Positions 1-64,000 of a stretch of DNA of 64,000 bases are shown here, piece after piece. Position 1 is the stretch's first letter, and every line of letters begins with the position of its first letter. Source of the DNA: Pseudomonas sp. MM223 (GTDB lineage: Bacteria; Pseudomonadota; Gammaproteobacteria; Pseudomonadales; Pseudomonadaceae). The stretch covers positions 5,325,001 to 5,389,000 of the forward strand of contig OX352322.1 in the NCBI GenBank assembly GCA_947090765.1, in the 5' to 3' direction. The notes under the pieces were generated by a model. The model did no database searches. It worked only from the letters and a program-made list of their open reading frames with translations, and had not been told where the DNA came from. The position numbers and the translations under genes are program-made.

Positions 1-528
1 CCAGCTAATCAGCAGGTCGCCCACGCCCAGTGGCGCCAGGAATACCCCGGTGTGCGGCGCCAATTGGCGAATCGCCTGCTCGTCGAGGTGGTCGAAGTGA
101 TCGTGCGAAAGCACCACCGCAGCCAGCGGCGGCAACTGGTCCAGTGCCAGCGGCGGCGCATGGAAGCGCAGCGGGCCGGCCCACTGCACGGGTGAGGCGC
201 GCTCGGCGAACACCGGGTCGGTAATAAAGAAGCGCCCACGCAACTTCAGCAATACTGTGGAATGGCCCAGGCGCCACAAACTGTGGTCCGGGGCATCGAG
301 CACCTGCTGGCGGGTCATGGGCTGGAGGCTGATCGGCGTGGCTGGTCGCGTTTGTGGCGGTTTGCGCAGGAACAGGTACTTGAGCCCGATGCGCAGTTTT
401 TTCAATACGCCATCCTGCGCAAGCAACGCCTGGTTGTGGAAGCGTCCATCCCGCTGGGGTGCCGACTCGCCGGCGTGGTTGGCCAAAGGGACCATCAGCA
501 ACACTCCAAGCAACAGGAAAGCCTTCAT
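1..528 (-). CDS. MBL-fold metal-dependent hydrolase (partial, 3' end outside window)
   Basis: The reading frame is open from an ATG at 528 down to base 1, giving 176 codons; the C-terminus lies outside the window. The protein begins with a hydrophobic export signal (MKAFLLLGVLLMVPLANHAG), so it is probably periplasmic or exported. After a linker it has the N-terminal half of a metallo-beta-lactamase fold. LGHSTVLLKL matches the first strands seen in UlaG/NAPE-PLD-like hydrolases, and SHDHFDHLD at about residues 140-148 is the HxHxDH metal-binding motif. The family hydrolyses ester, lactone or phosphodiester bonds, and the substrate here cannot be told. The gene is transcribed away from the diguanylate cyclase that begins at 650. 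Confidence 0.8.
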   Translation of the reverse strand, partial: MKAFLLLGVLLMVPLANHAGESAPQRDGRFHNQALLAQDGVLKKLRIGLKYLFLRKPPQTRPATPISLQPMTRQQVLDAPDHSLWRLGHSTVLLKLRGRFFITDPVFAERASPVQWAGPLRFHAPPLALDQLPPLAAVVLSHDHFDHLDEQAIRQLAPHTGVFLAPLGVGDLLISW

Positions 529-649
529 GTTACCCCACAGTGATCGGATCAACCGTGAATTGGCTTGTAAGGTCATTTTTCGCCGATGAAACACTGTTCA
601 ACAATATTCACGTGAGTTATGCGATAAACGGTACCCCGGCAGAAGAACG

Positions 650-1732
650 ATGACCATGATGGACAACCGCAGCGGCAAAGGCCTTTCATTCGTCAAGCGC
701 ATCTACCTGCCGCGCGTTATCGGCCTGGGCATCGGTCTGCTCAGCGTCATGGCCGGCATGGCGCCGCTGACGCCGACTGGGTGGGTGTGGGGGCTGCTGC
801 TGTTCAATGGGCTGCTGTGGCCGCACGTGGCCTACCTCTGGGCCAAGCGCTCGGCAACCCCTTACCAGGCGGAACAACGCAATTTGCTGCTCGACTCACT
901 GATGGGCGGGTTCTGGACCGCCGCCATGCACTTCAACCCGTTACCCTCCGTGACCGTGCTGTCGATGATGACCATGAACAACGTCGCTGCCGGCGGCAAG
1001 CGGCTGGTCGTGCGTGGGGCAATGGCCCAGCTGGCCGGCATGCTTGTCGCCATTCTGGTGCTTGGCCCCGGCCTGCAACTGAATGCCACGCCCCTGCAAG
1101 TTTATGCCTGCTTGCCGATGCTGACGCTGTACCCGTTAGCCCTGGGCTGGGTGTGCTACCAGCTGGCGATCAAGCTGGCCGACCACAAGCGCCGGCTGAG
1201 CGCCCTGAGCCTCACCGACAGCCTGACCGGGCTGCTCAACCATGGCGCCTGGAAAGACCTGCTGCTGCTGAAGTTCCAGGCTTGTAAACAGCTACCGGGG
1301 AGCGCGGTCATTGCCCTCATCGACATTGACCATTTCAAGACCATCAACGACACCTTCGGCCACGTGGTCGGCGATTGTGTTCTGCGCCAGCTCAGTACCG
1401 AACTCCGGCGTAACCTGCGCGAAGGCGACCAGGCCGGGCGGTACGGCGGCGACGAGTTCTGCGTGATCCTGCCGGACACCAGCGAAGCTCAGGCCTGCCA
1501 CGCCATGGAGCGCCTGCGCGAGCAGGTCGCCAACTACCGTAACCCGCAGTTGCCGCACCTGCGCATCAGCCTAAGCATCGGCCTGTCAGCGTTCGAGGCT
1601 GGCCTGCAATCCCCGGAACACTGGCTAGAACAGGCGGACAAGGCCCTGTACACCGCCAAGCACGCAGGCCGCGACCAAGTCAATTTTGCCCGCGGCGAGG
1701 CTGCGACGCTCAGGCTGGCCTATCCTGATTGA
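650..1732 (+). CDS. Membrane diguanylate cyclase, MASE2-GGDEF
   Basis: This 360-residue protein makes cyclic di-GMP from two GTP. Residues about 10-175 are hydrophobic with several membrane segments and resemble the MASE2 sensor of the AdrA/DgcC group. Residues about 185-345 form a GGDEF domain with SLTDSLTGLLN at its start, DIDHFKTINDTFGH, and an intact YGGDEF active site. REGD lies exactly five residues before GGDEF and is an intact RxxD inhibitory site, so product inhibition is expected. The ATG at 650 is preceded by a purine-rich stretch (agaagaacg); an ATG at 659 is an alternative. It is probably monocistronic, 51 bases before the next c-di-GMP gene. The signal it senses is unknown. Confidence 0.9.
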   Translation: MTMMDNRSGKGLSFVKRIYLPRVIGLGIGLLSVMAGMAPLTPTGWVWGLLLFNGLLWPHVAYLWAKRSATPYQAEQRNLLLDSLMGGFWTAAMHFNPLPSVTVLSMMTMNNVAAGGKRLVVRGAMAQLAGMLVAILVLGPGLQLNATPLQVYACLPMLTLYPLALGWVCYQLAIKLADHKRRLSALSLTDSLTGLLNHGAWKDLLLLKFQACKQLPGSAVIALIDIDHFKTINDTFGHVVGDCVLRQLSTELRRNLREGDQAGRYGGDEFCVILPDTSEAQACHAMERLREQVANYRNPQLPHLRISLSIGLSAFEAGLQSPEHWLEQADKALYTAKHAGRDQVNFARGEAATLRLAYPD

Positions 1733-1783
1733 ACCCCCTGCCTGACTGCCCGACGGGGGGCTGCTTGAAGGAGCCGCACGCGC

Positions 1784-4368
1784 ATGGCCAGGACTGCCAA
1801 CCTTCCACCCGCAAGCCCAACGCCGCGCTTCCAGGTACGCCACCTGATTGCCGGTTTCAGCGCAGTGTTCGGCCTGGCCTGCCTGGTCATCCTTGGCGCC
1901 CTGTTCAATATCGCGACCACACTCGACCATCAGGAACGCCAGCGTAGCGCCTTCCACGCAACCCAGGCGCTGGAACAACGGCTGTTGGCCTCACGCCAGT
2001 TTCTGTCCAGCTATGCCGTATGGGATGCAGCCTTCGAACACCTGGCGGGCCACGCCGACTGGCAGTGGGCCTACGAGGAAAAGAACGTAGGCGAGTCGCT
2101 GTACAGCGCCAGCGGCTACGAAGGGGTGTTTGTGGTGGAAAACGACCGCACCACCTATGCCTTGTTCAAAGGCCAGCCCAGCCAGGCAGGCGCCAACACC
2201 TATATAGACGCAGCGCTTCAGCCAATCATCGACCAGGCTCGTGCGGCAGCCATTCCCCGCGAGCAGATCACCCGTTTCGTGCTGTTCAATGGCTGGCCGG
2301 CCGTACTCAGTGCCGCGGCCGTACGCCCGGACCGTGACGTCACCGACCGTGAGGTAAGCCAGGCGCCAGTCATGCTGTTTGTCGACCAGCTTACCGAAGA
2401 AAAACTCGCGCAACTGGGCAAGGGTGCCGGCCTCACCGGCATGCACGTGGAAAAGGAAGACATGCAGCAGCATGACCACTTGCGCATCGACCTGGGTGAC
2501 ACCGGCTATCACCTGTCCTGGAGCAGCCCGTTGCCTGGGCACCAATTGCTGTGGGCAGTAATGCCAGCCCTGCTGGGCGCGCTGCTGATACTTGGCCTGA
2601 TCATGTTGTACCTGTTCCGCCTCACTTTGCGCAGTTCGCGGGCAATCGGCCTTACGCTTTCGCACCTGCAGCAGAGCAACCAGGCCCTGGAAGCCAGCGA
2701 ACAACGTTTTCGCGCCGTGGCGGAGTCGGCATCCGACTGGATCTGGGAAACCGACCGGCAACAACGCCTGACATACCTGTCGCAGCGCTTTGCCAATGTC
2801 ACCGGCTACCCGGTGGATGACTGGCTGGGCCACCCGCTGAACCAGTTGCTGGCCTGCGATACCACGCCGTTATCGCCCTGGCTGGACGCCCTCGCCAACG
2901 CAGACCCACAACAGTTGGCCAACCTGCGTTGTACTTACCGTGACCAGAATGGCCAAAACCGCTACTGCAGGATTTCGGCCCGCGCCATCTGGCGTGACGA
3001 CAGACCTGTGGGTTTTCGTGGCACAGCCAGCGACATCACCGACGAAGTCGATGCCCACGCACGCATCCAGCACCTTTCGCTGCACGACCCACTGACCGGG
3101 TTGGCCAACCGCAACAAGCTGGCCAGGCACCTGGAACAGGCCCTGCTGCGCGGCAGTGACTCGCCGCCATTGACCCTGCTGTTGCTGGACCTGGACAACT
3201 TCAAGCCGATCAACGACTCCCTCGGCCATGCCGCCGGGGATGCCGTGCTGCAGGAAGTGGCGACGCGCCTGCGCGACACCACCCGCGATGACGACCTGGT
3301 CGCACGCCTGGGTGGTGACGAGTTCATTCTGGTCCTTGGCGGCATGGACAATCGCAGCGAGATCGATCGCTTCTGCGCACGCCTGATCAGCCTGTTACAG
3401 CAGCCCATCACCTTCGACAGCCAACCGCTGCACGTCGGCGCCAGCATCGGTGTCGCCCAGACCCGCACCCAGGGTTTCGATGCCGGCGAACTGATCCGCT
3501 GTGCCGACATCGCCCTGTACCAGGCCAAGGCCGATGGCAAGAATACCTGGCGCTACTTCGCCGCCGAGATGAACCAGCAGATCCAGTACCGCCGCCAGTT
3601 GGAAAACGACTTGCGCCGGGCCCTGCGCAACCAGGAATTCGAGCTGCATTACCAGCCACGCTACCGCCTCAGCGACCTGCGCATCGTCGCGGTCGAAGCC
3701 TTGCTGCGCTGGCAGCATCCACAGGAAGGGTTGCTGGGGCCGGACACCTTCATCCCGCTGGCCGAGCAGAGCGATATCATTGTCGCGCTGGGCCGCTGGG
3801 TACTGCGCGAAGCCTGCCGCACAGCCCACGACTGGCCCGCCGACATTCTGGTTTCGGTGAACCTGTCGCCTGCGCAGTTCCTGCGGAGTGATGTGGTCGC
3901 CGATGTACGCGAGATCCTGCTGGATACCGCCTTCCCGGCCCAGCGCCTGGGCTGGAAATTACCGAAAACGTGATGCTCAACGACATCGAGGGCGCACTAG
4001 GTACCATGCTGTCGCTCAAGGAGCTGGGCGTGCGCCTGAACATGGACGATTTCGGTACCGGCTACTCGTCGCTGGGCTACCTGCGTACCTACCCGTTCGA
4101 CAGTATCAAGATCGACAAGCGTTTCATCAGTGGCTTGAACAGCAACGGTGGCAGCGACCGCGCCGTGGTTCAGGCCATCATCAACCTGGGTGAGGCAATG
4201 GGGTTGACGGTGACAGCCGAAGGCGTGGAGAGCGAACAGCAGCTCAGGGCGCTGGAGAAGGACCGCTGCCATGAGGTGCAGGGCTATTACATGAGCCGGC
4301 CGCTGGACAGTGCCGGGGTGGCGGCGTTGTTGCACCACACACCCCATAGCACCGCACAGCCTTTGTAG
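1784..4368 (+). pseudogene. CHASE4-like/PAS/GGDEF/EAL cyclic-di-GMP protein, frameshifted in the EAL domain
   Basis: As written, a 729-residue frame (1784-3973) ends early, and the rest of the EAL domain continues in another frame to 4368; joined, the protein is about 860 residues. Order: a membrane segment (about 24-45), a periplasmic CHASE4-like sensor to about 245, a second membrane segment (250-275), a PAS domain (300-420), GGDEF (RLGGDEF with RDDD inhibitory site) and EAL (VEALLRWQHP in the first part, DDFGTGYSSLGY in the second). The break is at 3950/3951: RLELEITENVML is recovered if one base is restored in CTGG-GCTG, where GAGCTG would be expected. Both catalytic halves are otherwise well conserved, which argues for a recent mutation or a sequence error over old decay. 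RBS AAGGAG lies upstream of 1784. Confidence 0.85.
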
Positions 4369-4459
4369 GAGCAGCCTTGTGCTGCGAAAAGGCCAGTGAA
4401 GCCACCATCAACTTTGCCGCTTGTACCGGCCCCTTCGCAGCACAAGGCTGCTTCTACAG
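4364..4459. repeat. Paired REP element (GTAGGAGCAGCC type)
   Basis: Two inverted arms of roughly 31 bases, 4364-4394 and 4427-4459, each contain the head TGTAGGAGCAGCCTTGTG and the tail CGAAAAGGCC/GGCCCCTTCG. They match each other with a few mismatches. The left arm overlaps the stop codon of the preceding EAL gene. The same sequence recurs at 10016, 14809 and 37008. It can fold into a large stem and may act as a transcription end for the convergent genes on both sides. Confidence 0.85.
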
Positions 4460-4468
4460 GGGCCGGGT

Positions 4469-4792
4469 TTACTGCTGCACGCTGCGTTCGGCGACGATCT
4501 CTGGCAGGTCCCGCCGGCGCAGGTAGGTGCGCAGTGGCTCAGCAATATTCAAGCGATCATCCACATGCTGCTCCAGCAGCAGCGCCAGCCGCTCACGGCA
4601 CAGCGCCATCCGCTGCCCTTGCTCGGGACGCCAGACAAACTCGCTGCAAGGGGTGATGCTGTCGTCGGGCACGTCCATGCCGAACGAGTCCTCGGAAAAA
4701 CGCACGATATGAACACCGCGCTTGCCATGAAAACCGACAAAGCCCTTGAGCTGATCGGCGGCGTTGCAGATGTCCTGGGAAGTGATGGCCAT
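4469..4792 (-). CDS. Conserved hypothetical protein, 107 aa
   Basis: I do not recognise a named family. The ATG at 4792 (MAITSQDICNAADQLKGFVG) is preceded by a GAGG-containing ribosome site about 9 bases upstream, so the longer upstream extension of this frame (to 4948) is not used here. The product is soluble, of mixed alpha/beta character, with no signal peptide or membrane segment. It contains a basic C-terminal segment (LRTYLRRRDLPEIVAER). It lies between the REP element and the LysR gene on the same strand, with a 130-base gap to the LysR stop, so it may be read from the same region but probably has its own promoter. Confidence 0.7.
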   Translation of the reverse strand: MAITSQDICNAADQLKGFVGFHGKRGVHIVRFSEDSFGMDVPDDSITPCSEFVWRPEQGQRMALCRERLALLLEQHVDDRLNIAEPLRTYLRRRDLPEIVAERSVQQ

Positions 4793-4922
4793 GACATAAC
4801 CTCGCAATGAAATCGGAAGATACGCACGCCTGGCGGGATGGGTCGCCTCTACCGGGCAACTCGCAAGCAGCAGCCTAACGCAACTGGCAGGCGGTTCGCC
4901 AAGTCTTTTCGTAGCCCCCTGT

Positions 4923-5840
4923 TCAGTATGCATCTGGCGCTGGGTCAACCTGCGAAGCCAGCAATGCCGTCAGCCACTGCATAAACGCCTGAACCCGGCG
5001 CGGCACATGCCGTTGCCGGGCATACAGCAGTGACACCGGCATGGCCGGTGCCTGCCAGCCTTCTAGCAGCGAAACCAGCTCGCCTCGCTGCAGGTGCTCG
5101 GCCACGCCCACCGCCGGTACCTGGATCAACCCTAGCCCGGCCAGGCAAGCCGCCGAGTAGGCCTCGGCGTTGTTGACCGTGACCACACCGGCCATGGCCT
5201 GGTAGTGCAGCTCGCCTCCTTGCAGGTATTCGAACCCGGCGCTGCGTGCGCCCAAGGTGCGTACGTAGTGCACCAGCTGGTGCCAGGCAAGCTCCTGCGG
5301 CGTGTGCGGCACGCCGTAGCGGGCCAGGTAGGCGGGGCTGGCACAGTTGCGCATGCTAAGTTGCCCGATCGGCCGCGCCACCACATCCAGGTCATGCAGG
5401 GCACCTATGCGCATCACGCAGTCAAACCCTTCGCGCAGCAAATCGACCTGACGGTCAGTGCAACTGAGCTCTACTTCCAGCCGCGGAAAACGCTGCAAAA
5501 ACTGCGGTAACGCCGGGATGATGACCCGCCTGGCCATCATGGTCGGCAGGTCGATGCGCAGGCGCCCGGTCAATTCGGCATCGTCGGCGTTGAACAGGCT
5601 CTCGATTTCGTCCATGCCTGACAGCAGGTCCTTGCTACGCTCGTACAGCAAGGCGCCATCCTGGGTCGCCTGTACCCGGCGGGTAGTACGGTGGAACAAC
5701 TGCGTACCCAGCATGCGCTCCAGCGCTTTTACCTGCTCTGACACGGTCGAGCGTGGTAGCCCCAGGCTCTCGGCAGCCAGAGTGAAACTGCTGACCTCAC
5801 TGACCCGCACGAAGGTGCGCAACAACTCCAGCTTGTTCAT
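4923..5840 (-). CDS. LysR-family transcriptional regulator
   Basis: The 305-residue length is typical for LysR proteins. Residues 1-60 are the winged helix-turn-helix (LRTFVRVSEVSSFTLAAESL, then LPRSTVSEQVKALERMLGTQLFHRTTR), followed by a substrate-binding domain beginning GRLRIDLP at about residue 92. The gene is divergent from the SDR oxidoreductase at 5952 with a 111-base shared upstream region. That is the classic layout for a LysR protein controlling its neighbour. The effector is unknown. Confidence 0.9.
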   Translation of the reverse strand: MNKLELLRTFVRVSEVSSFTLAAESLGLPRSTVSEQVKALERMLGTQLFHRTTRRVQATQDGALLYERSKDLLSGMDEIESLFNADDAELTGRLRIDLPTMMARRVIIPALPQFLQRFPRLEVELSCTDRQVDLLREGFDCVMRIGALHDLDVVARPIGQLSMRNCASPAYLARYGVPHTPQELAWHQLVHYVRTLGARSAGFEYLQGGELHYQAMAGVVTVNNAEAYSAACLAGLGLIQVPAVGVAEHLQRGELVSLLEGWQAPAMPVSLLYARQRHVPRRVQAFMQWLTALLASQVDPAPDAY

Positions 5841-5951
5841 TCGGGCCTCGACTGTCCGGATTTTGCGAACAGTATTTCCATTTTTTCAGGATTTAACAGC
5901 CTCACGTCGACCAATAACCTGCCCTCATCAACCCAGCCTGAGGTTTTCACC
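5841..5951. promoter_or_regulatory. Divergent promoter region of the LysR and SDR genes
   Basis: This 111-base gap lies between two divergently read genes and is more AT-rich than its flanks (attttgcgaacagtatttcc). It must hold both promoters, and by analogy with other LysR pairs it should hold the T-N11-A type regulator site. I could not place individual -35/-10 boxes with confidence. Confidence 0.5.
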
Positions 5952-6710
5952 ATGACCCGCAAAATTGCCCTGATCACTGGCGCCAGCCGCGGCCTCGGCC
6001 GTAATGCTGCCGAACACCTGGCCGCACGCGGTATCGATGTCATCGGCACTTACCACAGCAAGGCCGACGAAGCCCAAGCCGTAGTTGCCCGACTGGAACA
6101 AGCCGGGGTCAAGGCGGCCATGCTGCAACTGGATGTCAGCGACAGCAGCAGTTTTGCCGGCTTCGCCGAGCGCCTGGGCACCACCCTGCAGCAGCACTTT
6201 GGCCGCGAGCGTTTTGACTTTCTGGTGAACAATGCCGGGATCGGGCTGAATGTGCCGTACATCGAAACCACCGAAGCGCAGTTCGACCAATTGCTGAACA
6301 TTCAACTGAAAGGGCCGTTTTTCCTCACCCAGCGCTTGCTGCCGTTGCTGGTCGACAATGGTCGCATCGTCAACATTTCCACCGGTCTGGCGCGCTTTGC
6401 GCTGCCGGGGTATGCCGCTTATGCCGCGATGAAAGGCGCAATGGAGGTGCTGACCCGCTACCAGGCCAAGGAACTGGGTGCACGTGGCATTCGCGTGAAC
6501 ATTTTGGCGCCGGGGGCGATCGAGACTGATTTTGGCGGCGGCGTGGTGCGGGATAACCAGCAGGTGAATGACTACATTGCCGGCAATACGGCGCTGGGTC
6601 GGGTGGGATTGCCGGATGATATCGGGGCGGCGATTGCGCTGTTGCTGGAAGACGGCAATGGCTGGATTACCGGGCAGCGGCTGGAGGTGTCGGGCGGCAT
6701 GTTCCTTTGA
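5952..6710 (+). CDS. SDR-family NAD(P)-dependent oxidoreductase
   Basis: This is a 252-residue classical short-chain dehydrogenase. Visible signatures are TGASRGLGRNAAEHLA (cofactor-binding TGxxxGxG) near residue 10, NNAGIG near 95, an active-site serine in NISTG near 140, and YAAMK (YxxxK) near 157. A C-terminal segment ends WITGQRLEVSGGMFL, typical of the 3-oxoacyl-ACP-reductase-like branch. The TGASRGLG motif fits NADPH or NADH, and the substrate is not predictable. It is probably regulated by the divergent LysR protein. Confidence 0.9.
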   Translation: MTRKIALITGASRGLGRNAAEHLAARGIDVIGTYHSKADEAQAVVARLEQAGVKAAMLQLDVSDSSSFAGFAERLGTTLQQHFGRERFDFLVNNAGIGLNVPYIETTEAQFDQLLNIQLKGPFFLTQRLLPLLVDNGRIVNISTGLARFALPGYAAYAAMKGAMEVLTRYQAKELGARGIRVNILAPGAIETDFGGGVVRDNQQVNDYIAGNTALGRVGLPDDIGAAIALLLEDGNGWITGQRLEVSGGMFL

Positions 6711-6735
6711 ATCCGAGCGTTTGGGGCCGCTGTGC

Positions 6736-6827
6736 GGCCCATCGCCGGCAAGCCAGCTCCCACAGGTACAGCGGCGCGTTCAGAGTTTATGGCAATCCTG
6801 TGGGAGCTGGCTTGCCGGCGATGGGCC
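6736..6827. repeat. Paired REP element, perfect 30-base inverted repeat
   Basis: Arms 6736-6765 and 6798-6827 are exact reverse complements, with a 32-base spacer. The core is GTGGGAGCTGGCTTGCCGGC. This is a different REP subtype from the GTAGGAGCAGCC copies elsewhere in the window. It lies between two convergent genes (the SDR and the efflux adaptor) and may end transcription from both. Confidence 0.85.
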
Positions 6828-6844
6828 ACACACTGGCCCCGCTT

Positions 6845-7702
6845 TCACTGCTCATGCACCTGCACACTCGCGGTCATCCCTGCACTCAGGGTCACCCCTT
6901 CCGGCACCTGGTCCAGGCGAATCCGTACCGGTATGCGCTGGGCCAGCCGCACCCAGTTGAAGGTCGGCTCCACCTCCGGCAGCAACTGGCTGTCCGGGTT
7001 GCTGTTGCGGTCAGTGATACCGCGGCTGATGCTCTCCACATGCCCTTGCATCGGTTCGCCCGCGCCCATCAGCCAGACTTTCACCGCGTCCCCCACACGA
7101 ATACGCGGCAGCTTGGTTTCCTCGAAATAGGCCTGGATATAGAAGGTTGAATCATCCACCAGGGCCATCACCGATTCCCCGGTGTTCACATAGTTGCCCT
7201 CGGCCAGACGCAGGTTTGTAATGTGCCCGTTGCGCGGTGCCCGCACCTCACTGCGTGCCAGGTTGATTTTGGCAACCTGCAGTTGCGCTTGGGCCTCGTG
7301 CAGTTCGCCGCGCGCGATGGCGGCATTGATCTGGGCGTTTTCACGCAGCTCGGCACTGATCGCCTCTGGCCCTAGGGCGGTACGCCGGGCTGCTTCGCGC
7401 TCGCGCAAGCGCAATTGCTGGGCGCGGGTCTCCGTCACCGCGCTGGCCTGGTCGAAGGCCGCCTGGAAACGCTCGCGGTCGATGCTCATCAACAGGTCGC
7501 CAGCCTTGACCTGCTGATTATCACGGGCCTTGAGCTCACGTACCCAGCCGGACACGTCAGGGGCGATCACCACCACATCTGCGCGCACACGGGCATCGCG
7601 GGTCCAGGGCGTAAGCATGTAGTACTGCCACAACTGGTAGCCGGCCAACACGGCCAGAGCCACCACACACAGCGTCACCAGGGTACGTACGGCCGCACGC
7701 AT
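6845..7702 (-). CDS. HlyD/AaeA-like efflux periplasmic adaptor subunit
   Basis: This 285-residue membrane-fusion protein has one N-terminal membrane segment (residues about 7-25), a biotinyl-lipoyl-like half (DARVRADVVVIAPDVSGWVREL), a helical hairpin of about 75-140 and the matching lipoyl half (RSEVRAPRNGHITNLRLAEGN), then a beta-barrel domain. Such adaptors bridge an inner-membrane pump and an outer-membrane channel. It is the last gene of the operon after the FUSC pump and the DUF1656 protein, the order of aaeB-aaeX-aaeA type aromatic carboxylic acid efflux systems. No outer-membrane factor is encoded here. Confidence 0.88.
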   Translation of the reverse strand: MRAAVRTLVTLCVVALAVLAGYQLWQYYMLTPWTRDARVRADVVVIAPDVSGWVRELKARDNQQVKAGDLLMSIDRERFQAAFDQASAVTETRAQQLRLREREAARRTALGPEAISAELRENAQINAAIARGELHEAQAQLQVAKINLARSEVRAPRNGHITNLRLAEGNYVNTGESVMALVDDSTFYIQAYFEETKLPRIRVGDAVKVWLMGAGEPMQGHVESISRGITDRNSNPDSQLLPEVEPTFNWVRLAQRIPVRIRLDQVPEGVTLSAGMTASVQVHEQ

Positions 7703-7714
7703 CGAAACACTCCT

Positions 7715-7921
7715 TTATAAAGCTCCCAGCAGCCTCACCACCAGGAACAACACACAAACGAACAGCGCTGCGTCGAACAACGCTTCATGCCAGATCCAGC
7801 GCCCCAACGGCGTCGCCTGCACCACCAGGCGCAGCAAGCCGGTGAGCACCAGCGCCAGCAACACATAAAACAGAAACGGGCTGAGCAGCACGCCGCCCAC
7901 TTCCCATTCACGCAACCCCAT
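7715..7921 (-). CDS. DUF1656 (AaeX-like) small membrane protein
   Basis: This 68-residue protein has two hydrophobic segments (residues about 11-33 and 48-66). It begins MGLREWEVGGVLLSPF, which matches the DUF1656 family found in aae-type efflux operons. Its ATG overlaps the end of the upstream FUSC gene by 14 bases, suggesting translational coupling. A role in assembly or function of the pump is assumed from context. Confidence 0.85.
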   Translation of the reverse strand: MGLREWEVGGVLLSPFLFYVLLALVLTGLLRLVVQATPLGRWIWHEALFDAALFVCVLFLVVRLLGAL

Positions 7922-9896
7922 GGGCTTCCTCCTGCCAGCGGCACCACTTGCCCCAGCTTTTCTGCAATTGCAGCACCGCACCTTCAGCCAGCCGCAGCGG
8001 GTCACTTGCAGGCAGCCGGCGCAAGGCGGCAATGAAGTGTTCGCTTGCGGCGTCCAGGCGCTGCCCACGCCCGGCGGCTGGCCCTTTGGCCAGTACCGCC
8101 TCCACCTGCTGCAAGTACTCGCGCTCGGCCCGCCCCAAGGGGGCTTGGGCGACCGCCAGGCACATGCGCAGGTGCACCAGTTCATCGCCGATATCCAGCC
8201 CATGCAGGCCGTCATCCCAGCGTTTGCGCTCGCTCTCGGGCAGCTCGCCGGCATGCCGTGCCAGTTGCATCAGGCGGTCGGCCATGCGCCCGCCAAACCA
8301 GCTGTCGGCACCGCGCAGGTCGCGCCGGGTCAGGCGTACCAGGTCGTTCTGGGTGGCAGCACGCAAGCGCCGGCCTAGCCAGGCCGGGTGACGGAACACC
8401 AGCAAACGGAAGGCCATTACCGCTGCCGACACCCCAACCAGCATCGCCAGCGCACTGTTGAGCATGGTCGCCACACCAAACTGCATGGCGTTGAGCGGGG
8501 ACACCAGCACAATGAAGTGCAGGCAATAGGAAGTGGCGGTGGCCCCGGTACGGGGATGGGCCATGCCCAATGCGCCAAGAAAAAGCGGCACGCCCATGCC
8601 CAGGCAAAGCATGGCGAAGCTGCTCCATTGCGGCAGCAGGATCTGCCCGACCAGAAACGCCGCGGGTATTGCCAGGAAGATCCCGCGCAGGAAGCTCAGG
8701 CCAATCTGCGCGCCGTTCTCGCGGCTGGCGAACAAGCTACAAACCACGCACGTCAGCACCAGCCCACCCGGCGCCGAAGGCCAGGCGGTCGCCAGCCAGA
8801 AACCGCTCATTACCAGAAAGGCCAGCGCGCTGCGTGAACCGAACAGCAAGGCCAGCGACCAGTCGCGGTGCACGGCAAGCCCCTGGGACACATCCTTGGG
8901 TGCCCTGCCCGCCTCCACATCTTCCAGTGCCAGGCTGGCGGCCATGGCGTAATCCAGCAACAAGGCCATGCGCGCCAGGCAGAAGTGCTCCGCCGAACTG
9001 ATCTGTTCATCATGGGCGGCATCCCAGATGCGCTGGCGCAGCAGTAACAGGCTGGGTTGGTCAGGTTTGCCCAACAGTGCGCGAACCTCTTCCAGCCAGT
9101 GTGCCAGGTGAGCGGCCTCACGCTCATCGAGTTGCCGCCACTGCCGGCGCACCGAGCGCGAGATGCGCAACAGCACCATCAGCTTCTGGCTCAGGCCACG
9201 GATGGCACGGGCTCGCTGGCGCCCACGGTTGCCTTCGAACCAGGCATGTTCACGCTGGCTGTCGATGGCGACGATACGCCCCAGGCTCTCCAGCAAGCCT
9301 TTGCGCGCCTCGTCCTCACCGCCCAACATGGCACTGGCAGCCTGTAGGCCGTTCTGCCAGGCCTGCCGGGCCTGCCCACCTAATTGCTGCTCTACCCGCA
9401 TTGGCCAGAGCAAGGCACTGCTGGCGGTAGCACAGAAAATGCCCAGGCAGATCTCGGTACAGCGCGCCACGGCCTGGTCAAATACCTGCAGCGGGTGGTC
9501 GATGGCCGGCAAGGCAATGATCGCAGCGGTGTAGCCCGCCAATACAAAGGCATAGGCCCAGGCACTGCGCAGTTGGGTCGAGGCAGCGGTGCACAGGGCC
9601 AGCCACAAGGCCAGGGTAATCAGGAACAAACCAGGGGTCTGGGCAAACAGGCCGATGAACACCACCGACATGACCGTGCCGACCAAGGTACCGGCCAGCC
9701 GCGCCAAGCCTTTCTGCACCACCATCCCCGACAGCGGCTGGGCAACGATGAAAGCGGTCATCAGTGCCCAGGACGGTTGCTCCAGGCCCCAGCGCATCGC
9801 CAGCCACAACGCCAGGCCACCACCCAGCAAGGTCTTGATGGCGAACTTGAGGGCGAGGCTGCTGGGGGCGAACAGGGCCTGAAGGGTGATGGGCAC
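7908..9896 (-). CDS. FUSC-family (AaeB-like) inner-membrane efflux pump
   Basis: This 662-residue protein has two clusters of membrane segments, residues about 15-165 and 350-500, separated by a long cytoplasmic helical region, with a soluble C-terminal part. That is the FUSC/AaeB architecture. AaeB-type pumps with an AaeA adaptor export aromatic carboxylic acids such as p-hydroxybenzoate and related compounds. Translation appears to start at a GTG (9896), with an AAGG-containing ribosome site about 10 bases upstream. A SlyA/MarR-like palindrome lies 74-87 bases upstream of the start, so control by a MarR-type repressor is possible. No regulator gene is adjacent. Confidence 0.88.
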   Translation of the reverse strand: MPITLQALFAPSSLALKFAIKTLLGGGLALWLAMRWGLEQPSWALMTAFIVAQPLSGMVVQKGLARLAGTLVGTVMSVVFIGLFAQTPGLFLITLALWLALCTAASTQLRSAWAYAFVLAGYTAAIIALPAIDHPLQVFDQAVARCTEICLGIFCATASSALLWPMRVEQQLGGQARQAWQNGLQAASAMLGGEDEARKGLLESLGRIVAIDSQREHAWFEGNRGRQRARAIRGLSQKLMVLLRISRSVRRQWRQLDEREAAHLAHWLEEVRALLGKPDQPSLLLLRQRIWDAAHDEQISSAEHFCLARMALLLDYAMAASLALEDVEAGRAPKDVSQGLAVHRDWSLALLFGSRSALAFLVMSGFWLATAWPSAPGGLVLTCVVCSLFASRENGAQIGLSFLRGIFLAIPAAFLVGQILLPQWSSFAMLCLGMGVPLFLGALGMAHPRTGATATSYCLHFIVLVSPLNAMQFGVATMLNSALAMLVGVSAAVMAFRLLVFRHPAWLGRRLRAATQNDLVRLTRRDLRGADSWFGGRMADRLMQLARHAGELPESERKRWDDGLHGLDIGDELVHLRMCLAVAQAPLGRAEREYLQQVEAVLAKGPAAGRGQRLDAASEHFIAALRRLPASDPLRLAEGAVLQLQKSWGKWCRWQEEAHGVA

Positions 9897-9969
9897 TAGG
9901 CGGACCTTGCGGGGGATGGTCGTACTGAAAAGATAGACAATGGTGAGAAGGATAAAGCGGAAACGATTA

Positions 9970-9983
9970 ATTAGCTAGCTAAT
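9970..9983. promoter_or_regulatory. 14-base palindrome ATTAGCTAGCTAAT, candidate MarR/SlyA-type operator
   Basis: The palindrome is perfect. Its 12-base core TTAGCTAGCTAA differs at one position from TTAGCAAGCTAA, the known SlyA binding consensus. It is upstream of the AaeB-like efflux operon read leftwards. Such operons are often under MarR or LysR control elsewhere; function here is inference. Confidence 0.5.
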
Positions 9984-10015
9984 CATCTTTATTGGAACTT
10001 CAATACGCCTGTGCC

Positions 10016-10110
10016 GGCCCTTTCGCAGCACAAGGCTGCTCCTACAAAAATCCCATGGAGTCAGGCATGGCGCTCAACCTGTAGGAGCAGCCTTGTGCCG
10101 CGAAAGGGCC
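10016..10110. repeat. Paired REP element (GTAGGAGCAGCC type)
   Basis: Inverted arms at 10016-10046 and 10079-10110 match with one or two differences (GCAGCACAAGG against CCTTGTGCCGC). It is in the gap between the ccoM terminator and the efflux operon promoter. Confidence 0.85.
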
Positions 10111-10137
10111 AACACAGGCAACACATAAATTGCAGGC

Positions 10138-10164
10138 AAAAAAAATGGGCGACCGAAGTCGCCC
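10138..10164 (-). terminator. Rho-independent terminator of ccoM
   Basis: Read on the minus strand, the stem GGGCGAC/GTCGCCC encloses a TTCG tetraloop and is followed by A and a run of eight T. It lies 33 bases after the ccoM stop codon. Confidence 0.85.
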
Positions 10165-10196
10165 TAAATGCCTTGCGTGCTCGTGTACCCGGAAGG

Positions 10197-10313
10197 TCAG
10201 CGCGGCTTGCGCTTGTTCGAGTCCTTCCAGATGAAAATGCCCAGACCGGCAAAGAAAGCGACCATCAACCCGACCGTTACCACACCAGCGATAACCACGT
10301 TGTCGAAGAACAT
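10197..10313 (-). CDS. ccoM: Probable cbb3-type cytochrome c oxidase subunit CcoM, 38 aa
   Basis: This tiny gene encodes MFFDNVVIAGVVTVGLMVAF... with one membrane helix (residues about 6-28), then IWKDSNKRKPR as a basic cytoplasmic tail. From memory, its size and sequence match CcoM, the single-helix subunit found in Pseudomonas cbb3 oxidases, which helps stability of the complex. Context supports a respiratory role: two Anr/Fnr-type boxes lie 68-132 bases upstream of the start, and a strong terminator follows. The main ccoNOQP genes are not in this window, as is usual for ccoM. The gene is easy to miss by automated calling because of its size. Confidence 0.7.
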   Translation of the reverse strand: MFFDNVVIAGVVTVGLMVAFFAGLGIFIWKDSNKRKPR

Positions 10314-10380
10314 GCTGGCCTCCCCATTCGTTTGCCGTTGTCCGATGGGTGCACGTTAACCAATGTGGGGAGGGAGAAAA

Positions 10381-10394
10381 TTGATCGGGGTCAA
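10381..10394 (-). promoter_or_regulatory. Anr/Fnr-type box TTGATCGGGGTCAA
   Basis: It matches the Fnr/Anr consensus TTGAT-N4-ATCAA at nine of ten fixed positions. Its centre is about 75 bases before the ccoM start codon, suitable for a -41.5 activator site if transcription starts about 33 bases before the ATG. It suggests induction at low oxygen. Confidence 0.65.
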
Positions 10395-10431
10395 TGGTGC
10401 CCGGGGCCGGGCACGCGAGGCGGGCGCAGGG

Positions 10432-10445
10432 TTGACCTGCGTCAA
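10432..10445 (-). promoter_or_regulatory. Second Anr/Fnr-like box TTGACCTGCGTCAA
   Basis: This palindromic site (TTGAC-N4-GTCAA) is 51 bases upstream of the first, centre to centre, close to five helical turns. It lies just beyond the stop codon of the next minus-strand gene. It may be an accessory site of the ccoM promoter. Confidence 0.5.
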
Positions 10446-10448
10446 GTT

Positions 10449-10610
10449 TCAGCGTTTCTTCGGTTTGCCCTTGGGCTTCTTTTTCTTGCTGGTGCTCAAC
10501 GGCAGGGCCTGCTCGAACGCGTTGCGCATTTCGTTCAGGCGCTTTTCCTTGAGGTCGTGGACGCGCTTGGCGCGTTCGGCATCGAAATCGATGAGGTTGT
10601 CTTGGCTCAT
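10449..10610 (-). CDS. Small basic hypothetical protein, 53 aa
   Basis: The frame runs MSQDNLIDFDAERAKRVHDL and ends in a lysine-rich tail (STSKKKKPKGKPKKR). The central part is a predicted charged helix. It has no membrane segment or signal. It was too short for a typical ORF cut-off but has a clear ATG and reads in the same direction as its neighbours. I do not recognise its function; the basic tail would allow nucleic-acid or ribosome contact, which is speculation. Confidence 0.6.
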   Translation of the reverse strand: MSQDNLIDFDAERAKRVHDLKEKRLNEMRNAFEQALPLSTSKKKKPKGKPKKR

Positions 10611-10677
10611 GGGTGGGCTCGACGATCAACTGAGGCTTGCATGATGAAGCCAGGCGCAGGCGCTGACCAGCCCCGCG

Positions 10678-11007
10678 TCAGACTTCGATGTCCACCAGCA
10701 GCCCCTGACGTACGTGCTCGTCCATCAGCGGCGCCACCGGCACGGTGTTGTCGGCGTTGACCTCGTCACCTGGCACGGCACTGTAGCGGTCCTGCTCGCC
10801 CTGCTTGCGCCGTTGCTGCTGGCGACGCTGCTCATCGCGCAGCAGCAGCGCCTGCTCCTGCGGGTCACGCTGGTGCTTGAGGTCGATGGCACTTTCGCTG
10901 GACGTGGGCTGCGTCGGCACCACCGGCTTGATGTCGGGGGTCGGCTTGACCGGGTCCTGTTGCGAAGTCACCGGGGCAGCACTGAGCGGAATGATTGGCG
11001 GCAGCAT
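10678..11007 (-). CDS. Hypothetical Pro/Gln-rich protein, 109 aa
   Basis: The N-terminal half is rich in proline and threonine (MLPPIIPLSAAPVTSQQDPV), the centre is a charged helix (LLLRDEQRRQQQRRKQGEQD), and the end is acidic-hydrophobic (RQGLLVDIEV). There is no signal peptide. The ATG at 11007 has a strong AGGAG ribosome site. Proteins of this kind are common in Pseudomonas and I know of no established function. It probably sits in one transcription unit with the lipoprotein gene at 11071-11766, 63 bases upstream. Confidence 0.65.
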   Translation of the reverse strand: MLPPIIPLSAAPVTSQQDPVKPTPDIKPVVPTQPTSSESAIDLKHQRDPQEQALLLRDEQRRQQQRRKQGEQDRYSAVPGDEVNADNTVPVAPLMDEHVRQGLLVDIEV

Positions 11008-11070
11008 GGGCGTTCTCCTATGCCCCCTGTATCGGCAGGCGCGGGTTTACCTTGATGTCAGAGGCAACAT

Positions 11071-11766
11071 TTACTCGGCTTCGTCGTCAGGGTCATCGTC
11101 GCTTGGCGGGCTGGTTTCGCTCCAGGGCCGCTTGTAAACCTGCTGCCACACCGCGTCCATGTGATCGCGCAGCACCTGCGGCGCGGTTTTGAGCGAAGCA
11201 CTGTCATCCCGATCACCACCAACCGGTTCCTCACCCGCCGGGCTGATCAGCGACTGGCCGGTGATGGTATAGCTGGCCTGCCCTTCGCGCATTTCGATGG
11301 CGATGTCGTGCGGGTCGATGCCACCGCCACAGAAGGCATGGCTGGCCACCGTAACCTCGGCGACTCCATCCTTGTTCAGGTCGCTGACATCACTGACATC
11401 GGTATAGAAGTCCACGTCCAGGTCCAGCCCCGGGCAGGTGGTTTCCTGCTCGATCTGCCAGCGTGCCTTGAATGCATCGCTTTCGGCAGTGCGCCCGTAC
11501 AAGGTGGCCTTGAGAACCACCTTGTCCACTTCCTGTTCGCTTTCAGGGTCGCTGGCCTGGCCATCGCTGCGGCTCAACACCAACAGGCCTTCACCGTCGC
11601 GGTCCCGAAAGTGCACGCTCTTGATCGGCGTCTGCACGCCCAGTACCTCAAGCTGCTCCATCGGGATGGCAGGCAAGGTCTCGAAGTTTTTCTGCTCGCA
11701 GGCGGCCAGCAGCAACAGGCTGCCCACGACCATGGAAGCGCTGATCCAGCGGTGCTTGGCAGACAT
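11071..11766 (-). CDS. Predicted lipoprotein of unknown function, 231 aa
   Basis: The N-terminus MSAKHRWISASMVVGSLLLL ends in LAAC, a lipobox with Cys at about residue 23, so the mature protein is a lipoprotein. The body contains a segment DVSDLNKDGVAEVTVASHAFC that resembles FG-GAP/EF-hand-like repeat segments found in secreted Pseudomonas proteins. The C-terminal tail is strongly acidic (PPSDDDPDDEAE). I do not recognise a specific function. It lies divergent to rapA with about 160 bases between. Confidence 0.7.
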   Translation of the reverse strand: MSAKHRWISASMVVGSLLLLAACEQKNFETLPAIPMEQLEVLGVQTPIKSVHFRDRDGEGLLVLSRSDGQASDPESEQEVDKVVLKATLYGRTAESDAFKARWQIEQETTCPGLDLDVDFYTDVSDVSDLNKDGVAEVTVASHAFCGGGIDPHDIAIEMREGQASYTITGQSLISPAGEEPVGGDRDDSASLKTAPQVLRDHMDAVWQQVYKRPWSETSPPSDDDPDDEAE

Positions 11767-11928
11767 GTTGATCCGGGGCCCTCGTCAGCTGCACGGTGCG
11801 AGGCGATGAAACGGCTAGACTGACTTACTTCCTGTTGTCGTTCGGCACCTTTCGGTGCGTTCGCACTTTGGTCTGACCGGCCGATCCGTTAACATAATCG
11901 GCTTTTTCATCGCGGGAGTTCAGGCAGT

Positions 11929-14775
11929 ATGGCGCAGCAGTATCAACCGGGGCAACGCTGGATCAGCGACAGCGAAGCAGAGCTCGGCCTGGGTACCATC
12001 CTGGCGCAGGATGGCCGCCTGTTGACCGTGCTTTACCCGGCCACTGGCGACACCCGCCAGTATTCCCTGCGTAATGCGCCGCTGACCCGCGTGCGCTTCT
12101 CGCCAGGTGACCAGATCACCCACTTCGAGGGCTGGAAGCTGACCGTGCGCGAGGTCGATGATATCGACGGGCTCATGGTCTACCACGGCCTGGACGGGCA
12201 GAACCAACCGCGTACCCTGCCAGAAACCCAGCTGTCGAACTTTATCCAGTTCCGCCTGGCCAGCGACCGGCTGTTCGCCGGCCAGATCGACCCGCTGTCG
12301 TGGTTCAGCCTGCGCTACAACACCCTGCAGCACACCAGCAAGCAGATGCAATCGGCGCTGTGGGGCCTGGGTGGCTGCCGTGCGCAACCCATCGCCCACC
12401 AGCTTCACATCGCTCGCGAAGTCGCCGACCGCAGCGCCCCGCGGGTATTGCTGGCCGACGAAGTGGGCCTGGGTAAAACAATCGAGGCCGGCCTGGTGAT
12501 CCATCGCCAGTTGTTGTCGGGCCGTGCCAACCGCGTGCTGATCCTGGTACCGGAAAACCTCCAGCACCAGTGGCTGGTTGAAATGCGCCGCCGCTTCAAC
12601 CTGCAGGTAGCCCTGTTCGATGCCGAGCGCTTTATCGAAAGCGACGCCAGCAACCCGTTCGAGGATGCCCAGCTGGCGCTGGTTGCACTGGAATGGCTGG
12701 TTGAAGACGAAAAGGCCCAGGACGCACTGTTTGCCGCTGGCTGGGACCTGATGGTAGTCGACGAGGCCCACCACCTGGTCTGGCACGAAGACCAGGTCAG
12801 TGCCGAATACGGCCTGGTCGAGCAATTGGCCCAGGTGATCCCGGGCGTGCTGCTGCTCACCGCCACCCCCGAGCAGCTTGGCCAGGACAGCCACTTCGCC
12901 CGCTTGCGCCTGCTCGACCCCAACCGTTTCCACGACCTGGCGGCCTTCCGCGCCGAGAGCGAGCACTATCGCCCGGTGGCCGAAGCCGTGCAGGAACTGC
13001 TCGACGAAGGCCGCCTGTCGCCCAAGGCCCACGCCACCATTCAGGGGTTCCTGGGTGCCGAAGGCGAAGCCCTGCTGGCTGCGGTGAGCGACGGCGACAG
13101 CCAGGCCAGCGCACGCCTGATCCGCGAACTGCTGGACCGTCACGGCACCGGCCGCGTCCTGTTCCGTAACACCCGCGCGGCGATCCAGGGCTTCCCTGAG
13201 CGCCAACTGCACCCTTACCCGCTGGCAACACCCGAACAATACCGCGACCTGCCTGCGGGCGAGCACGCCGAGCTGTACCCGGAAGTGGCCTTCCAGGCCC
13301 AGGGTGATGTAGCTGACGACGAGCGCTGGTGGCGTTTCGACCCACGCGTCGACTGGCTGATAGACACCCTGAAGATGCTCAAGCGCACCAAGGTGCTGGT
13401 GATTTGTGCTCACGCAGAAACCGCCATGGACCTGGAAGACGCCCTGCGCGTGCGCTCAGGCATTCCGGCCTCGGTGTTCCATGAAGGCATGAACATCCTT
13501 GAGCGCGACCGCGCCGCCGCCTACTTCGCCGACGAAGAATTCGGTGCGCAGGTGTTGATCTGCTCCGAGATCGGCAGCGAAGGCCGCAACTTCCAGTTCG
13601 CCCACCACCTGGTGATGTTCGACCTGCCAGCGCACCCGGACCTGCTCGAACAGCGCATCGGCCGCCTTGACCGGATCGGCCAGAAGCACACCATCCAGTT
13701 GCACATCCCCTACCTGCAGGACAGCCCGCAAGAACGCCTGTTCCAGTGGTACCACGAAGGCCTCAACGCCTTCCTCAACACCTGCCCCACCGGCAACGCC
13801 CTTCAGCACCAGTTCGGCCCACGCCTGCTGCCGTTGCTTGAAGGTGGCGAGAGCAAAGCCTGGGATACCCTGGTGGCCGACGCCCGCAGCGAGCGCGAGC
13901 GCCTGGAGGCTGAATTGCACACCGGCCGCGACCGGCTGCTGGAGCTCAACTCCGGCGGTGCCGGCGAAGGCCAGGCGCTGGTCGAGGCCATTCTCGAACA
14001 GGACGACCAGTTTGCCCTGCCGATCTATATGGAAACCCTGTTCGACGCCTTCGGCATCGACAGTGAAGACCATTCCGAAAACGCCCTGATCCTCAAGCCA
14101 AGCGAAAAGATGCTCGATGCAAGCTTCCCGCTGGGCGACGACGAAGGCGTGACCATCACCTACGACCGTGCCCAGGCGCTGTCACGTGAGGACATGCAGT
14201 TCCTCACCTGGGAGCACCCGATGGTGCAGGGCGGCATGGACCTGGTGCTGTCCGGTTCAATGGGCAACACCGCCGTGGCGCTGATCAAGAACAAGGCACT
14301 CAAGCCGGGTACGGTATTGCTCGAATTGCTGTTCGTCAGCGAAGTGGTGGCACCGCGCAGCCTGCAACTGGGCCGCTACCTGCCGCCGGCGGCACTGCGC
14401 TGCCTGCTCGACGCCAACGGCAATGACCTGGCCTCCCGCGTTGCCTTCGAAACCCTCAACGAGCAGCTTGAAAGCGTGCCGCGTGCCAGCGCCAACAAGT
14501 TTGTCCAGGCCCAGCGTGACGTGCTGGCCAAGCGCATCAGTGGCGGTGAAGAGAAGATCATGCCGACTCACGTCGAGCGCGTAGCCGAAGCTCAGCGCCG
14601 CCTGGCGGCCGAGGCCGACGAAGAACTGGCCCGCCTGGTGGCACTGCAAGCGGTCAACCCGAGCGTGCGCGACAGCGAGATCGACGCCCTGCGCAAGCAG
14701 CGTGAAGATGGCCTGGCGATGCTGGACAAGGCCGCCTTGCGCCTGGAGGCCATTCGCGTGCTGGTGGCTGGCTGA
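11929..14775 (+). CDS. rapA: RNA polymerase-associated ATPase RapA (HepA)
   Basis: This 948-residue SWI2/SNF2 ATPase releases stalled or post-termination RNA polymerase for recycling. Domain order matches RapA: N-terminal Tudor-like domains (residues about 1-110), helicase lobe 1 with [14 protein letters not shown] (Walker A, about 180) and DEAHHL (about 278), helicase lobe 2 with the SNF2 motif [11 protein letters not shown] (about 578), and a long C-terminal RapA-specific region. Length is close to the 968 of E. coli RapA. The ATG at 11929 follows a GGGAGTTC ribosome site. It appears to be a single-gene unit. Confidence 0.97.
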
Positions 14776-14808
14776 TCTGACACACCCCCTGGTGGCCTGG
14801 CTGCCATC

Positions 14809-14902
14809 CTGTAGGAGCAGCCTTGTGCTGCGAAGAGGCCGTCTGCCCCACAAGATTATTGTGAGGCATACGGCCTCTTCGCAGCACAAGGCTGCTCCTA
14901 CA
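14809..14902. repeat. Paired REP element (GTAGGAGCAGCC type)
   Basis: Inverted arms at 14809-14840 and 14872-14902 are near-perfect reverse complements, sharing TGTAGGAGCAGCCTTGTGCT and CGAAGAGGCC. The element follows rapA and may serve as its transcription end. Confidence 0.85.
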
Positions 14903-14932
14903 CCTACACCTACACCTACACCTACACCTACA
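14898..14932. repeat. CTACAC hexanucleotide tandem repeat
   Basis: Five exact CTACAC units followed by CTACA, starting inside the terminal CTACA of the REP arm. It looks like slippage expansion of the REP end. Confidence 0.9.
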
Positions 14933-15079
14933 GCCCCTCTTTATGCCTGCTGGCAATTGGGCTGATAACCAAATCGTAGAAATCAATGTGCCATTATTCA
15001 GGAAGGCTTAAACACCTCTTCCTATACTGCCTCTGGACAGTCTGCACAGGGTTGTAGCGCAGACGAGTGAAAACTCGAC

Positions 15080-17356
15080 ATGGGGCACTCAATGGAATGG
15101 CTGGGGCTGCATCTGTTCGCCGACCTTCCGGCAACCGGGCGCATCGTTATCGATTGCCGCCATGAACCGTTCCTGGTTCTGCTCGCCTACTTCGTTGCCT
15201 GCGCGGCTTGCTTCGCGACCCTGGACATGGCCGAGCGCCAGTCCCACAGCGAAGACCCCACTGCACACCGACAATGGCACGTGCTTGGCGCCTGCTGCCT
15301 GGCCGGTGGCATCTGGGCCATGCACTTCATCAGCATGCTAGCCTTCCAGGCGCCGGTAGAGGTGCACTACGACGTTTCCCTGACCATTCTTTCGCTGCTC
15401 ATCGCCCTGGCCGTCGCCTGGGTGACCATGCGCAGCCTCGACCACAGCAACAGGCGCGCGCATCAATTCTTGCTGAGCGCCGTACTGATCGGCCTGGGCA
15501 TCATCCTCATGCACTTTGTCGGCATGGCTGCGATGGAAACCGGCGCCCACCAGTATTACCAAACTGGCCTTTTGCTGGCCTCTGCGGCCATTGCCCTGTT
15601 CACCAGCCTGGCTGCGTTGTACCTGGCCCGGTACTTCAGCAATGGCAGCGGCACCCTGCACCAGGCCATGAAGTACGGGGCCAGCCTACTGATGGCCGGT
15701 GGTATCGTCGCCACCCATTTCACCGCAATGTCAGCCATGACCCTGGTAATCCCGGCCGACACCGCCCTGCGCCTGCCCTCTGGTGACAACAGCCTGCAAC
15801 TGGGGCTGGGCATCGGCTTCATCACCCTGCTGATCAGTGGCGCCAGCATCAGCGCCGCAATGGCCGACAAGAAGCTGCAAAGCAAGGAGCACGACCTGCG
15901 CCGGGTCAGTGTACTGCTCAGCCAACTGGACCAGGCCCGCGCTTCGCTGCAACAGGCCGCGCACTACGATGCCCTGACCAACCTGGTCAATCGCCGTGGC
16001 TTCAACCAGGTGTTCGCCGAACGCCTGGCCGAACACCAGGCCACTGAAAATCGCCTGGCGGTGATGTTCCTCGATATCGACCACTTCAAACGCATCAACG
16101 ACAGCCTTGGCCACGACGCCGGCGACGAACTGCTCAAGGTGATCGCCAACCACATCAAGGCCGCCACCCGCCACCAGGACCTGGTCGCACGCCTGGGCGG
16201 TGACGAGTTCTGCGTGGTCACCAGCCTCGGCAACTGCGACGAAGCTCGCCACCTGGCACAACGCATCATGCAACGGATGAAAGAGCCCATCGACCTGGGT
16301 GGCCGGCGCATGGTCATGACCACCAGCATTGGCATCAGCATCTTCCCCGACGACGGCACCTGCGCCGAAGAATTGCTCAAGCATGCCGACCTGGCCCTCT
16401 ACCAGTCCAAGGACAGTGGGCGCAACAGCCTGCACTTTTTCAGCGATAACCTGAAAACCCAGGCCTCCCTCGCCTTGCAACTGGAAGAAGAGCTGCGCCT
16501 GGCCCTGCTTGAAGAGCGTGGCCTGTGCGTGCATTACCAGCCCATTTTCGACATGCACAGCGGGCAGGTGGCCAAGCTCGAAGCCCTGGTGCGCTGGCAC
16601 CACCCGCAGCACGGCCTGTTGGGGCCCGACCGCTTCATCGGCATTGCCGAAGCCAATGGCCTGATCATCGACCTTGACCTGTGGGTAATGCGTCACGCCT
16701 GTGCCGACCTGGCGTACCTGCAGCGTCACGGTTATGGCGATATCAAGGTGACGGTCAATTGCTCGGCAGTCACCCTCAGCCACGACGAACTGCCCAACGA
16801 AGTGGAGAAAGCGCTATTCCACGCCGGGCTCGCCCCCCGGCACCTGGAGCTGGAAGTGACCGAAAATGCCCTGATGGGTGATATCCAGCGTACCGTCAAC
16901 CTGCTCAAGCGCGTGCGTGCCCTGGGCGTGGCGCTGTCGATCGACGACTTTGGCACTGGCTACTCGTCACTCGCCTACCTCAAGCGCCTGCCGCTGGATG
17001 TGCTCAAGATCGACCGCACCTTCCTGCAAGAGGTGCCGGGCAGCCAGAAAGACCGCGAGATCGTCCAGGCGATCATCGTCATGGCGCATACCCTGCACCT
17101 GCAGGTCGTCAGCGAAGGCGTGGAAACCGTCGAGCAGCAGGCATTTCTTCAAAGCCATGGCTGCGACTACCTGCAGGGCTACCTGCTGGGCCGCCCAGTA
17201 CCGCTGGCCGAACTGCGGCCGCTACTGGAACGGCTGCAGCGCCAAAGCGGGGTAGTCAGCCCTTGTTGCGGTACAGTTCTACAAGGGTCGCCGGATCTTT
17301 TTGCAAGTAACCCTGGCTACCGTGCAGGCGCATCAATTGCGCGGCGAGGCCACTGA
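15080..17356 (+). CDS. MHYT-GGDEF-EAL cyclic-di-GMP membrane protein (MucR-like)
   Basis: This 758-residue protein has seven membrane segments in an MHYT sensor (residues about 20-265) with the motif family visible as AMHFISM, LMHFVGMAAM and ATHFTAMSAM. Then come a GGDEF domain (ARLGGDEF, with RHQD inhibitory site five residues before) and an EAL domain (KLEALVRWHHP, ELEVTENALM, DDFGTGYSSLAY, intact). MHYT domains are proposed to bind copper and sense O2, CO or NO. Architecture matches P. aeruginosa MucR, linked to alginate and NO-induced dispersal. The last 34 codons run 101 bases into the convergent dehydrogenase gene; one fewer G in the G4 run at 17249-17252 would end it at 17255. ATG at 15092 is an alternative start. 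Confidence 0.9.
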   Translation: MGHSMEWLGLHLFADLPATGRIVIDCRHEPFLVLLAYFVACAACFATLDMAERQSHSEDPTAHRQWHVLGACCLAGGIWAMHFISMLAFQAPVEVHYDVSLTILSLLIALAVAWVTMRSLDHSNRRAHQFLLSAVLIGLGIILMHFVGMAAMETGAHQYYQTGLLLASAAIALFTSLAALYLARYFSNGSGTLHQAMKYGASLLMAGGIVATHFTAMSAMTLVIPADTALRLPSGDNSLQLGLGIGFITLLISGASISAAMADKKLQSKEHDLRRVSVLLSQLDQARASLQQAAHYDALTNLVNRRGFNQVFAERLAEHQATENRLAVMFLDIDHFKRINDSLGHDAGDELLKVIANHIKAATRHQDLVARLGGDEFCVVTSLGNCDEARHLAQRIMQRMKEPIDLGGRRMVMTTSIGISIFPDDGTCAEELLKHADLALYQSKDSGRNSLHFFSDNLKTQASLALQLEEELRLALLEERGLCVHYQPIFDMHSGQVAKLEALVRWHHPQHGLLGPDRFIGIAEANGLIIDLDLWVMRHACADLAYLQRHGYGDIKVTVNCSAVTLSHDELPNEVEKALFHAGLAPRHLELEVTENALMGDIQRTVNLLKRVRALGVALSIDDFGTGYSSLAYLKRLPLDVLKIDRTFLQEVPGSQKDREIVQAIIVMAHTLHLQVVSEGVETVEQQAFLQSHGCDYLQGYLLGRPVPLAELRPLLERLQRQSGVVSPCCGTVLQGSPDLFASNPGYRAGASIARRGH

Positions 17357-18146
17357 GCGGCGTCGCCGAACCCTGCTCACGGGAAAACTTGACTGCGCCA
17401 TCGAGGTCCTTGAGCAGCGTGCGCACGTGCCACTTGATGGGCTCGAAGCGGCTTTCGGCCATTTGTGGCGCAAGGATCTGCAACGGCCTGGAATCGGCAA
17501 AACCACCGGCCAGCGCTTCGGCGATCAGCGTCGCATCCACCCCGGACTGCTCGGCCAGCGCCACCACTTCGGCGATTACCAGGGCATTGCACGCCACGAT
17601 CATCTGGTTGCAGGCCTTGGTCACCTGCCCGGCCCCCACCGCCCCCATGTGCGTCACGCGCTGACCAAGCACCTGCAGCACCGGACGTGCACGCTCCAGG
17701 TCGGCCGCTTCGCCGCCAACCATGATCGCCAGGGTGCCGGCTTCGGCACCTGGCGTGCCGCCGGACACAGGCGCATCCAGCCAGGCCATGCCGCACAGAA
17801 CCGCGAGCTCGGCGGCCATTTCACGGGTAGCAGTGGGCTCCAGGCTGGAGAAGTCGATCAGCAACTGGCCACTGCGCCCACCTTGGGCAATGCCGTGCTC
17901 GCCAAACACCACTTCACGCACCACGGCCGTGTCGGCCAGGCACAGCAGTACCATATCGCTGCCCTGGCACAGTTCGGCGGGGCTGTTGGCCAGGCGCGCG
18001 CCGGCGGCGACCAGTGCGGCGCACTTGTCCGGGGTGCGGTTCCACACGGTCAACGGGTACCCCGCCGCCAGCAGGCGTTGGCACATGGGCAGGCCCATCA
18101 GGCCGATACCGGCAAATCCAAGCGAAGGTAGTGCAGTGCTCATCAA
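17256..18146 (-). CDS. NAD(P)-dependent beta-hydroxyacid dehydrogenase (3-hydroxyisobutyrate dehydrogenase/GlxR-like)
   Basis: This 296-residue protein has the N-terminal Rossmann motif GFAGIGLMGLPMCQRLLAAG and the substrate motif DAPVSGGTPGAEAGTLAIM (residues about 123-141). The catalytic lysine region is GAVGAGQVTKACNQM, and a helical C-terminal domain follows. All are hallmarks of the family that includes 3-hydroxyisobutyrate dehydrogenase and tartronate semialdehyde reductase. The precise substrate is uncertain. Start can be 18146 or the next codon (MSTALP). It converges on the MHYT gene, with overlapping 3' ends. Confidence 0.87.
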   Translation of the reverse strand: MMSTALPSLGFAGIGLMGLPMCQRLLAAGYPLTVWNRTPDKCAALVAAGARLANSPAELCQGSDMVLLCLADTAVVREVVFGEHGIAQGGRSGQLLIDFSSLEPTATREMAAELAVLCGMAWLDAPVSGGTPGAEAGTLAIMVGGEAADLERARPVLQVLGQRVTHMGAVGAGQVTKACNQMIVACNALVIAEVVALAEQSGVDATLIAEALAGGFADSRPLQILAPQMAESRFEPIKWHVRTLLKDLDGAVKFSREQGSATPLSGLAAQLMRLHGSQGYLQKDPATLVELYRNKG

Positions 18147-18312
18147 TGACTCCCGACTATTCGAATTGTTTTACAGGCTGGCAGAGGGGTGGGCACATTA
18201 CGCATCCCGTAAACTGTTACCGCCACGCCGAATTGTTACTTACCTCTACCCGCCTTGAACGCCATCAAGCACCAAAACGGGGCTACTGTGCATTTTTGCG
18301 CACCAAAAAAGA

Positions 18313-18624
18313 TCATGCCTCGTCCGGGCGCTTCACCTGAATCACGATGAACGGCGAAACCACCACTGCCCAGATCTCTGGATCGCGGGTTTGCAGGTCC
18401 AGCGCCTGCTCGGCCGATACTGGCCCAACAGTGCCATCACTACGCCATTTGGCGAAGATCTCGCCGCGATTCTCGGCCATCGCCTCGGCAACGGTGATCA
18501 GGTCCAGGCAAGGGTCGACCCAAATCAGGTCACCCTTGGCCCAGAAACGCTCCAGCGCTTTCCACTCGATGATTGCCGTCTCGCCAAGCAATTTGGCATA
18601 GAGGGTGCTTGTTTGATCAGTCAT
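18313..18624 (-). CDS. DUF2288-family protein, 103 aa
   Basis: The ATG at 18624 (MTDQTSTLYAKLLGETAIIE) is chosen over the long upstream extension, because the extension has no homologous feel and the start region fits the DUF2288 family of small proteobacterial proteins. The sequence is soluble, with conserved-looking WVDPCLDLITVAEAM and FAKW segments. Function unknown. Confidence 0.75.
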   Translation of the reverse strand: MTDQTSTLYAKLLGETAIIEWKALERFWAKGDLIWVDPCLDLITVAEAMAENRGEIFAKWRSDGTVGPVSAEQALDLQTRDPEIWAVVVSPFIVIQVKRPDEA

Positions 18625-18983
18625 GGGTGGTATCCGCAAAAATCGGCCAATAAAAAAGGTCGGCATTTTTGCAGAAAAACCCGGTTTCAAATATGTAATT
18701 TGGTCGATTGACCCCGAACTTGTGGGGCGGGGTCGTAGATGCAGGCAGTTTGATGGCGCCTTTTTGTATCTTTCTGTCGAACAAGCGACAACCCAGGAAA
18801 CAGGCACTTTTTGACCGCTTTTCAAGCGCTCGGACAGCGCTCTACACTGTACCGGTACAGTTCCGGGACATGTTCCGGGGGAAGGTGGGCTTGCGCGTTG
18901 GCATGGCCACGCCGCAAATCCCGCCCGGTCTGTAGCCCTGGCCGCCAGGACTATAAGAATTACAACAGAATGAGTGGAGCACT
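18625..18983. promoter_or_regulatory. Upstream region of the liv operon
   Basis: This 359-base gap has no convincing coding sequence. It contains AT-rich tracts at 18640-18690, a perfect 16-base palindrome at 18846-18861, a direct repeat TTCCGGG at 18861-18867 and 18873-18879, and the livK ribosome site (GTGGAG). It should carry the main promoter of livKHMGF and possible operator sites. Confidence 0.6.
18846..18861. promoter_or_regulatory. 16-base palindrome ACTGTACCGGTACAGT
   Basis: Perfect inverted repeat 123 bases before the livK start codon, suited to a dimeric repressor or activator. The spacing between CTGT and ACAG is six bases, so it is not a LexA box, which needs eight. Confidence 0.5.
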
Positions 18984-20099
18984 ATGATCAAGATTTCCAA
19001 GCTGTTCGCCGCAATGGTACTGGCCGGGGTAGCCAGCCATTCGTTTGCCGCCGATACCATCAAGATCGGCATCGCCGGTCCGAAGACGGGTCCTGTGACC
19101 CAGTACGGCGACATGCAGTTCATCGGCGCCAAGCAAGCCATCAAGGATATCAACGCCGCGGGCGGCGTCGATGGCAAGATGCTCGAAGCCAAGGAATACG
19201 ACGACGCGTGCGACCCTAAACAGGCCGTGGCAGTCGCCAACAAAGTGGTCAACGACGGCGTCAAGTTCGTCATCGGCCACCTGTGCTCCAGCTCCACCCA
19301 GCCAGCGTCCGACATCTACGAAGACGAAGGCGTGATCATGATCACCCCGGCCGCCACCTCGCCGGAAATCACCGCCCGTGGCTACAAGCTGATCTTCCGC
19401 ACCATCGGCCTGGACAGCGCCCAGGGCCCAGCGGCCGGCAACTACATCGCCGACCACGTCAAGCCGAAAGTGGTTGCAGTACTGCACGACAAGCAGCAGT
19501 ACGGTGAAGGCATCGCCACCGCGGTCAAGCAGACCCTGGAAGCCAAAGGCACCAAGGTTGCGGTCTTCGAAGGCCTGAACGCCGGTGACAAGGACTTCTC
19601 CTCGATCATCCAGAAGCTCAAGCAGAACAACGTCGACTTCGTCTACTACGGCGGCTACCACCCAGAGCTGGGCCTGATCCTGCGCCAGGCTCAGGAAAAA
19701 GGCCTGAAAGCCAAGTTCATGGGCCCAGAGGGCGTGGGTAACGACTCGATCTCGCAGATCGCCCAAAACGCTTCCGAAGGCCTGCTGGTCACCCTGCCGA
19801 AGTCGTTCGATGCCGACCCTGAGAACAAGAAAATCGTCGATGCCATCAAGGCTGACGGCAAGGACCCAAGCGGCCCGTTCGTGTTCCCTGCCTACTCGGC
19901 GGTAGAGCTGATCGCCCAAGGCATCAAGGCCGCCAAGTCCGAAGACACCGACAAGGTGGCAGCTGCCATCCACGCCGGCTCGTTCAAGACCCCTACCGGC
20001 ACCCTGTCGTACGACGAGAAAGGCGACCTGAAAGACTTCAAGTTCGTGGTCTACGAATGGCACTTCGGCAAGCCGAAGACCGAAGTCTCCCCTCAGTAA
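18984..20099 (+). CDS. livK: Branched-chain amino acid ABC transporter, periplasmic binding protein
   Basis: This 371-residue protein has a signal peptide (MIKISKLFAAMVLAGVASHS, cleavage after FAA) and a type I periplasmic binding fold starting DTIKIGIAGPKTGPVTQYGD. It binds Leu/Ile/Val (and often Ala or Thr) in the periplasm and delivers them to the LivHM channel. It corresponds to BraC of P. aeruginosa. It is the first gene of the livKHMGF operon and is followed by a hairpin at 20126 that should lower expression of the downstream genes relative to this abundant binding protein. Confidence 0.95.
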   Translation: MIKISKLFAAMVLAGVASHSFAADTIKIGIAGPKTGPVTQYGDMQFIGAKQAIKDINAAGGVDGKMLEAKEYDDACDPKQAVAVANKVVNDGVKFVIGHLCSSSTQPASDIYEDEGVIMITPAATSPEITARGYKLIFRTIGLDSAQGPAAGNYIADHVKPKVVAVLHDKQQYGEGIATAVKQTLEAKGTKVAVFEGLNAGDKDFSSIIQKLKQNNVDFVYYGGYHPELGLILRQAQEKGLKAKFMGPEGVGNDSISQIAQNASEGLLVTLPKSFDADPENKKIVDAIKADGKDPSGPFVFPAYSAVELIAQGIKAAKSEDTDKVAAAIHAGSFKTPTGTLSYDEKGDLKDFKFVVYEWHFGKPKTEVSPQ

Positions 20100-20125
20100 C
20101 TGCGTGACTAAATAGCTGACCGTAG

Positions 20126-20151
20126 AAGCCCACTGTGCGAGCAGTGGGCTT
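20126..20151 (+). terminator. Hairpin after livK (partial terminator/attenuator)
   Basis: Perfect 10-base stem AAGCCCACTG/CAGTGGGCTT with a 6-base loop, followed by GTTTTA. It sits between livK and livH in the same operon. Partial read-through here is the usual way binding-protein genes are made in excess over the membrane components. Confidence 0.8.
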
Positions 20152-20285
20152 TGTTTTACGAGGTTCATGGGCCCGATCCCCGCGATCCGGGGGCAGGCCC
20201 ACCTGAAAATCTTAAAACCGTCACCCGCGGTTTCCTGGCACACCCCCGCCAGCGAAATGCAAATCAGGTTTTTAGGAGCGCTGTA

Positions 20286-21209
20286 ATGCCTGAGATCTAC
20301 CATTTCTTCCAACAACTGGTTAATGGATTGACCATCGGCAGCACCTATGCCTTGATCGCCATCGGCTACACGATGGTGTACGGCATCATTGGCATGATCA
20401 ACTTCGCCCACGGCGAGGTGTACATGATCGGTTCCTACGTGGCCTTCATCGCCCTGGCGGGCCTGGCCATGATGGGTATCCATTCGCTGCCGATCCTGAT
20501 GACCGTTGCCTTCGTCGCGACGATCTTCGTCACCAGTGCCTATGGCTACAGTATCGAACGGGTTGCCTACCGCCCCTTGCGCAACAGCAACCGTCTGATC
20601 CCGCTGATTTCCGCCATCGGCATGTCGATTTTCCTGCAGAACACTGTGTTGCTTTCCCAGGACTCCAAGGATAAATCCATCCCCAACCTCATCCCCGGGA
20701 GCATCTCCTTCGGGCCGGGCGGTGCTGAAGAAGTTCTGATCAGCTACATGCAGATCCTGGTGTTCGTCGTCACCCTGGTGGCCATGACCCTGCTTACCCT
20801 GTTCATCTCCCGCTCCCGCCTGGGCCGCGCCTGTCGCGCCTGCGCCGAAGACATCAAGATGGCCAACCTACTGGGCATCAACACCAACAACATCATCGCC
20901 CTCACCTTCGTCATCGGAGCCGCCCTGGCAGCCGTGGCGGCCGTCCTGCTGAGCATGCAGTACGGGGTGATCAACCCCAACGCCGGTTTCCTGGTAGGCC
21001 TCAAAGCCTTTACCGCGGCGGTGCTGGGTGGCATCGGCAGTATCCCGGGCGCGATGCTCGGCGGGCTGGTGCTGGGCGTAGCCGAAGCCTTTGGCGCCGA
21101 CATCTTCGGCGACCAGTACAAGGACGTGGTGGCATTCGGCTTGTTGGTGCTTGTCTTGCTGTTCCGGCCGACCGGCATCCTGGGCCGCCCGGAGGTTGAA
21201 AAAGTATGA
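20286..21209 (+). CDS. livH: Branched-chain amino acid ABC transporter permease LivH
   Basis: This 307-residue integral membrane protein begins at ATG 20286 ([20 protein letters not shown]), preceded by a GGAGCG ribosome site. An upstream extension of the frame is not used. It shows the LivH signature [14 protein letters not shown] and the inner-membrane permease loop [20 protein letters not shown]. It pairs with LivM to form the channel. Its stop overlaps the livM start (ATGA). Confidence 0.95.
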
Positions 21210-22461
21210 ACAAAAATCTCAAACAGGCGTTCTTCAGCGCCTTGCTGGTATGGGCAGTGGCCTTCCCGGTACTGGGCCTGAAACTGAGCATCGACGGCAT
21301 CAGCCTGGTCGTGCACAGCCAGGGTTCGTTCACCATCAGCATCATCGCCGTGTGTTCGGTACTGATGTTCCTGCGCGTGTTGTTCGACAAGCAGTGGAGT
21401 TCGGTGATGGGCCGCCGTTCGGATCGCAAGCTGATCCCGCCGGCCGTCAGCAACTACCTGACCCTGCCCAAAACCCAACGCTATGTGATCATTGGCCTGA
21501 TCGTCGCGGCACTGGTGTGGCCGTTCTTCGGCTCGCGCGGTGCGGTCGACATCGCCACGCTGATCCTGATCTACGTGTTGCTCGGCCTGGGCCTGAACAT
21601 CGTGGTCGGCCTGGCGGGCCTGCTCGACCTCGGTTACGTCGGCTTCTACGCCGTGGGTGCCTACAGCTACGCCATGCTCTCGCACTACCTGGGCTGGAGC
21701 TTCTGGGTGTGCCTGCCGATTGCCGGCCTGATGGCCGCCACCTTCGGTTTCCTGCTTGGCTTCCCGGTGCTGCGACTACGCGGTGACTACCTGGCGATCG
21801 TGACCCTCGGCTTCGGCGAGATCATCCGCCTGTTCCTGCGTAACCTCACCGACTGGACCGGCGGCCCCAACGGTATCAGCAACATCCCCAAGCCAGAGTT
21901 CTTCGGGCTCACCTTCGAACGCCGTGCCGCCGAGGGCATGCAGACCTTCCACGAGTTCTTCGGGCTGGAATACAACTCGATCAACAAGGTCATCTTCCTG
22001 TACCTGGTGGCCCTGCTGCTGGCCTTGCTGGCGCTGTTCGTCATCAACCGCCTGCTGCGCATGCCTATCGGCCGCGCCTGGGAAGCCCTGCGTGAAGACG
22101 AGATCGCCTGCCGTGCACTGGGCCTCAACCCAACCGTGATCAAGCTCTCGGCATTTACCTTGGGTGCCTGCTTCGCCGGTTTTGCCGGCAGCTTCTTCGC
22201 TGCACGCCAGGGCCTGGTGACGCCGGAGTCGTTCACCTTCATCGAGTCGGCGATCATCCTCGCCATCGTCGTGCTGGGCGGCATGGGCTCACAACTGGGC
22301 GTGATCCTTGCGGCCATCGTGATGATCCTGTTGCCCGAGCTGATGCGTGAGTTCAGTGAATACCGCATGTTGATGTTCGGTGCGCTGATGGTGTTGATGA
22401 TGATCTGGCGTCCGCAAGGCTTGCTGCCTATGCAACGTCCACACATGGGCTGCGTCGATGA
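21206..22461 (+). CDS. livM: Branched-chain amino acid ABC transporter permease LivM (frameshift near 3' end as written)
   Basis: This is the second permease of the system, about 418 residues. It has multiple membrane segments and the permease loop [21 protein letters not shown]. As written the frame misses its stop and runs on for some 600 bases over livG. Restoring one base at 22448/22449 (GAGCTG expected, GGCTG seen) gives the ending MELRR and a TGA at 22459-22461 that overlaps the livG ATG at 22458 in the standard ATGA arrangement. The corrected length fits the 417 residues of P. aeruginosa BraE. The change affects only the last few codons before the run-on. Confidence 0.9.
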
Positions 22462-23225
22462 GCCGCGAAATTCTGCAAGTCAGCGGCCTGAGCATGCGCT
22501 TCGGCGGCTTGTTGGCGGTCAACGGCGTGGCCCTGACCGTCAAGGAAAAACAGGTGGTGGCGCTGATCGGCCCGAACGGCGCCGGCAAGACCACCGTGTT
22601 CAACTGCCTGACCGGCTTCTACAAGCCCAGCGGCGGCACCATCCTGCTCGATGGCCAGCCGATCCAGGGCCTGGCCGGCCACCAGATCGCCCGCAAGGGC
22701 GTGGTGCGGACTTTCCAGAACGTGCGCCTGTTCAAGGAAATGACCGCGCTGGAAAACCTGCTGATCGCCCAGCACCGTCACCTGAACACCAACTTCTTTG
22801 CTGGCCTGTTCAAAACCCCAAGCTTCCGCCGCAGCGAAAAGGAGGCCATGGAACGCGCGCAGTACTGGCTGGAAAAGGTCAACCTGACCGAGTTCGCCAA
22901 CCGAACCGCCGGCACCCTCGCCTACGGCCAGCAACGCCGCCTGGAAATCGCCCGCTGCATGATGACCCAGCCGCGCATCATCATGCTCGACGAACCGGCC
23001 GCAGGCCTGAACCCGAAGGAAACCGAAGACCTCAAGGCACTGATCGCCTACCTGCGTGAGTCGCACAACGTCACCGTGCTGCTGATCGAGCACGACATGA
23101 AGCTGGTGATGAGCATCTCCGACCATATCGTGGTGATCAACCAGGGTACCCCCCTGGCCCACGGCACGCCGGAAGAGATCCGCGACAACCCTGATGTGAT
23201 CAAAGCCTACCTGGGGGAAGCGTAA
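22458..23225 (+). CDS. livG: Branched-chain amino acid ABC transporter ATPase LivG
   Basis: This 255-residue ABC ATPase has Walker [10 protein letters not shown] (about residues 37-45), a signature-like segment [15 protein letters not shown], Walker [15 protein letters not shown] and the switch histidine in IEHDMKLV. It hydrolyses ATP to drive import through LivHM. It is coupled to livM by an ATGA overlap and followed directly by livF (TAAATG). Confidence 0.96.
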
Positions 23226-23927
23226 ATGCTGAAGTTCGAAAACGTTTCCACCTTCTACGGCAAGATCCAGGCGTTGCACAGCGTCAACGTAGAGATCAAC
23301 CAGGGCGAGATCGTTACCCTGATCGGTGCCAACGGCGCCGGCAAGTCGACCTTGCTGATGACCTTGTGCGGCTCGCCGCAGGCGCACAGTGGCAGCATCA
23401 AGTACCTGGGTGAAGAACTGGTCGGCCAGCCGTCCTCGCACATCATGCGCAAGAGCATCGCAGTAGTGCCGGAAGGCCGCCGCGTGTTCGCCCGCCTGAC
23501 CGTCGAGGAAAACCTGGCCATGGGTGGCTTCTTCACCGACAAGGGCGATTACCAGGAGCAGCTGGACAAGGTGTTGCAGCTGTTCCCGCGCCTGAAGGAG
23601 CGTTACATCCAGCGTGGCGGCACCATGTCGGGTGGTGAGCAGCAGATGCTCGCCATTGGCCGGGCGCTGATGAGCAAGCCCAAGCTGCTGCTGCTCGACG
23701 AGCCTTCACTGGGCCTGGCGCCGATCATCATCCAGCAGATCTTCGACATCATCGAACAGCTGCGCCGTGATGGCGTGACGGTGTTCCTGGTGGAGCAGAA
23801 CGCCAACCAGGCGCTGAAGATCGCTGACCGCGCCTATGTGCTGGAGAACGGCCGGGTGGTGATGCAGGGGACGGGGGAAGCATTGTTGACCGACCCGAAG
23901 GTGCGCGACGCGTACCTGGGGGGTTGA
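23226..23927 (+). CDS. livF: Branched-chain amino acid ABC transporter ATPase LivF
   Basis: This 233-residue ABC ATPase has Walker A GANGAGKST, signature MSGGEQQMLAIGRALM, Walker B LLLLDEPSLGLAP and switch region VEQNANQAL. It is the partner of LivG. Its ATG follows the livG stop with no gap. A strong terminator with a TTCG loop closes the operon 4 bases after its stop. Confidence 0.96.
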   Translation: MLKFENVSTFYGKIQALHSVNVEINQGEIVTLIGANGAGKSTLLMTLCGSPQAHSGSIKYLGEELVGQPSSHIMRKSIAVVPEGRRVFARLTVEENLAMGGFFTDKGDYQEQLDKVLQLFPRLKERYIQRGGTMSGGEQQMLAIGRALMSKPKLLLLDEPSLGLAPIIIQQIFDIIEQLRRDGVTVFLVEQNANQALKIADRAYVLENGRVVMQGTGEALLTDPKVRDAYLGG

Positions 23928-23931
23928 TCGG

Positions 23932-23955
23932 AAAAGGGCCTTCGGGCCCTTTTTT
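23932..23955 (+). terminator. Rho-independent terminator of the liv operon
   Basis: Nine-base stem AAAAGGGCC/GGCCCTTTT closed by a TTCG tetraloop and followed by further T residues, immediately after the livF stop. Confidence 0.9.
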
Positions 23956-24077
23956 CTGCCTGCCAGATAAGTGTTGCCCGCGAAAGGGGCGACACTGGCA
24001 ACCATTAACTTGTGATCCTCCGCCAGCCTGAGTAACGTGGCCAGCTTTCACGGCAAAGATTCCCCGGAGCCCGCCCC

Positions 24078-24752
24078 ATGCGCCTCACCCCCACCTTGCT
24101 GCTCACCGCCCTGCTGCCCCTGTTCGCCGGCTGCCAGCTCATGGCTGACGCCCCCAGCGACCCGAACATCGGCACCACGCGCATGCAGGGCGAACTGCGT
24201 GCCGCCGGTGGCCAGTTGCTGTTCAAGCCGTGCAGCGAAAACCGCACCTTCGTGATCAACGACGTCGGCGCCACGGGCATCCTGCAAGAGGCCGCCAACC
24301 TCGCCAAGGACGCCAACGACAAGCTGTTCGCCGACGTGCGGGGCCGCCTCACCGGCAGCAAGCAGGCCAACAACGACGGCCAGCTGGAAGTGCGCCGCCT
24401 GTACCGCCTGGAGCCTTCCACCCGTGCCTGTGAAGACCCCAACTTCAAGCAGCTGACCCTGCGCGCCAATGGCCACGAGCCAGACTGGGACATCAAGGCC
24501 AGCGGTAAGGGCATGGTCCTCAACCGCGTTGGCCAACAGCCCTTGCCCCTGCCATTTCTGGAAGAAGAAGTACCTGGCGGCGGCCTGACCCTCACCAGCG
24601 AAGCCAACGGCCAGCATGTGGAACTGTGGGTGGCACCGCAGCGCTGCGTAGACGGCGCCACTGGCGCCATCCACCACTTGCGTGCCGAGCTGCGCATCGA
24701 CGGCAAAACCTTGCAAGGCTGCGGCTACTACGGTGGTGCACGCGACAACTGA
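24078..24752 (+). CDS. COG3650-type lipoprotein, 224 aa
   Basis: Signal MRLTPTLLLTALLPL with lipobox LFAGC (Cys about residue 19) marks a lipoprotein. The body has an N-terminal domain with a SENRTFVINDVG segment and a C-terminal domain ending QGCGYYGGARDN, similar to the GCxYYGG ending of COG3650/META-like proteins such as those near HslJ. It may be involved in envelope stress or heavy-metal phenotypes in relatives; here no function can be assigned. Confidence 0.7.
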   Translation: MRLTPTLLLTALLPLFAGCQLMADAPSDPNIGTTRMQGELRAAGGQLLFKPCSENRTFVINDVGATGILQEAANLAKDANDKLFADVRGRLTGSKQANNDGQLEVRRLYRLEPSTRACEDPNFKQLTLRANGHEPDWDIKASGKGMVLNRVGQQPLPLPFLEEEVPGGGLTLTSEANGQHVELWVAPQRCVDGATGAIHHLRAELRIDGKTLQGCGYYGGARDN

Positions 24753-24855
24753 TCGCCGGGTGCTTTTATCCTGCCAGTCGGGGCGGCTAACAGCTTATAC
24801 TTGGCGGTTTGTGTAAAGCCGCCGGCCGCCCATGGCCGGGATACTGGACCCTGCC

Positions 24856-26463
24856 ATGCTACGAATCACCGAACTCAAGCTGCCCCTGGACCATCCCGAC
24901 GAAGCGCTGCGCGAAGCCATCGTCCAGCGCCTGGGCATCCGCGACGAGCAACTGCTCAGCTTCAACCTGTTCAAGCGCAGCTACGATGCGCGCAAGAAAA
25001 ACAGCGAGTTGCTGTTCATCTACACCATCGACCTCGAAGCCAGCAACGAAGCCGAGCTGCTCAGCAAGTTCGCCGACGATCACAACATCGGCCCGGCACC
25101 CGACGTAACCTACAAGTACGTCGGCCATGCCCCGGCCGATGTGCAGGAACGCCCGATTGTGGTTGGCTTCGGCCCGTGCGGCATTTTCGCCGGCCTGTTG
25201 TTGGCACAGATGGGCTTCAAGCCGATCATCCTCGAACGTGGCAAGGAAGTGCGCCAACGCACCAAGGATACCTGGGGCCTGTGGCGCAAGAGCGTGCTCA
25301 ACCCCGAGTCCAACGTGCAGTTCGGCGAAGGCGGCGCCGGCACCTTCTCGGACGGCAAGCTGTACAGCCAGATCAAGGACCCGCAGCACCACGGCCGCAA
25401 AGTGCTGGAAGAGTTCGTCAAGGCCGGCGCGCCAGACGAGATCCTGTACATCAACAAACCGCACATCGGTACCTTCCGCCTCACCGGCATGGTCGAGCAG
25501 ATGCGCCAGGACATGATCGCCCTGGGCGCAGAAGTGCGCTTCCAGGAGAAGGTCACCGACCTGCTGGTCGAAGACGGCCAACTGACCGGCGTGGTGCTGG
25601 AGAGTGGCGAACAGCTGCACTCGCGCCATGTGGTTCTGGCCCTCGGCCACAGCGCCCGCGACACCTTCCGCATGCTGCATGCCAAAGGCGTGTACATGGA
25701 GGCCAAGCCGTTCTCGGTCGGCTTCCGTATCGAGCACCCGCAAACGCTGATCGACAAGGCGCGCCTGGGCAAGTACGCCGGCCACCCGAAACTTGGCGCC
25801 GCCGACTACAAACTGGTGTACCACGCCAAGAACGGCCGCTCGGTATACAGCTTCTGCATGTGCCCTGGTGGCACCGTGGTCGCGGCCACCAGCGAGCCAG
25901 GCCGAGTCGTCACCAACGGCATGAGCCAGTATTCGCGAAATGAGCGTAACGCCAACTCCGGTATCGTCGTCGGCATCGACCCTGAGCGCGACTACCCGGG
26001 TGGGCCGCTGGCCGGTATCGAACTGCAAGAGCGCCTGGAAGCCCACGCCTACGTGATGGGCGGCAGCAATTACCAGGCCCCGGCACAGCTGGTGGGTGAC
26101 TTTGTCGCCGGCCGACCATCGACCGCACTGGGCAGTGTCGAGCCATCCTACAAGCCAGGCGTGACCCTGGGTGACCTGGCGCCGAGCCTGCCGGACTTCG
26201 CCATCGAAGCGATCCGTGAGGCACTGCCGGCGTTCGACCGCCAGATCAAGGGCTACAACCTGCATGATGCAGTGTTGACCGGGATCGAGACGCGCACCTC
26301 GTCGCCACTGCGGATTACCCGGGGTGAGGATTACCAGAGCCTGAACCTCAAGGGGCTGTTCCCGGCGGGTGAAGGGGCCGGCTATGCGGGCGGGATTCTG
26401 TCGGCGGGTGTGGACGGGATCCGCATTGCCGAAGCGGTAGCGCGGGATATGCTCGGCCTTTGA
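24856..26463 (+). CDS. NAD(P)/FAD-dependent oxidoreductase (COG2509-like)
   Basis: With start ATG at 24856 (MLRITELKLPLDHPDEALRE) the protein has 535 residues; an in-frame ATG at 24832 would add eight. Residues 1-95 form a separate N-terminal alpha/beta domain typical of this family. The FAD-binding Rossmann motif PIVVGFGPCGIFAGLLLAQM is at about 100-120, followed by FGEGGAGTFSDGKL and a C-terminal GLFPAGEGAGYAGGILSAGVDG. The family is often called a dehydrogenase, but its substrate is unknown. It may form a unit of its own, ending at a REP pair. Confidence 0.85.
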   Translation: MLRITELKLPLDHPDEALREAIVQRLGIRDEQLLSFNLFKRSYDARKKNSELLFIYTIDLEASNEAELLSKFADDHNIGPAPDVTYKYVGHAPADVQERPIVVGFGPCGIFAGLLLAQMGFKPIILERGKEVRQRTKDTWGLWRKSVLNPESNVQFGEGGAGTFSDGKLYSQIKDPQHHGRKVLEEFVKAGAPDEILYINKPHIGTFRLTGMVEQMRQDMIALGAEVRFQEKVTDLLVEDGQLTGVVLESGEQLHSRHVVLALGHSARDTFRMLHAKGVYMEAKPFSVGFRIEHPQTLIDKARLGKYAGHPKLGAADYKLVYHAKNGRSVYSFCMCPGGTVVAATSEPGRVVTNGMSQYSRNERNANSGIVVGIDPERDYPGGPLAGIELQERLEAHAYVMGGSNYQAPAQLVGDFVAGRPSTALGSVEPSYKPGVTLGDLAPSLPDFAIEAIREALPAFDRQIKGYNLHDAVLTGIETRTSSPLRITRGEDYQSLNLKGLFPAGEGAGYAGGILSAGVDGIRIAEAVARDMLGL

Positions 26464-26480
26464 TCTTTTATCCCCTGCCA

Positions 26481-26558
26481 GGGCCCTTTCGCGGGTAAAC
26501 CCGCTCCTACACCGGACAATCGACTCCCTGTAGGAGCGGGTTCACCCGCGAAGAGGCC
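26481..26558. repeat. Paired REP element (CGCGGGTAAACCCGCTCCTAC type)
   Basis: Inverted arms at 26481-26511 and 26528-26558 share CCCGCTCCTACA/TGTAGGAGCGGG and CGCGGGTAAAC/GTTCACCCGCG. It is a third REP subtype in the window, with a short 16-base spacer. Confidence 0.85.
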
Positions 26559-26661
26559 GTGGCGGGATTCAGATATATCCAACCCGAACATCAGACTTTC
26601 CCTCCCCCTTCCTCTCCCATCTGCATCTAGGCTTCACTCAGCCTAGCCGGCAACACCATAT

Positions 26662-26686
26662 AACAAAAACGAATATAGTTTTTGTT
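26662..26686. promoter_or_regulatory. Inverted repeat AACAAAAAC-N7-GTTTTTGTT upstream of nhaA
   Basis: A perfect 9-base inverted repeat with a 7-base spacer, in an AT-rich stretch 74-98 bases before the nhaA start codon. It could be a regulator site or part of the promoter; no nhaR-like gene is nearby. Confidence 0.4.
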
Positions 26687-26759
26687 TTAAAGCATATCGT
26701 CACAGGCTAGGGTGTACGCCCGTACCATTCGTAAACTGCTCATGGAGAGCCTATAGCCC

Positions 26760-27935
26760 GTGCGTAGCCTGTTTACCCGTTTCTTCCAGCTTGAAGCCGC
26801 CAGCGGCCTGCTGCTGATCGCCGCCGCCGTTCTGGCCCTGGTTATCAACAACTCGCCACTGTCCTACCTGTACAGCGGGCTGCTCGACGTGCCCGTCGCC
26901 GTCCAGGTCGGCGCGCTGAACATCGCCAAGCCATTGCTGCTGTGGATCAATGACGGCCTCATGGCCCTGTTCTTCCTGCTCATCGGCCTTGAGGTCAAGC
27001 GTGAGGTGGTCGACGGCCACCTGTCCAAACCTTCCCAGGTGATTTTGCCTGCCACGGCTGCCGTGGGCGGCATGGTGGTGCCGGCACTGATCTACTGGTT
27101 CATCAACCGCGACAACCCGGCGGCCGTGGCCGGCTGGGCTATCCCCACCGCCACCGACATCGCCTTCGCCCTCGGCGTGCTGGCCCTGCTGGGCAAACGT
27201 GTACCGGTGTCACTCAAGCTGTTCCTGATGACCCTGGCCATCATCGACGACCTGGGCGCGATCATCGTCATTGCGCTGTTCTACTCCGGTACCCTGTCGA
27301 GCGTGTCGCTGCTGCTGGCCGCTGCCTGCCTGGTGGTGCTGATAGCAATGAACCGGCTTGGCGTGGTCAAACTCGGGCCGTACATGGTCATCGGCCTCAT
27401 CCTGTGGGTCTGCGTACTCAAGAGCGGCGTGCATGCCACGCTGGCCGGTGTCGCCCTGGCATTGTGCATCCCGCTGCGTACACGTAACGCCGAGACTTCG
27501 CCACTGCTGTCCCTTGAGCATGCCCTGCACCCGTGGGTCGCCTACGCCATTTTGCCGCTGTTCGCCTTCGCCAATGCCGGCGTCTCACTGGCAGGCATGA
27601 CCGTGGAAAGCTTCACCCACCCGGTGCCCATGGGCATCGCGGTAGGCCTGCTGCTGGGCAAGACCGTGGGCGTTTTCGGCCTTACCTGGCTGGCGGTCAA
27701 GCTGCGCCTGGCTGCGCTGCCTGCGGGTGCTGGCTGGGGGCAAATACTGGGGGTGGCGATACTCTGCGGCATTGGCTTCACCATGAGCCTGTTCGTTGGT
27801 TCGCTCGCCTTCGCCCCAGGTAGCAGTGAATACGCTGGCATGGACCGCATGGGTATTCTTACCGGCTCGTTCTTCGCCGCAGTGATCGGCTACGCCGTCA
27901 CCGCCATGGCCAGCCGCAAAACCAGTGCTGGTTGA
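26760..27935 (+). CDS. nhaA: Na+/H+ antiporter NhaA
   Basis: This 391-residue membrane protein exchanges internal Na+ for external H+ to maintain pH and sodium balance. The family signature aspartates are present in [18 protein letters not shown] and [19 protein letters not shown], matching the E. coli NhaA ion-binding pair and helix V region. Length equals the usual 388-400. The start is a GTG at 26760 with a GGAGAG ribosome site; the ATG at 26742 in the same frame is closed by a TAG and cannot be used. Confidence 0.94.
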
Positions 27936-27952
27936 CTTGGCTGAGGCATGAA

Positions 27953-27987
27953 AAAACCCCGACTGGCAGCAGCCATGTCGGGGTTTT
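27953..27987. terminator. Bidirectional terminator after nhaA
   Basis: Eleven-base stem AAAACCCCGAC/GTCGGGGTTTT with flanking A and T runs on both sides, located between the convergent nhaA and glycine-zipper lipoprotein genes. Confidence 0.9.
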
Positions 27988-28004
27988 GTTTTACTGCGCT
28001 ACGG

Positions 28005-28469
28005 TCAGTGCGAAACGCGGCTGGTACCGTCAACCGTCATGATGCGCACGCGGTCACCCACGCGGAAGATTTCGTTTTCCTGCACGGCCTGCACGTAGGC
28101 ACGCATGCTGCCATCGTCTTCACGTACAGTGATTTCAACGCCTTGGGTGCGGGTCAGGCCTTCTTCTGCGGCAGAACCGGCCAAGCCACCGGCCACGGCA
28201 CCGATCACGGCAGCAACGATGCTGCCACGGCCACCGCCCACGGCACTACCGGCAACGCCACCGACGATGGCGCCAGCGCCACCGCCGATCGGGGTCTTGG
28301 TACCTTCGATCTTGACCGGGCGCAGGGATTCGATGGTGCCCATGCGCACGGTTTGCACGCGGCGGGCTTCATCACGGGAGTAGCTGTCACCGGTCAGGCT
28401 CGAGGCACAGCCCCCCAGCAGCAGCGACATGGTGGTAAAGGTCGCCACCAGCAAAGCGGATTTACGCAT
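28005..28469 (-). CDS. Glycine-zipper 2TM outer-membrane lipoprotein (SlyB-like)
   Basis: Using the ATG at 28469 (MRKSALLVATFTTMSLLLGG) the protein has 154 residues, with lipobox LLGGC and Cys at about 21. A glycine zipper (GAIVGGVAGSAVGGGRGSIV, then GAVAGGLAGSAAEE) at about 65-110 is followed by a small C-terminal domain with EITVREDDG. This is the SlyB/Pcp family of outer-membrane lipoproteins. SlyB-type proteins help envelope integrity. The gene faces a shared terminator with nhaA. Confidence 0.85.
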   Translation of the reverse strand: MRKSALLVATFTTMSLLLGGCASSLTGDSYSRDEARRVQTVRMGTIESLRPVKIEGTKTPIGGGAGAIVGGVAGSAVGGGRGSIVAAVIGAVAGGLAGSAAEEGLTRTQGVEITVREDDGSMRAYVQAVQENEIFRVGDRVRIMTVDGTSRVSH

Positions 28470-28616
28470 GGGTAAAGTCTCCATAAGTCAGGTGCTTATT
28501 AGACGCTGCACGTTGACGGCTGTCACGGTACAAACGTAATAAAATTGTTTTCATTCAGCCGGGGTACAGCCTGTGTGGTTGTGCCGTAGGCTCTTCAATT
28601 GAGACCAAGGATAGCC

Positions 28617-28850
28617 ATGGATTACTTCATCGTCGTGGTCACCACCGTTGCGGGGCTGTATTTCCATTGGTGGCTGTATGTGCGCATGCGCCGCTGGATG
28701 GACCGTGATCTGGCGTTGTCGCTGGCGGGGGCTGACCCTGCAAAGCGCGCGTTCATGCTGGAACGGTTGGCGCAGGCGCGGCAGGAGAAGGTGGGGCGTA
28801 AGCAACTGGCGGGGTGGTTGGAGCGCGAGGCCGCAGGTTTTACGAGGTAG
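28617..28850 (+). CDS. Small membrane protein, 77 aa, unknown function
   Basis: ATG at 28617 is preceded by the ribosome site AAGGA. The protein begins MDYFIVVVTTVAGLYFHWWL, one membrane segment, then RMRRWMDRDLALSLAGADPA and a basic helical tail ending GWLEREAAGFTR. It resembles small conserved Pseudomonas membrane proteins with no assigned role. It converges on pdxH. Confidence 0.65.
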   Translation: MDYFIVVVTTVAGLYFHWWLYVRMRRWMDRDLALSLAGADPAKRAFMLERLAQARQEKVGRKQLAGWLEREAAGFTR

Positions 28851-28873
28851 GGTCAGGACCCAGGTAACCACCG

Positions 28874-28905
28874 TGTGGGAGCGGCCTTGCGGGGGTGCTC
28901 CCACA
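28874..28905. repeat. Single short REP-like hairpin
   Basis: TGTGGGAGC at 28874-28882 and GCTCCCACA at 28897-28905 form a 9-base inverted repeat with a G-rich loop. It sits 24 bases after a plus-strand gene and 15 bases after the pdxH stop (in pdxH direction), so it can act as a stop for both. Confidence 0.7.
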
Positions 28906-28920
28906 GGACCGCATCACCAG

Positions 28921-29568
28921 TCAGGGCGCCAGCCGCTCTCGCAGCCATTGCCCGTCGATCAGCCGATAATTCAACCGGTCATGCAGGCGGCTAGCCCGTC
29001 CCTGCCAGAACTCGATGCGCTCAGGCAACAGACGATAACCACCCCAATGCTCGGGGCAGTGCGGCTGGGTGTCGGAAAACCGCGCTTCGGTAGCCTTGAC
29101 CAGGCCCTCCAGCTCTTCACGACCGGCAATCACACGGCTCTGCGGCGAAGCCCAAGCCCCCAGGCGGCTGCCCAGCGGGCGCACCTGGTAGTAGTCGTCC
29201 GACTCCTTTGCCGTGACCTTTTCCACCCGCCCTTCGATGCGCACCTGGCGCTCCAGTGCCGGCCAGAAGAACGTCATGGCGGCAAAGGGGTTGGCTTGCA
29301 GTTGCTGGCCCTTGGCGCTGTCGTAGTTGGTGAAGAAGGTGAAACCCTGCTCGTCGAGCCCCTTCAACAGCAACACACGGCAATGCGGGCGGCCTTCGCC
29401 GTCCACAGTAGCCAGGGTCATGGCATTGGCTTCCACCGGTACCTGCTCGGTTTTCACCGCATCGGCAAACCACTGGTGGAACAAAGCGAACGGCTCCCCC
29501 GGGGCCTGGGCTTCGGCCAGGCCATCACGGGTGTAGTCGCGGCGCATATCGGCCAGGGATTGGGTCAT
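28921..29568 (-). CDS. pdxH: Pyridoxamine/pyridoxine 5'-phosphate oxidase
   Basis: The 215-residue length is typical. It makes the cofactor pyridoxal 5'-phosphate with FMN and O2 in the cytoplasm. Visible family segments include [36 protein letters not shown] (FMN site), [20 protein letters not shown], and the C-terminal [24 protein letters not shown]. The OmpA-like lipoprotein gene lies directly downstream on the strand map (29587-30579 is transcribed first) with an 18-base gap, so the two may share a transcript. Confidence 0.96.
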
Positions 29569-29586
29569 TGCTGCGTTCCTTGACGA

Positions 29587-30579
29587 TCAGTTGGTCTTCG
29601 CAGGGCTGTTGGCAGCTACTTTCTTGTCAGCGGTAGCTTTCTTGGCGGCAGGCTTGGCGGCTGCCTTGGCCGGCGCGGCGGTTTTCTTGGCCGCGGTCTT
29701 GGCAGGAGCCTTGGCCTTGGCGACGGGCTTCTTCGCCGCAGGTTTCTTCGCTGCTGGCTTGCTGTCGACGGCCTTGGCGGCAGGTGCCTTGGCATCCTGC
29801 ACAGCAACCATCGAGGCCGGTGCAGGTGCCGGGGCGGCCTGCTGGTACTTGGCCAACAGGGCGACCATGGTGTTCTGCGGGGTCAGCAGCATTTCCACGC
29901 GGCGGTTCAGGGCACGGCCCTCGGCGCTGTCGTTGGCGGCGCGTGGCATTACCGAGCCCATGCCTTTGAGGGTCAGGCGGTCACGCTGCAGGCCGCTGAG
30001 GCGGAAAATGGCCGACACCGAGGCGGCGCGCTCCAGGCTGAGCTTTTGGTTGGCCGCTGCAACGCCGCTGCTGTCGGCATGGCCGAGTACCAGCACGGCA
30101 GTCTTGGGGTCGCCTTCGACGGTCTTGGCCACACGGGTGATCGGCCCGAGGGTCATTGGCAGCAACATGTTTGGGCGATCCGGGTTGTACGAGCTGTCCA
30201 CCGGCAGGGTTACCGCCAGCACATTGTCGCGGCGCTCCAGCTCAAGCTTGCTGTCCTTGATGGCTTCGCGCAGCTTGGGCTCGTACTCGTCCAGCCAGGC
30301 CTGGGTGGCCTTCTGGTCGATCTTCGGCACGACCGGCCCTTTGGCTTGCTTGTCATCACCGCCAAACGGCCACCACCAGCGGCTGGCGCTTTCGGATTTG
30401 GCATCGGCCTTGGCCACTTTTTCAGTGACGGCTGCCTTCACTTCCTGCTCGGCAACCTTGTCCGAACCGAAAGGCCACCAGCTGGAGCCACCTTCCTTGG
30501 AGCCGTCCGGGGAATGACTGGCGCAGCCGGTAACGGCGGTCAGGCACAGGGCGAGTGCTAAGGTTTTATGTGAAGACAT
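29587..30579 (-). CDS. OmpA-like lipoprotein with lysine/alanine-rich histone-like tail
   Basis: Starting at ATG 30579 (MSSHKTLALALCLTAVTGCA) the protein has 330 residues. Order: signal with lipobox VTGC, a segment with two WWPFG motifs (about 30-75), an OmpA/MotB-type peptidoglycan-binding domain (about 165-250: VLGHADSSG, SLERAASVSAIFRLSG, GRALNRRVEMLL), and a C-terminal tail of about 65 residues built of AAKKPAAKKPVAKAKAPAKT-like repeats. The tail is like histone H1/AlgP sequence and is unusual on an envelope protein. The longer frame reaching 30636 lacks a convincing signal and was rejected. Confidence 0.85.
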   Translation of the reverse strand: MSSHKTLALALCLTAVTGCASHSPDGSKEGGSSWWPFGSDKVAEQEVKAAVTEKVAKADAKSESASRWWWPFGGDDKQAKGPVVPKIDQKATQAWLDEYEPKLREAIKDSKLELERRDNVLAVTLPVDSSYNPDRPNMLLPMTLGPITRVAKTVEGDPKTAVLVLGHADSSGVAAANQKLSLERAASVSAIFRLSGLQRDRLTLKGMGSVMPRAANDSAEGRALNRRVEMLLTPQNTMVALLAKYQQAAPAPAPASMVAVQDAKAPAAKAVDSKPAAKKPAAKKPVAKAKAPAKTAAKKTAAPAKAAAKPAAKKATADKKVAANSPAKTN

Positions 30580-30678
30580 CAGCGATACACCATGAATTAG
30601 AAAGAGATTTTGCCAACGCACATGAAGCGTTGGCATTGAGGATAGTCAAAGGGTTGGGGCAATACCCGCATTACCCGA

Positions 30679-31824
30679 TCAAAGGCAATCGGCAAGGACA
30701 CGTACCAGTTTCTGGGCTCGTGGGTCCATGAGCACATATGGGCCGAGGGTATTGACCACAAAACCGAACGCCACATCGTGCTCCGGGTCGGCAAAACCGA
30801 CCGAGCCACCGGCACCGGGGTGGCCGAAAGCACGGGCGCCGAGGCCAAACGTGGCATTGGCCACATCGGGCTGGTCGAGCATGCAGCCCAGGCCAAAGCG
30901 GGTCTGGGTGAGCAAAGTGCGGTCCTGGCCAAGGCTGTGCTCGCGGGTCAACTCATCAAGCAGTTCGGATTCGAGCAAGCTGCCGTCCAGCAACCCGGCA
31001 TAGAAGCCCGCCAAGCTGCGTGCATTGCCATGGCCATTGGCCGCTGGCTGTTGCATGCGTCGCCATTCCGGCTTGTTGGTGCTGGTCAGGATCGCCGGCG
31101 GGTTGGTGAAGGCACGGGTCGACAGCGCCTCGGGTTCGCGCATGGTCACCTGCAGCAAGCGCTGTGCAGCAGCATCCCCGGGGTTGCCTTTGCCACGGGC
31201 GATATGCGCCACGCGGTGGAACTCCTCGTCTGCCAGGCCAATGTGGAAGTCCAACCCCAACGGGCGGGCGGTGCGGGCCACAATGGAGTCGCCTGGGCCA
31301 CGCCCATCGGCGCGACGGATCAGCTCGCCGATCAGCCAGCCGTAGGTGATGGCGGCATAACCGTGTTCGCTACCAGGTGTCCACCATGGCGTTTCAGCCG
31401 CCAGGGCATTGACCATGGCCTGCCAGTCATACAGGGCTTCGGCTGGCAGCAACTCACGAATGGCCGGCAAGCCGGCGCGGTGGCTGAGCAGCTGGCGCAA
31501 AGTGATCGACTGTTTACCCGCCTGGGCGAACTCGGGCCAGTAATTGGCCACTGGGGCATCGAGGGCCAACTTGCCCTCGCCCACCAGTTGCAGGGCGGTG
31601 ACGGCGGTGAAGGTCTTGGTGCAGGAGAACAGGTTGGCGATGGTGTCGCTGTGCCAGGCCTGCTGGCCATCCTTATCGGCACTGCCGGCCCACAGGTCGA
31701 CGACGGTTTCGCCCCCAACCTGGATGCACAGCGCAGCGCCACGCTCCTGGGAATCTTCGAACAGCGCGGCAAAGGCTTCGCGCACGGCTTCGAACTTCAG
31801 CTCATAGTGACCCTGAATCTGCAC
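30679..31824 (-). CDS. Serine hydrolase / class C beta-lactamase-fold esterase (EstB-like)
   Basis: This 381-residue protein has the SxxK catalytic motif in NLFSCTKTFTAVTALQL (about residues 64-80) and a YGW motif in HGYAAITYGWLIGELIRR. A glycine-rich region FGHPGAGGSVGFADPE serves as the third motif. These fit the family VIII esterase/beta-lactamase fold. There is no signal peptide, so it is probably cytoplasmic. It would hydrolyse esters or amides; its natural substrate is unknown. Start ATG 31824. Confidence 0.88.
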   Translation of the reverse strand: MQIQGHYELKFEAVREAFAALFEDSQERGAALCIQVGGETVVDLWAGSADKDGQQAWHSDTIANLFSCTKTFTAVTALQLVGEGKLALDAPVANYWPEFAQAGKQSITLRQLLSHRAGLPAIRELLPAEALYDWQAMVNALAAETPWWTPGSEHGYAAITYGWLIGELIRRADGRGPGDSIVARTARPLGLDFHIGLADEEFHRVAHIARGKGNPGDAAAQRLLQVTMREPEALSTRAFTNPPAILTSTNKPEWRRMQQPAANGHGNARSLAGFYAGLLDGSLLESELLDELTREHSLGQDRTLLTQTRFGLGCMLDQPDVANATFGLGARAFGHPGAGGSVGFADPEHDVAFGFVVNTLGPYVLMDPRAQKLVRVLADCL

Positions 31825-31914
31825 CCGCTGTACTCCGTACGACCATGTCCAAAAAAGGTGTGCATTGTTTCAGTAGTTGGGTGTTTTGCAAACTGGCTTG
31901 GGCCAAATGGTCGC

Positions 31915-31946
31915 TGTGGGAGCGGCCTTGCCGGGCCGCTCCCACA
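31915..31946. repeat. REP-like perfect hairpin
   Basis: A 13-base inverted repeat, TGTGGGAGCGGCC and GGCCGCTCCCACA, with a 6-base loop. It lies just after the stop of the glycoside hydrolase gene (which ends at 31955 on the minus strand) and upstream of the serine hydrolase gene. Confidence 0.8.
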
Positions 31947-31954
31947 ACCTGTGC

Positions 31955-34189
31955 TCAAGGAGCGGGCTTTTCCAGTTCCGCGCGCAATTGGCCCATTGCC
32001 TGCTGGTTGCTCTTGCGCACAGTGTCGACAAACCCCGGGTACGGTACATCGGTGATTGCCACCAGCCCGAGGTGGCCGTTCTCGCCGTCAAGCAGGCGGC
32101 CGCTGGCTGGCTGGTCGAGGTACTGGAACCAGTGCGCGCCAACGATCATCGGCTGGGCCAGGGCCGCTTTGAGGAAGTTGCCATAAGCCGGGCCGCGGTC
32201 TTCTTCGCGCGCCAGCTCCAGCGGCCCCGGCCAGAACGGCCCGCGATCGCGTGAACCAAACTGGAACTCGGACACCAGCACCGGCTTGTCCAGCTCGGCC
32301 AGGCGGGCGAAGTCATAGCCGTCCTGGGGCTTGAGGGTATAGAAGTTGAAGCTGAGCACATCACAGAACTCGGCACAGGCCTTGACCGCCTCTGGTGTGC
32401 TCACGGCAAAGCGGCCACCCAGCAGCAGGTGATTGGGGGCATGCCAGCGCAGTGAATCGGCAATGGTCTTGAAGTAGGTTTCGGCGAACACCTGCTGGAA
32501 GTGCTGGTAGTCGCGCTCGATTTCCGGGTGTTCCGGGTTGGGCAATGGCGCTTCGAAGCCAGGGTCTTCCATGAGCTCCCAGGCGGTCAGTTCGATGCCC
32601 CAGGCCTTGGACAGCCCTTCCTGGTTACGATATTTGTCACGTAGCTGCTTGAGGAAGGCACGCTTGGCCGGTACATCGGTGGTCAGGCGCAAAGTGCCGT
32701 AGGCCAGGCCATAGCGGGCCTTGGGGTCGCTGCCTGGGGCCGCCCAGGCCAGTTCGTTGTCGGCGAAGTAGCCGATCAGCCAAGGGTCGTCACGGTGATC
32801 ACGGGCAGCAATGGCCACGGCACGCTCGGTGGCCATGGCAAAACGCGGGTCGAACGGGTCGGGCATGCTGCCCCACCAGTCCATGCCGGTGCTGATGCTG
32901 GCGTAATCACCCACGATCGACAGCGGCAAGGTGTAGGCCATACGTTTGGCTTGGCCCAAGGCGGGTTCGCTCCAGTTGCCGACCGTGTTGAAACCCCAGG
33001 CCTGCAAACGGTCGACCGCATGGGCTTGCCAGCGGGTAGCGTCCAGTACCGGTGGCGGGCAGTTGGCAGGTTGCCCTTCTGCGGCAGGCGGGCAGGGCTT
33101 GCCGTAGGTACGCTGAACGTTGGCGGCATAAAAGTCGAACCAGCGCCCTTGCTTGAAGTTGCGCCCTTGCGACGAGGCATTGCCATCGTCGTTGTTGCCT
33201 TCGCCGTAGAATGCGGCCAGTGCATCGCCCTCGCCCGGCAACGCCTTGAACATGCCTTCGCGGCCGGCGACGTAAGTTCGCCCGCCATCTGCGGCAACGG
33301 CATTCACACCCAGGGAATAGAACGGGTGCCCCTGCGGCGTGACCAGGTACCAGCGGCCATCACGCTTTTCGGTGCGAAAGAAGCCCTTGGCCTCGAATGC
33401 TGGCCCGGCCAGCAACCCGCCGTAGCTGTCCAGTTGCTGCTTGCCACGCTCAGCCAGCCAGGCCTTGAGCTGCTGTTGTTCACGCGTATCGGCCGCCTTG
33501 AGCTGCTCGTCATTGGCCACCTTCTCGGGCCAGTTGCCCCGAGTGGACTGGCCATAGGCATCGATCAGGTCCTGGTACGCCGCCTTGTAAGCCTGGTCGT
33601 CATCCTGGATGCCGACCCGCTCGATCAGCAGGTTCTGCGCCACCTTGGGGTTGGGGATGCTCAGGCTGACCGAGGCCACCTGCTTGAGGTCTACCGCGCC
33701 AGCGCTGCTGGCCAGCAGCAAGCGCTGGCCAGCATGGCTCCACGGCATGGGTGGGCCGGCGCGCATGCCCTGGCTCAGCGGCGAGCTGGCCGTTAGCGGC
33801 ACCATCACGGTTTGCGCGGGGCCGGCGGGCAAATCGATACGGCTGGTCAATGTGCGGCCATCACTGCCTTGCACCGTGACATCCACCGTCAGCGCCCAAT
33901 CCATGGCACTTTGCAGGCGAAGGGTGAGGAACTGCCCGGTGGACCAATCCCACACCCCGCCTTGCGGGCTCAGGCGCAGGGTCGGCCGCTCGGCCGGGTT
34001 GAACACCACACGCCGCAACACCTCGCCCTCGGCCGTTTGCTCCGCGTTGTACTGCGGCATGCCGGCATCCTCGGTCGCCACATTGACCACCGAGGCCGGG
34101 CGCACGAAGCTGAACAGCGTCTGCTGCCCAGCCAGCAAGGGCGAGCTGAACAACAGGGCGAAAACGGCGGGCAGGGTGCGGCGGACCAT
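31955..34189 (-). CDS. Agarase-like glycoside hydrolase (GH-A clan fold)
   Basis: From ATG 34189 the protein has 744 residues with a signal peptide (MVRRTLPAVFALLFSSPLLA). An in-frame GTG at 34219 would add ten residues but leads into no better signal. Residues about 35-235 look like a carbohydrate-binding/beta-sandwich region and the C-terminal part is a TIM barrel. FADNELAW contains the expected acid/base Glu and LVSEFQFG the nucleophile Glu of GH-A clan enzymes. Similar proteins are annotated as beta-agarase or beta-galactosidase, but P. putida does not degrade agar, so the true glycan is unknown. Confidence 0.75.
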   Translation of the reverse strand: MVRRTLPAVFALLFSSPLLAGQQTLFSFVRPASVVNVATEDAGMPQYNAEQTAEGEVLRRVVFNPAERPTLRLSPQGGVWDWSTGQFLTLRLQSAMDWALTVDVTVQGSDGRTLTSRIDLPAGPAQTVMVPLTASSPLSQGMRAGPPMPWSHAGQRLLLASSAGAVDLKQVASVSLSIPNPKVAQNLLIERVGIQDDDQAYKAAYQDLIDAYGQSTRGNWPEKVANDEQLKAADTREQQQLKAWLAERGKQQLDSYGGLLAGPAFEAKGFFRTEKRDGRWYLVTPQGHPFYSLGVNAVAADGGRTYVAGREGMFKALPGEGDALAAFYGEGNNDDGNASSQGRNFKQGRWFDFYAANVQRTYGKPCPPAAEGQPANCPPPVLDATRWQAHAVDRLQAWGFNTVGNWSEPALGQAKRMAYTLPLSIVGDYASISTGMDWWGSMPDPFDPRFAMATERAVAIAARDHRDDPWLIGYFADNELAWAAPGSDPKARYGLAYGTLRLTTDVPAKRAFLKQLRDKYRNQEGLSKAWGIELTAWELMEDPGFEAPLPNPEHPEIERDYQHFQQVFAETYFKTIADSLRWHAPNHLLLGGRFAVSTPEAVKACAEFCDVLSFNFYTLKPQDGYDFARLAELDKPVLVSEFQFGSRDRGPFWPGPLELAREEDRGPAYGNFLKAALAQPMIVGAHWFQYLDQPASGRLLDGENGHLGLVAITDVPYPGFVDTVRKSNQQAMGQLRAELEKPAP

Positions 34190-34269
34190 AAGGCTGGGGC
34201 TCTCCTTCAGGCCCCTCACGGGCCCAAGACTGAGTAATGGACAACGCGCCGGCGCAAGTGCTCCGGCGG

Positions 34270-36414
34270 TCAGGAAATCTCCCGCCGGAATGGCGGCAGC
34301 GCATTGAGAATAGCCTTGCCGTAGCGCTGGGTGACCAAGCGCCGATCAAGCAAGGTAATGACACCGCGATCCTGCTCGGTACGCAGCAGGCGACCGCAGG
34401 CCTGGATCAGCTTCAGCGAGGCGTCGGGTACGGCAATTTCCATGAACGGGTTACCGCCGCGGGCCTCGATCCATTCCGCCAGCGCGGCTTCGACCGGGTC
34501 ATCGGGCACGGCAAATGGAATCTTGGCAATTACCACATGCTCGCAATAGGCGCCAGGCAGGTCGACACCCTCTGCAAAGCTTGCCAAGCCGAATAGCACA
34601 CTGTGCTGGCCATCGTCGACCCGCGCCTTGTGCTTGTTCAGGGTTTCCTGCTTGGACAGGTTGCCCTGTATCAGGACCAACTTGCGCCAGTCACGGTCCA
34701 GGCCATCGAACACGTCCTGCATCTGTTTGCGCGAAGAGAACAGCACCAGCGCGCCACGGGCATCTTCGACGATGTTCGGCAGCTCACGGATGATTGCCGC
34801 AGTATGTGCCGCTGCGTCGCGTGGGTCGGCCTTGAGGTCGGGTACCCGCAACAGGCCGGCGTCGCCGTGCACGAACGGGCTGGGTACCACACAGGTGACC
34901 GCATCACGCGGCAAACCCGAGCGCATGCGGAAGCGGTCGAACTTGCCCAGCGCAGTCAACGTCGCCGACGTTACCAGCGCACCGTGGGCAACGCTCCACA
35001 GGCTGCGGCGAAGCATTTCGGCGGCGAGGATGGGGCTGGCGTTAACTTCGATGTCGAACATCGCACCGCTCTCGGCCAGCGTCAGCCAACGCGCCATGGG
35101 CGGGCTGTCTTCCGGGTCTTCGGCGGTAAAGGCCGTCCACAGTTCCCAGTTGCCCTGGGCACGGGTGACCAGGCTACCGAACAGCGGGTACCACTCCTCG
35201 GCCTGGTGGCTGGCGATACCAATGTTGACCTCGCCGTCCATGCCTTCCTTGAGCAGGTCGGCCAGGCGGGTGAACAGGTCGTTGAGGCGGGCAAAGCCCT
35301 TTTTCAGCTCGATGCCCACTTCGCGCAGCTGTTCCGGCACGACGCCGCCTTCGAAGCGGTAGCGCGGGCGTTCACGGCCCTCGGTGTCTTCACTGGGGCG
35401 GAAGTCGGCAACTTGCTCGCAGAGGGTAAACATGAACTGCTGCTGGGTACGCACTTCACGCGCCAGCTCTGGCACCTGCTCGATGTACTTGCCCAGATCG
35501 CCGGGCAACGGGTGCTGAGCCAGCAGCTTGGTCAGGTTCTTGGCGGTCTGTTCCAGCCAGTCTGCGGTGGAGCGCAGCCGCGAATAGTGAGCGAAGTGGC
35601 CGATGGCCTTGTCTGGCAAGTGGTGGCCTTCGTCGAACACGTACATGGTGTCGCGCGGGTCAGGCAACACCGCACCGCCGCCGAGGGCCAGGTCGGCCAG
35701 TACCATGTCGTGGTTGGTAACGATCACGTCGACCTTACCCATGCCTTCACGGGCCTTGTAGAACACGCACTGCTGGAAATTGGGGCAGTGGCGGCCGGTA
35801 CACTGGCTATGGTCGGTGGTCAGGCGTGCCCAGTCCTGGTCCTCCAGGGCCTCTGACCAGCTGTCACGGTCACCGTCCCAGCGGTTGCCGGCAAGCTTCT
35901 CGATCATGCTGTTGAACAGCTTCTGGCTGCGCTCGTCGACCTCGATGCGGAAGCCTTCTTCCTCGAACAACTGGGCGGTGGCCGACTGGGCGTGGCCCTC
36001 TTGCAGCAGGATGTCGAGCTTGGACAGGCACAGGTAGCGACCACGGCCTTTGGCCAGGGCGAAGCTGAAGTTGAGCCCGCTGTTACGCATCAGGTCGGGC
36101 AGGTCCTTGAAGACGATCTGCTCCTGCAGGGCCACGGTGGCGGTGGCGATTACCAGGCGCTTGCCAGCAGCCTTGGCGGCCGGGATGGCGGCCAGGCTGT
36201 AGGCCACCGTCTTGCCGGTACCGGTGCCCGCCTCGACGGCAACCACGGCAGGTTCGCCGGCGCGGCGGCCTTCATCGTCGCAGGCAATGTCGCCAAGCAC
36301 CTTGGCCACTTCGGCGATCATCAGGCGCTGGCCATAGCGAGGCTTGAGGCTCTTGGCTTCGAGAAAACGCGAGTAGGCGCCCTGGATGGTGGCTTTGAGT
36401 TCGTTGCTGATCAT
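34270..36414 (-). CDS. dinG: ATP-dependent DNA helicase DinG
   Basis: This 714-residue XPD-like iron-sulfur helicase has Walker A in EAGTGTGKTVAYSLAAIP (about residues 60-80) and a DEAH-like box VFDEGHHL. Four cysteines (GRGRYLCLSK and CTGRHCPNFQQC) should hold the 4Fe-4S cluster, and a C-terminal helicase lobe ends FAEGVDLPG...ACGRLLRTEQDRG. DinG unwinds DNA 5' to 3', including R-loops and forks. The start ATG 36414 is supported by length. It is divergent from the small membrane protein at 36501. Confidence 0.95.
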   Translation of the reverse strand: MISNELKATIQGAYSRFLEAKSLKPRYGQRLMIAEVAKVLGDIACDDEGRRAGEPAVVAVEAGTGTGKTVAYSLAAIPAAKAAGKRLVIATATVALQEQIVFKDLPDLMRNSGLNFSFALAKGRGRYLCLSKLDILLQEGHAQSATAQLFEEEGFRIEVDERSQKLFNSMIEKLAGNRWDGDRDSWSEALEDQDWARLTTDHSQCTGRHCPNFQQCVFYKAREGMGKVDVIVTNHDMVLADLALGGGAVLPDPRDTMYVFDEGHHLPDKAIGHFAHYSRLRSTADWLEQTAKNLTKLLAQHPLPGDLGKYIEQVPELAREVRTQQQFMFTLCEQVADFRPSEDTEGRERPRYRFEGGVVPEQLREVGIELKKGFARLNDLFTRLADLLKEGMDGEVNIGIASHQAEEWYPLFGSLVTRAQGNWELWTAFTAEDPEDSPPMARWLTLAESGAMFDIEVNASPILAAEMLRRSLWSVAHGALVTSATLTALGKFDRFRMRSGLPRDAVTCVVPSPFVHGDAGLLRVPDLKADPRDAAAHTAAIIRELPNIVEDARGALVLFSSRKQMQDVFDGLDRDWRKLVLIQGNLSKQETLNKHKARVDDGQHSVLFGLASFAEGVDLPGAYCEHVVIAKIPFAVPDDPVEAALAEWIEARGGNPFMEIAVPDASLKLIQACGRLLRTEQDRGVITLLDRRLVTQRYGKAILNALPPFRREIS

Positions 36415-36500
36415 GGTCTGCAGGCGCCCGTAGGGCTGGATATATTTTCAGTGTTTCGCATGGGGCGGCTATCATACCCCGCTATTGCCCTTTATGCCGC

Positions 36501-36977
36501 ATGGAGATCCGGATGCTCGCCTTTGCCCTGCCCTACACACTGCATGTTCTGGCTGCCCTGGTATGGGTCGGCGGCATGTTCTTCGCCTGGCTGGTGCTGC
36601 GCCCGGCAACGGTTGCGGCCCTTGAAGGGCCTGCGCGGCTGCGCCTGTGGGTGGAAGTTTTCCGACGCTTCTTCGGCTGGGTCTGGCTGGCGGTGGCGAT
36701 CTTGGCGATAAGTGGTATCGGCATGTTGCACATGCGCTTCAGCGGCTTCGAAACTGCGCCGAAGTACGTGCAGGTGATGATCGGTGGGGGCATCGCCATG
36801 TTTGCCTTGTTCATGCGCATCCAGGCATTGCTGCTGCCGGAGTTGAAGGCGGCGGTGCAAACCGAGGACTGGCCGACGGGTGCGGCGGTACTGGGGCGGA
36901 TTCGGCGGATGGTGGGGGTCAACCTGCTGCTGGGCCTGGCCGTGGTCGCTGTGGCCAGTTCGCGGCTGATGTTCTGA
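36501..36977 (+). CDS. CopD-family small membrane protein
   Basis: 158 residues with four membrane segments; it begins MEIRMLAFALPYTLHVLAAL (start 36501, with ATG 36513 a possible shorter start). The pattern HVLAALVWVGGMFFAWLVLRP with a conserved His in the first helix, and IGMLHMRFSG, fits the CopD/DUF2269-like family of putative copper or heme-related membrane proteins. Function is unproven. A REP pair follows it. Confidence 0.75.
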   Translation: MEIRMLAFALPYTLHVLAALVWVGGMFFAWLVLRPATVAALEGPARLRLWVEVFRRFFGWVWLAVAILAISGIGMLHMRFSGFETAPKYVQVMIGGGIAMFALFMRIQALLLPELKAAVQTEDWPTGAAVLGRIRRMVGVNLLLGLAVVAVASSRLMF

Positions 36978-37007
36978 GCGCTGAATGCCTGAAGGCTTGT
37001 GTGGTCC

Positions 37008-37104
37008 CTGTAGGAGCAGCCTTGTGCTGCGAAGAGGCCATGACTGCCCCAAAAAGGCTTTTTTCTTACCGGCCTCTTCGCAGCACAAGGCTGCTCCTAC
37101 ACAG
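37008..37104. repeat. Paired REP element (GTAGGAGCAGCC type)
   Basis: Arms at 37008-37039 and 37071-37104 are reverse complements over about 31 bases. The element sits between the CopD-like gene and the convergent collagen-like gene, with a T-rich spacer containing GGCTTTTTTCTTACC. Confidence 0.88.
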
Positions 37105-37126
37105 GTAGTCTGAACTGCAGCACTGT

Positions 37127-37886
37127 TCAGAGGTGTTGTAAGATCAGCTCACCTGCGGCGCCTGCCAGGCCGGGCTGCCCCGGCTGCCCTGGCCGGCCAT
37201 TGGCGCCAGCATCGGTGCTATACACCAGGCAACCCTTGCTAGCCCCACCCTTGCCGGCCTTGCCTGCCGCCCCGGGCTTGCCTGGGGCGCCGCCGTCCAG
37301 GCGCACGACTACGCGCTCTTGTGGGAAGCCCTGCGGCACGCTCAGGCGAATGCGCCCACCCGGTGCGCCATCGTGCCCATTGCCGCCGTCATCGCCATTG
37401 GCACCGCGGCTAGCCTGGCCCCAGGTGCAGCCCCCCGCCTGCCCGTTGCCACCATCAAGCCCAACATAACCCGGCGCGCCCGCGCCACCACGGGCATCGA
37501 TCGCCACCCGCTCGGCATCCACTTCAGCCAGTTTCAGGTCCAGGCTGCGGCCCGAGCGTGCGGCCCGCTGATAACTACCCGCGCGCCCCGGGGGCACTGA
37601 ATTCGCTGCCCTGGCCCAACTTCGCGCTACGCGCCTCGATCAGCAGGGGGGTGTCGGAGGGTGCAATCGCGATACGCGCATCACGCCCCAGCTCCAGTTG
37701 GTCGACCTTCAATTGCGCAAGCGAGGCAGGCAGCAGCAGGGTTGCCGCATCCGCCACACGCAGGTGCGAAAAGTGCACGTTGGCCGATTTGTCAGGAAGG
37801 CGCAGCATGGAATTGGCGGCGACCTCAAGGCTTTCAGCCTGGGCCAAGGGAGCGGCCAACATGGCCAGCAACATCAGATTACGCAT
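37127..37886 (-). pseudogene. Exported glycine-rich collagen-like protein, frameshifted
   Basis: The gene starts at ATG 37886 with a GGAGG ribosome site and a signal peptide (MRNLMLLAMLAAPLAQAESL). A beta-solenoid-like N-terminal domain (residues about 20-95) precedes a long glycine-rich stretch (GGAGAPGYVGLDGGNGQAGG, then GANGDDGGNGHDGAPGG, and GRPGQPGQPGLAGAAGE at the end). As written the frame breaks near 37608-37616, a C4G5 run on the plus strand. Removing one base joins SAPG to RAGSYQRAARSG and gives a 252-residue protein; the total length then divides by three. It overlaps the DUF1145 gene by 8 bases. Function unknown. Confidence 0.7.
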
Positions 37887-38154
37887 TTCGCGGCGCCTCC
37901 TGCGCACGGGGGATGGACATGACATGGAAGATACCTGTCAGCAGGATCTGCAAACGGTCGAACCAGCGGTGGCTGCGCCCCCGCAGGCTGCCATTGAAGA
38001 ACAGCACTTCGAGCAGGTGCAAGCCGAACAGGACGATGCCAGCGGCATTGATCAGCAGGTTGAAGGGCACAGGTTGTGGCATCAGCTGATTGAACAACAC
38101 CACCCCCCAGAAAGCGACCGTCAGGACCTTGCCCAGGCCCAGGATGAACTTCAT
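37879..38154 (-). CDS. DUF1145-family small membrane protein, 91 aa
   Basis: MKFILGLGKVLTVAFWGVVL starts a protein with two or three hydrophobic segments (about 5-22, 30-54, 68-84). It fits the DUF1145 family of inner-membrane proteins. Its stop overlaps the start of the collagen-like gene, so the two are probably cotranscribed and translationally coupled. Confidence 0.8.
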   Translation of the reverse strand: MKFILGLGKVLTVAFWGVVLFNQLMPQPVPFNLLINAAGIVLFGLHLLEVLFFNGSLRGRSHRWFDRLQILLTGIFHVMSIPRAQEAPRNA

Positions 38155-38252
38155 ACCCCGCCCCTATAAATTGTTGTTATGTCGAGACGGCCCGTTCGAG
38201 CAGGCCGTGCGACCAACATTACCTGCAATACCAAGGCAGGCGCCAGCACCGC

Positions 38253-38972
38253 TCAGTTGAGGTGCAGCTCCACCCGTCGGTTGCGGGCGCGGCCCTCCTC
38301 ACTTTCGTTATCGGTGATCGGCTCGCTTTCCCCACGGCCCTGGCTGGTGACCTTGCCCGGCTCCAGGCCTTGGCTGATGAGGTATTCGGCAACACTGCTG
38401 GCACGGCGCTCGGAAAGCGCCTGGTTGTAGCTGTCGGAACCCACGTTGTCGGTGTGCCCGATCACGCTCACCTTGGCTATCGTCGGTGAGTCGAGTTTTG
38501 CCACCAGGCCTTGCAACCGTTGCTGCGCCGCCGGGGTCAGGTCGGCAGAATCGAAGGCAAACATCACCGCACCGTTGTCATCGAGGATGATCACCTCTGG
38601 CGAGGGCTCAGGTGCCGTGGCAGGTGCCGCTACCGGGTACTCCTTCAGCGGGCAACCCATGTGGTCGACTGCGGTGTTGGCGGGGGTATCCGGGCAATGG
38701 TCGCGGCGGTCGAAAATGCCGTCGCCATCTTCGTCACCATCCTGGGCGTAACAGATCAACCCCCCGGCGATGGCACCCAACGCACCGCCACCTGCGGCCC
38801 AGGTAGAACTTTCAATAGCGCCCAGGCCGCCACCGACCAGGCCGCCCAGTAGGCTGCAGATGGGCCAGGTCCTTTGGTTGAGCGGCGCGCTACCATCGCT
38901 GTGGGTTGCACAGCCCGCGAGCAGGCTGGCAGCCACCAACAGCGGCAGTGCCGCCTTCGACGTCACACTCAT
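38253..38972 (-). CDS. OmpA-family lipoprotein with calcium-binding-like repeat
   Basis: From ATG 38972 (MSVTSKAALPLLVAASLLAG, lipobox LLAGC) this is a 239-residue protein. A glycine-rich hydrophobic region (GGLVGGGLGAIESS, GGGALGAIAGGL) precedes an acidic TSP3-like repeat (DGDEDGDGIFDRRDHCPDTP). The OmpA domain follows (MFAFDSADLTPAAQQRL, GHTDNVGSDSYNQALSERRA, GRARNRRVEL). It should anchor to peptidoglycan and the outer membrane. The neighbouring gene at 39061 is a paralogue. Confidence 0.85.
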   Translation of the reverse strand: MSVTSKAALPLLVAASLLAGCATHSDGSAPLNQRTWPICSLLGGLVGGGLGAIESSTWAAGGGALGAIAGGLICYAQDGDEDGDGIFDRRDHCPDTPANTAVDHMGCPLKEYPVAAPATAPEPSPEVIILDDNGAVMFAFDSADLTPAAQQRLQGLVAKLDSPTIAKVSVIGHTDNVGSDSYNQALSERRASSVAEYLISQGLEPGKVTSQGRGESEPITDNESEEGRARNRRVELHLN

Positions 38973-39060
38973 GCTGAATGCTCCTGTGTCATTGGCCACT
39001 AACGGCTGACCGGCATGAAGACGCGCCCGCGCCACTGCTCAAGGCACGGGCGCACACCGT

Positions 39061-39753
39061 CTACCGCTGGATCTTGATTTCGGTACGGCGGTTCATGGCA
39101 CGCCCTTCGGCCGTGGCATTGTCCGCCACAGGCTGGGTTTCGCCTGCACCCACCACCGAAACGAAGCTGCTGCGCGGTACACCGCTCTCGATCAGGTAAT
39201 CGGTCACCGAGTGGGCACGGCGCTCAGACAGTTTCTGGTTGTAGCTGTCGGAGCCAACGCTGTCGGTATGGCCGCTGACGCTCAGGCGGGCGGATGGCGC
39301 TTCCTGCTTCAGACGCGTGGAAATGGTATTGAGGCGCTCTTTGTCACGGGCGGTCAGGCGCGCAGAATCGAACTCGAAGTGCACATCGCGGATGACGATG
39401 ACTTCTTCTTTCTGCACCACCACTTCCTCGACCACTGCTGCCGGCTCAGGCGGGCATCCGTTGGCATCCACCTGCACACCACGCGGGGTGCCCGGGCACT
39501 TGTCACGGCTATCCGGCACGCCATCGCCATCCTCGTCGCCATCGCCGTGGGCCCAGCAATAGCCCGCCGCCAGGCCACCGCCCAGCAAGGCGCCCCAGCC
39601 AGCCCAGCTGGAACTTTCAATAGCGCCCAACGCGGCGCCGCCTACACCCCCGACGGCGGCACACTTCGGCCAGTCGGTTTTTTGCAAACCTGCACAACCA
39701 GTCAACACACTGGTGAGCAGTACCAGGGGTATCGCTGTGCGTACTATGCTCAT
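39061..39753 (-). CDS. OmpA-family lipoprotein with calcium-binding-like repeat (paralogue)
   Basis: Start ATG 39753 with ribosome site AGGAG; 230 residues. Signal and lipobox (MSIVRTAIPLVLLTSVLTGC), the same glycine-rich hydrophobic region (GGVGGAALGAIESSSWAG), TSP3-like repeat (DGDEDGDGVPDSRDKCPGTP) and OmpA domain (FEFDSARLTARDKERL, GHTDSVGSDSYNQKLSERRA, GRAMNRRTEI). It was probably created by tandem duplication with the gene at 38253; the two share the whole domain plan. The upstream extension of this frame lacks a start signal. Confidence 0.87.
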   Translation of the reverse strand: MSIVRTAIPLVLLTSVLTGCAGLQKTDWPKCAAVGGVGGAALGAIESSSWAGWGALLGGGLAAGYCWAHGDGDEDGDGVPDSRDKCPGTPRGVQVDANGCPPEPAAVVEEVVVQKEEVIVIRDVHFEFDSARLTARDKERLNTISTRLKQEAPSARLSVSGHTDSVGSDSYNQKLSERRAHSVTDYLIESGVPRSSFVSVVGAGETQPVADNATAEGRAMNRRTEIKIQR

Positions 39754-39912
39754 TTCATTGCTTCTCCTAGGGGGAATCGGCATAAGGCCGATCTCTGGGA
39801 GTAAAGACCGCGCATTCCAACCCTGCCAGCAATAAGCCACGACGTGCTCACAAGCCTCTTTGCCCGCACGCCGCAGCCCGCTAGTCTTGGACGACTTGAA
39901 CGAGGATTGGCA

Positions 39913-40407
39913 ATGACCGACGGTTTTTCCCAACGTACCCCGCAGCAGGCCCTGGCGGCCCTGCTCGAACGCTTCACCCCGCAACGCCTGCTGCTGGTCG
40001 GCACGCGTTTCCCGGCGCTGGACGCCTTCGCCCAGGCGCACCCCCAGGTGACTATTGCCACTGCTGCCCCAGGCCCGCTGTCGGCCGAACTGGCCGGCCA
40101 ACGTTTTGACCTGGCGGTGCTGGTGGACTGCCTGGAACACCTGCCCAAGCGCACCGGACTGGAACTGCTCGGCGGCATTCGCAACCTCAATGCCAGCCGG
40201 GTAGCGGTGCTGGCCGACCTGGCCGCGTGCGGCTGGCAAGACACCGACTTCTTTGCCCTGGCACTGTCGGCCAGCGAGAAATTCCGCCGTGACCAGCAGG
40301 TTTTGAGCCTGTTCACCTATGATCTACATGACTACAAGCAGGTCCCGGACTGGCTCAACGCCAGGTTCTGGGCCAACCCTGAAAACTTCGGCAAGTATTG
40401 GTGGTGA
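39913..40407 (+). CDS. DUF6231-like protein, 164 aa
   Basis: ATG 39913 follows GAGGA. The protein begins [20 protein letters not shown] and contains [17 protein letters not shown] and [20 protein letters not shown]. These look like the glycine-rich and acidic motifs of a Rossmann-type methyltransferase fold, but the SAM-binding motif is incomplete. It is best called a conserved Pseudomonas protein (DUF6231-like) with uncertain activity. The next gene starts at its stop codon, suggesting an operon with ychJ-like and LEA2 genes. Confidence 0.65.
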
Positions 40408-40409
40408 TG

Positions 40410-40886
40410 ATGAGTGTCTCGGTCTGCCCTTGTGGCAGTGGCAACCTGCTTGATGCCTGCTGCGGGCATTACCATGCCGGTACCCCGGCACCGGATGCCC
40501 AAACGCTGATGCGCTCACGCTACAGTGCCTACGTGCTTGGCCTGGTGGACTATCTGGTAGCCACCACCCTGCCAGCCCAGCAAGCCGAACTGGACCGTGC
40601 CGGCATGGCTGCCTGGAGCGCCCAGAGCACGTGGCTGGGCCTGGAAGTGGAAGGCGCCGAAGTGCTGGGTGGCCAACCGGAGCACGGTTTTGTCACCTTC
40701 ACCGCACGCTGGCACGACCAGGACGGCGATCACCAGCACCGTGAACGTTCGGCGTTCGTCCAGCATGCCGGGCGCTGGTATTTCATCGACCCCACGGTCG
40801 GACTGAAAGCCGGGCGCAATGACCCCTGCCCCTGCGCCAGCGGGCAGAAGTTCAAGAAATGCTGCGCCAGTTACGTGGGTAGCTGA
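40410..40886 (+). CDS. YchJ-family protein with SEC-C zinc motif
   Basis: 158 residues beginning [20 protein letters not shown] (an adjacent ATG at 40407 is an equal candidate and overlaps the previous stop). The N-terminal CPCGSG motif and the C-terminal [18 protein letters not shown] form the two zinc-binding SEC-C-like ends of the YchJ/UPF0225 family, with an NTF2-like middle ([20 protein letters not shown]). The function is unknown in all species. Confidence 0.85.
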
Positions 40887-40888
40887 GC

Positions 40889-41365
40889 ATGATGGCCCGC
40901 GCCCGCCTGCTGTTGCTCGCCCCCTTGCTGGCGCTGCTGGCGGGCTGTGCCAGTTGGGGCGGTGACGACTGGCGCGAACCCGAAGTGCACCTGGTCGAGG
41001 TCGAAACGGTCAAGGCCAGGTTGCTGGAGCAGGAGTTCGTACTGCACCTGCGGGTCGACAACCCCAACGACAGCCGCCTGTTCATCCGCAACCTGTCGTA
41101 TGCAATACGCCTCAACGACCTGCTGCTGGTGCAGGATGAAACCAGTGTATGGCGCAGCGTGGGTGGGCACGCACGGCGCACCTTCAAGATCACCGCCCGC
41201 ACCAACCTTTGGCAACACCTCAAGCCATTGGCCAAGCTGCTCAAAAGCAAGCAACCGCTGCATTACACCCTGCAGGGCGAACTGGCCACCGGGTTGCTCA
41301 TCCATCGGGACCTGCACTTATCGCGCAGTGGTGAGATAATCCCCGGCGATCACATCCCGGAGTAA
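40889..41365 (+). CDS. LEA type 2 (WHy-domain) lipoprotein
   Basis: 158 residues; signal and lipobox [20 protein letters not shown]. The body shows [20 protein letters not shown] and [20 protein letters not shown], typical of the LEA14/WHy beta-sandwich domain that protects against desiccation or stress in other species. The start could be 40889 or 40892. Two bases separate it from the preceding gene, so it is in the same operon. Confidence 0.8.
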
Positions 41366-41372
41366 CCCTGCA

Positions 41373-41576
41373 ATGTCCCAACAACCCCACGTTCATGGCC
41401 CAGACTGCAACCACGATCATGACCATGACCACCACCACGATCATGGCCATGTACACGGCCCGCACTGCAACCACGGCCACCAGGAGCCGGTACGCAACGC
41501 CCTGAAGGACGTTGGCCGTAACGACCCATGCCCTTGCGGTAGCGAGAAAAAGTTCAAGAAGTGCCACGGCGCCTGA
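41373..41576 (+). CDS. Histidine-rich SEC-C metal-binding protein, 67 aa
   Basis: The first 36 residues are a histidine/aspartate-rich metal-binding sequence with a duplicated pattern ([12 protein letters not shown] and [12 protein letters not shown]). The end, [20 protein letters not shown], is a SEC-C zinc motif of the SecA tail type. It is the last gene of the 39913-41576 group. The histidine stretch could bind Zn, Ni or Co; its role is unknown. SEC-C motifs in SecA bind zinc and SecB. Confidence 0.85.
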
Positions 41577-41607
41577 GCCTGATCAGACACCTGCTGTGGG
41601 CGCTCGC

Positions 41608-42510
41608 CTAGGCGGCCTTTCGCCGGGTCGCCCCCAGCAAGTCCTGGTACCAGAGGCCGGCGTCATAGGCGATGGTCACCAGGGTGGTCGCGGCATAGCG
41701 CGGGTGCTGTGCCATGCGCTGGGCAACGGCAAGGCAGGCTGCGGCGGTATTCCCCACGAAAATGCCACTTTGCATGTAGAACCAGCGCTGTGCCGCCAGC
41801 ATTTCTGCGTGCTGTACCTGCGCCCGCTCGTCTACCAGCGACCAGTCCATGAAAGGCGGACAAACGCCCACCGCCATGCCTTCAAAGCGATGGTCGGTGA
41901 ACACGCCCGCCCTTGAGTCACAACCGCTGGGGTCGACCAACACCGTCGACACATCAAAACCGTGGTCCTTCAGCCCCAGGGTAATACCTGTGAAACTTGC
42001 GCCAGTGCCGGCGCAGCCGACAAACAGGATTTCCCGCCCGGCCCCGACGTTGGTCAGTTGCACGGCCAGTTCACTGGCCGTCTGGTAACGATGGGCTTCA
42101 ATACCCACCGGGTTGTTGAACTGATCGGTGTAGAAGTAGGACTTGCCCAGCGCAGCCTGGTTATCCAGGTGATGCATCACGACATCCTTGGGCGTGGCAC
42201 CGGCCATCAGCATCTCCTTGCCGATCAGCCTGGCACCAAAACACTCCAGCAAATCCCGTTTGGTCTGGCTGAAACCAAGCCCTACCGCCAGTTCCACCGC
42301 GACCTGGTACTTGTGACAGGCCGCCAGCAAGCCGAAACCGAAACTGCCACCGGTTTTTTCAATGACCGTAGTCACACCCGGGATGATGTCACCGTTGCGC
42401 AAGGCATGTTCGACGATGTGCCGGGCTGCCCGGTACTTGTGGCTGCCGCCAGGGTTGTTCATTTCCAGTTTGGTGTAGATGCGTTCGCTGACGCTGATGA
42501 GCTCGCTCAT
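41608..42510 (-). CDS. Beta-family PLP-dependent enzyme (cysteine-synthase-like)
   Basis: ATG 42510 gives 300 residues. PLP-lysine motif MNNPGGSHKYRAARHIVEHA near residue 25 and phosphate loop CAGTGASFTGITLGLKDHGF near 185-205 place it in the O-acetylserine sulfhydrylase/tryptophan synthase beta fold. The usual substrate-carboxylate loop TSGNTG is replaced by EKTGGSFGFGL, so it is not an ordinary CysK/CysM. It is last in a four-gene operon in which every pair of genes overlaps by the 4 bases ATGA. With a serine acetyltransferase upstream, it may make a beta-substituted alanine from O-acetylserine; this is inference. Confidence 0.85.
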   Translation of the reverse strand: MSELISVSERIYTKLEMNNPGGSHKYRAARHIVEHALRNGDIIPGVTTVIEKTGGSFGFGLLAACHKYQVAVELAVGLGFSQTKRDLLECFGARLIGKEMLMAGATPKDVVMHHLDNQAALGKSYFYTDQFNNPVGIEAHRYQTASELAVQLTNVGAGREILFVGCAGTGASFTGITLGLKDHGFDVSTVLVDPSGCDSRAGVFTDHRFEGMAVGVCPPFMDWSLVDERAQVQHAEMLAAQRWFYMQSGIFVGNTAAACLAVAQRMAQHPRYAATTLVTIAYDAGLWYQDLLGATRRKAA

Positions 42511-43718
42511 TTGCGGCTTCCTTCCATTGAAGTGTGCAGACAGGCCTTGTTCTGCAGCAGGCCGGCCGTGGCAAACAGCAAACCGATGCACAGGGCCATG
42601 CAGATGGCGTTGGTGCCATCCCAGCCAACCGTACTCAGCAGTAACGAAGGGCTGAACGCACCGACGGTTGCCAAGATGGCAATGGCCAGGTCGTTCTTGC
42701 CCTGCATCTGTATCGCTGCCGGGCTGTTCTGCAGCGACTGGGCCAGCAATGCGCCGCCGCCCACATAGGTCAGGTTCCAGCCCAGCCCGAGGGCAATCAG
42801 CGCCAGGGTCATCATGGCGTAGCTGTGCGACCAGACATTCAGCGCCGAGCACCCGATCAACAGCGCCAGCCCGGCACAGATGGTGGTCTTGATGCCCAGC
42901 TTCTGGATGATTGCGCCGGTGAAAAATGAAGGTGCAAACATGGCGACCACATGCCACTGGATGGCCAGGCGCACGTCAGAGAAGTCCTCATGCATGTGCT
43001 TCATGTGCATCGATGCCTGAATCATGAGCAGGTTCATGATCCCGTAGCTCAATGCCGCAACCGCCATGGCAACTTTCACGGACGGGCTGAGCGGTTCGGC
43101 GCGCAAAGTGGCCGATTGTTCCGTTTGCTGGCTTGCCTTGGCGATGCCGACATCGTTGGGCAGGCAAATGGCAATCGCCAGCGACATCACTGCCAAACCG
43201 ATGAAAGAGGCATAACACAGCGAAAACAACGGGTACCCGCCAACGTCCCTGAGCCACTCGGTCAGTGTCGGCCCCACCACGGCTGCAATCACGCCCCCCG
43301 CCACCACCAGTGAAAGGGCTTTGGGCTTGAGGCTCTGGGCCAGATTGTCAGTGGCCGCGAAACGGTTGAAGTTGGCGAAGGCGATATAAACGCCCAACGC
43401 CGAGTGGCTCAACACCAGCAGCGGGAAATGCTGGTACTCCACCGCCAGATAACCGCTGATACCAGAGGCCGCCAAGGGGATCGCCCCCAGCATGAACGCC
43501 TTCTTGCGACCGATACGGCTCATCAACCTGGAGACCGGGTACGTAGCCAGCATCAGGCAAAGAAACTGGAACCCGTAGGGTACCGTGGACCACGCCGCAG
43601 CCGGCGCCAATGCGGCCCCGACGATGGCGGCCATGGTCACGGACATGACAGCGGTGGTCAGGTTGATCGACTGAGCGGTGAAATACAGGTAGGTACGCCG
43701 CGGGAGTGTGCTGTTCAT
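42507..43718 (-). CDS. MFS transporter
   Basis: 403 residues with 12 predicted membrane segments and an MFS loop after helix 2 (VSRLMSRIGRKKAFMLGAIP). It could import or export; in this operon an exporter of the product is plausible. It overlaps both neighbours by 4 bases (ATGA), so its expression is coupled to them. The substrate cannot be read from the sequence. Confidence 0.85.
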   Translation of the reverse strand: MNSTLPRRTYLYFTAQSINLTTAVMSVTMAAIVGAALAPAAAWSTVPYGFQFLCLMLATYPVSRLMSRIGRKKAFMLGAIPLAASGISGYLAVEYQHFPLLVLSHSALGVYIAFANFNRFAATDNLAQSLKPKALSLVVAGGVIAAVVGPTLTEWLRDVGGYPLFSLCYASFIGLAVMSLAIAICLPNDVGIAKASQQTEQSATLRAEPLSPSVKVAMAVAALSYGIMNLLMIQASMHMKHMHEDFSDVRLAIQWHVVAMFAPSFFTGAIIQKLGIKTTICAGLALLIGCSALNVWSHSYAMMTLALIALGLGWNLTYVGGGALLAQSLQNSPAAIQMQGKNDLAIAILATVGAFSPSLLLSTVGWDGTNAICMALCIGLLFATAGLLQNKACLHTSMEGSRK

Positions 43719-44503
43719 AGCGCAGGCTCGTGATAGGTAGACACATCGATTTCGGCATCTGGGAATACGCAGATCAGCCGCTCCTTGCCTTTGCCCAGGC
43801 GTTTGCGGCGCACAGACACGCGCCCGATGCGCCGAGGCGACTCAAGGTGTGTGCCGCCGCACGGTATTTCGATGCCGTTGTAGGTCCACAGACGCGCGTC
43901 TTCCAGGCCCTGCACCGCGTAGTGTTCGATGGGCGCATCACAGGCGATCAGCTCATTTGCACGCCGTTCGATCTCAACCACGTCTTCGGCAGTGAATGCG
44001 TCTTCGACCAGAAAATCGAAACGCGCAGAGTCCTCCTTGATATGGCAGCCGATGGTCCACTGTTTCAATTCTTCACGCAGGCTGATGGCGGCGGCATACA
44101 GGAAGTGACTGGCACTGTGAGACAGCGTCAACCGTTCGCGCCGCTCAGTATCAATCGTCACGCGGGCCGGCATGCCAACGGTGACTTCATCCAGCAGGTG
44201 CAAGTCATCAGGGTGCAGGCTGTGAATAATGATGCCACCCAGTTTCCCGCCTTTGAAACCTTCCAGGCGAATAGGGCTACCGTAGAGTTTTTTTACCCAG
44301 ACAAAGCGCACAGTACCTATCGGTAGTTCAATCGTGCCAAAGTCAGCCTCCTGGCCGCCACCTTCGGGATAGGCCACGGTACTCTGCAATTCGATACCGT
44401 CACTGTGCACCCGCGTTACTTGAGTATTCGCGCCCGCCTGGTATTGGTCTTTGTAATACAGTTTCTCGGTATTGCGCAAAACTTCATAATTCAGAGAATT
44501 CAT
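43715..44503 (-). CDS. AlaX-like alanyl-tRNA editing protein
   Basis: 262 residues of the alanyl-tRNA synthetase editing-domain family. The zinc-binding HxxxH is visible in SHSASHFLYAAAISL (about residues 127-141) and the second half in IPCGGTHLESPRRIG (about 215-229), both intact. AlaX proteins hydrolyse wrongly charged Ser-tRNA(Ala) or Gly-tRNA(Ala) in trans. A N-terminal beta-barrel (LQSTVAYPEGGGQEADFGTI) also matches. Coupling with a serine acetyltransferase, PLP enzyme and transporter suggests a protective role against a mischarged serine-like amino acid. Confidence 0.85.
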   Translation of the reverse strand: MNSLNYEVLRNTEKLYYKDQYQAGANTQVTRVHSDGIELQSTVAYPEGGGQEADFGTIELPIGTVRFVWVKKLYGSPIRLEGFKGGKLGGIIIHSLHPDDLHLLDEVTVGMPARVTIDTERRERLTLSHSASHFLYAAAISLREELKQWTIGCHIKEDSARFDFLVEDAFTAEDVVEIERRANELIACDAPIEHYAVQGLEDARLWTYNGIEIPCGGTHLESPRRIGRVSVRRKRLGKGKERLICVFPDAEIDVSTYHEPAL

Positions 44504-45339
44504 GGTTCCAGTACCACCTGCAATGATGTTTTTACCTGTACCCGGGCAGCGGCTGGGACATCTTTTGTAATAATGCAGCCCGGCCCGATGAATGCGCCGT
44601 CGCCGACGTGGATAGCGCCCAGCACACTGGCGAACGCGCCGATCTGTACCCGGTTGCCCAAGGTCGGGTGCCTGGGGCTCGAAGGGTTGTCACTGATACC
44701 GCGGGCACCCAGGGTGACACCGCCAAGTACGTAGCAGTCGTCCCCAATGGTCGAAGTTTCACCAATGACGGTGCCCATGCCGTGATCGATGATGAAGCGC
44801 GCACCGATACGGCTCCGGAAATGAATCTCCGCCCCCGAGAGCATTTTTCCGCGCCTGGAAATCATGGCGGCCAGGCATTGGCCGCCAGCGCCGTATGTAG
44901 AGGCAGTATTGCGGTAGACCCAGTGAGCAAGCCGATAATGCAAAACCGCAGAATAAGAGGTGTAAGTTCTTGCAATAAAAACCAGGTCGCGGCCAGCCGC
45001 TGGATCTTTCTGGGCAAAGGCCTGCAAGTCGTCATGGGCTTGTTCAGAAACACTTTCAATGATCAGTGTTTCTTTCAGCGCCTCGAACTCGTCGATTGAA
45101 CAGCATTCCAATAACGCCGAGGTCACAAGATTCTTTACAACTTTGAATGACGCCAGTTCGTCAGGCAAAGGGAGCCTGGCAATCACGGCTGACTGCATGT
45201 CCATAGTCTGCATGGGCTTGATATCCAGTTGTCTGGTCTGCACAGACGCTAAAAGTGCCGCCTTTGCTGGCAGCCGAAAGTTCCGACAAGGGGATAGTGG
45301 CAGGTACTGGCCATTTGCAAACGAACAGTCGACAAGCAT
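44500..45339 (-). CDS. Serine O-acetyltransferase (CysE-like)
   Basis: 279 residues; an N-terminal helical domain, then a left-handed beta-helix: FRSRIGARFIIDHGMGTVIGETSTIGDDCYVLGGVTLGAR and RHPTLGNRVQIGAFASVLGAI. The His of IDHGMG corresponds to the catalytic His of CysE. The C-terminus ends RVQVKTSLQVVLEP and lacks the GVPARxVG ending that CysE uses to bind CysK. It would form O-acetylserine from serine and acetyl-CoA. It is the first gene of the operon divergent from the MocR gene. Start ATG 45339; shorter in-frame starts exist. Confidence 0.85.
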   Translation of the reverse strand: MLVDCSFANGQYLPLSPCRNFRLPAKAALLASVQTRQLDIKPMQTMDMQSAVIARLPLPDELASFKVVKNLVTSALLECCSIDEFEALKETLIIESVSEQAHDDLQAFAQKDPAAGRDLVFIARTYTSYSAVLHYRLAHWVYRNTASTYGAGGQCLAAMISRRGKMLSGAEIHFRSRIGARFIIDHGMGTVIGETSTIGDDCYVLGGVTLGARGISDNPSSPRHPTLGNRVQIGAFASVLGAIHVGDGAFIGPGCIITKDVPAAARVQVKTSLQVVLEP

Positions 45340-45385
45340 TTCCGTTAACTGTTAGGCTTTTTTTTCTAACGGTTTTGGACCTGCC
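45340..45385. promoter_or_regulatory. Shared divergent promoter of the MocR gene and the serine-acetyltransferase operon
   Basis: Only 46 bases separate the two start codons. They contain CCGTTAACTGTTAG (45342-45355), a T-tract and CTAACGG (45366-45372), so CCGTTA and TAACGG make an inverted repeat at 45342-45347/45367-45372. These are natural candidates for the MocR operator, which in studied cases consists of repeated half-sites near the two promoters. Confidence 0.55.
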
Positions 45386-46726
45386 ATGAACCCCTGCAAC
45401 CTACATCACCTGTTGAAACAGCGCCTGGATGCAGGCGAGTGGTTGCCAGGGCAGCGCATGCCCTCCATTCGCAAACTCACGGCCGCAGTCGATTTCAGTT
45501 ACCACGACGTGGTATCGGCCTATGCCCAGCTGGTCAGTGAAGGGGTGTTGACGGCCTCGCCCGGCCGAGGCTACTTCGTCGCAAACCGCACCCGGCAGAC
45601 GAGCGTGATCCACGAACCCGAATGCATGGCCGGCGATCCGCTGTTCCGCCTGCTGCAGGGCGGCCAGCACTACATCAAACTGGGCAGCGGCTGGCTGCCC
45701 CCGGCATGGCGCGACACCGAGCTGCTGGCCAAGGCAATTCGACGCACGGCGCGGCTGGAGCAAAGCTCGCTGGCAGAGTACGGCGACATCCAGGGCTACC
45801 TGCCCATGCGCAAACAGCTGTGCGTGCACATGAAACGGCTGACCCGCGTGGAGGCCCGCCCCAACCAGTTGCTGACTACCCTGGGCGCCACGCAGGGCCT
45901 GGACCTGGTTGCCCGGTTGCTGATCAAGCCAGGCGACCACGTGTTCGTCGACGAACCGGGCAACGGCAACCTGATCAAGCTGATCCAGCTGGCTGGGGGG
46001 CACGTCGTCGGCATCCGCCGGACCCAGGACGGGCCGGACGTGGAAGAAATGAGGCGCTACCTGGCCACGCATAAGGTCAAGGCGTTCTTCTGCAACAGCA
46101 CCTTCCACAACCCGACCGGCAGCAATATCAGCCCGCACAACGCCTTCAGCGTGCTGCGCCTGGCGGTGGAGCACGAGTTCTTCGTGGTCGAGGATGATGT
46201 GTATGGCGACTTCAGCCCCGCCGTGCGCCAGACCTTCGCCGAGCTGGACAACCTTGACCGGGTCATCTACATCGGCAGTTTTTCCAAATGCCTGTCCGCC
46301 TCGTTGCGCGTGGGCTTCATCGCCTGCTCACAAGACCTGATAGAACCGCTGACCCGCCTGAAACTGCTGACCTGCGTGGCCGTACCTGCGTTTTGCGAGC
46401 GTTTCGTCAACACCATATTGTCGGACGGCACCTATGCCCGGCACATGAAGGATGTGCAGCAGCGCCTGATCAGGCAGCAAGTCCAGACCCAACGTCTATT
46501 GCTTGACCGCGGCTGGCAGTTCGACATCGCGCCGCAAGGGGGCATGTTCCTCTGGGTCTATCACCCGGACCTGCCCGACCTGCAACCTCTCGTGCGCAAG
46601 CTGGAGCAGCACAAGATCCTGCTGATGCCCGGCTCTGCGTTTGCCGTCACCCGTGACTACCGACGCTATGCGCGCATCAATTGCACGCATTTTTCCGAGA
46701 CGCTGGCAGACCATTTCAACGTTTGA
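45386..46726 (+). CDS. MocR-type GntR/aminotransferase-like transcriptional regulator
   Basis: 446 residues. N-terminal winged helix (residues about 5-70: [20 protein letters not shown] and [12 protein letters not shown]) of the GntR type is fused to a class I aminotransferase-like domain. The PLP lysine is in [17 protein letters not shown], and other PLP-fold parts are visible ([21 protein letters not shown]). MocR proteins respond to PLP and an amino acid. It is divergent from the four-gene operon and is its probable regulator. Confidence 0.9.
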
Positions 46727-46829
46727 GCCTGCGCAGGCAAATAAACCGACCTGGGACCTTGCACCACGCCTGCGCGCTTACTACCTTAGCGCCTTTCGAA
46801 ACCCGCCTCGCCTTGCAGGAGCCCTTGTC

Positions 46830-49271
46830 ATGGCCGCCCCCGCCTTTCCTCCCTTCCGCCTGCGGTTTGCAACCGCCGCCACGCTGCTCGGCATGCTCGG
46901 GCTGGCCGGCTGCCAGACGGGCGGCCACCAGGACAGCGTGCCACCGACCAGCGGCGTACAACCGCTCAAAGGCCTGGCGCAGAACGTCTCGGTACGCCGC
47001 AACGCCATGGGCGCGCCGCTGATCGAAAGCAGCAGCTTCCACGATGCGCTGTTCAGCCTGGGCTACGTGCACGCGGGTGACCGTATCGAGCAGATGGTTG
47101 CCATGCGCCTGCTCGCCCAGGGTCGCCTGGCCGAACTGGCCGGCAGCGATGCACTGGACATCGACCGCCTGATGCGCGCAGCCAACCTCAAGCAAAGCGC
47201 TGCCCAGCAATACGCCGACGCCTCGCCACGGCTCAAGCGCTTCTTCGAGGTGTATGCACGCGGGGTCAACGCCTACCTGTTCCGCTACCGCGACAAGCTA
47301 CCGGCCGACCTGGCCAACAGCGGCTATCGCCCCGAATACTGGAAGCCCGAGGACTCGGCGCTGATCTTCTGCCTGTACGCGTTCAGCCAGTCGGTGAACC
47401 TGCAGGAAGAACTGAGCGCCCTGACCCTGGCGCAGAAAGCCGGCAGCGACAAGCTGGCCTGGCTGCTGCCCGGCGCCCCGGATGAGCCACTGGCTGAAGG
47501 CGAAGTGGACAAGCTCAAGGGCCTGAACCTGGCCAGCCAGTTGCCGGGCCTGCCAGCGCTGGCGGCCGCCAGCCAGAAACTGGCCGACCTTGACCTGCTC
47601 GGCAGCCCGGGCTCGGCCAACCTGGCCCTGGGCCCGCAGCGCAGCCGCAGTGGCAAGAGCCTGCTGGCCAGCGACAGCCGCGCCGCCTGGGCCCTGAGCC
47701 CGGTACAAATCCACACGGGCAAGTACCAGGTTGCCGGCCTGTCGTTGCCCGGCCTGCCGATCGTGCTGGCTGGCTACAACGGCAAGCTGGCCTGGAGCAG
47801 CAGCGCAGTGATGGCCGACAACCAGGACCTGTACCTGGAACAACTGCGTCGCCAGGGTAGCCAGCTCAGCTACCTGGCCGATGGCAAATGGGTACCGGCC
47901 CGCGCCCGTAGCGAAACCTTCTTTGTGCGTGGCCAGCGCCCGCTGCGCGAGGTGATGTACGACACCCGCCACGGCACCCTGCTGGCACAACCCGACAGCG
48001 CCAGCCTGGGCCTGGCGCTGAACCTGCCACAGTTCAAGGGCGACCGCAGCCTGGATGCACTGTTTGACCTGACCCGAGCCAAGAACGTGGAACGCGCGTT
48101 CGACAGCACCCGTGAAGTAACGGCTGCTGCCCTCAACTTCGTCTTCGCCGAGCCCGACCATATCGGCTGGCAGGTCAGCGGCCGCTACCCCAATCGCCGT
48201 GAAGGCCAAGGCCTGCTGCCCTCACCGGGCTGGGACGGGCGCTATGACTGGGACGGCTATGCCGACCCGATGCTGCACCCCTACGACCAGGACCCACCCG
48301 CCGGCTGGCTCGGCCACGCCAACCAGCGCAGCCTGCCGCGTGGCTATGGCATGCAGTTGTCCAGCACCTGGTATTACCCGGAACGCGCCGAGCGCCTGGC
48401 CCAGTTGGCCGGTAATGGTCGCCACGACAGCCGCAGCCTGATGGCCCTGCAAAACGACCAGGTGACCCTGCTGGCCGGCAAGCTCAAGCAGATGTTCGAT
48501 GCCCCTGGCATGGCCCAGCCACTGAAGCAGGCGATCGATGCTCTGCCCGCCGCACAGCGCGACAAGGCCAAAGACACGCTGGCCCGGCTCAAGGCCTTCG
48601 ACGGCCGTCTGAGCCCGGTGTCGGCGGATGCAGCGCTGTACGAGTTGTTCCTGCAAGAAGTGGCACGGCAGACGTTCCTCGACGACCTTGGCCCGGAGTC
48701 CGGCCCGGCGTGGCAGGCGTTCGTCAGCAATGCACGGTTGTCGTTCTCGGCGCAGGCCGACCACCTGCTGGGCCGCGACGACAGCCCGTTCTGGGATGAC
48801 CGCAGCACCCCGCAGAAAGAAGACAAACCCACCATCCTCGCCCGCAGCCTGGCGGGTGCAGTGGATGCCGGCACCGCGCAACTGGGTGCCGATCGCCGCG
48901 CCTGGCAGTGGGGCAAGCTGCACCAGTACCGCTGGCCGGCCCCGGCCTACCATGGCCTGGGCGATGCGATCAGCCGTGCGCCACTGGCCGCGGGTGGCGA
49001 CTTCACAACCCTGGCCCTCACGCCCTACGCCTGGGGCAGCGACTTCGACACACGCCTACCGGCCTCGGCACGGATGATCGTCGACTTCGGCCAGTCCGAA
49101 CCGTTGCAGGTGCTGACCAGCAGCGGGCAGTCCGGCAACCCGGCCAGCGCGCACTACAGCGACGGGCTGGATGCCTGGTTCAAAGGGCGCTTCATGAGCC
49201 TGCCTTTGCAACCACAGAACTTTGGCAGGGCGTATGGCAACCAGCGCTTGACCTTGGTACCTGGCAAGTAA
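46830..49271 (+). CDS. Penicillin-acylase-family (Ntn-hydrolase) lipoprotein
   Basis: From ATG 46830 the protein has 813 residues; the lipobox LGLAGC lies at about 26-31. The longer frame starting at 46641 overlaps the MocR gene and was rejected. Alpha chain about 50-265, then the putative processing site [18 protein letters not shown] with Ser as nucleophile, and a long beta chain ([20 protein letters not shown]). The motif after the Ser runs [14 protein letters not shown], where the related acylases have ANPHF/NDPHL. Family members act on penicillins or acyl-homoserine lactones (PvdQ, QuiP). Activity here is not assured because key residues differ. Confidence 0.8.
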
Positions 49272-49279
49272 TCCCTGAA

Positions 49280-49307
49280 CCAGAGCCGCCAGCGTTGGCG
49301 GCTCTGG
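49280..49307. terminator. Perfect 12-base stem between acylase and hicB
   Basis: CCAGAGCCGCCA/TGGCGGCTCTGG with a 4-base loop, located in the convergent gap of 38 bases between the acylase and hicB stop codons. There is no T-run, so efficiency is uncertain. Confidence 0.6.
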
Positions 49308-49309
49308 CC

Positions 49310-49735
49310 TCAAACGGCTACGACTGAAAGCTCGATTCGCTGCCCCAACACATTCAGCGCATGCTCAACCTGCTCGATTTTGGAGCGGTGCAACAGATCG
49401 ACCAGACGATCGACCTGGGGACGATTTACCCCTAGCCTGCGCGCCATCTCGGTCTTGCTGATTTTTTGTGCCACCATCGTGTTCCACAGCGCCGCCTTCG
49501 CTGCCGTCAGGGCTGGCAGACGTACGACGGGATGACCCTCTGTAGGCGCTGAAGGTAGCGGGATAGCGTGCTTCTGATCCACATAGAAGGAAAGCGCAGA
49601 CTCCAACGCATCCACAGCATCGAACAGCGCCTCCTCCGAAGTATCACCCGCGCAGGCCATTTCTGGTACATCGGGACAACTCACCCAAACACTGCCGTCT
49701 TCTTGATGAACGACCACCGGGTACTCGAATATCAT
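49310..49735 (-). CDS. hicB: HicB-family antitoxin with C-terminal HTH
   Basis: Start ATG 49735 (MIFEYPVVVHQEDGSVWVSC) with ribosome site GAGGGG gives 141 residues. An ATG at 49759 overlapping the hicA stop is an alternative. The N-terminal partial RNase-H fold (VVVHQEDGSVWVSCPDVPEM) is the HicB core, and the C-terminal part (VAQKISKTEMARRLGVNRPQ) is a helix-turn-helix that would bind the promoter and repress the pair. It neutralises the HicA toxin. hicA-hicB order is standard. Confidence 0.88.
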   Translation of the reverse strand: MIFEYPVVVHQEDGSVWVSCPDVPEMACAGDTSEEALFDAVDALESALSFYVDQKHAIPLPSAPTEGHPVVRLPALTAAKAALWNTMVAQKISKTEMARRLGVNRPQVDRLVDLLHRSKIEQVEHALNVLGQRIELSVVAV

Positions 49736-49755
49736 CACACGCCCCTCTAAACCCT

Positions 49756-49938
49756 TCATGCTTTCAATCCCAAGTCTTTCAGGATCTTCTTTCTCAGGCC
49801 CTCACTGATTTCCTTCGCGCCATGATCCGGGAAAATCGTTTGCCGATTGCCTAGGTAAACCTTGAAATGACTGCCCTTGGCTGCCACGAACGTAGCGCCC
49901 TGGCCGCGTAGCCATCGGCGAAATTCACTGTATTTCAT
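49756..49938 (-). CDS. hicA: HicA-family mRNA interferase toxin, 60 aa
   Basis: Start ATG 49938 (MKYSEFRRWLRGQGATFVAA) with AAAGG ribosome site. Its double-stranded-RNA-binding-like fold has the catalytic histidine in AAKGSHFKVYL. The 60-residue length is typical. Its stop overlaps a possible hicB start (ATGA). Toxin HicA cleaves mRNA when HicB is lost. Confidence 0.9.
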   Translation of the reverse strand: MKYSEFRRWLRGQGATFVAAKGSHFKVYLGNRQTIFPDHGAKEISEGLRKKILKDLGLKA

Positions 49939-50145
49939 GCAAGCCTTTGTAGAGTCAATGTGCATGACGCGCCAGCAGACCGCAACATTTATGTTGCGCC
50001 TACTCACTTGATCAAACAGTTAACCGCAAAAGGCCTTTCGTCATTTCTGAATGGCACGTAGCCCATTTCGCTGAATAAAACCGTTCGAACTCCTGGGACA
50101 GTTCGGCGCTCCTAAGAAGTACTTTCAGCAACCAGCGCCGGCGCC

Positions 50146-51162
50146 ATGGACCTCGTCATTGCCCGCCCCGAAGGCCTCTACTGCCCGCCCGGTGATTTCT
50201 ATATCGACCCTTGGCGGCCCGTGGACCGCGCCGTGATCACCCATGGCCACGGTGACCACGCACGTACAGGCAATGGCCATTACCTGACCGCCAGCCCCGG
50301 CGCCGGCATCCTGCGCAGCCGCCTCGGCCAAGGCATCAATTTGCAGACTCTGCCTTATGGTGAGCGCCTGCTGCACCACGGGGTGACCCTGAGCCTGCAC
50401 CCGGCCGGGCATGTGCTGGGCTCGGCGCAGGTGCGTCTGGAGCATCAAGGTGAAGTCTGGGTCGCCTCCGGTGACTACAAGGTAGAGCCCGACGGCACCT
50501 GCGCCCCCTTCGAGCCGGTGCCGTGCCACACCTTCATCACCGAATCGACCTTCGGCCTGCCGATCTACCGCTGGCCCAGCCAGGGCGAGATCTTCGCGGG
50601 CATCAATGCCTGGTGGCGCGCCAATAGCGAACAAGGCAAAGCCAGCGTGCTGTTCTGTTATGCCTTCGGCAAGGCCCAGCGGATTTTGCACGGGCTGGAC
50701 GCCAGCATCGGCCCGGTTCTCGTGCATGGTGCCATCGAGCCGCTCAACCGGGTTTACCGGGAGGCTGGCATACATTTGCCGGCAACCCGCTATGCCGGCG
50801 ACATACCGCGCAACGACCCTTTGCTGCGCCAGGCGCTGGTCCTGGCGCCACCCTCGGCCGGTGGCAGCAGCTGGATGCGCCGCTTCGGCGAGTACAGCGA
50901 CGCCTTCGCCAGTGGCTGGATGCTGTTGCGCGGCACCCGCAGGCGGCGCGGCGTGGACCGGGGCTTCGTGCTCTCGGACCATGCCGACTGGCCCGGCCTG
51001 CTGTGGGCAATCGGCCAGAGCGGCGCCGAACGGGTGATGGTCACCCACGGTTCGGTCAACGTGCTAGTGCGCTACCTCAACGAACAAGGCCTCGATGCCC
51101 GCGGCTTCGTCACCGAATACGGCGACGAGGACGACGTAGCCACTACCGAACCCACACCATGA
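50146..51162 (+). CDS. Ligase-associated metallo-beta-lactamase-fold DNA exonuclease
   Basis: 338 residues of the MBL/beta-CASP type. The metal motif HGHGDHA (HxHxDH) is at about 33-39, SGDYKVEPDGTCAPFEPV follows, and LSDHADWPGLLWAI is the C-terminal histidine motif. Its stop overlaps the ligase start (ATGA). It corresponds to the exonuclease of the Lhr-type repair cluster known from P. putida and mycobacteria. Start ATG 50146. Confidence 0.9.
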   Translation: MDLVIARPEGLYCPPGDFYIDPWRPVDRAVITHGHGDHARTGNGHYLTASPGAGILRSRLGQGINLQTLPYGERLLHHGVTLSLHPAGHVLGSAQVRLEHQGEVWVASGDYKVEPDGTCAPFEPVPCHTFITESTFGLPIYRWPSQGEIFAGINAWWRANSEQGKASVLFCYAFGKAQRILHGLDASIGPVLVHGAIEPLNRVYREAGIHLPATRYAGDIPRNDPLLRQALVLAPPSAGGSSWMRRFGEYSDAFASGWMLLRGTRRRRGVDRGFVLSDHADWPGLLWAIGQSGAERVMVTHGSVNVLVRYLNEQGLDARGFVTEYGDEDDVATTEPTP

Positions 51163-52817
51163 AAGCCTTCGCCACGTTGTACCTGCGCCTGGATGCGACC
51201 ACGTCCAGCAACGCCAAGCTAGAGGCCCTGCGCGGCTATTTCGCCACGGCCCCCGCCGAGGATGCGGCCTGGGCCGTGTATTTTCTGGCCGGCGGGCGCC
51301 CGCGCCAGTTGGTGCCCACCCGCGTGTTGCGTGAACAGGCAACTGCCCTGGCAGGGCTGCCGGAATGGCTCTTCGAGGAAAGTTACCAGGCAGTGGGTGA
51401 CCTGGCCGAAACCATTTCGCTGTTGTTGCCCGTACATGCCGATGGCAGCGATGAAGGCCTTGCCACCTGGGTTGAGCAGCATTTGCTGCCCCTGCGCGGG
51501 CTAGTGCCTGAGCAGGTTCAGCAGCGCCTGCAACCGCTTTGGGCGCAGCTGGACCGCCCCAGCCTGATGCTGTGCCTGAAGCTGATCACCGGCAGTTTTC
51601 GCGTGGGCGTGTCCAAGCTGCTGGTCACCCGCGCCCTGGCGCAACTGGCCGGGCTGGACGCCAAACGCGTCGCCCAGCGGATGGTCGGCTACACCGATAT
51701 CAGCCACCGCCCCACGGCGGCCAGCTACCAGATGCTGATCACCGCCGAGTCGGCCGACGAACACAGCCAGCGCGGCGGCCAACCCTACCCGTTCTTCCTG
51801 GCGCACCCGCTGCAAGCACCAACCGAACAGTTCGACACACTGCTCGGGCCGCCAAGCGCCTGGCAAATCGAGTGGAAATGGGACGGTATTCGCGCCCAGG
51901 TGGTCAAGCGTGACGGCCAACTGTGGGTCTGGTCGCGCGGTGAGGAACTGGTTACCGAACGCTTCCCCGAGCTGCACAGCCTGGCGCAGACGTTGCCCGA
52001 TGGCGTGGTGCTGGATGGCGAAATCCTGGTATGGAAGCCAGGCGATACCCCTGCTGAGCTGGCCGTACAGCCTTTTGCCTTGTTGCAGCAGCGCCTCGGG
52101 CGCAAAACGCTGGGCAAAAAACTGCTGAGCGATGCACCGGTGGTACTGCAAGCCTACGACCTGCTGGAGTGGCAAGGCGAGGACTGGCGCAACCGGCCGC
52201 AGCACGAACGCCGCCGCCAGCTGGAACGGTTGGTGGAAGATTTCCCACTGGCCCCGGTACTGCTTTCGCCTCTGCTCGAAGAGCCGAACTGGGCCGACCT
52301 CGCCCGCCGGCGCGAGCAATCACGCAGCCTGGGTGTCGAGGGCCTGATGCTCAAGCAGCGTGAAGCCTTGTACGGCGTGGGGCGCACCAAAGACGTGGGC
52401 ACCTGGTGGAAGTGGAAGATCGACCCGTTCAGTGTCGATGCCGTGCTGATCTACGCCCAACGCGGCCACGGCCGACGGGCCAGCCTGTACAGCGACTATA
52501 CCTTCGCCGTGTGGGACGCACCGGCCGGTACCCCCGGGCGCGCACTGGTGCCCTTTGCCAAGGCCTACTCCGGGCTCAGTGACGAAGAAATGCGCAAGGT
52601 CGACGCCATTATCCGCAAGACCACGGTGGAAACCTTTGGCCCGGTGCGCAGCGTGACGCCGACGCTGGTGTTCGAACTGGGCTTCGAGGGTATCGCATTA
52701 TCGAAACGCCATAAAAGCGGCATCGCCGTGCGCTTTCCCCGCATGCTGCGCTGGCGGCTGGACAAGCCGGTGGAAGAGGCGGATGACCTGGCTAGCTTGC
52801 AGGCATTGCTGGCCTGA
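51159..52817 (+). CDS. ATP-dependent DNA ligase of the Lhr cluster
   Basis: 552 residues. The nucleotidyl-transfer motif I is EWKWDGIRAQ with the catalytic Lys (about residue 237), and motif V region LMLKQREALYGVGRTKDVGTWWKWK is present, then an OB-fold domain. An N-terminal region (about 1-200) includes a DNA-binding-like domain. It is coupled to the exonuclease by an ATGA overlap. It seals nicks in repair; the essential ligase of the cell is the NAD-dependent LigA elsewhere. Confidence 0.92.
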   Translation: MKAFATLYLRLDATTSSNAKLEALRGYFATAPAEDAAWAVYFLAGGRPRQLVPTRVLREQATALAGLPEWLFEESYQAVGDLAETISLLLPVHADGSDEGLATWVEQHLLPLRGLVPEQVQQRLQPLWAQLDRPSLMLCLKLITGSFRVGVSKLLVTRALAQLAGLDAKRVAQRMVGYTDISHRPTAASYQMLITAESADEHSQRGGQPYPFFLAHPLQAPTEQFDTLLGPPSAWQIEWKWDGIRAQVVKRDGQLWVWSRGEELVTERFPELHSLAQTLPDGVVLDGEILVWKPGDTPAELAVQPFALLQQRLGRKTLGKKLLSDAPVVLQAYDLLEWQGEDWRNRPQHERRRQLERLVEDFPLAPVLLSPLLEEPNWADLARRREQSRSLGVEGLMLKQREALYGVGRTKDVGTWWKWKIDPFSVDAVLIYAQRGHGRRASLYSDYTFAVWDAPAGTPGRALVPFAKAYSGLSDEEMRKVDAIIRKTTVETFGPVRSVTPTLVFELGFEGIALSKRHKSGIAVRFPRMLRWRLDKPVEEADDLASLQALLA

Positions 52818-52836
52818 GACAATTTCGGCCCCGGTT

Positions 52837-52868
52837 GGCCTCTTCGCGGGCATGCCCGCGAAGAGGCC
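52837..52868. repeat. Perfect 32-base palindrome (REP-type core)
   Basis: A symmetrical sequence with arms 52837-52852 and 52853-52868, GGCCTCTTCGCGGGCA on the left. It is the GCGGG-type REP core joined back to back without spacer. It lies 20 bases after the ligase stop and probably ends that transcript. Confidence 0.9.
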
Positions 52869-52977
52869 AGCGCGGTGATCGAGGCGAAAGCGATGCAGGC
52901 GCCAAGCCAAAAACTATGCTTCTATCTTTGAGCCGACCCGTGTCGCAGACCGTATTCGCCACGCATCCAGGGCCACC

Positions 52978-54093
52978 ATGCACCATTCAACACACGACCT
53001 GCTCTCACCCGTTCCGGGCATCACCCGCCAACTGCACAGCTTTCACTTCGGCCCCCGCGGTGGTGGCAAGGTCTATATACAGGCCTCGCTGCACGCCGAC
53101 GAACTACCGGGCATGCTGGTGGCCTGGCACCTCAAGCGCCGCTTGATGGCACTTGAACAACAAGGCCGCCTGCAGCGTGAAATCATCCTGGTACCGGTGG
53201 CCAACCCGGTCGGCCTGGAGCAAGTGCTGCTTGATGCGCCACTGGGACGCTTCGAACTGCAAAGCGGCGAGAACTTCAACCGCAACTTCGTCGACCTGTC
53301 GGACAGCATCGGCGACCAGATCGAAGAACACCTGACCCAGGACCCGGCCCACAACATCGCACTTATCCGCGAGTACCTGCGCCGTGGGCTGGACGCACAC
53401 CCGGCCCGCACGCCCCTGCAGGCCCAGCGCCTGATCCTGCAGCGCCTGGCCTGCGACGCCGACCTGGTGCTGGACCTGCACTGTGATTTCGAGGCAGTAG
53501 AGCACCTCTACACCACGCCAGACGCCTGGCCGCAGATCGAGCCGCTGGCCCGCTACCTTGGCGCCCAGGCCAGCCTGCTGGCCACCGACTCCGGCGGGCA
53601 GTCGTTCGACGAATGCTTCAGCCTGGTCTGGTGGCAGTTGCAACAACGCTTTGGCAAGCGCTTCCCCATTCCGCTTGGCTGTTGCTCGGTGACCGTCGAA
53701 CTGCGCGGCCAGGCGGATGTCAGCCATGACCTGGCCAGCAAGGATTGCCAGGCGATAATCGACTTCCTGACCCACGCGGGTGTTATCGAGGGCGCCAGCC
53801 CCCCCTTGCCGAACTTGCACAGCCCCGCTACGCCGCTGGCCGCTGTGGAACCGGTGTCTACACCACTGGGCGGTTTGCTGGTGTATCACGCCAAACCCGG
53901 GCAGCACCTGGAGGCCGGCCAGTTGATCGCAGAGATCATCGACCCGCTCAGCGACCGGGTGACCGCCGTGCGCAACAGCCAGCCAGGCCTGTTGTATGCC
54001 CGCAGCGTACGGCGCATGGCAACTGCTGGCATGGTCATCGCCCATGTGGCCGGCGAGCAGGTGTGCCGCAGCGGCTACTTGCTGGGCAACTGA
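52978..54093 (+). CDS. Succinylglutamate desuccinylase/aspartoacylase-family protein
   Basis: 371 residues. The zinc-carboxypeptidase-like motifs are visible: SLHADELPGMLVAW (HxxE), NFNRNFVDL, VLDLHCDFEAVEHLY (second zinc ligand His) and a C-terminal domain (PLGGLLVYHAKPGQHLEAGQ). Such enzymes remove acyl groups from amino acids, but the substrate is unknown. It separates the ligase from the helicase of the repair cluster; the palindrome upstream suggests an independent promoter. Confidence 0.82.
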   Translation: MHHSTHDLLSPVPGITRQLHSFHFGPRGGGKVYIQASLHADELPGMLVAWHLKRRLMALEQQGRLQREIILVPVANPVGLEQVLLDAPLGRFELQSGENFNRNFVDLSDSIGDQIEEHLTQDPAHNIALIREYLRRGLDAHPARTPLQAQRLILQRLACDADLVLDLHCDFEAVEHLYTTPDAWPQIEPLARYLGAQASLLATDSGGQSFDECFSLVWWQLQQRFGKRFPIPLGCCSVTVELRGQADVSHDLASKDCQAIIDFLTHAGVIEGASPPLPNLHSPATPLAAVEPVSTPLGGLLVYHAKPGQHLEAGQLIAEIIDPLSDRVTAVRNSQPGLLYARSVRRMATAGMVIAHVAGEQVCRSGYLLGN

Positions 54094-54159
54094 TCCGGTA
54101 AAACCATTGTCCCTGGCAGGTGGTCTGTAGAAGCACAACCTTCGACGGACCACTGCCCC

Positions 54160-56613
54160 ATGCCCGCCGCCACCGACCTTGCCAATGCCTGGTTCACCAA
54201 ACGCGGGTGGAAGCCGTTCGCTTTCCAGCGACGTGTCTGGGCAGCCGTCGAGCGCGGCGAGTCTGGCCTGCTGCATGCCAGCACTGGCGCCGGCAAAACC
54301 TACGCCGTATGGCTCGCCGCCCTTCGCGCTTTCAAGGCCCAGCCCAAGGGCAACCAACCTGTGCCGCTGCAGGTGGTGTGGGTCACGCCCATGCGGGCCT
54401 TGGCCGCCGACACCGCGCGCGCCTTGCAGGCGCCACTGGATGAACTTGAACTGGCGTGGCGCGTGGGGGTGCGCAGCGGCGACACCGGCAGCGCTGAGCG
54501 CGCCCGGCAAGCACGGCGCTTGCCCAGTGTGCTGGTGACCACCCCCGAAAGCCTGACCTTGCTGCTGACCCGGGCACAGGCGCGCGAAGATTTCGCCACG
54601 CTGCGCCTGGTGGTGGTAGATGAATGGCACGAACTGCTGGGCAACAAGCGCGGGGTACAACTGCAACTGGCCCTGGCCCACCTGCGCCAGTGGCACCCCG
54701 CCCTGCCTACCTGGGGCCTTTCTGCCACGCTCGGCAACCTGCAACACGCGCTGGAGGTGCTGCTGCCGCAAGGCGGCGTGCTGGTGCAGGGCCGCCAGGA
54801 CAAAGCGCTGCAGGTCGACACCCTGCTGCCGGTGGCAATCGAGCGCTTCCCCTGGGCCGGGCACATGGGCCTCAAGATGCTCGACCAGGTCAGCCAGGAG
54901 ATCGATGCCTGTGCCAGTTGCCTGGTGTTCACCAATACCCGTGCCCAGGCCGAACTCTGGTACCAGGCCTTGCTCGAAGCCCGCCCCGACTGGGCCGGGC
55001 TGATTGCCTTGCACCATGCCTCACTGGCCCGCGAAACCCGAGACTGGGTCGAGCGCAGCCTCAAGCAAGGCAGCCTGAAGGCAGTGGTCTGTACATCCAG
55101 CCTGGACCTGGGCGTGGACTTCCTGCCGGTGGAGCGGGTGCTGCAAATCGGCTCGGCCAAGGGTGTTGCCCGCCTGATGCAGCGAGCTGGCCGCTCCGGC
55201 CATGCACCGGGGCGCCGTTCGCGGGTAACGTTGGTACCGACTCACAGCCTGGAGCTGGTAGAAGCGGCTGCCGTGCGCCAGGCACTGGCAGCCGGGCACA
55301 TCGAAGCACGCGTCTCGCCACGGCTGTGCATGGACGTACTGGTGCAGCACCTGGTCAGCATGGCCCTGGGCAGTGGCTTTTGCGCTGATACGCTACTGGC
55401 CGAAGTGCGCAGCACCTGGGCGTTTGCCGAGCTGCGCGACAGCCAGTGGCAATGGGCCTTGGACTTCGTCTGCCACGGCGGTGGCTCACTCAGCGCCTAC
55501 CCGGACTACCAACGCGTCGAACGCCAGGCCGACGGGATGTACAAGGTGGCCAGCGAACGCCTGGCGCGGCGCCATCGCATGGGCATCGGCACCATTGTCA
55601 GCGATGCCAACCTGCAACTGAAATACTGGGCCAAGGGCAGCGCAGGCAAAACATTGGGCAGTGTCGAGGAGGCATTCATTTCCCGCCTGCGGCCTGGCGA
55701 TACGTTGGTGTTTGGCGGGCGGGTACTGGAACTGGTTCGCGTTGAAAACATGACCGCCTATGTGCGTCGCAGCCCTGCCCGCAAAGCTGCGGTGGCGCGC
55801 TGGAATGGGGGGCGCATGCCGCTCTCGAGCGAGTTGGCCGACGCGCTGGTCGAACAACTCGATGCCGCCGCCCATCAGCGCTTCGACGGCCCGGAAATGC
55901 GTGCGGTGCGCCCGCTGCTGGCGCTACAGGCCCAGTGGTCGGCATTGCCCACCACTGGCACGCTACTGGCCGAAACCTTCAAATCGCGCCAGGGCTGGCA
56001 CCTGTTCCTGTACCCGTTTGCCGGGCGCATGGCCAACCTGGGCCTGGCCAACCTGATTGCCTGGCGGGTCAGCCGCGTGCAGCCGCTGTCGGTGTCCATT
56101 GCCGTCAACGATTACGGGTTCGAGCTGCTCAGCCCCGGCAACGTGGACTGGGCGACGCACTTGCCGCAGGCGCTTGCAACCGGGCACCTGCTGGAGGATG
56201 TGCTGGCCAGCCTGAATGCCGGAGAAATGGCGTTACGCCGCTTTCGTGAGATCGCCCAGATTGCCGGGCTGGTGTTTGGCGGATATCCGGCGGCGCAGAA
56301 AAGCACCCGGCAGATCCAGGCATCCAGCAGCCTGTTCTATGAGGTTTTTCGCAAGCATGACGCCGACAATCTGCTGCTTGGCCAGGCGCGGGATGAAGTG
56401 CTTGGCGAGGAGCTGGAAATCGAACGGCTGCATCGGCAATTGCTGAAAATGAATGGCCTGCAACTGGACTTGCGTATGTTGAAGCGGCCGGGGCCGTTGG
56501 CGTTTGCGTTGCTGGTGGAGGGCATGCGCGAGACGCTGAGCACCGAAAAACTGGCGGACCGGATTGCGCGGATGGTGGCCGAGCTTGAACGCGCGGCAGG
56601 CGTGCCAGGATGA
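54160..56613 (+). CDS. Lhr-type DEXH-box helicase of the repair cluster
   Basis: 817 residues. Walker [17 protein letters not shown] (about 42-57), DEWHEL as the DEXH box (about 156-161), SATLGNL motif III, and the motif VI region [17 protein letters not shown] (about 343-359). A large Lhr-specific C-terminal part follows (winged helix, beta-barrel). Lhr enzymes of this type are DNA-dependent ATPases that unwind RNA:DNA. It is overlapped by the next gene (ATGA). Confidence 0.9.
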
Positions 56614-57260
56614 CCCATCAGCCCATCGAGTACGCTGGTCAGACGCTTTGGCTGCTTGCCGACAAGGCCATCTACTGGCCTGCTCGCCGGGCCTTGCTGG
56701 TTGCCGACCTGCACATCGGCAAGGCAGCCAGCTATCGCGCCCTGCATCAACCGGTACCCCGCGGCACCACCGCAGCAACGCTCGACCGGCTGGATGCCTT
56801 GCTGGCAGCATACGACTGCGAGCTACTGATTGTGCTTGGCGACTTCCTCCATGCGCGCACTGCACGTGCGCCAGCAACGCTGGCCAGCCTGCATGCATGG
56901 CGGGAACGGCATGGCGACCTGAAAATTGTGCTGATACGCGGCAATCATGACCTTAACGCCGGCGATCCACCCGTGTCTTTACGCATTGAAGTGCACAGCG
57001 AACCTTGGATAATTACGCCGTTTGCGCTACAGCACGAACCCAAGCCACACCCGACGCACCCGGTGCTGGCAGGCCATGTGCACCCGGTTTTCGTCCTGCG
57101 CGGCAAGGCCCGCCAACGCCTGCGCCTGCCATGCTTCGTGATCGACAAGGGGGTCAGCCTGCTACCAGCATTCGGTGAGTTCACCGGCGGCTGGGCAGTC
57201 GCGCCGGAGGACGGCGGCCGGGTATACCTGGCCGCTGCAGGGCGCGTCTGGCCGCTGTAA
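56610..57260 (+). CDS. PdeM/MPE-type metallophosphoesterase of the repair cluster
   Basis: 216 residues of the calcineurin-like fold. All metal-binding motifs are present: [24 protein letters not shown] and GHVHPVF. The family member of P. putida, MPE, is a manganese-dependent single-strand DNA endonuclease encoded with Lhr, ligase and exonuclease. It overlaps the helicase gene by 4 bases (ATGA). Confidence 0.9.
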
Positions 57261-57266
57261 CAATGC

Positions 57267-57494
57267 TCAGGCTACCGGGGCTGGAGGCGGCTCGTCCGGC
57301 AACGTCGGCTCACCCGGCTCCATGGGTTGCGTTTCACCCGGTTCCGGTGGCTGTGGCGTATCGGGATCAGGCTGATGGGGCACGCCCCCCGCCTGCATCG
57401 GCAGCGGGTGCGCCAGCAGTGACCAGGGCAACAACCCGACGTGATTGGGCTGCAGGCCTGCCAGCTTGGCACTGATTGCGGGATGGAGTTTCAT
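57267..57494 (-). CDS. Small proline-rich hypothetical protein, 75 aa
   Basis: ATG 57494 starts MKLHPAISAKLAGLQPNHVG followed by a hydrophobic/proline stretch and a Pro-Glu-rich C-terminus with PEPGE and MEPGEP repeats. No signal peptide, no membrane segment and no recognised domain. It lies between pdeM and dcd, read towards pdeM. It could be real or a chance frame, but it has an ATG, an upstream purine tract and the same codon style as its neighbours. Confidence 0.5.
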   Translation of the reverse strand: MKLHPAISAKLAGLQPNHVGLLPWSLLAHPLPMQAGGVPHQPDPDTPQPPEPGETQPMEPGEPTLPDEPPPAPVA

Positions 57495-57588
57495 TGGCGG
57501 CTCCTGACGAAGGCCGATGCACATCATGTGCACCGGCATTACTGCGTTGGAGTGCCAAAGGCACGGGGAATTCCCCGCGCTTGTCGGC

Positions 57589-58155
57589 TCAGGTACGTGG
57601 CAGGGTAACGCCGCGTTGGCCCTGGTACTTGCCGCCACGGTCCTTGTAAGACACTTCGCACTCTTCGTCCGATTGCAGGAACAGCATCTGCGCCACGCCT
57701 TCGTTGGCGTAGATCTTCGCCGGCAGCGTGGTGGTGTTGGAGAACTCCAGCGTCACATGGCCTTCCCATTCGGGCTCGAGCGGGGTGACGTTGACGATGA
57801 TGCCGCAACGGGCGTAGGTGCTCTTGCCCAGGCAGATGGTCAGCACGTCACGCGGAATGCGGAAGTACTCGACGGTGCGGGCCAGGGCGAAGGAGTTCGG
57901 CGGGATGATGCATACGTCGCTCTTGATGTCGACGAAGCTGCCGGCATCGAAGTTCTTGGGGTCGACGGTTGCCGAGTTGATATTGGTGAAAACCTTGAAT
58001 TCGTCGGCGCAGCGCACGTCGTAGCCGTAGCTGGAGACACCGAAGGAAATGACCCGGCTGTCCTGTTCGCCGCGCACCTGGCGCTCGACGAACGGTTCGA
58101 TCATGCCGTGTTCCTGCGCCATGCGGCGAATCCACTTGTCCGATTTGATGCTCAT
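57589..58155 (-). CDS. dcd: dCTP deaminase
   Basis: 188 residues of the dUTPase fold. It deaminates dCTP to dUTP, the main source of dTMP in many bacteria. Conserved segments are visible: [69 protein letters not shown] (active-site region) and [12 protein letters not shown] at the end. Start ATG 58155. Confidence 0.96.
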
Positions 58156-58484
58156 GGCGGGGGTGTCCTGAAGAGTTGCGTGGTGAAAATCGTGACGCGC
58201 ATCTTACCGGTCCCGGCGCCCAGGTTAAAGTTCTATGCCGCATCCCGCGCTGGGCGGCGGGCTACAGCCGCCGTCGATCCGAATTTGCCTAAAGCACCTT
58301 CTGACCATTGGCAGGTTGCGGAAAGTGGGGTAAGGTGGCGCCACTGTGCTGCACGTGACACCGAGAATCTCTAGTTTGATGCACGATCCTGATCGGCCCA
58401 TCGCTGAATTTTCTGCTCTCTTTGCGCTCAGTCCCGGGCAGGGTTTTTCCTGACCGTTATCAAATTGTCCAAGGAGACAGAAAA
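58156..58484. promoter_or_regulatory. Divergent upstream region of dcd and the cold-shock gene
   Basis: 329 bases between the two start codons. It contains a GC-rich hairpin-like stretch (58225-58275) and the likely long 5' leader of the cold-shock mRNA ending in AAGGAGACAG. Cold-shock genes often have long structured leaders that raise translation in the cold. No coding sequence is seen. Confidence 0.6.
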
Positions 58485-58694
58485 ATGTCCAACCGTCAAA
58501 ACGGTGTTGTTAAGTGGTTCAACGATGAAAAAGGCTACGGCTTCATCACCCCTCAGTCGGGCGACGACCTGTTCGTGCACTTCAAAGCCATCCAAGCTGA
58601 CGGCTTCAAGACCCTGAAAGAAGGCCAGGCTGTTACTTTCGTCGCTACCCGCGGCCAGAAAGGCATGCAGGCTGAAGAAGTTCAGATCGCCTAA
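58485..58694 (+). CDS. Cold-shock domain protein (CspA family)
   Basis: 69 residues forming one OB-fold. The RNA-binding motifs KGYGFIT (RNP1) and DLFVHF (RNP2) are intact. It starts at ATG 58485 with ribosome site AAGGAG and a long leader upstream. It acts as an RNA chaperone in the cytoplasm. A strong terminator follows. Confidence 0.95.
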
Positions 58695-58720
58695 GTCGAT
58701 CTCGCTTCCTAGCTTTCAAA

Positions 58721-58744
58721 AAAACCCGCCTTCTGGCGGGTTTT
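58721..58744 (+). terminator. Rho-independent terminator of the cold-shock gene
   Basis: Stem AAAACCCGCC/GGCGGGTTTT with a TTCT loop, followed by more T residues (58745-58747). Confidence 0.92.
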
Positions 58745-58774
58745 TTTATGCCTGACCGATGGCCATGCATGCAC

Positions 58775-58906
58775 CTGTGGGAGCGGCCTTGCCGGGGCGC
58801 CGGACCGGTCGGAAAGGGGTGCGAAGCGCCCCTAGTATTTGTGCATCAAGCGGATATTGCTGGGGCCGCGGTGCGGCCCTTTCGCGACACAAGGCCGCTC
58901 CCACAG
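58775..58906. repeat. Paired REP element (GTGGGAGCGGCC type)
   Basis: Arms at about 58775-58803 and 58875-58906 share CTGTGGGAGCGGCCTT and AAGGCCGCTCCCACAG. The spacer is about 70 bases. It sits in the convergent gap between the cold-shock gene and mrp. Confidence 0.85.
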
Positions 58907-58914
58907 GTCTCGGG

Positions 58915-60009
58915 TCAGTCTTCGCTGATGGTAATGCTCGGCATCGCCGGTGCCGCCGCTTCCTGCAGCGCGATCCGTGCGCCCACCTGGCGGGCCAGCT
59001 CCTGGTAGACCATGGCAATCTGGCTTTCCGGCTCGGCAATCGCCGTCGGCTTGCCGCTGTCGGCCTGCTCGCGGATCAGCATCGACAACGGCAGCGATGC
59101 CAGCAGGTCGACGCCATACTGGCTCGCCAGCTTCTCCCCACCCCCTTCGCCGAACAGGTGCTCGGCATGGCCGCAGTTGGAACAGATATGCACGGCCATG
59201 TTCTCGACCACGCCCAGTACCGGGATGTTGACCTTGCGGAACATCTCCACACCCTTTTTGGCATCCAGCAACGCCAGGTCCTGCGGGGTGGTTACGATGA
59301 CAGAGCCGGCCACCGGCACTTTCTGCGCCAGGGTCAGCTGGATGTCGCCGGTGCCCGGCGGCATGTCGATCACCAGGTAATCCAGGTCGTCCCAGGCGGT
59401 CTGGGTCACCAGCTGCAGCAGGGCGCCGGAAACCATCGGGCCACGCCAGACCATCGGCGTATTGTCGTCGGTAAGGAACGCCATGGACATGACTTCCACA
59501 CCATGGGCCTTGATCGGCACAAACCACTTCTGCTCACGAATCTGTGGGCGGGTACCTTCAGCAATACCGAACATCACGCCCTGGCTTGGGCCGTAGATGT
59601 CGGCATCCAGAATACCCACCCGGGCACCTTCGCGGGCCAGGGCCAAGGCCAGGTTGGCTGCTGTGGTCGACTTGCCCACCCCGCCCTTGCCCGAGGCAAC
59701 GGCGATGATGTTCTTGACGTTGGCCATGGCCGGTACCTGGGCCTGGGCCTTGTGCGCGGCCACCTGGCAATCGATCGACACCTGGGCGCTGCTGACGCCC
59801 TCGAGGTTGCCGATGGCGGTCTGCAGCACCTGGGCCCAGCCGTTCTTGAACAGCCCGGCGGCATAGCCCAACTGCAACTGCACGCTGACCTGCCCGCCCT
59901 GGATATCGATGGCGCGCACGCAACCGGCGCTGACCGGGTCCTGGTTCAGGTAGGGGTCGGTGTACTGGCGAAGCACGCCTTCGACGGCGGCACGGGTGAC
60001 GGCACTCAT
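58915..60009 (-). CDS. apbC: Iron-sulfur cluster carrier ATPase Mrp/ApbC
   Basis: 364 residues. N-terminal DUF59/MIP18-like domain (about 1-90), then the ParA/MinD-type ATPase with VASGKGGVGKSTTAANLALAL (about 105-125). A CSNCG motif near residue 285 binds the Fe-S cluster. It transfers clusters to apo-proteins. Start ATG 60009 (MSAVTRAAVEG) is favoured over upstream 60027. It is divergent from metG, a frequent pairing in gammaproteobacteria. Confidence 0.94.
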   Translation of the reverse strand: MSAVTRAAVEGVLRQYTDPYLNQDPVSAGCVRAIDIQGGQVSVQLQLGYAAGLFKNGWAQVLQTAIGNLEGVSSAQVSIDCQVAAHKAQAQVPAMANVKNIIAVASGKGGVGKSTTAANLALALAREGARVGILDADIYGPSQGVMFGIAEGTRPQIREQKWFVPIKAHGVEVMSMAFLTDDNTPMVWRGPMVSGALLQLVTQTAWDDLDYLVIDMPPGTGDIQLTLAQKVPVAGSVIVTTPQDLALLDAKKGVEMFRKVNIPVLGVVENMAVHICSNCGHAEHLFGEGGGEKLASQYGVDLLASLPLSMLIREQADSGKPTAIAEPESQIAMVYQELARQVGARIALQEAAAPAMPSITISED

Positions 60010-60167
60010 GGAGACTCCCATTGGCAAACTTAAAGTAAAACAGGCGCCTATCCTAACCCGTCAATCGTCAGCAGATACGCTTGCAGGGTGAAATATCTTC
60101 GCCAGCCCTTTATAGTGGCCGATCACCCTCATTTTTACCCCGTAGCCAGATAAGTAGCCGAGCCACC

Positions 60168-62208
60168 ATGTCCGAGCCACGTCAGATTCTCGTCACCAGC
60201 GCCCTGCCCTATGCCAATGGATCAATCCATCTAGGCCATATGCTCGAGTACATCCAGACAGACATGTGGGTCCGCTTCCAGAAAATGCGCGGCAACCAGT
60301 GCATCTACGTCTGCGCCGATGACGCCCACGGTTCGGCCATCATGCTGCGTGCCGAAAAGGAAGGCATTACCCCGGAACAGCTGATCGCCAACGTCCAGGC
60401 CGAACACAGCGGCGACTTTGCCGACTTCCTGGTGGAGTTCGACAACTTCCACTCCACCCACAGCGAAGAAAACCGCGAACTGTCGAGCCTGATCTACACG
60501 CGCCTGCGTGAAGCCGGGCACATCGCCACCCGTTCGGTGACCCAGTACTTCGACCCGGAAAAGGGCATGTTCCTGGCCGACCGCTTCATCAAGGGCACCT
60601 GCCCCAAGTGCGCGGCCGAAGACCAGTATGGCGACAACTGTGAAAAATGCGGCGCCACCTACGCGCCCACCGAGCTCGAAGAACCCCAAGTCGGCGATTT
60701 CCGGTGCCACCCCGGTACTGCGTGATTCCCAGCATTTCTTCTTCAAGCTGCCAGACTTCCAGGCCATGCTGCAGCAATGGACCCGCAGTGGCACCCTTCA
60801 GGACGCCGTAGCCAACAAGCTGGCCGAATGGCTGGATTCCGGCCTGCAGGAATGGGATATCTCCCGTGACGCACCGTACTTCGGCTTCGAAATCCCGGGC
60901 GAACCGGGCAAATACTTCTACGTGTGGCTGGACGCACCAATCGGCTACATGGCCAGCTTCAAGAACCTTTGCGCACGCCGCCCCGAACTGGACTTCGACG
61001 CCTTCTGGAAGGAAGACTCCAAGGCCGAGCTGTACCACTTCATCGGCAAGGACATCGTCAACTTCCACGCCCTGTTCTGGCCCGCCATGCTCGAAGGCGC
61101 CGGTTTCCGCAAGCCGACCGCAGTCAACGTGCACGGCTACCTGACCGTCAACGGCGCCAAGATGTCCAAGTCGCGCGGCACCTTCATCAAGGCCCGCACC
61201 TATCTTGACCACCTGCAGCCGGAATACCTGCGTTACTACTACGCGGCCAAGCTGGGCCGTGGCGTCGACGACCTGGACCTGAACCTGGAAGACTTCGTGC
61301 AGAAGGTCAACTCCGACCTGGTTGGCAAGGTGGTCAACATCGCCAGCCGCTGCGCCGGCTTCATCCACAAAGGCAATGAAGGCGTGATGGTAGCCGGCGA
61401 TGCCGCACCGGAGCTGACCGAGGCCTTCCTGGCCGCTGCCCCGTCGATCGCCGAAGCCTACGAAGGCCGCGACTTCGGCCGTGCCATGCGCGAGATCATG
61501 GCACTGGCCGACCGCGCCAACGCCTGGATCGCCGACAAGGCACCGTGGTCGCTGGCCAAGCAGGAAGGCAAGCAGGATGAAGTGCAGGCCATCTGCGCCC
61601 AGGGCATCAACCTGTTCCGCCAACTGGTGATCTTCCTCAAGCCCGTGCTGCCCGTGCTGGCCGCCGACGCCGAGGCCTTCCTCAACGTTGCCCCGCTAGC
61701 CTGGAACGACCACCAGTCGCGCCTTGAAAACCACCAGCTGAACCCGTTCAAGGCACTGATGAGCCGCATCGAGCCGGCCAAGGTCGAAGCCATGGTTGCA
61801 GCCAGCAAGGAAGACCTGCTGGCCGCCGAAGCCAAGGCCCCGGCGGGCAACGGCGAGCTGACCAAGGACCCGCTGTCGGCAGAAATCGAGTTCGACACCT
61901 TTGCTGCCGTGGACCTGCGCGTGGCCCTGATCGTCAAGGCCGAAGCCGTTGCGGGTGCCGACAAACTGCTGCAACTGACCCTGGACATCGGTGACGAGCG
62001 CCGCAACGTGTTCTCCGGCATCAAGTCGGCATACCCCGACCCGTCCAAGCTGGAAGGCCGCCTGACCATGATGGTAGCCAACCTCAAACCACGGAAGATG
62101 CGCTTTGGCGTGTCTGAGGGCATGGTCATGGCGGCCGGCCCTGGCGGTGAAGAGATCTACCTGCTGAGCCCGGACAGCGGCGCCAAGCCAGGCCAGCGCA
62201 TCAAGTAA
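60168..62208 (+). CDS. metG: Methionyl-tRNA synthetase (frameshift as written)
   Basis: Joined across one extra base at 60677, the protein has 679 residues, the expected MetG length. It charges tRNA(Met) with methionine. Visible are the HIGH-type [11 protein letters not shown], the zinc knuckle [27 protein letters not shown], and a C-terminal tRNA-binding domain ([20 protein letters not shown]). As written, CGAGCTCGAAG replaces the expected CGAGCTGAAG, giving ELEEPQ in place of [10 protein letters not shown]. The enzyme is essential and the rest of the gene is intact, so a sequencing indel is the likeliest explanation. Start ATG 60168. Confidence 0.93.
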
Positions 62209-62213
62209 CGCCC

Positions 62214-62239
62214 CTGCCCCGGCCCTCGTGCCGGGGCAG
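62214..62239 (+). terminator. Hairpin after metG, possible terminator
   Basis: Nine-base stem CTGCCCCGG/CCGGGGCAG with an 8-base loop, but only a short pyrimidine tail. Confidence 0.4.
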
Positions 62240-62296
62240 TTCCTTCTGCGCCTTGATTGCCGGACAATCACCCTGATTCCCGGCTATCGTCATCTC

Positions 62297-62845
62297 ATGA
62301 GCGACTACATCCTCGTCCTGATCAGCGCCGCGCTGGTCAACCACCTGTGCCTGCTACAACCGTCAGCCCCCAGGCTGCACCTGCATGTGCACGGCCTGGC
62401 CTGCGCGCTGTGCATTGCGCTGGGCGTGATCGGTGCCCAGTTGCTGATGCGAGGGGTGCTTGCCCCGCTGCACATCCACGACCTTGCCCTGTTCGTGCTA
62501 TTGCCCTGGCTGGCATTGCTTGCCTGGGGTGTGCCGTGGCTGCTGGCCAAATGGCGCCCCGCCTGGCCCGTAACGGGCTTGCCAGCCCTGCTCTTGAGCA
62601 ATGCCGTAGCGCTAGGGCTGGCGCTGCAGCAGGCCAGCGACGACAGCACGTGGCCAGCCACGCTGCTGCAAGCCTCGCTGGCCGGTGGTGGTTTCTGGCT
62701 GGCACTGGTCTTGTTCGCCGACCTGCGCCTGCGCAGTGCCCATGCCGATGTCCCCGGCGTGCTGCGCGGCCTGCCCATCGAACTGATCGGTGCCGGGGTA
62801 ATGGCCATGGCGTTTTCCGGTTTCAATGGATTGTTTGCACAATGA
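62297..62845 (+). CDS. RnfA/RsxA-like membrane protein of a Rnf-Nqr type complex
   Basis: 182 residues with about six membrane segments starting MSDYILVLISAALVNHLCLL and ending LIGAGVMAMAFSGFNGLFAQ, the RnfA/NqrD/E fold. Rnf complexes move electrons between ferredoxin and NAD(H) coupled to ion flow, or act on SoxR in E. coli. Its stop overlaps the RnfD start by ATGA. Confidence 0.75.
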   Translation: MSDYILVLISAALVNHLCLLQPSAPRLHLHVHGLACALCIALGVIGAQLLMRGVLAPLHIHDLALFVLLPWLALLAWGVPWLLAKWRPAWPVTGLPALLLSNAVALGLALQQASDDSTWPATLLQASLAGGGFWLALVLFADLRLRSAHADVPGVLRGLPIELIGAGVMAMAFSGFNGLFAQ

Positions 62846-63816
62846 ACACCAGCCCCGACCCGCGACTACGCACCAGCATGGGCCTGGTCTTGCTGGCCTG
62901 CATACCTGGCCTGCTGACACTGCTGTGGCTGCACGGCTGGGGTTTGCTGGTGAACCTGTTGCTCTGCGCCAGTGCCGCCATGCTGTGCGAAACCCTGCTG
63001 CTGGCGATGCGCGGGCAACCGCCGAAGCCGGCGCTGAGCGATGGCAGCGCACTGGTCACCGCCGTCCTGCTGGCATGCGCCCTGCCCACCCTGGCCCCCT
63101 GGTGGTTGCCTGTGGTCGCCACCAGCGTTGCCATCGGGATCGGCAAGCAGGCCTTTGGCGGTGTCGGGCGCAACCTGTTCAACCCGGCCATGGTCGGTTA
63201 TGCCTTCGTATTGCTTAGCTTCCCGCTGCAGATGAACCATTGGCCAGGGCCTGCACCCGGCTTGCTGGACAGCCTGCAGCAGGTTTTCGCGGGTGGCGAA
63301 CACATCGATGCATGGGCCCGGCCTACGCTGCTCGACGGCCTGCGCCACAATCGCAGCCTCACCATTGACGAGCTGTTCGCCAGCCACCCGGGGTTCGGCA
63401 GTATTGGTGGGAGGGGCAGCGAATGGGCCAACCTGGCCTTCCTGCTCGGTGGCCTGTTCCTGCTACAGCGCAAGGTGATCAGTTGGCATGCACCTGTGGG
63501 TTTGCTGGCAGGGCTTTTCGTGTTCAGCCTGTTGGGCTGGAATGGCTCAGGGTCGGACTCCAACGGCTCCCCCTTACTGCACCTGTTCTCCGGGTCGACC
63601 ATGCTGGCGGCGTTCTTCATTGCCACCGAGCCCGTGTCCGGCCCTCGAAATGAGTGGGCCAGGCTGTGCTTCGGCCTGGGTGCAGGGCTGCTGATCTACC
63701 TGATTCGCACCTGGGGCAGCTACCCGGATGGGACGGCATTCGCCATCCTGCTGATGAACCTCATGGCGCCGAGCCTTGAGCGCCTGGCCTTGCAGCGTCA
63801 GCAGGCCAGCCGATGA
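62842..63816 (+). CDS. rnfD: RnfD/NqrB-like membrane subunit
   Basis: 324 residues with many membrane segments. The covalent FMN region is visible as LHLFSGSTMLAAFFIATEPVSGPRNEW, and FGGVGRNLFNPAMVGYAF is another conserved segment. It is in a translationally coupled chain of overlaps (ATGA) between the RnfA-like and RnfG genes. rnfB and rnfC, normally located between A and D, are absent here. Confidence 0.85.
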   Translation: MNTSPDPRLRTSMGLVLLACIPGLLTLLWLHGWGLLVNLLLCASAAMLCETLLLAMRGQPPKPALSDGSALVTAVLLACALPTLAPWWLPVVATSVAIGIGKQAFGGVGRNLFNPAMVGYAFVLLSFPLQMNHWPGPAPGLLDSLQQVFAGGEHIDAWARPTLLDGLRHNRSLTIDELFASHPGFGSIGGRGSEWANLAFLLGGLFLLQRKVISWHAPVGLLAGLFVFSLLGWNGSGSDSNGSPLLHLFSGSTMLAAFFIATEPVSGPRNEWARLCFGLGAGLLIYLIRTWGSYPDGTAFAILLMNLMAPSLERLALQRQQASR

Positions 63817-64000
63817 GACGCCTGGCGCGTGATGCAAGCATGCTGTTGCTGACCGGGGTACTGGCTGTGTCTGCCACGCTGACCTGGCGACAATGGACCA
63901 GTACGGCTATCGCCGACGCCGAAAAGCAACTGCTAAGCCGCCAGCGACTGGCGGTGCTGCCCGAGGGCAGTTACGACAACCAGCCACTGGACACCCCCTT
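63813..64000 (+). CDS. RnfG-like subunit (partial, runs off the window)
   Basis: Starts at ATG 63813 overlapping the rnfD stop. The visible 62 residues have an N-terminal membrane segment (MLLLTGVLAVSATLTWRQWT) followed by a soluble region (IADAEKQLLSRQRLAVLPEG), as in RnfG, which carries a covalent FMN further on. The FMN site is outside the window. Confidence 0.75.
   Translation, partial: MRRLARDASMLLLTGVLAVSATLTWRQWTSTAIADAEKQLLSRQRLAVLPEGSYDNQPLDTP

Follow-up and report, generated by a model that had tools for sequence, protein, structure and literature searches.

Gene content and layout of the locus

The locus described here lies in a window of 64,000 nucleotides, the whole stretch of Pseudomonas sp. 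MM223 DNA that was analysed. Open reading frames and Pfam matches bear out the gene content given in the initial annotation: a serine acetyltransferase-like protein (SAT), an AlaX-like protein, an MFS transporter, and an atypical PLP enzyme, with a divergent MocR regulator (Table 1). This arrangement is called type I below; a second one, represented by PA2100-PA2106 of P. aeruginosa, is called type II. The ATGA overlaps of the minus strand (TCAT on the plus strand) were located at 44500-44503, 43715-43718, and 42507-42510. The PLP gene start sits within a longer mechanical ORF. The best NCBIfam matches were to cysteine synthase, AlaXM, CysE, PdxR, and, for the MFS protein, a multidrug superfamily, all of them under the curated cut-offs.

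Table 1. Features of the locus, in window coordinates.
Feature	Coordinates	Strand	Evidence
PLP-dependent beta-replacement-type enzyme (PALP), atypical, 300 aa	41608..42510	-	Pfam PALP, 146.9 bits
MFS transporter, presumed exporter, 403 aa	42507..43718	-	Pfam MFS_1, 60.3 bits
AlaX-like trans-editing protein, 262 aa	43715..44503	-	AlaXM 98.8 bits, predicted fold, motifs
Serine O-acetyltransferase-like protein (SAT), start revised to 45204 (45339 before)	44500..45204	-	CysE, 143.9 bits
Operator-like direct repeat, MocR/SAT intergenic	45345..45374	-	Conserved core, 14-locus alignment
Divergent MocR-type regulator (GntR HTH and aminotransferase-like domain)	45386..46726	+	Pfam GntR, Aminotran_1_2

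The SAT start originally proposed, at 45339 with a gap of 46 bases between MocR and SAT, was not borne out. The corresponding ATG lies a whole number of codons from ATGGACATG (Met46) in just two of the eight closest named loci, and in the other six the frame from this ATG fails to reach SAT. Because the frame upstream of Met46 is broken in these six relatives, the true start is likely 45204, with a MocR-SAT gap of about 181 bp. Between the two genes lies a direct repeat, AACCGTTAG-N12-AACAGTTAA, with a 21-bp pitch and a core that is conserved in the alignment. It has a single match within the window at three or fewer mismatches; shuffles expect a mean of 0.03.

The SAT protein has a Hexapep domain match (Pfam) and falls below the curated CysE cut-off (143.9 of the 210.65 bits needed); in a tree of 15 sequences it groups with the type II SATs (support 92). 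MocR is likewise below the cut-off of the PdxR model (221.6 of 320 bits). No PDB sequence relative of the MFS protein was found at E ≤ 0.01.

The PLP enzyme and AlaX

The PLP enzyme misses the cut-offs of the NCBIfam models cysKM (143.7/344.15 bits), cysK (131.2/350.95 bits), and cysM (104.9/394.2 bits), and also that of SbnA from the 2,3-diaminopropionate route (119.6 of 349.95 bits). Its predicted structure (pLDDT 85.7) has the OASS fold, and all 50 Foldseek matches listed for the model are OASS-type enzymes (query TM 0.77-0.83), with beta-cyanoalanine synthases among them. K25 (in SHK), G54, G55, F57, and Q130 are invariant in a 13-sequence alignment, and K25 corresponds to the catalytic lysine of cysteine synthases. 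The canonical substrate loop of OASS is TSGNT. This loop is absent from the PLP enzyme and is replaced by TGG[NS]F, which reads TGGSF in the window enzyme and those nearest to it and TGGNF in more distant relatives. The N-terminus is shortened in comparison with O-acetylserine sulfhydrylases. Fold and PLP lysine are common to this enzyme and to CysK/CysM, SbnA, and cystathionine beta-synthase, whereas the missed cut-offs, the shorter N-terminus, and the altered loop set it apart from them.

A separate CysE (258.8 bits, above cut-off) and two cysteine synthases, both above their cut-offs, are encoded elsewhere in the genome. Because of these genes, a role in the housekeeping cysteine pathway was rejected, and a dedicated role is supported.

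AlaX scores 98.8 of 300 bits against the AlaXM equivalog and 22 bits against Pfam tRNA-synt_2c, under the cut-off of 30.3. Its predicted structure (pLDDT 93.8) finds AlaRS and AlaX-M as the best PDB matches in Foldseek, and on this model the protein is predicted to have the AlaX/AlaRS-editing fold. The metal site of the AlaX superfamily consists of HxxxH and CxxxH. The corresponding motifs are HSASH and CGGTH, and H129, H133, C215, and H219 are invariant in 25 sequences. Two residues past the conserved editing-site Thr, Ala44 replaces Phe in the window AlaX. Among database relatives taken by sequence, whatever their gene neighbourhoods, Ala occupies this site in 112 of 119 of type I and Phe in 116/116 of type II; Glu is found in 113 of the 119 where 115 of the 116 have Pro. 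AlaX proteins with this Ala/Glu motif also occur in Azospirillum, Marinobacter, Paraburkholderia, and Azotobacter. From sequence we reason that the changed residue would line the amino-acid pocket. The AlaX proteins of the two types share about 28-30% identity.

Distribution of type I and analogous loci

The AlaX search picked out 19 of the 398 Pseudomonas genomes surveyed, and these are identical to the 19 with a strong PLP match; the counts, here and for type II, cover the best five or six candidates per genome, so that misses are possible. A strong match had at least 454 bits and background matches had at most 103 bits. At E ≤ 1e-20 the PLP search matched 390 of the 398 genomes because ordinary cysteine synthases also match. 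Three genomes fall between the two levels and were left out of the complete loci: G249 (361 bits, no AlaX), G397 (265 bits, a partial match with one TAG), and G384 (153 bits, 92 residues). In another genome, G292, the TGA within the match closes the gene at residue 291; P. saxonica (L042) shows the same. All five genes are present in the order MocR<SAT>AlaX>MFS>PLP in 18 of the 19 loci, and MocR is divergent in 18; the nineteenth locus carries AzlC. The named Pseudomonas loci (n = 15) overlap the survey loci in at least 11 cases, and the two sets are not independent.

The type I core recurs in four of five loci of the genus Kushneria, in a genome of another genus (G465), and in Roseateles (L048). 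The test of co-conservation proposed with the initial annotation was run, and the genes are kept together among Pseudomonas genomes and in no fewer than three further genera. Chance does not explain this: 18 of the 19 loci share one order, and the genomes with AlaX are those with a strong PLP match. The five-gene unit is real. When plasmids were searched, the PLP enzyme had no match at E ≤ 1e-40, and AlaX matched a single Comamonas record (L091), where a type I-like AlaX has neither SAT nor PLP within 7 kb.

G249 is a counterexample to co-conservation with AlaX. It keeps SAT-MFS-PLP, with AlaX absent genome-wide at E ≤ 1e-40 and AlaX and MocR absent within 16 kb; AlaX is therefore not strictly needed. 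The same genome fits the idea that AlaX is a passenger, linked by shared descent with no functional coupling. This idea is disfavoured by the coincidence of the AlaX and strong-PLP sets (19 and 19 of 398 genomes), and also by the finding of two distant AlaX types joined to SAT and PLP in loci whose gene order and exporter are not the same. We give it very little credence.

A type II locus was found in 73 of the 398 genomes, with the complete order MocR<EamA>JAB-ThiF>PLP>SAT>AlaX in 69 of the 73; G359 is without a match in the PLP search, yet has a complete type II locus. Members of PA2100-PA2106 are listed in PMC9431628, PMC9866376, and PMC13256707. This set shares with type I the divergent MocR, an exporter, the PLP enzyme, SAT, and AlaX, and differs from it in that EamA replaces MFS, a JAB/ThiF/rhodanese sulfur-transfer module is added, and the genes follow another order; its PLP enzyme and AlaX are each about 30% identical to the type I counterparts. 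A reading of the 19 type I loci, window positions 38001-50000 included, turned up neither EamA nor the JAB-ThiF-rhodanese module. Types I and II never occur together (0 shared of 19 and 73 among 398 genomes; hypergeometric P 0.019), an exclusion that is only suggestive because the statistic ignores relatedness. A further layout (III), SAT-methyltransferase-AzlC-AzlD-AlaX-PLP, was seen in P. cichorii. Across the layouts SAT, the PLP enzyme, and AlaX recur and the exporter family differs each time, the MFS position being occupied by EamA or AzlC/AzlD in the analogous loci.

Given its sulfur-transfer protein, the type II locus at least might produce cysteine or some other thiol. A rival explanation would be an overflow, in which O-acetylserine or cysteine is built up by SAT and the PLP enzyme and then exported (serving redox, sulfur, or signalling needs), with AlaX only clearing Ser-tRNA(Ala) at high levels of serine or its esters. 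The two enzymes belong to cysteine-pathway families, and type II adds the JAB-ThiF-rhodanese sulfur transfer. Cysteine synthase operons with JAB and E1-rhodanese, including that of P. aeruginosa, were noted in 2006 (PMC1779556), and induction of PA2100-PA2103 by N-acetylcysteine is given in PMC9431628. However, the genome has CysE and two cysteine synthases apart from this locus, the PLP enzyme is under every cysteine-synthase cut-off, and none of the 19 type I loci, as read, showed the sulfur-transfer protein. Moreover, AlaX persists where SAT has been lost, and the type I AlaX motif departs from the Phe form. We consider an overflow unlikely.

Loci that keep AlaX after loss of synthesis

In four of the 73 type II loci only MocR, EamA, and AlaX are left, adjoining the same flanking gene. 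The AlaX motifs are intact in these four immune-only loci, and dN is about a tenth of dS for both AlaX and EamA (purifying selection). In Kushneria G433, the 14 kb that were read contain MocR and AlaX and no other gene of the unit. The midpoint-rooted type II tree is compatible with either loss or gain of the synthetic block; an outgroup-rooted AlaX tree was therefore made from 26 of the 73 type II loci and eight sequences from outside, in which the four designated as outgroup were not united in a single clade. Six outside sequences lie beyond a clade of all 26 loci and the two others (support 90). That clade divides into the immune-only and main loci (100) and a group of four deep complete loci with two outside sequences (98). 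One complete locus splits off before the immune-only clade (95), in which the four loci are united (100); other inner supports are 29-74. The nesting of the immune-only loci among complete ones indicates that synthesis was lost, and in some relatives this looks like self-protection outlasting synthesis. An orphan AlaX might, however, act in the general editing of Ser- or Gly-tRNA(Ala).

The retention of genes bears on a further explanation, detoxification, in which a toxic environmental nucleophile (cyanide, sulfide, an amine, or a thiol) would be trapped on O-acetylserine, the conjugate exported, and mischarging cleared by AlaX. The beta-cyanoalanine synthases among the structural matches to the PLP model would suit this explanation, as would the patchy occurrence of the locus (19/398 genomes) and the lack of any obvious nucleophile-making gene among the five that make up the 18 standard loci. 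But the exporter and AlaX stay after loss of the synthetic block, when a detoxifier would have no purpose left, and the set, counted as these five genes, is without an enzyme for further use of the conjugate. Detoxification is in our opinion quite improbable.

Proposed function and related systems

We are slightly inclined to regard the operon as a dedicated unit that makes a three-carbon beta-substituted L-alanine, exports it, and protects the cell by having AlaX clear mischarged tRNA. This reading is built on gene content, gene order, co-occurrence, predicted folds, and the loss of synthesis with EamA and AlaX kept in analogous loci. SAT would acetylate L-serine to O-acetylserine, and the OASS-like PLP enzyme would put a small nucleophile in place of the acetoxy group, both substrates being presumed ones. 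The MFS protein would then carry the product, presumably outward. AlaX would hydrolyse the product, or a serine-like relative, off mischarged tRNA, most likely tRNA(Ala). MocR would sense an amino acid, its putative effector, and control both promoters via the conserved direct repeat. The first candidate for the product is 2,3-diaminopropionate, with ammonia as the nucleophile. Published export of this compound by AexA (EamA-family) and AzlCD of B. subtilis, and of other C3 amino acids by AexA, is described in PMC11005379. EamA and AzlCD are broad-specificity exporters, which counts against the make-export-protect reading, as do G249, the Comamonas AlaX, the type II sulfur-transfer protein, and the N-acetylcysteine induction of part of the type II locus. 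In P. aeruginosa the type II MocR is PA2100, which PMC9431628 describes as MdrR2, an efflux-pump regulator, so the type II MocR need not be a dedicated amino-acid sensor.

That AlaX protects translation was suggested in the initial annotation, whose interpretation is supported in part; the loci retaining AlaX (with or without an exporter) after loss of synthesis and the family-wide change in the editing-site motif argue for this role, which is still an inference. The retained AlaX is also circumstantial evidence of a toxic product that would be mischarged. As in an antimetabolite cluster, the editing gene is co-conserved with synthesis and transport, G249 being the exception.

The claim of an undescribed system is too strong as to kind, the fluorothreonine cluster being a precedent. 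The fluorothreonine producer Streptomyces cattleya reportedly has a fluorothreonyl-tRNA deacylase with a transporter (McMurry and Chang, in 2017). The two systems are alike in joining biosynthesis of an antimetabolite amino acid, a trans-editing deacylase, and a dedicated transporter; the Pseudomonas unit differs in its SAT and OASS-like chemistry, the lack of fluorine, and the phylum, and the substrate of its deacylase is a putative one. Work on the S. cattleya deacylase is cited in PMC9609677 and PMC10250548. The canavanyl-tRNA(Arg) deacylase CtdA of P. canavaninivorans is likewise a freestanding editing protein, encoded next to genes that deal with a single toxic amino acid, but it accompanies degradation of an external toxin, not synthesis, and is B3/4-like, not AlaX (PMC10018355). 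In the open-licence literature, with most subscription journals outside its scope, no paper was found linking serine acetyltransferase with AlaX, and none on an alanyl-tRNA editing protein in an amino acid gene cluster.

If the make-export-protect reading is true, a common group of soil and plant-associated bacteria makes an unrecognised small amino acid, translational proofreading would be a recurrent form of immunity in amino-acid competition, beyond one fluorine producer, and AlaX next to SAT and an OASS-like enzyme would be a handle for genome mining. As type II, the PA2100-PA2106 set would gain a role open to testing, and EamA and AlaX of the immune-only lineages would be expected to confer protection from a relative's product. 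More tentatively, pseudomonads and some other proteobacteria may carry producer and immune loci for toxic C3 amino acids, in which synthesis by SAT and a specialised OASS-like enzyme is coupled to two layers of immunity, the exporter and an AlaX of matching specificity. Non-producers would keep the exporter, AlaX, or both, like bacteriocin immunity genes, and the Ala-for-Phe change would tune AlaX to a product larger than serine.

Layout and protein families of the operon

The operon reads on the minus strand as serine acetyltransferase-like (SAT), AlaX, MFS and PALP-family (PLP enzyme) genes, with an ATGA overlap at each junction. The window sequence and family profiles bear out the initial annotation of these four genes with a divergent MocR gene. 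The MocR-SAT intergenic region was compared by DNA alignment in 14 loci, and the SAT start, originally placed further upstream, was corrected. Of the eight closest named loci, six have the 5′ portion of the longer frame out of phase with Met46 and two have it in phase; given these breaks, translation most likely starts at ATGGACATG (45204), which widens the MocR-SAT gap to about 181 bp. In the alignment this gap contains a conserved direct repeat, AACCGTTAG-N12-AACAGTTAA; nowhere else does the window match it with three mismatches or fewer (mean in shuffles, 0.03). MocR regulators typically have two half-sites placed on the same face of the DNA. Neighboring features are listed in the table; the penicillin-amidase-family gene also follows MocR in P. 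putida-group loci.

All five proteins fall short of the curated cut-off for the NCBIfam family closest to them: the PLP enzyme scores 143.7 of 344.15 bits (cysteine synthase) and 119.6 of 349.95 (SbnA), MFS 27 of 131, AlaX 98.8 of 300 (AlaXM), SAT 143.9 of 210.65 (CysE), and MocR 221.6 of 320 (PdxR). Their folds are clear where modelled: structural models match O-acetylserine sulfhydrylases for the PLP enzyme (pLDDT 85.7), and AlaRS editing domains and AlaX-M for AlaX (pLDDT 93.8). PLP enzymes of this clade lack the N-terminal arm. Their substrate loop is TGGSF in the window, as in its closest relatives, and TGGNF in remoter members; its two Gly residues and its Phe do not vary among 13 sequences. 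A housekeeping cysteine route was rejected, because genes at other sites in the genome encode a CysE (258.8 bits) and a pair of cysteine synthases (432.8 and 411.2 bits) that score above cut-off.

Coordinates of features in the window and in compared loci
Sequence	Position	Strand	Feature
Window	38253-39035	-	ORF with OmpA domain; apparently tandem paralogue of next
Window	39061-40239	-	Adjoining ORF with OmpA domain
Window	40398-40886		Product similar in part to C-terminus of 41373-41576 product
Window	41373-41576	+	Small His-rich protein, 67 aa, C-terminal SEC-C motif (Pfam 44.3 bits); convergent with operon 3′ end
Window	45345-45374		Direct repeat in MocR-SAT gap
Window	46641-49271	+	Penicillin-amidase-family gene (592 bits), 3′ of MocR; mechanical ORF overlaps MocR end
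Window	49310-49759	-	HicB-like antitoxin ORF, weak HTH match
L039 (P. cichorii)	5073-5918		Class I methyltransferase between SAT and AzlC
L048 (Roseateles koreensis)	7860-8100		Frame break near N-terminus of PLP gene; mutation or sequencing error
L057 (G249)	7136-9993		SAT-MFS-PLP near hisC/hisD-like genes
L059 (G384)	6143-6418 and 6539-7642		92-residue PLP-enzyme remnant adjoining IS4/5-type transposase gene
L072 (G465)	4042-4665		DDE transposase gene near cassette
L072 (G465)	9565-10119		RraA-like gene immediately 3′ of PLP gene
L091 (Comamonas endophytica plasmid)	3637-7747		Type I-like AlaX; EamA-family gene annotated nearby; neither SAT nor PLP enzyme

Distribution of type I loci

A search of 398 Pseudomonas genomes with the PLP enzyme gave 19 strong matches (at least 454 bits) over a cysteine-synthase background of at most 103 bits; three weaker or broken matches (genomes G249, G397, and G384) lay between. 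AlaX (E ≤ 1e-40) was found in the same 19 genomes. All 19 loci were read. Co-conservation, on which the initial annotation had staked its proposal, holds: 18 share the order of MocR diverging from SAT-AlaX-MFS-PLP (type I). The 19th combines a SAT that is more distant with genes for a methyltransferase, AzlC, AlaX, and PLP; P. cichorii records share this methyltransferase-AzlC layout and show in addition an AzlD-like gene and, divergently oriented, a gene of AraC type. The P. cichorii methyltransferase may modify the product.

Elsewhere, AlaX was detected in five of 101 genomes of one family, all Kushneria. Four of these five loci have MocR diverging from AlaX-MFS-PLP-SAT, the downstream SAT belonging to another branch of the SAT tree. 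SAT-AlaX-MFS-PLP is present in genome G465 and Roseateles, partial AlaX, MFS, and PLP at a contig end in a Burkholderiales MAG, and MFS and PLP at a contig end in Verminephrobacter. With AlaX in three of 145 genomes sampled from the order and in three among 398 sampled across the phylum (each count includes the genome of the window), the unit is rare and patchy.

Type II loci and loss of synthesis genes

Weak matches of the first search led to a type II cassette, in which MocR diverges from EamA, JAB-ThiF-rhodanese, PLP, SAT, and AlaX. Its AlaX was detected in 73 of the 398 Pseudomonas genomes, and no type I carrier is among them. The PLP enzymes and AlaX proteins are each about 28-32% identical between types; the SATs form one group (support 92, 15 sequences). 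The P. aeruginosa cassette corresponds to PA2100-PA2106. In published tables, PA2101 appears as an EamA-type permease, PA2102 as JAB, PA2103 as MoeB, PA2104 as cysteine synthase, and PA2106 as carrying an AlaS domain; one of the sources, from 2026, puts PA2105 forward, alongside PA2104, as a second SAT candidate (PMC9431628, PMC9866376, PMC13256707). PA2100-PA2103 are reported as raised by N-acetylcysteine, and PA2100 is described as MdrR2, an efflux-pump regulator (PMC9431628). A 2006 survey covered JAB/E1-rhodanese/cysteine-synthase operons, including that of P. aeruginosa, and mentions neither alanyl nor AlaX nor serine acetyltransferase (PMC1779556). The main rival explanation, a cysteine or O-acetylserine unit, is strongest for type II.

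Of the 73 loci, all of which were retrieved, 69 are complete and in this order; the other four lack exactly JAB-ThiF, PLP, and SAT, retaining MocR, EamA, and AlaX. Downstream, these four are flanked by a gene that they share with 42 of the 69 complete loci. An AlaX tree that included outside sequences groups the four as one clade (support 100). It lies within the clade of main complete loci (100), from which one complete locus branches earlier (95), and a sister clade (98) contains the remaining four complete loci. This nesting indicates that synthesis was lost in the four loci, not gained by the complete ones. In their AlaX and EamA genes dN is roughly one tenth of dS, and AlaX retains its metal-site motifs intact. 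Kushneria G433, with MocR and AlaX alone in the 14 kb read, is an independent case. G249 is the clearest counterexample to AlaX linkage: no AlaX or MocR was found in the 16 kb read around its SAT-MFS-PLP genes, and no strong AlaX genome-wide. Thus, two events support self-protection, against one clear exception. G397 and G384 hold PLP remnants alone. The Comamonas endophytica locus is possibly another protection-only one.

Proposed product and function

For each AlaX type, motifs that may bear on specificity were counted in its 120 best database relatives. Two positions after the conserved Thr, type I has Ala in 112 of 119 (Leu 4, Phe 2, Ile 1; one relative has no motif), and type II Phe in 116 of 116 (four without motif). 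GGGQ is followed by Glu in 113 of 119 type I proteins (Asp 5, Ala 1) and by Pro in 115 of 116 of type II (Gln 1). The Ala-for-Phe and Glu-for-Pro changes would widen the amino-acid pocket. EamA and AzlCD families stand in for the MFS protein in analogous loci. In B. subtilis, EamA-family AexA is reported as an exporter of three-carbon amino acids including 2,3-diaminopropionate, to whose export AzlCD contributes (PMC11005379). Because these exporters of C3 amino acids replace MFS, we favor by analogy a beta-substituted alanine as product, with 2,3-diaminopropionate as first candidate, with the caveat that both exporters are broad.

The original proposal, that the operon makes and exports an amino acid while AlaX protects translation, withstands the co-conservation test and gains an argument from the protection-only loci. 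We put the chance that the operon is such a make-export-protect unit slightly above even. The fluorothreonine system offers a precedent for this kind of unit; given that precedent, the operon would be a new variant on a known kind.
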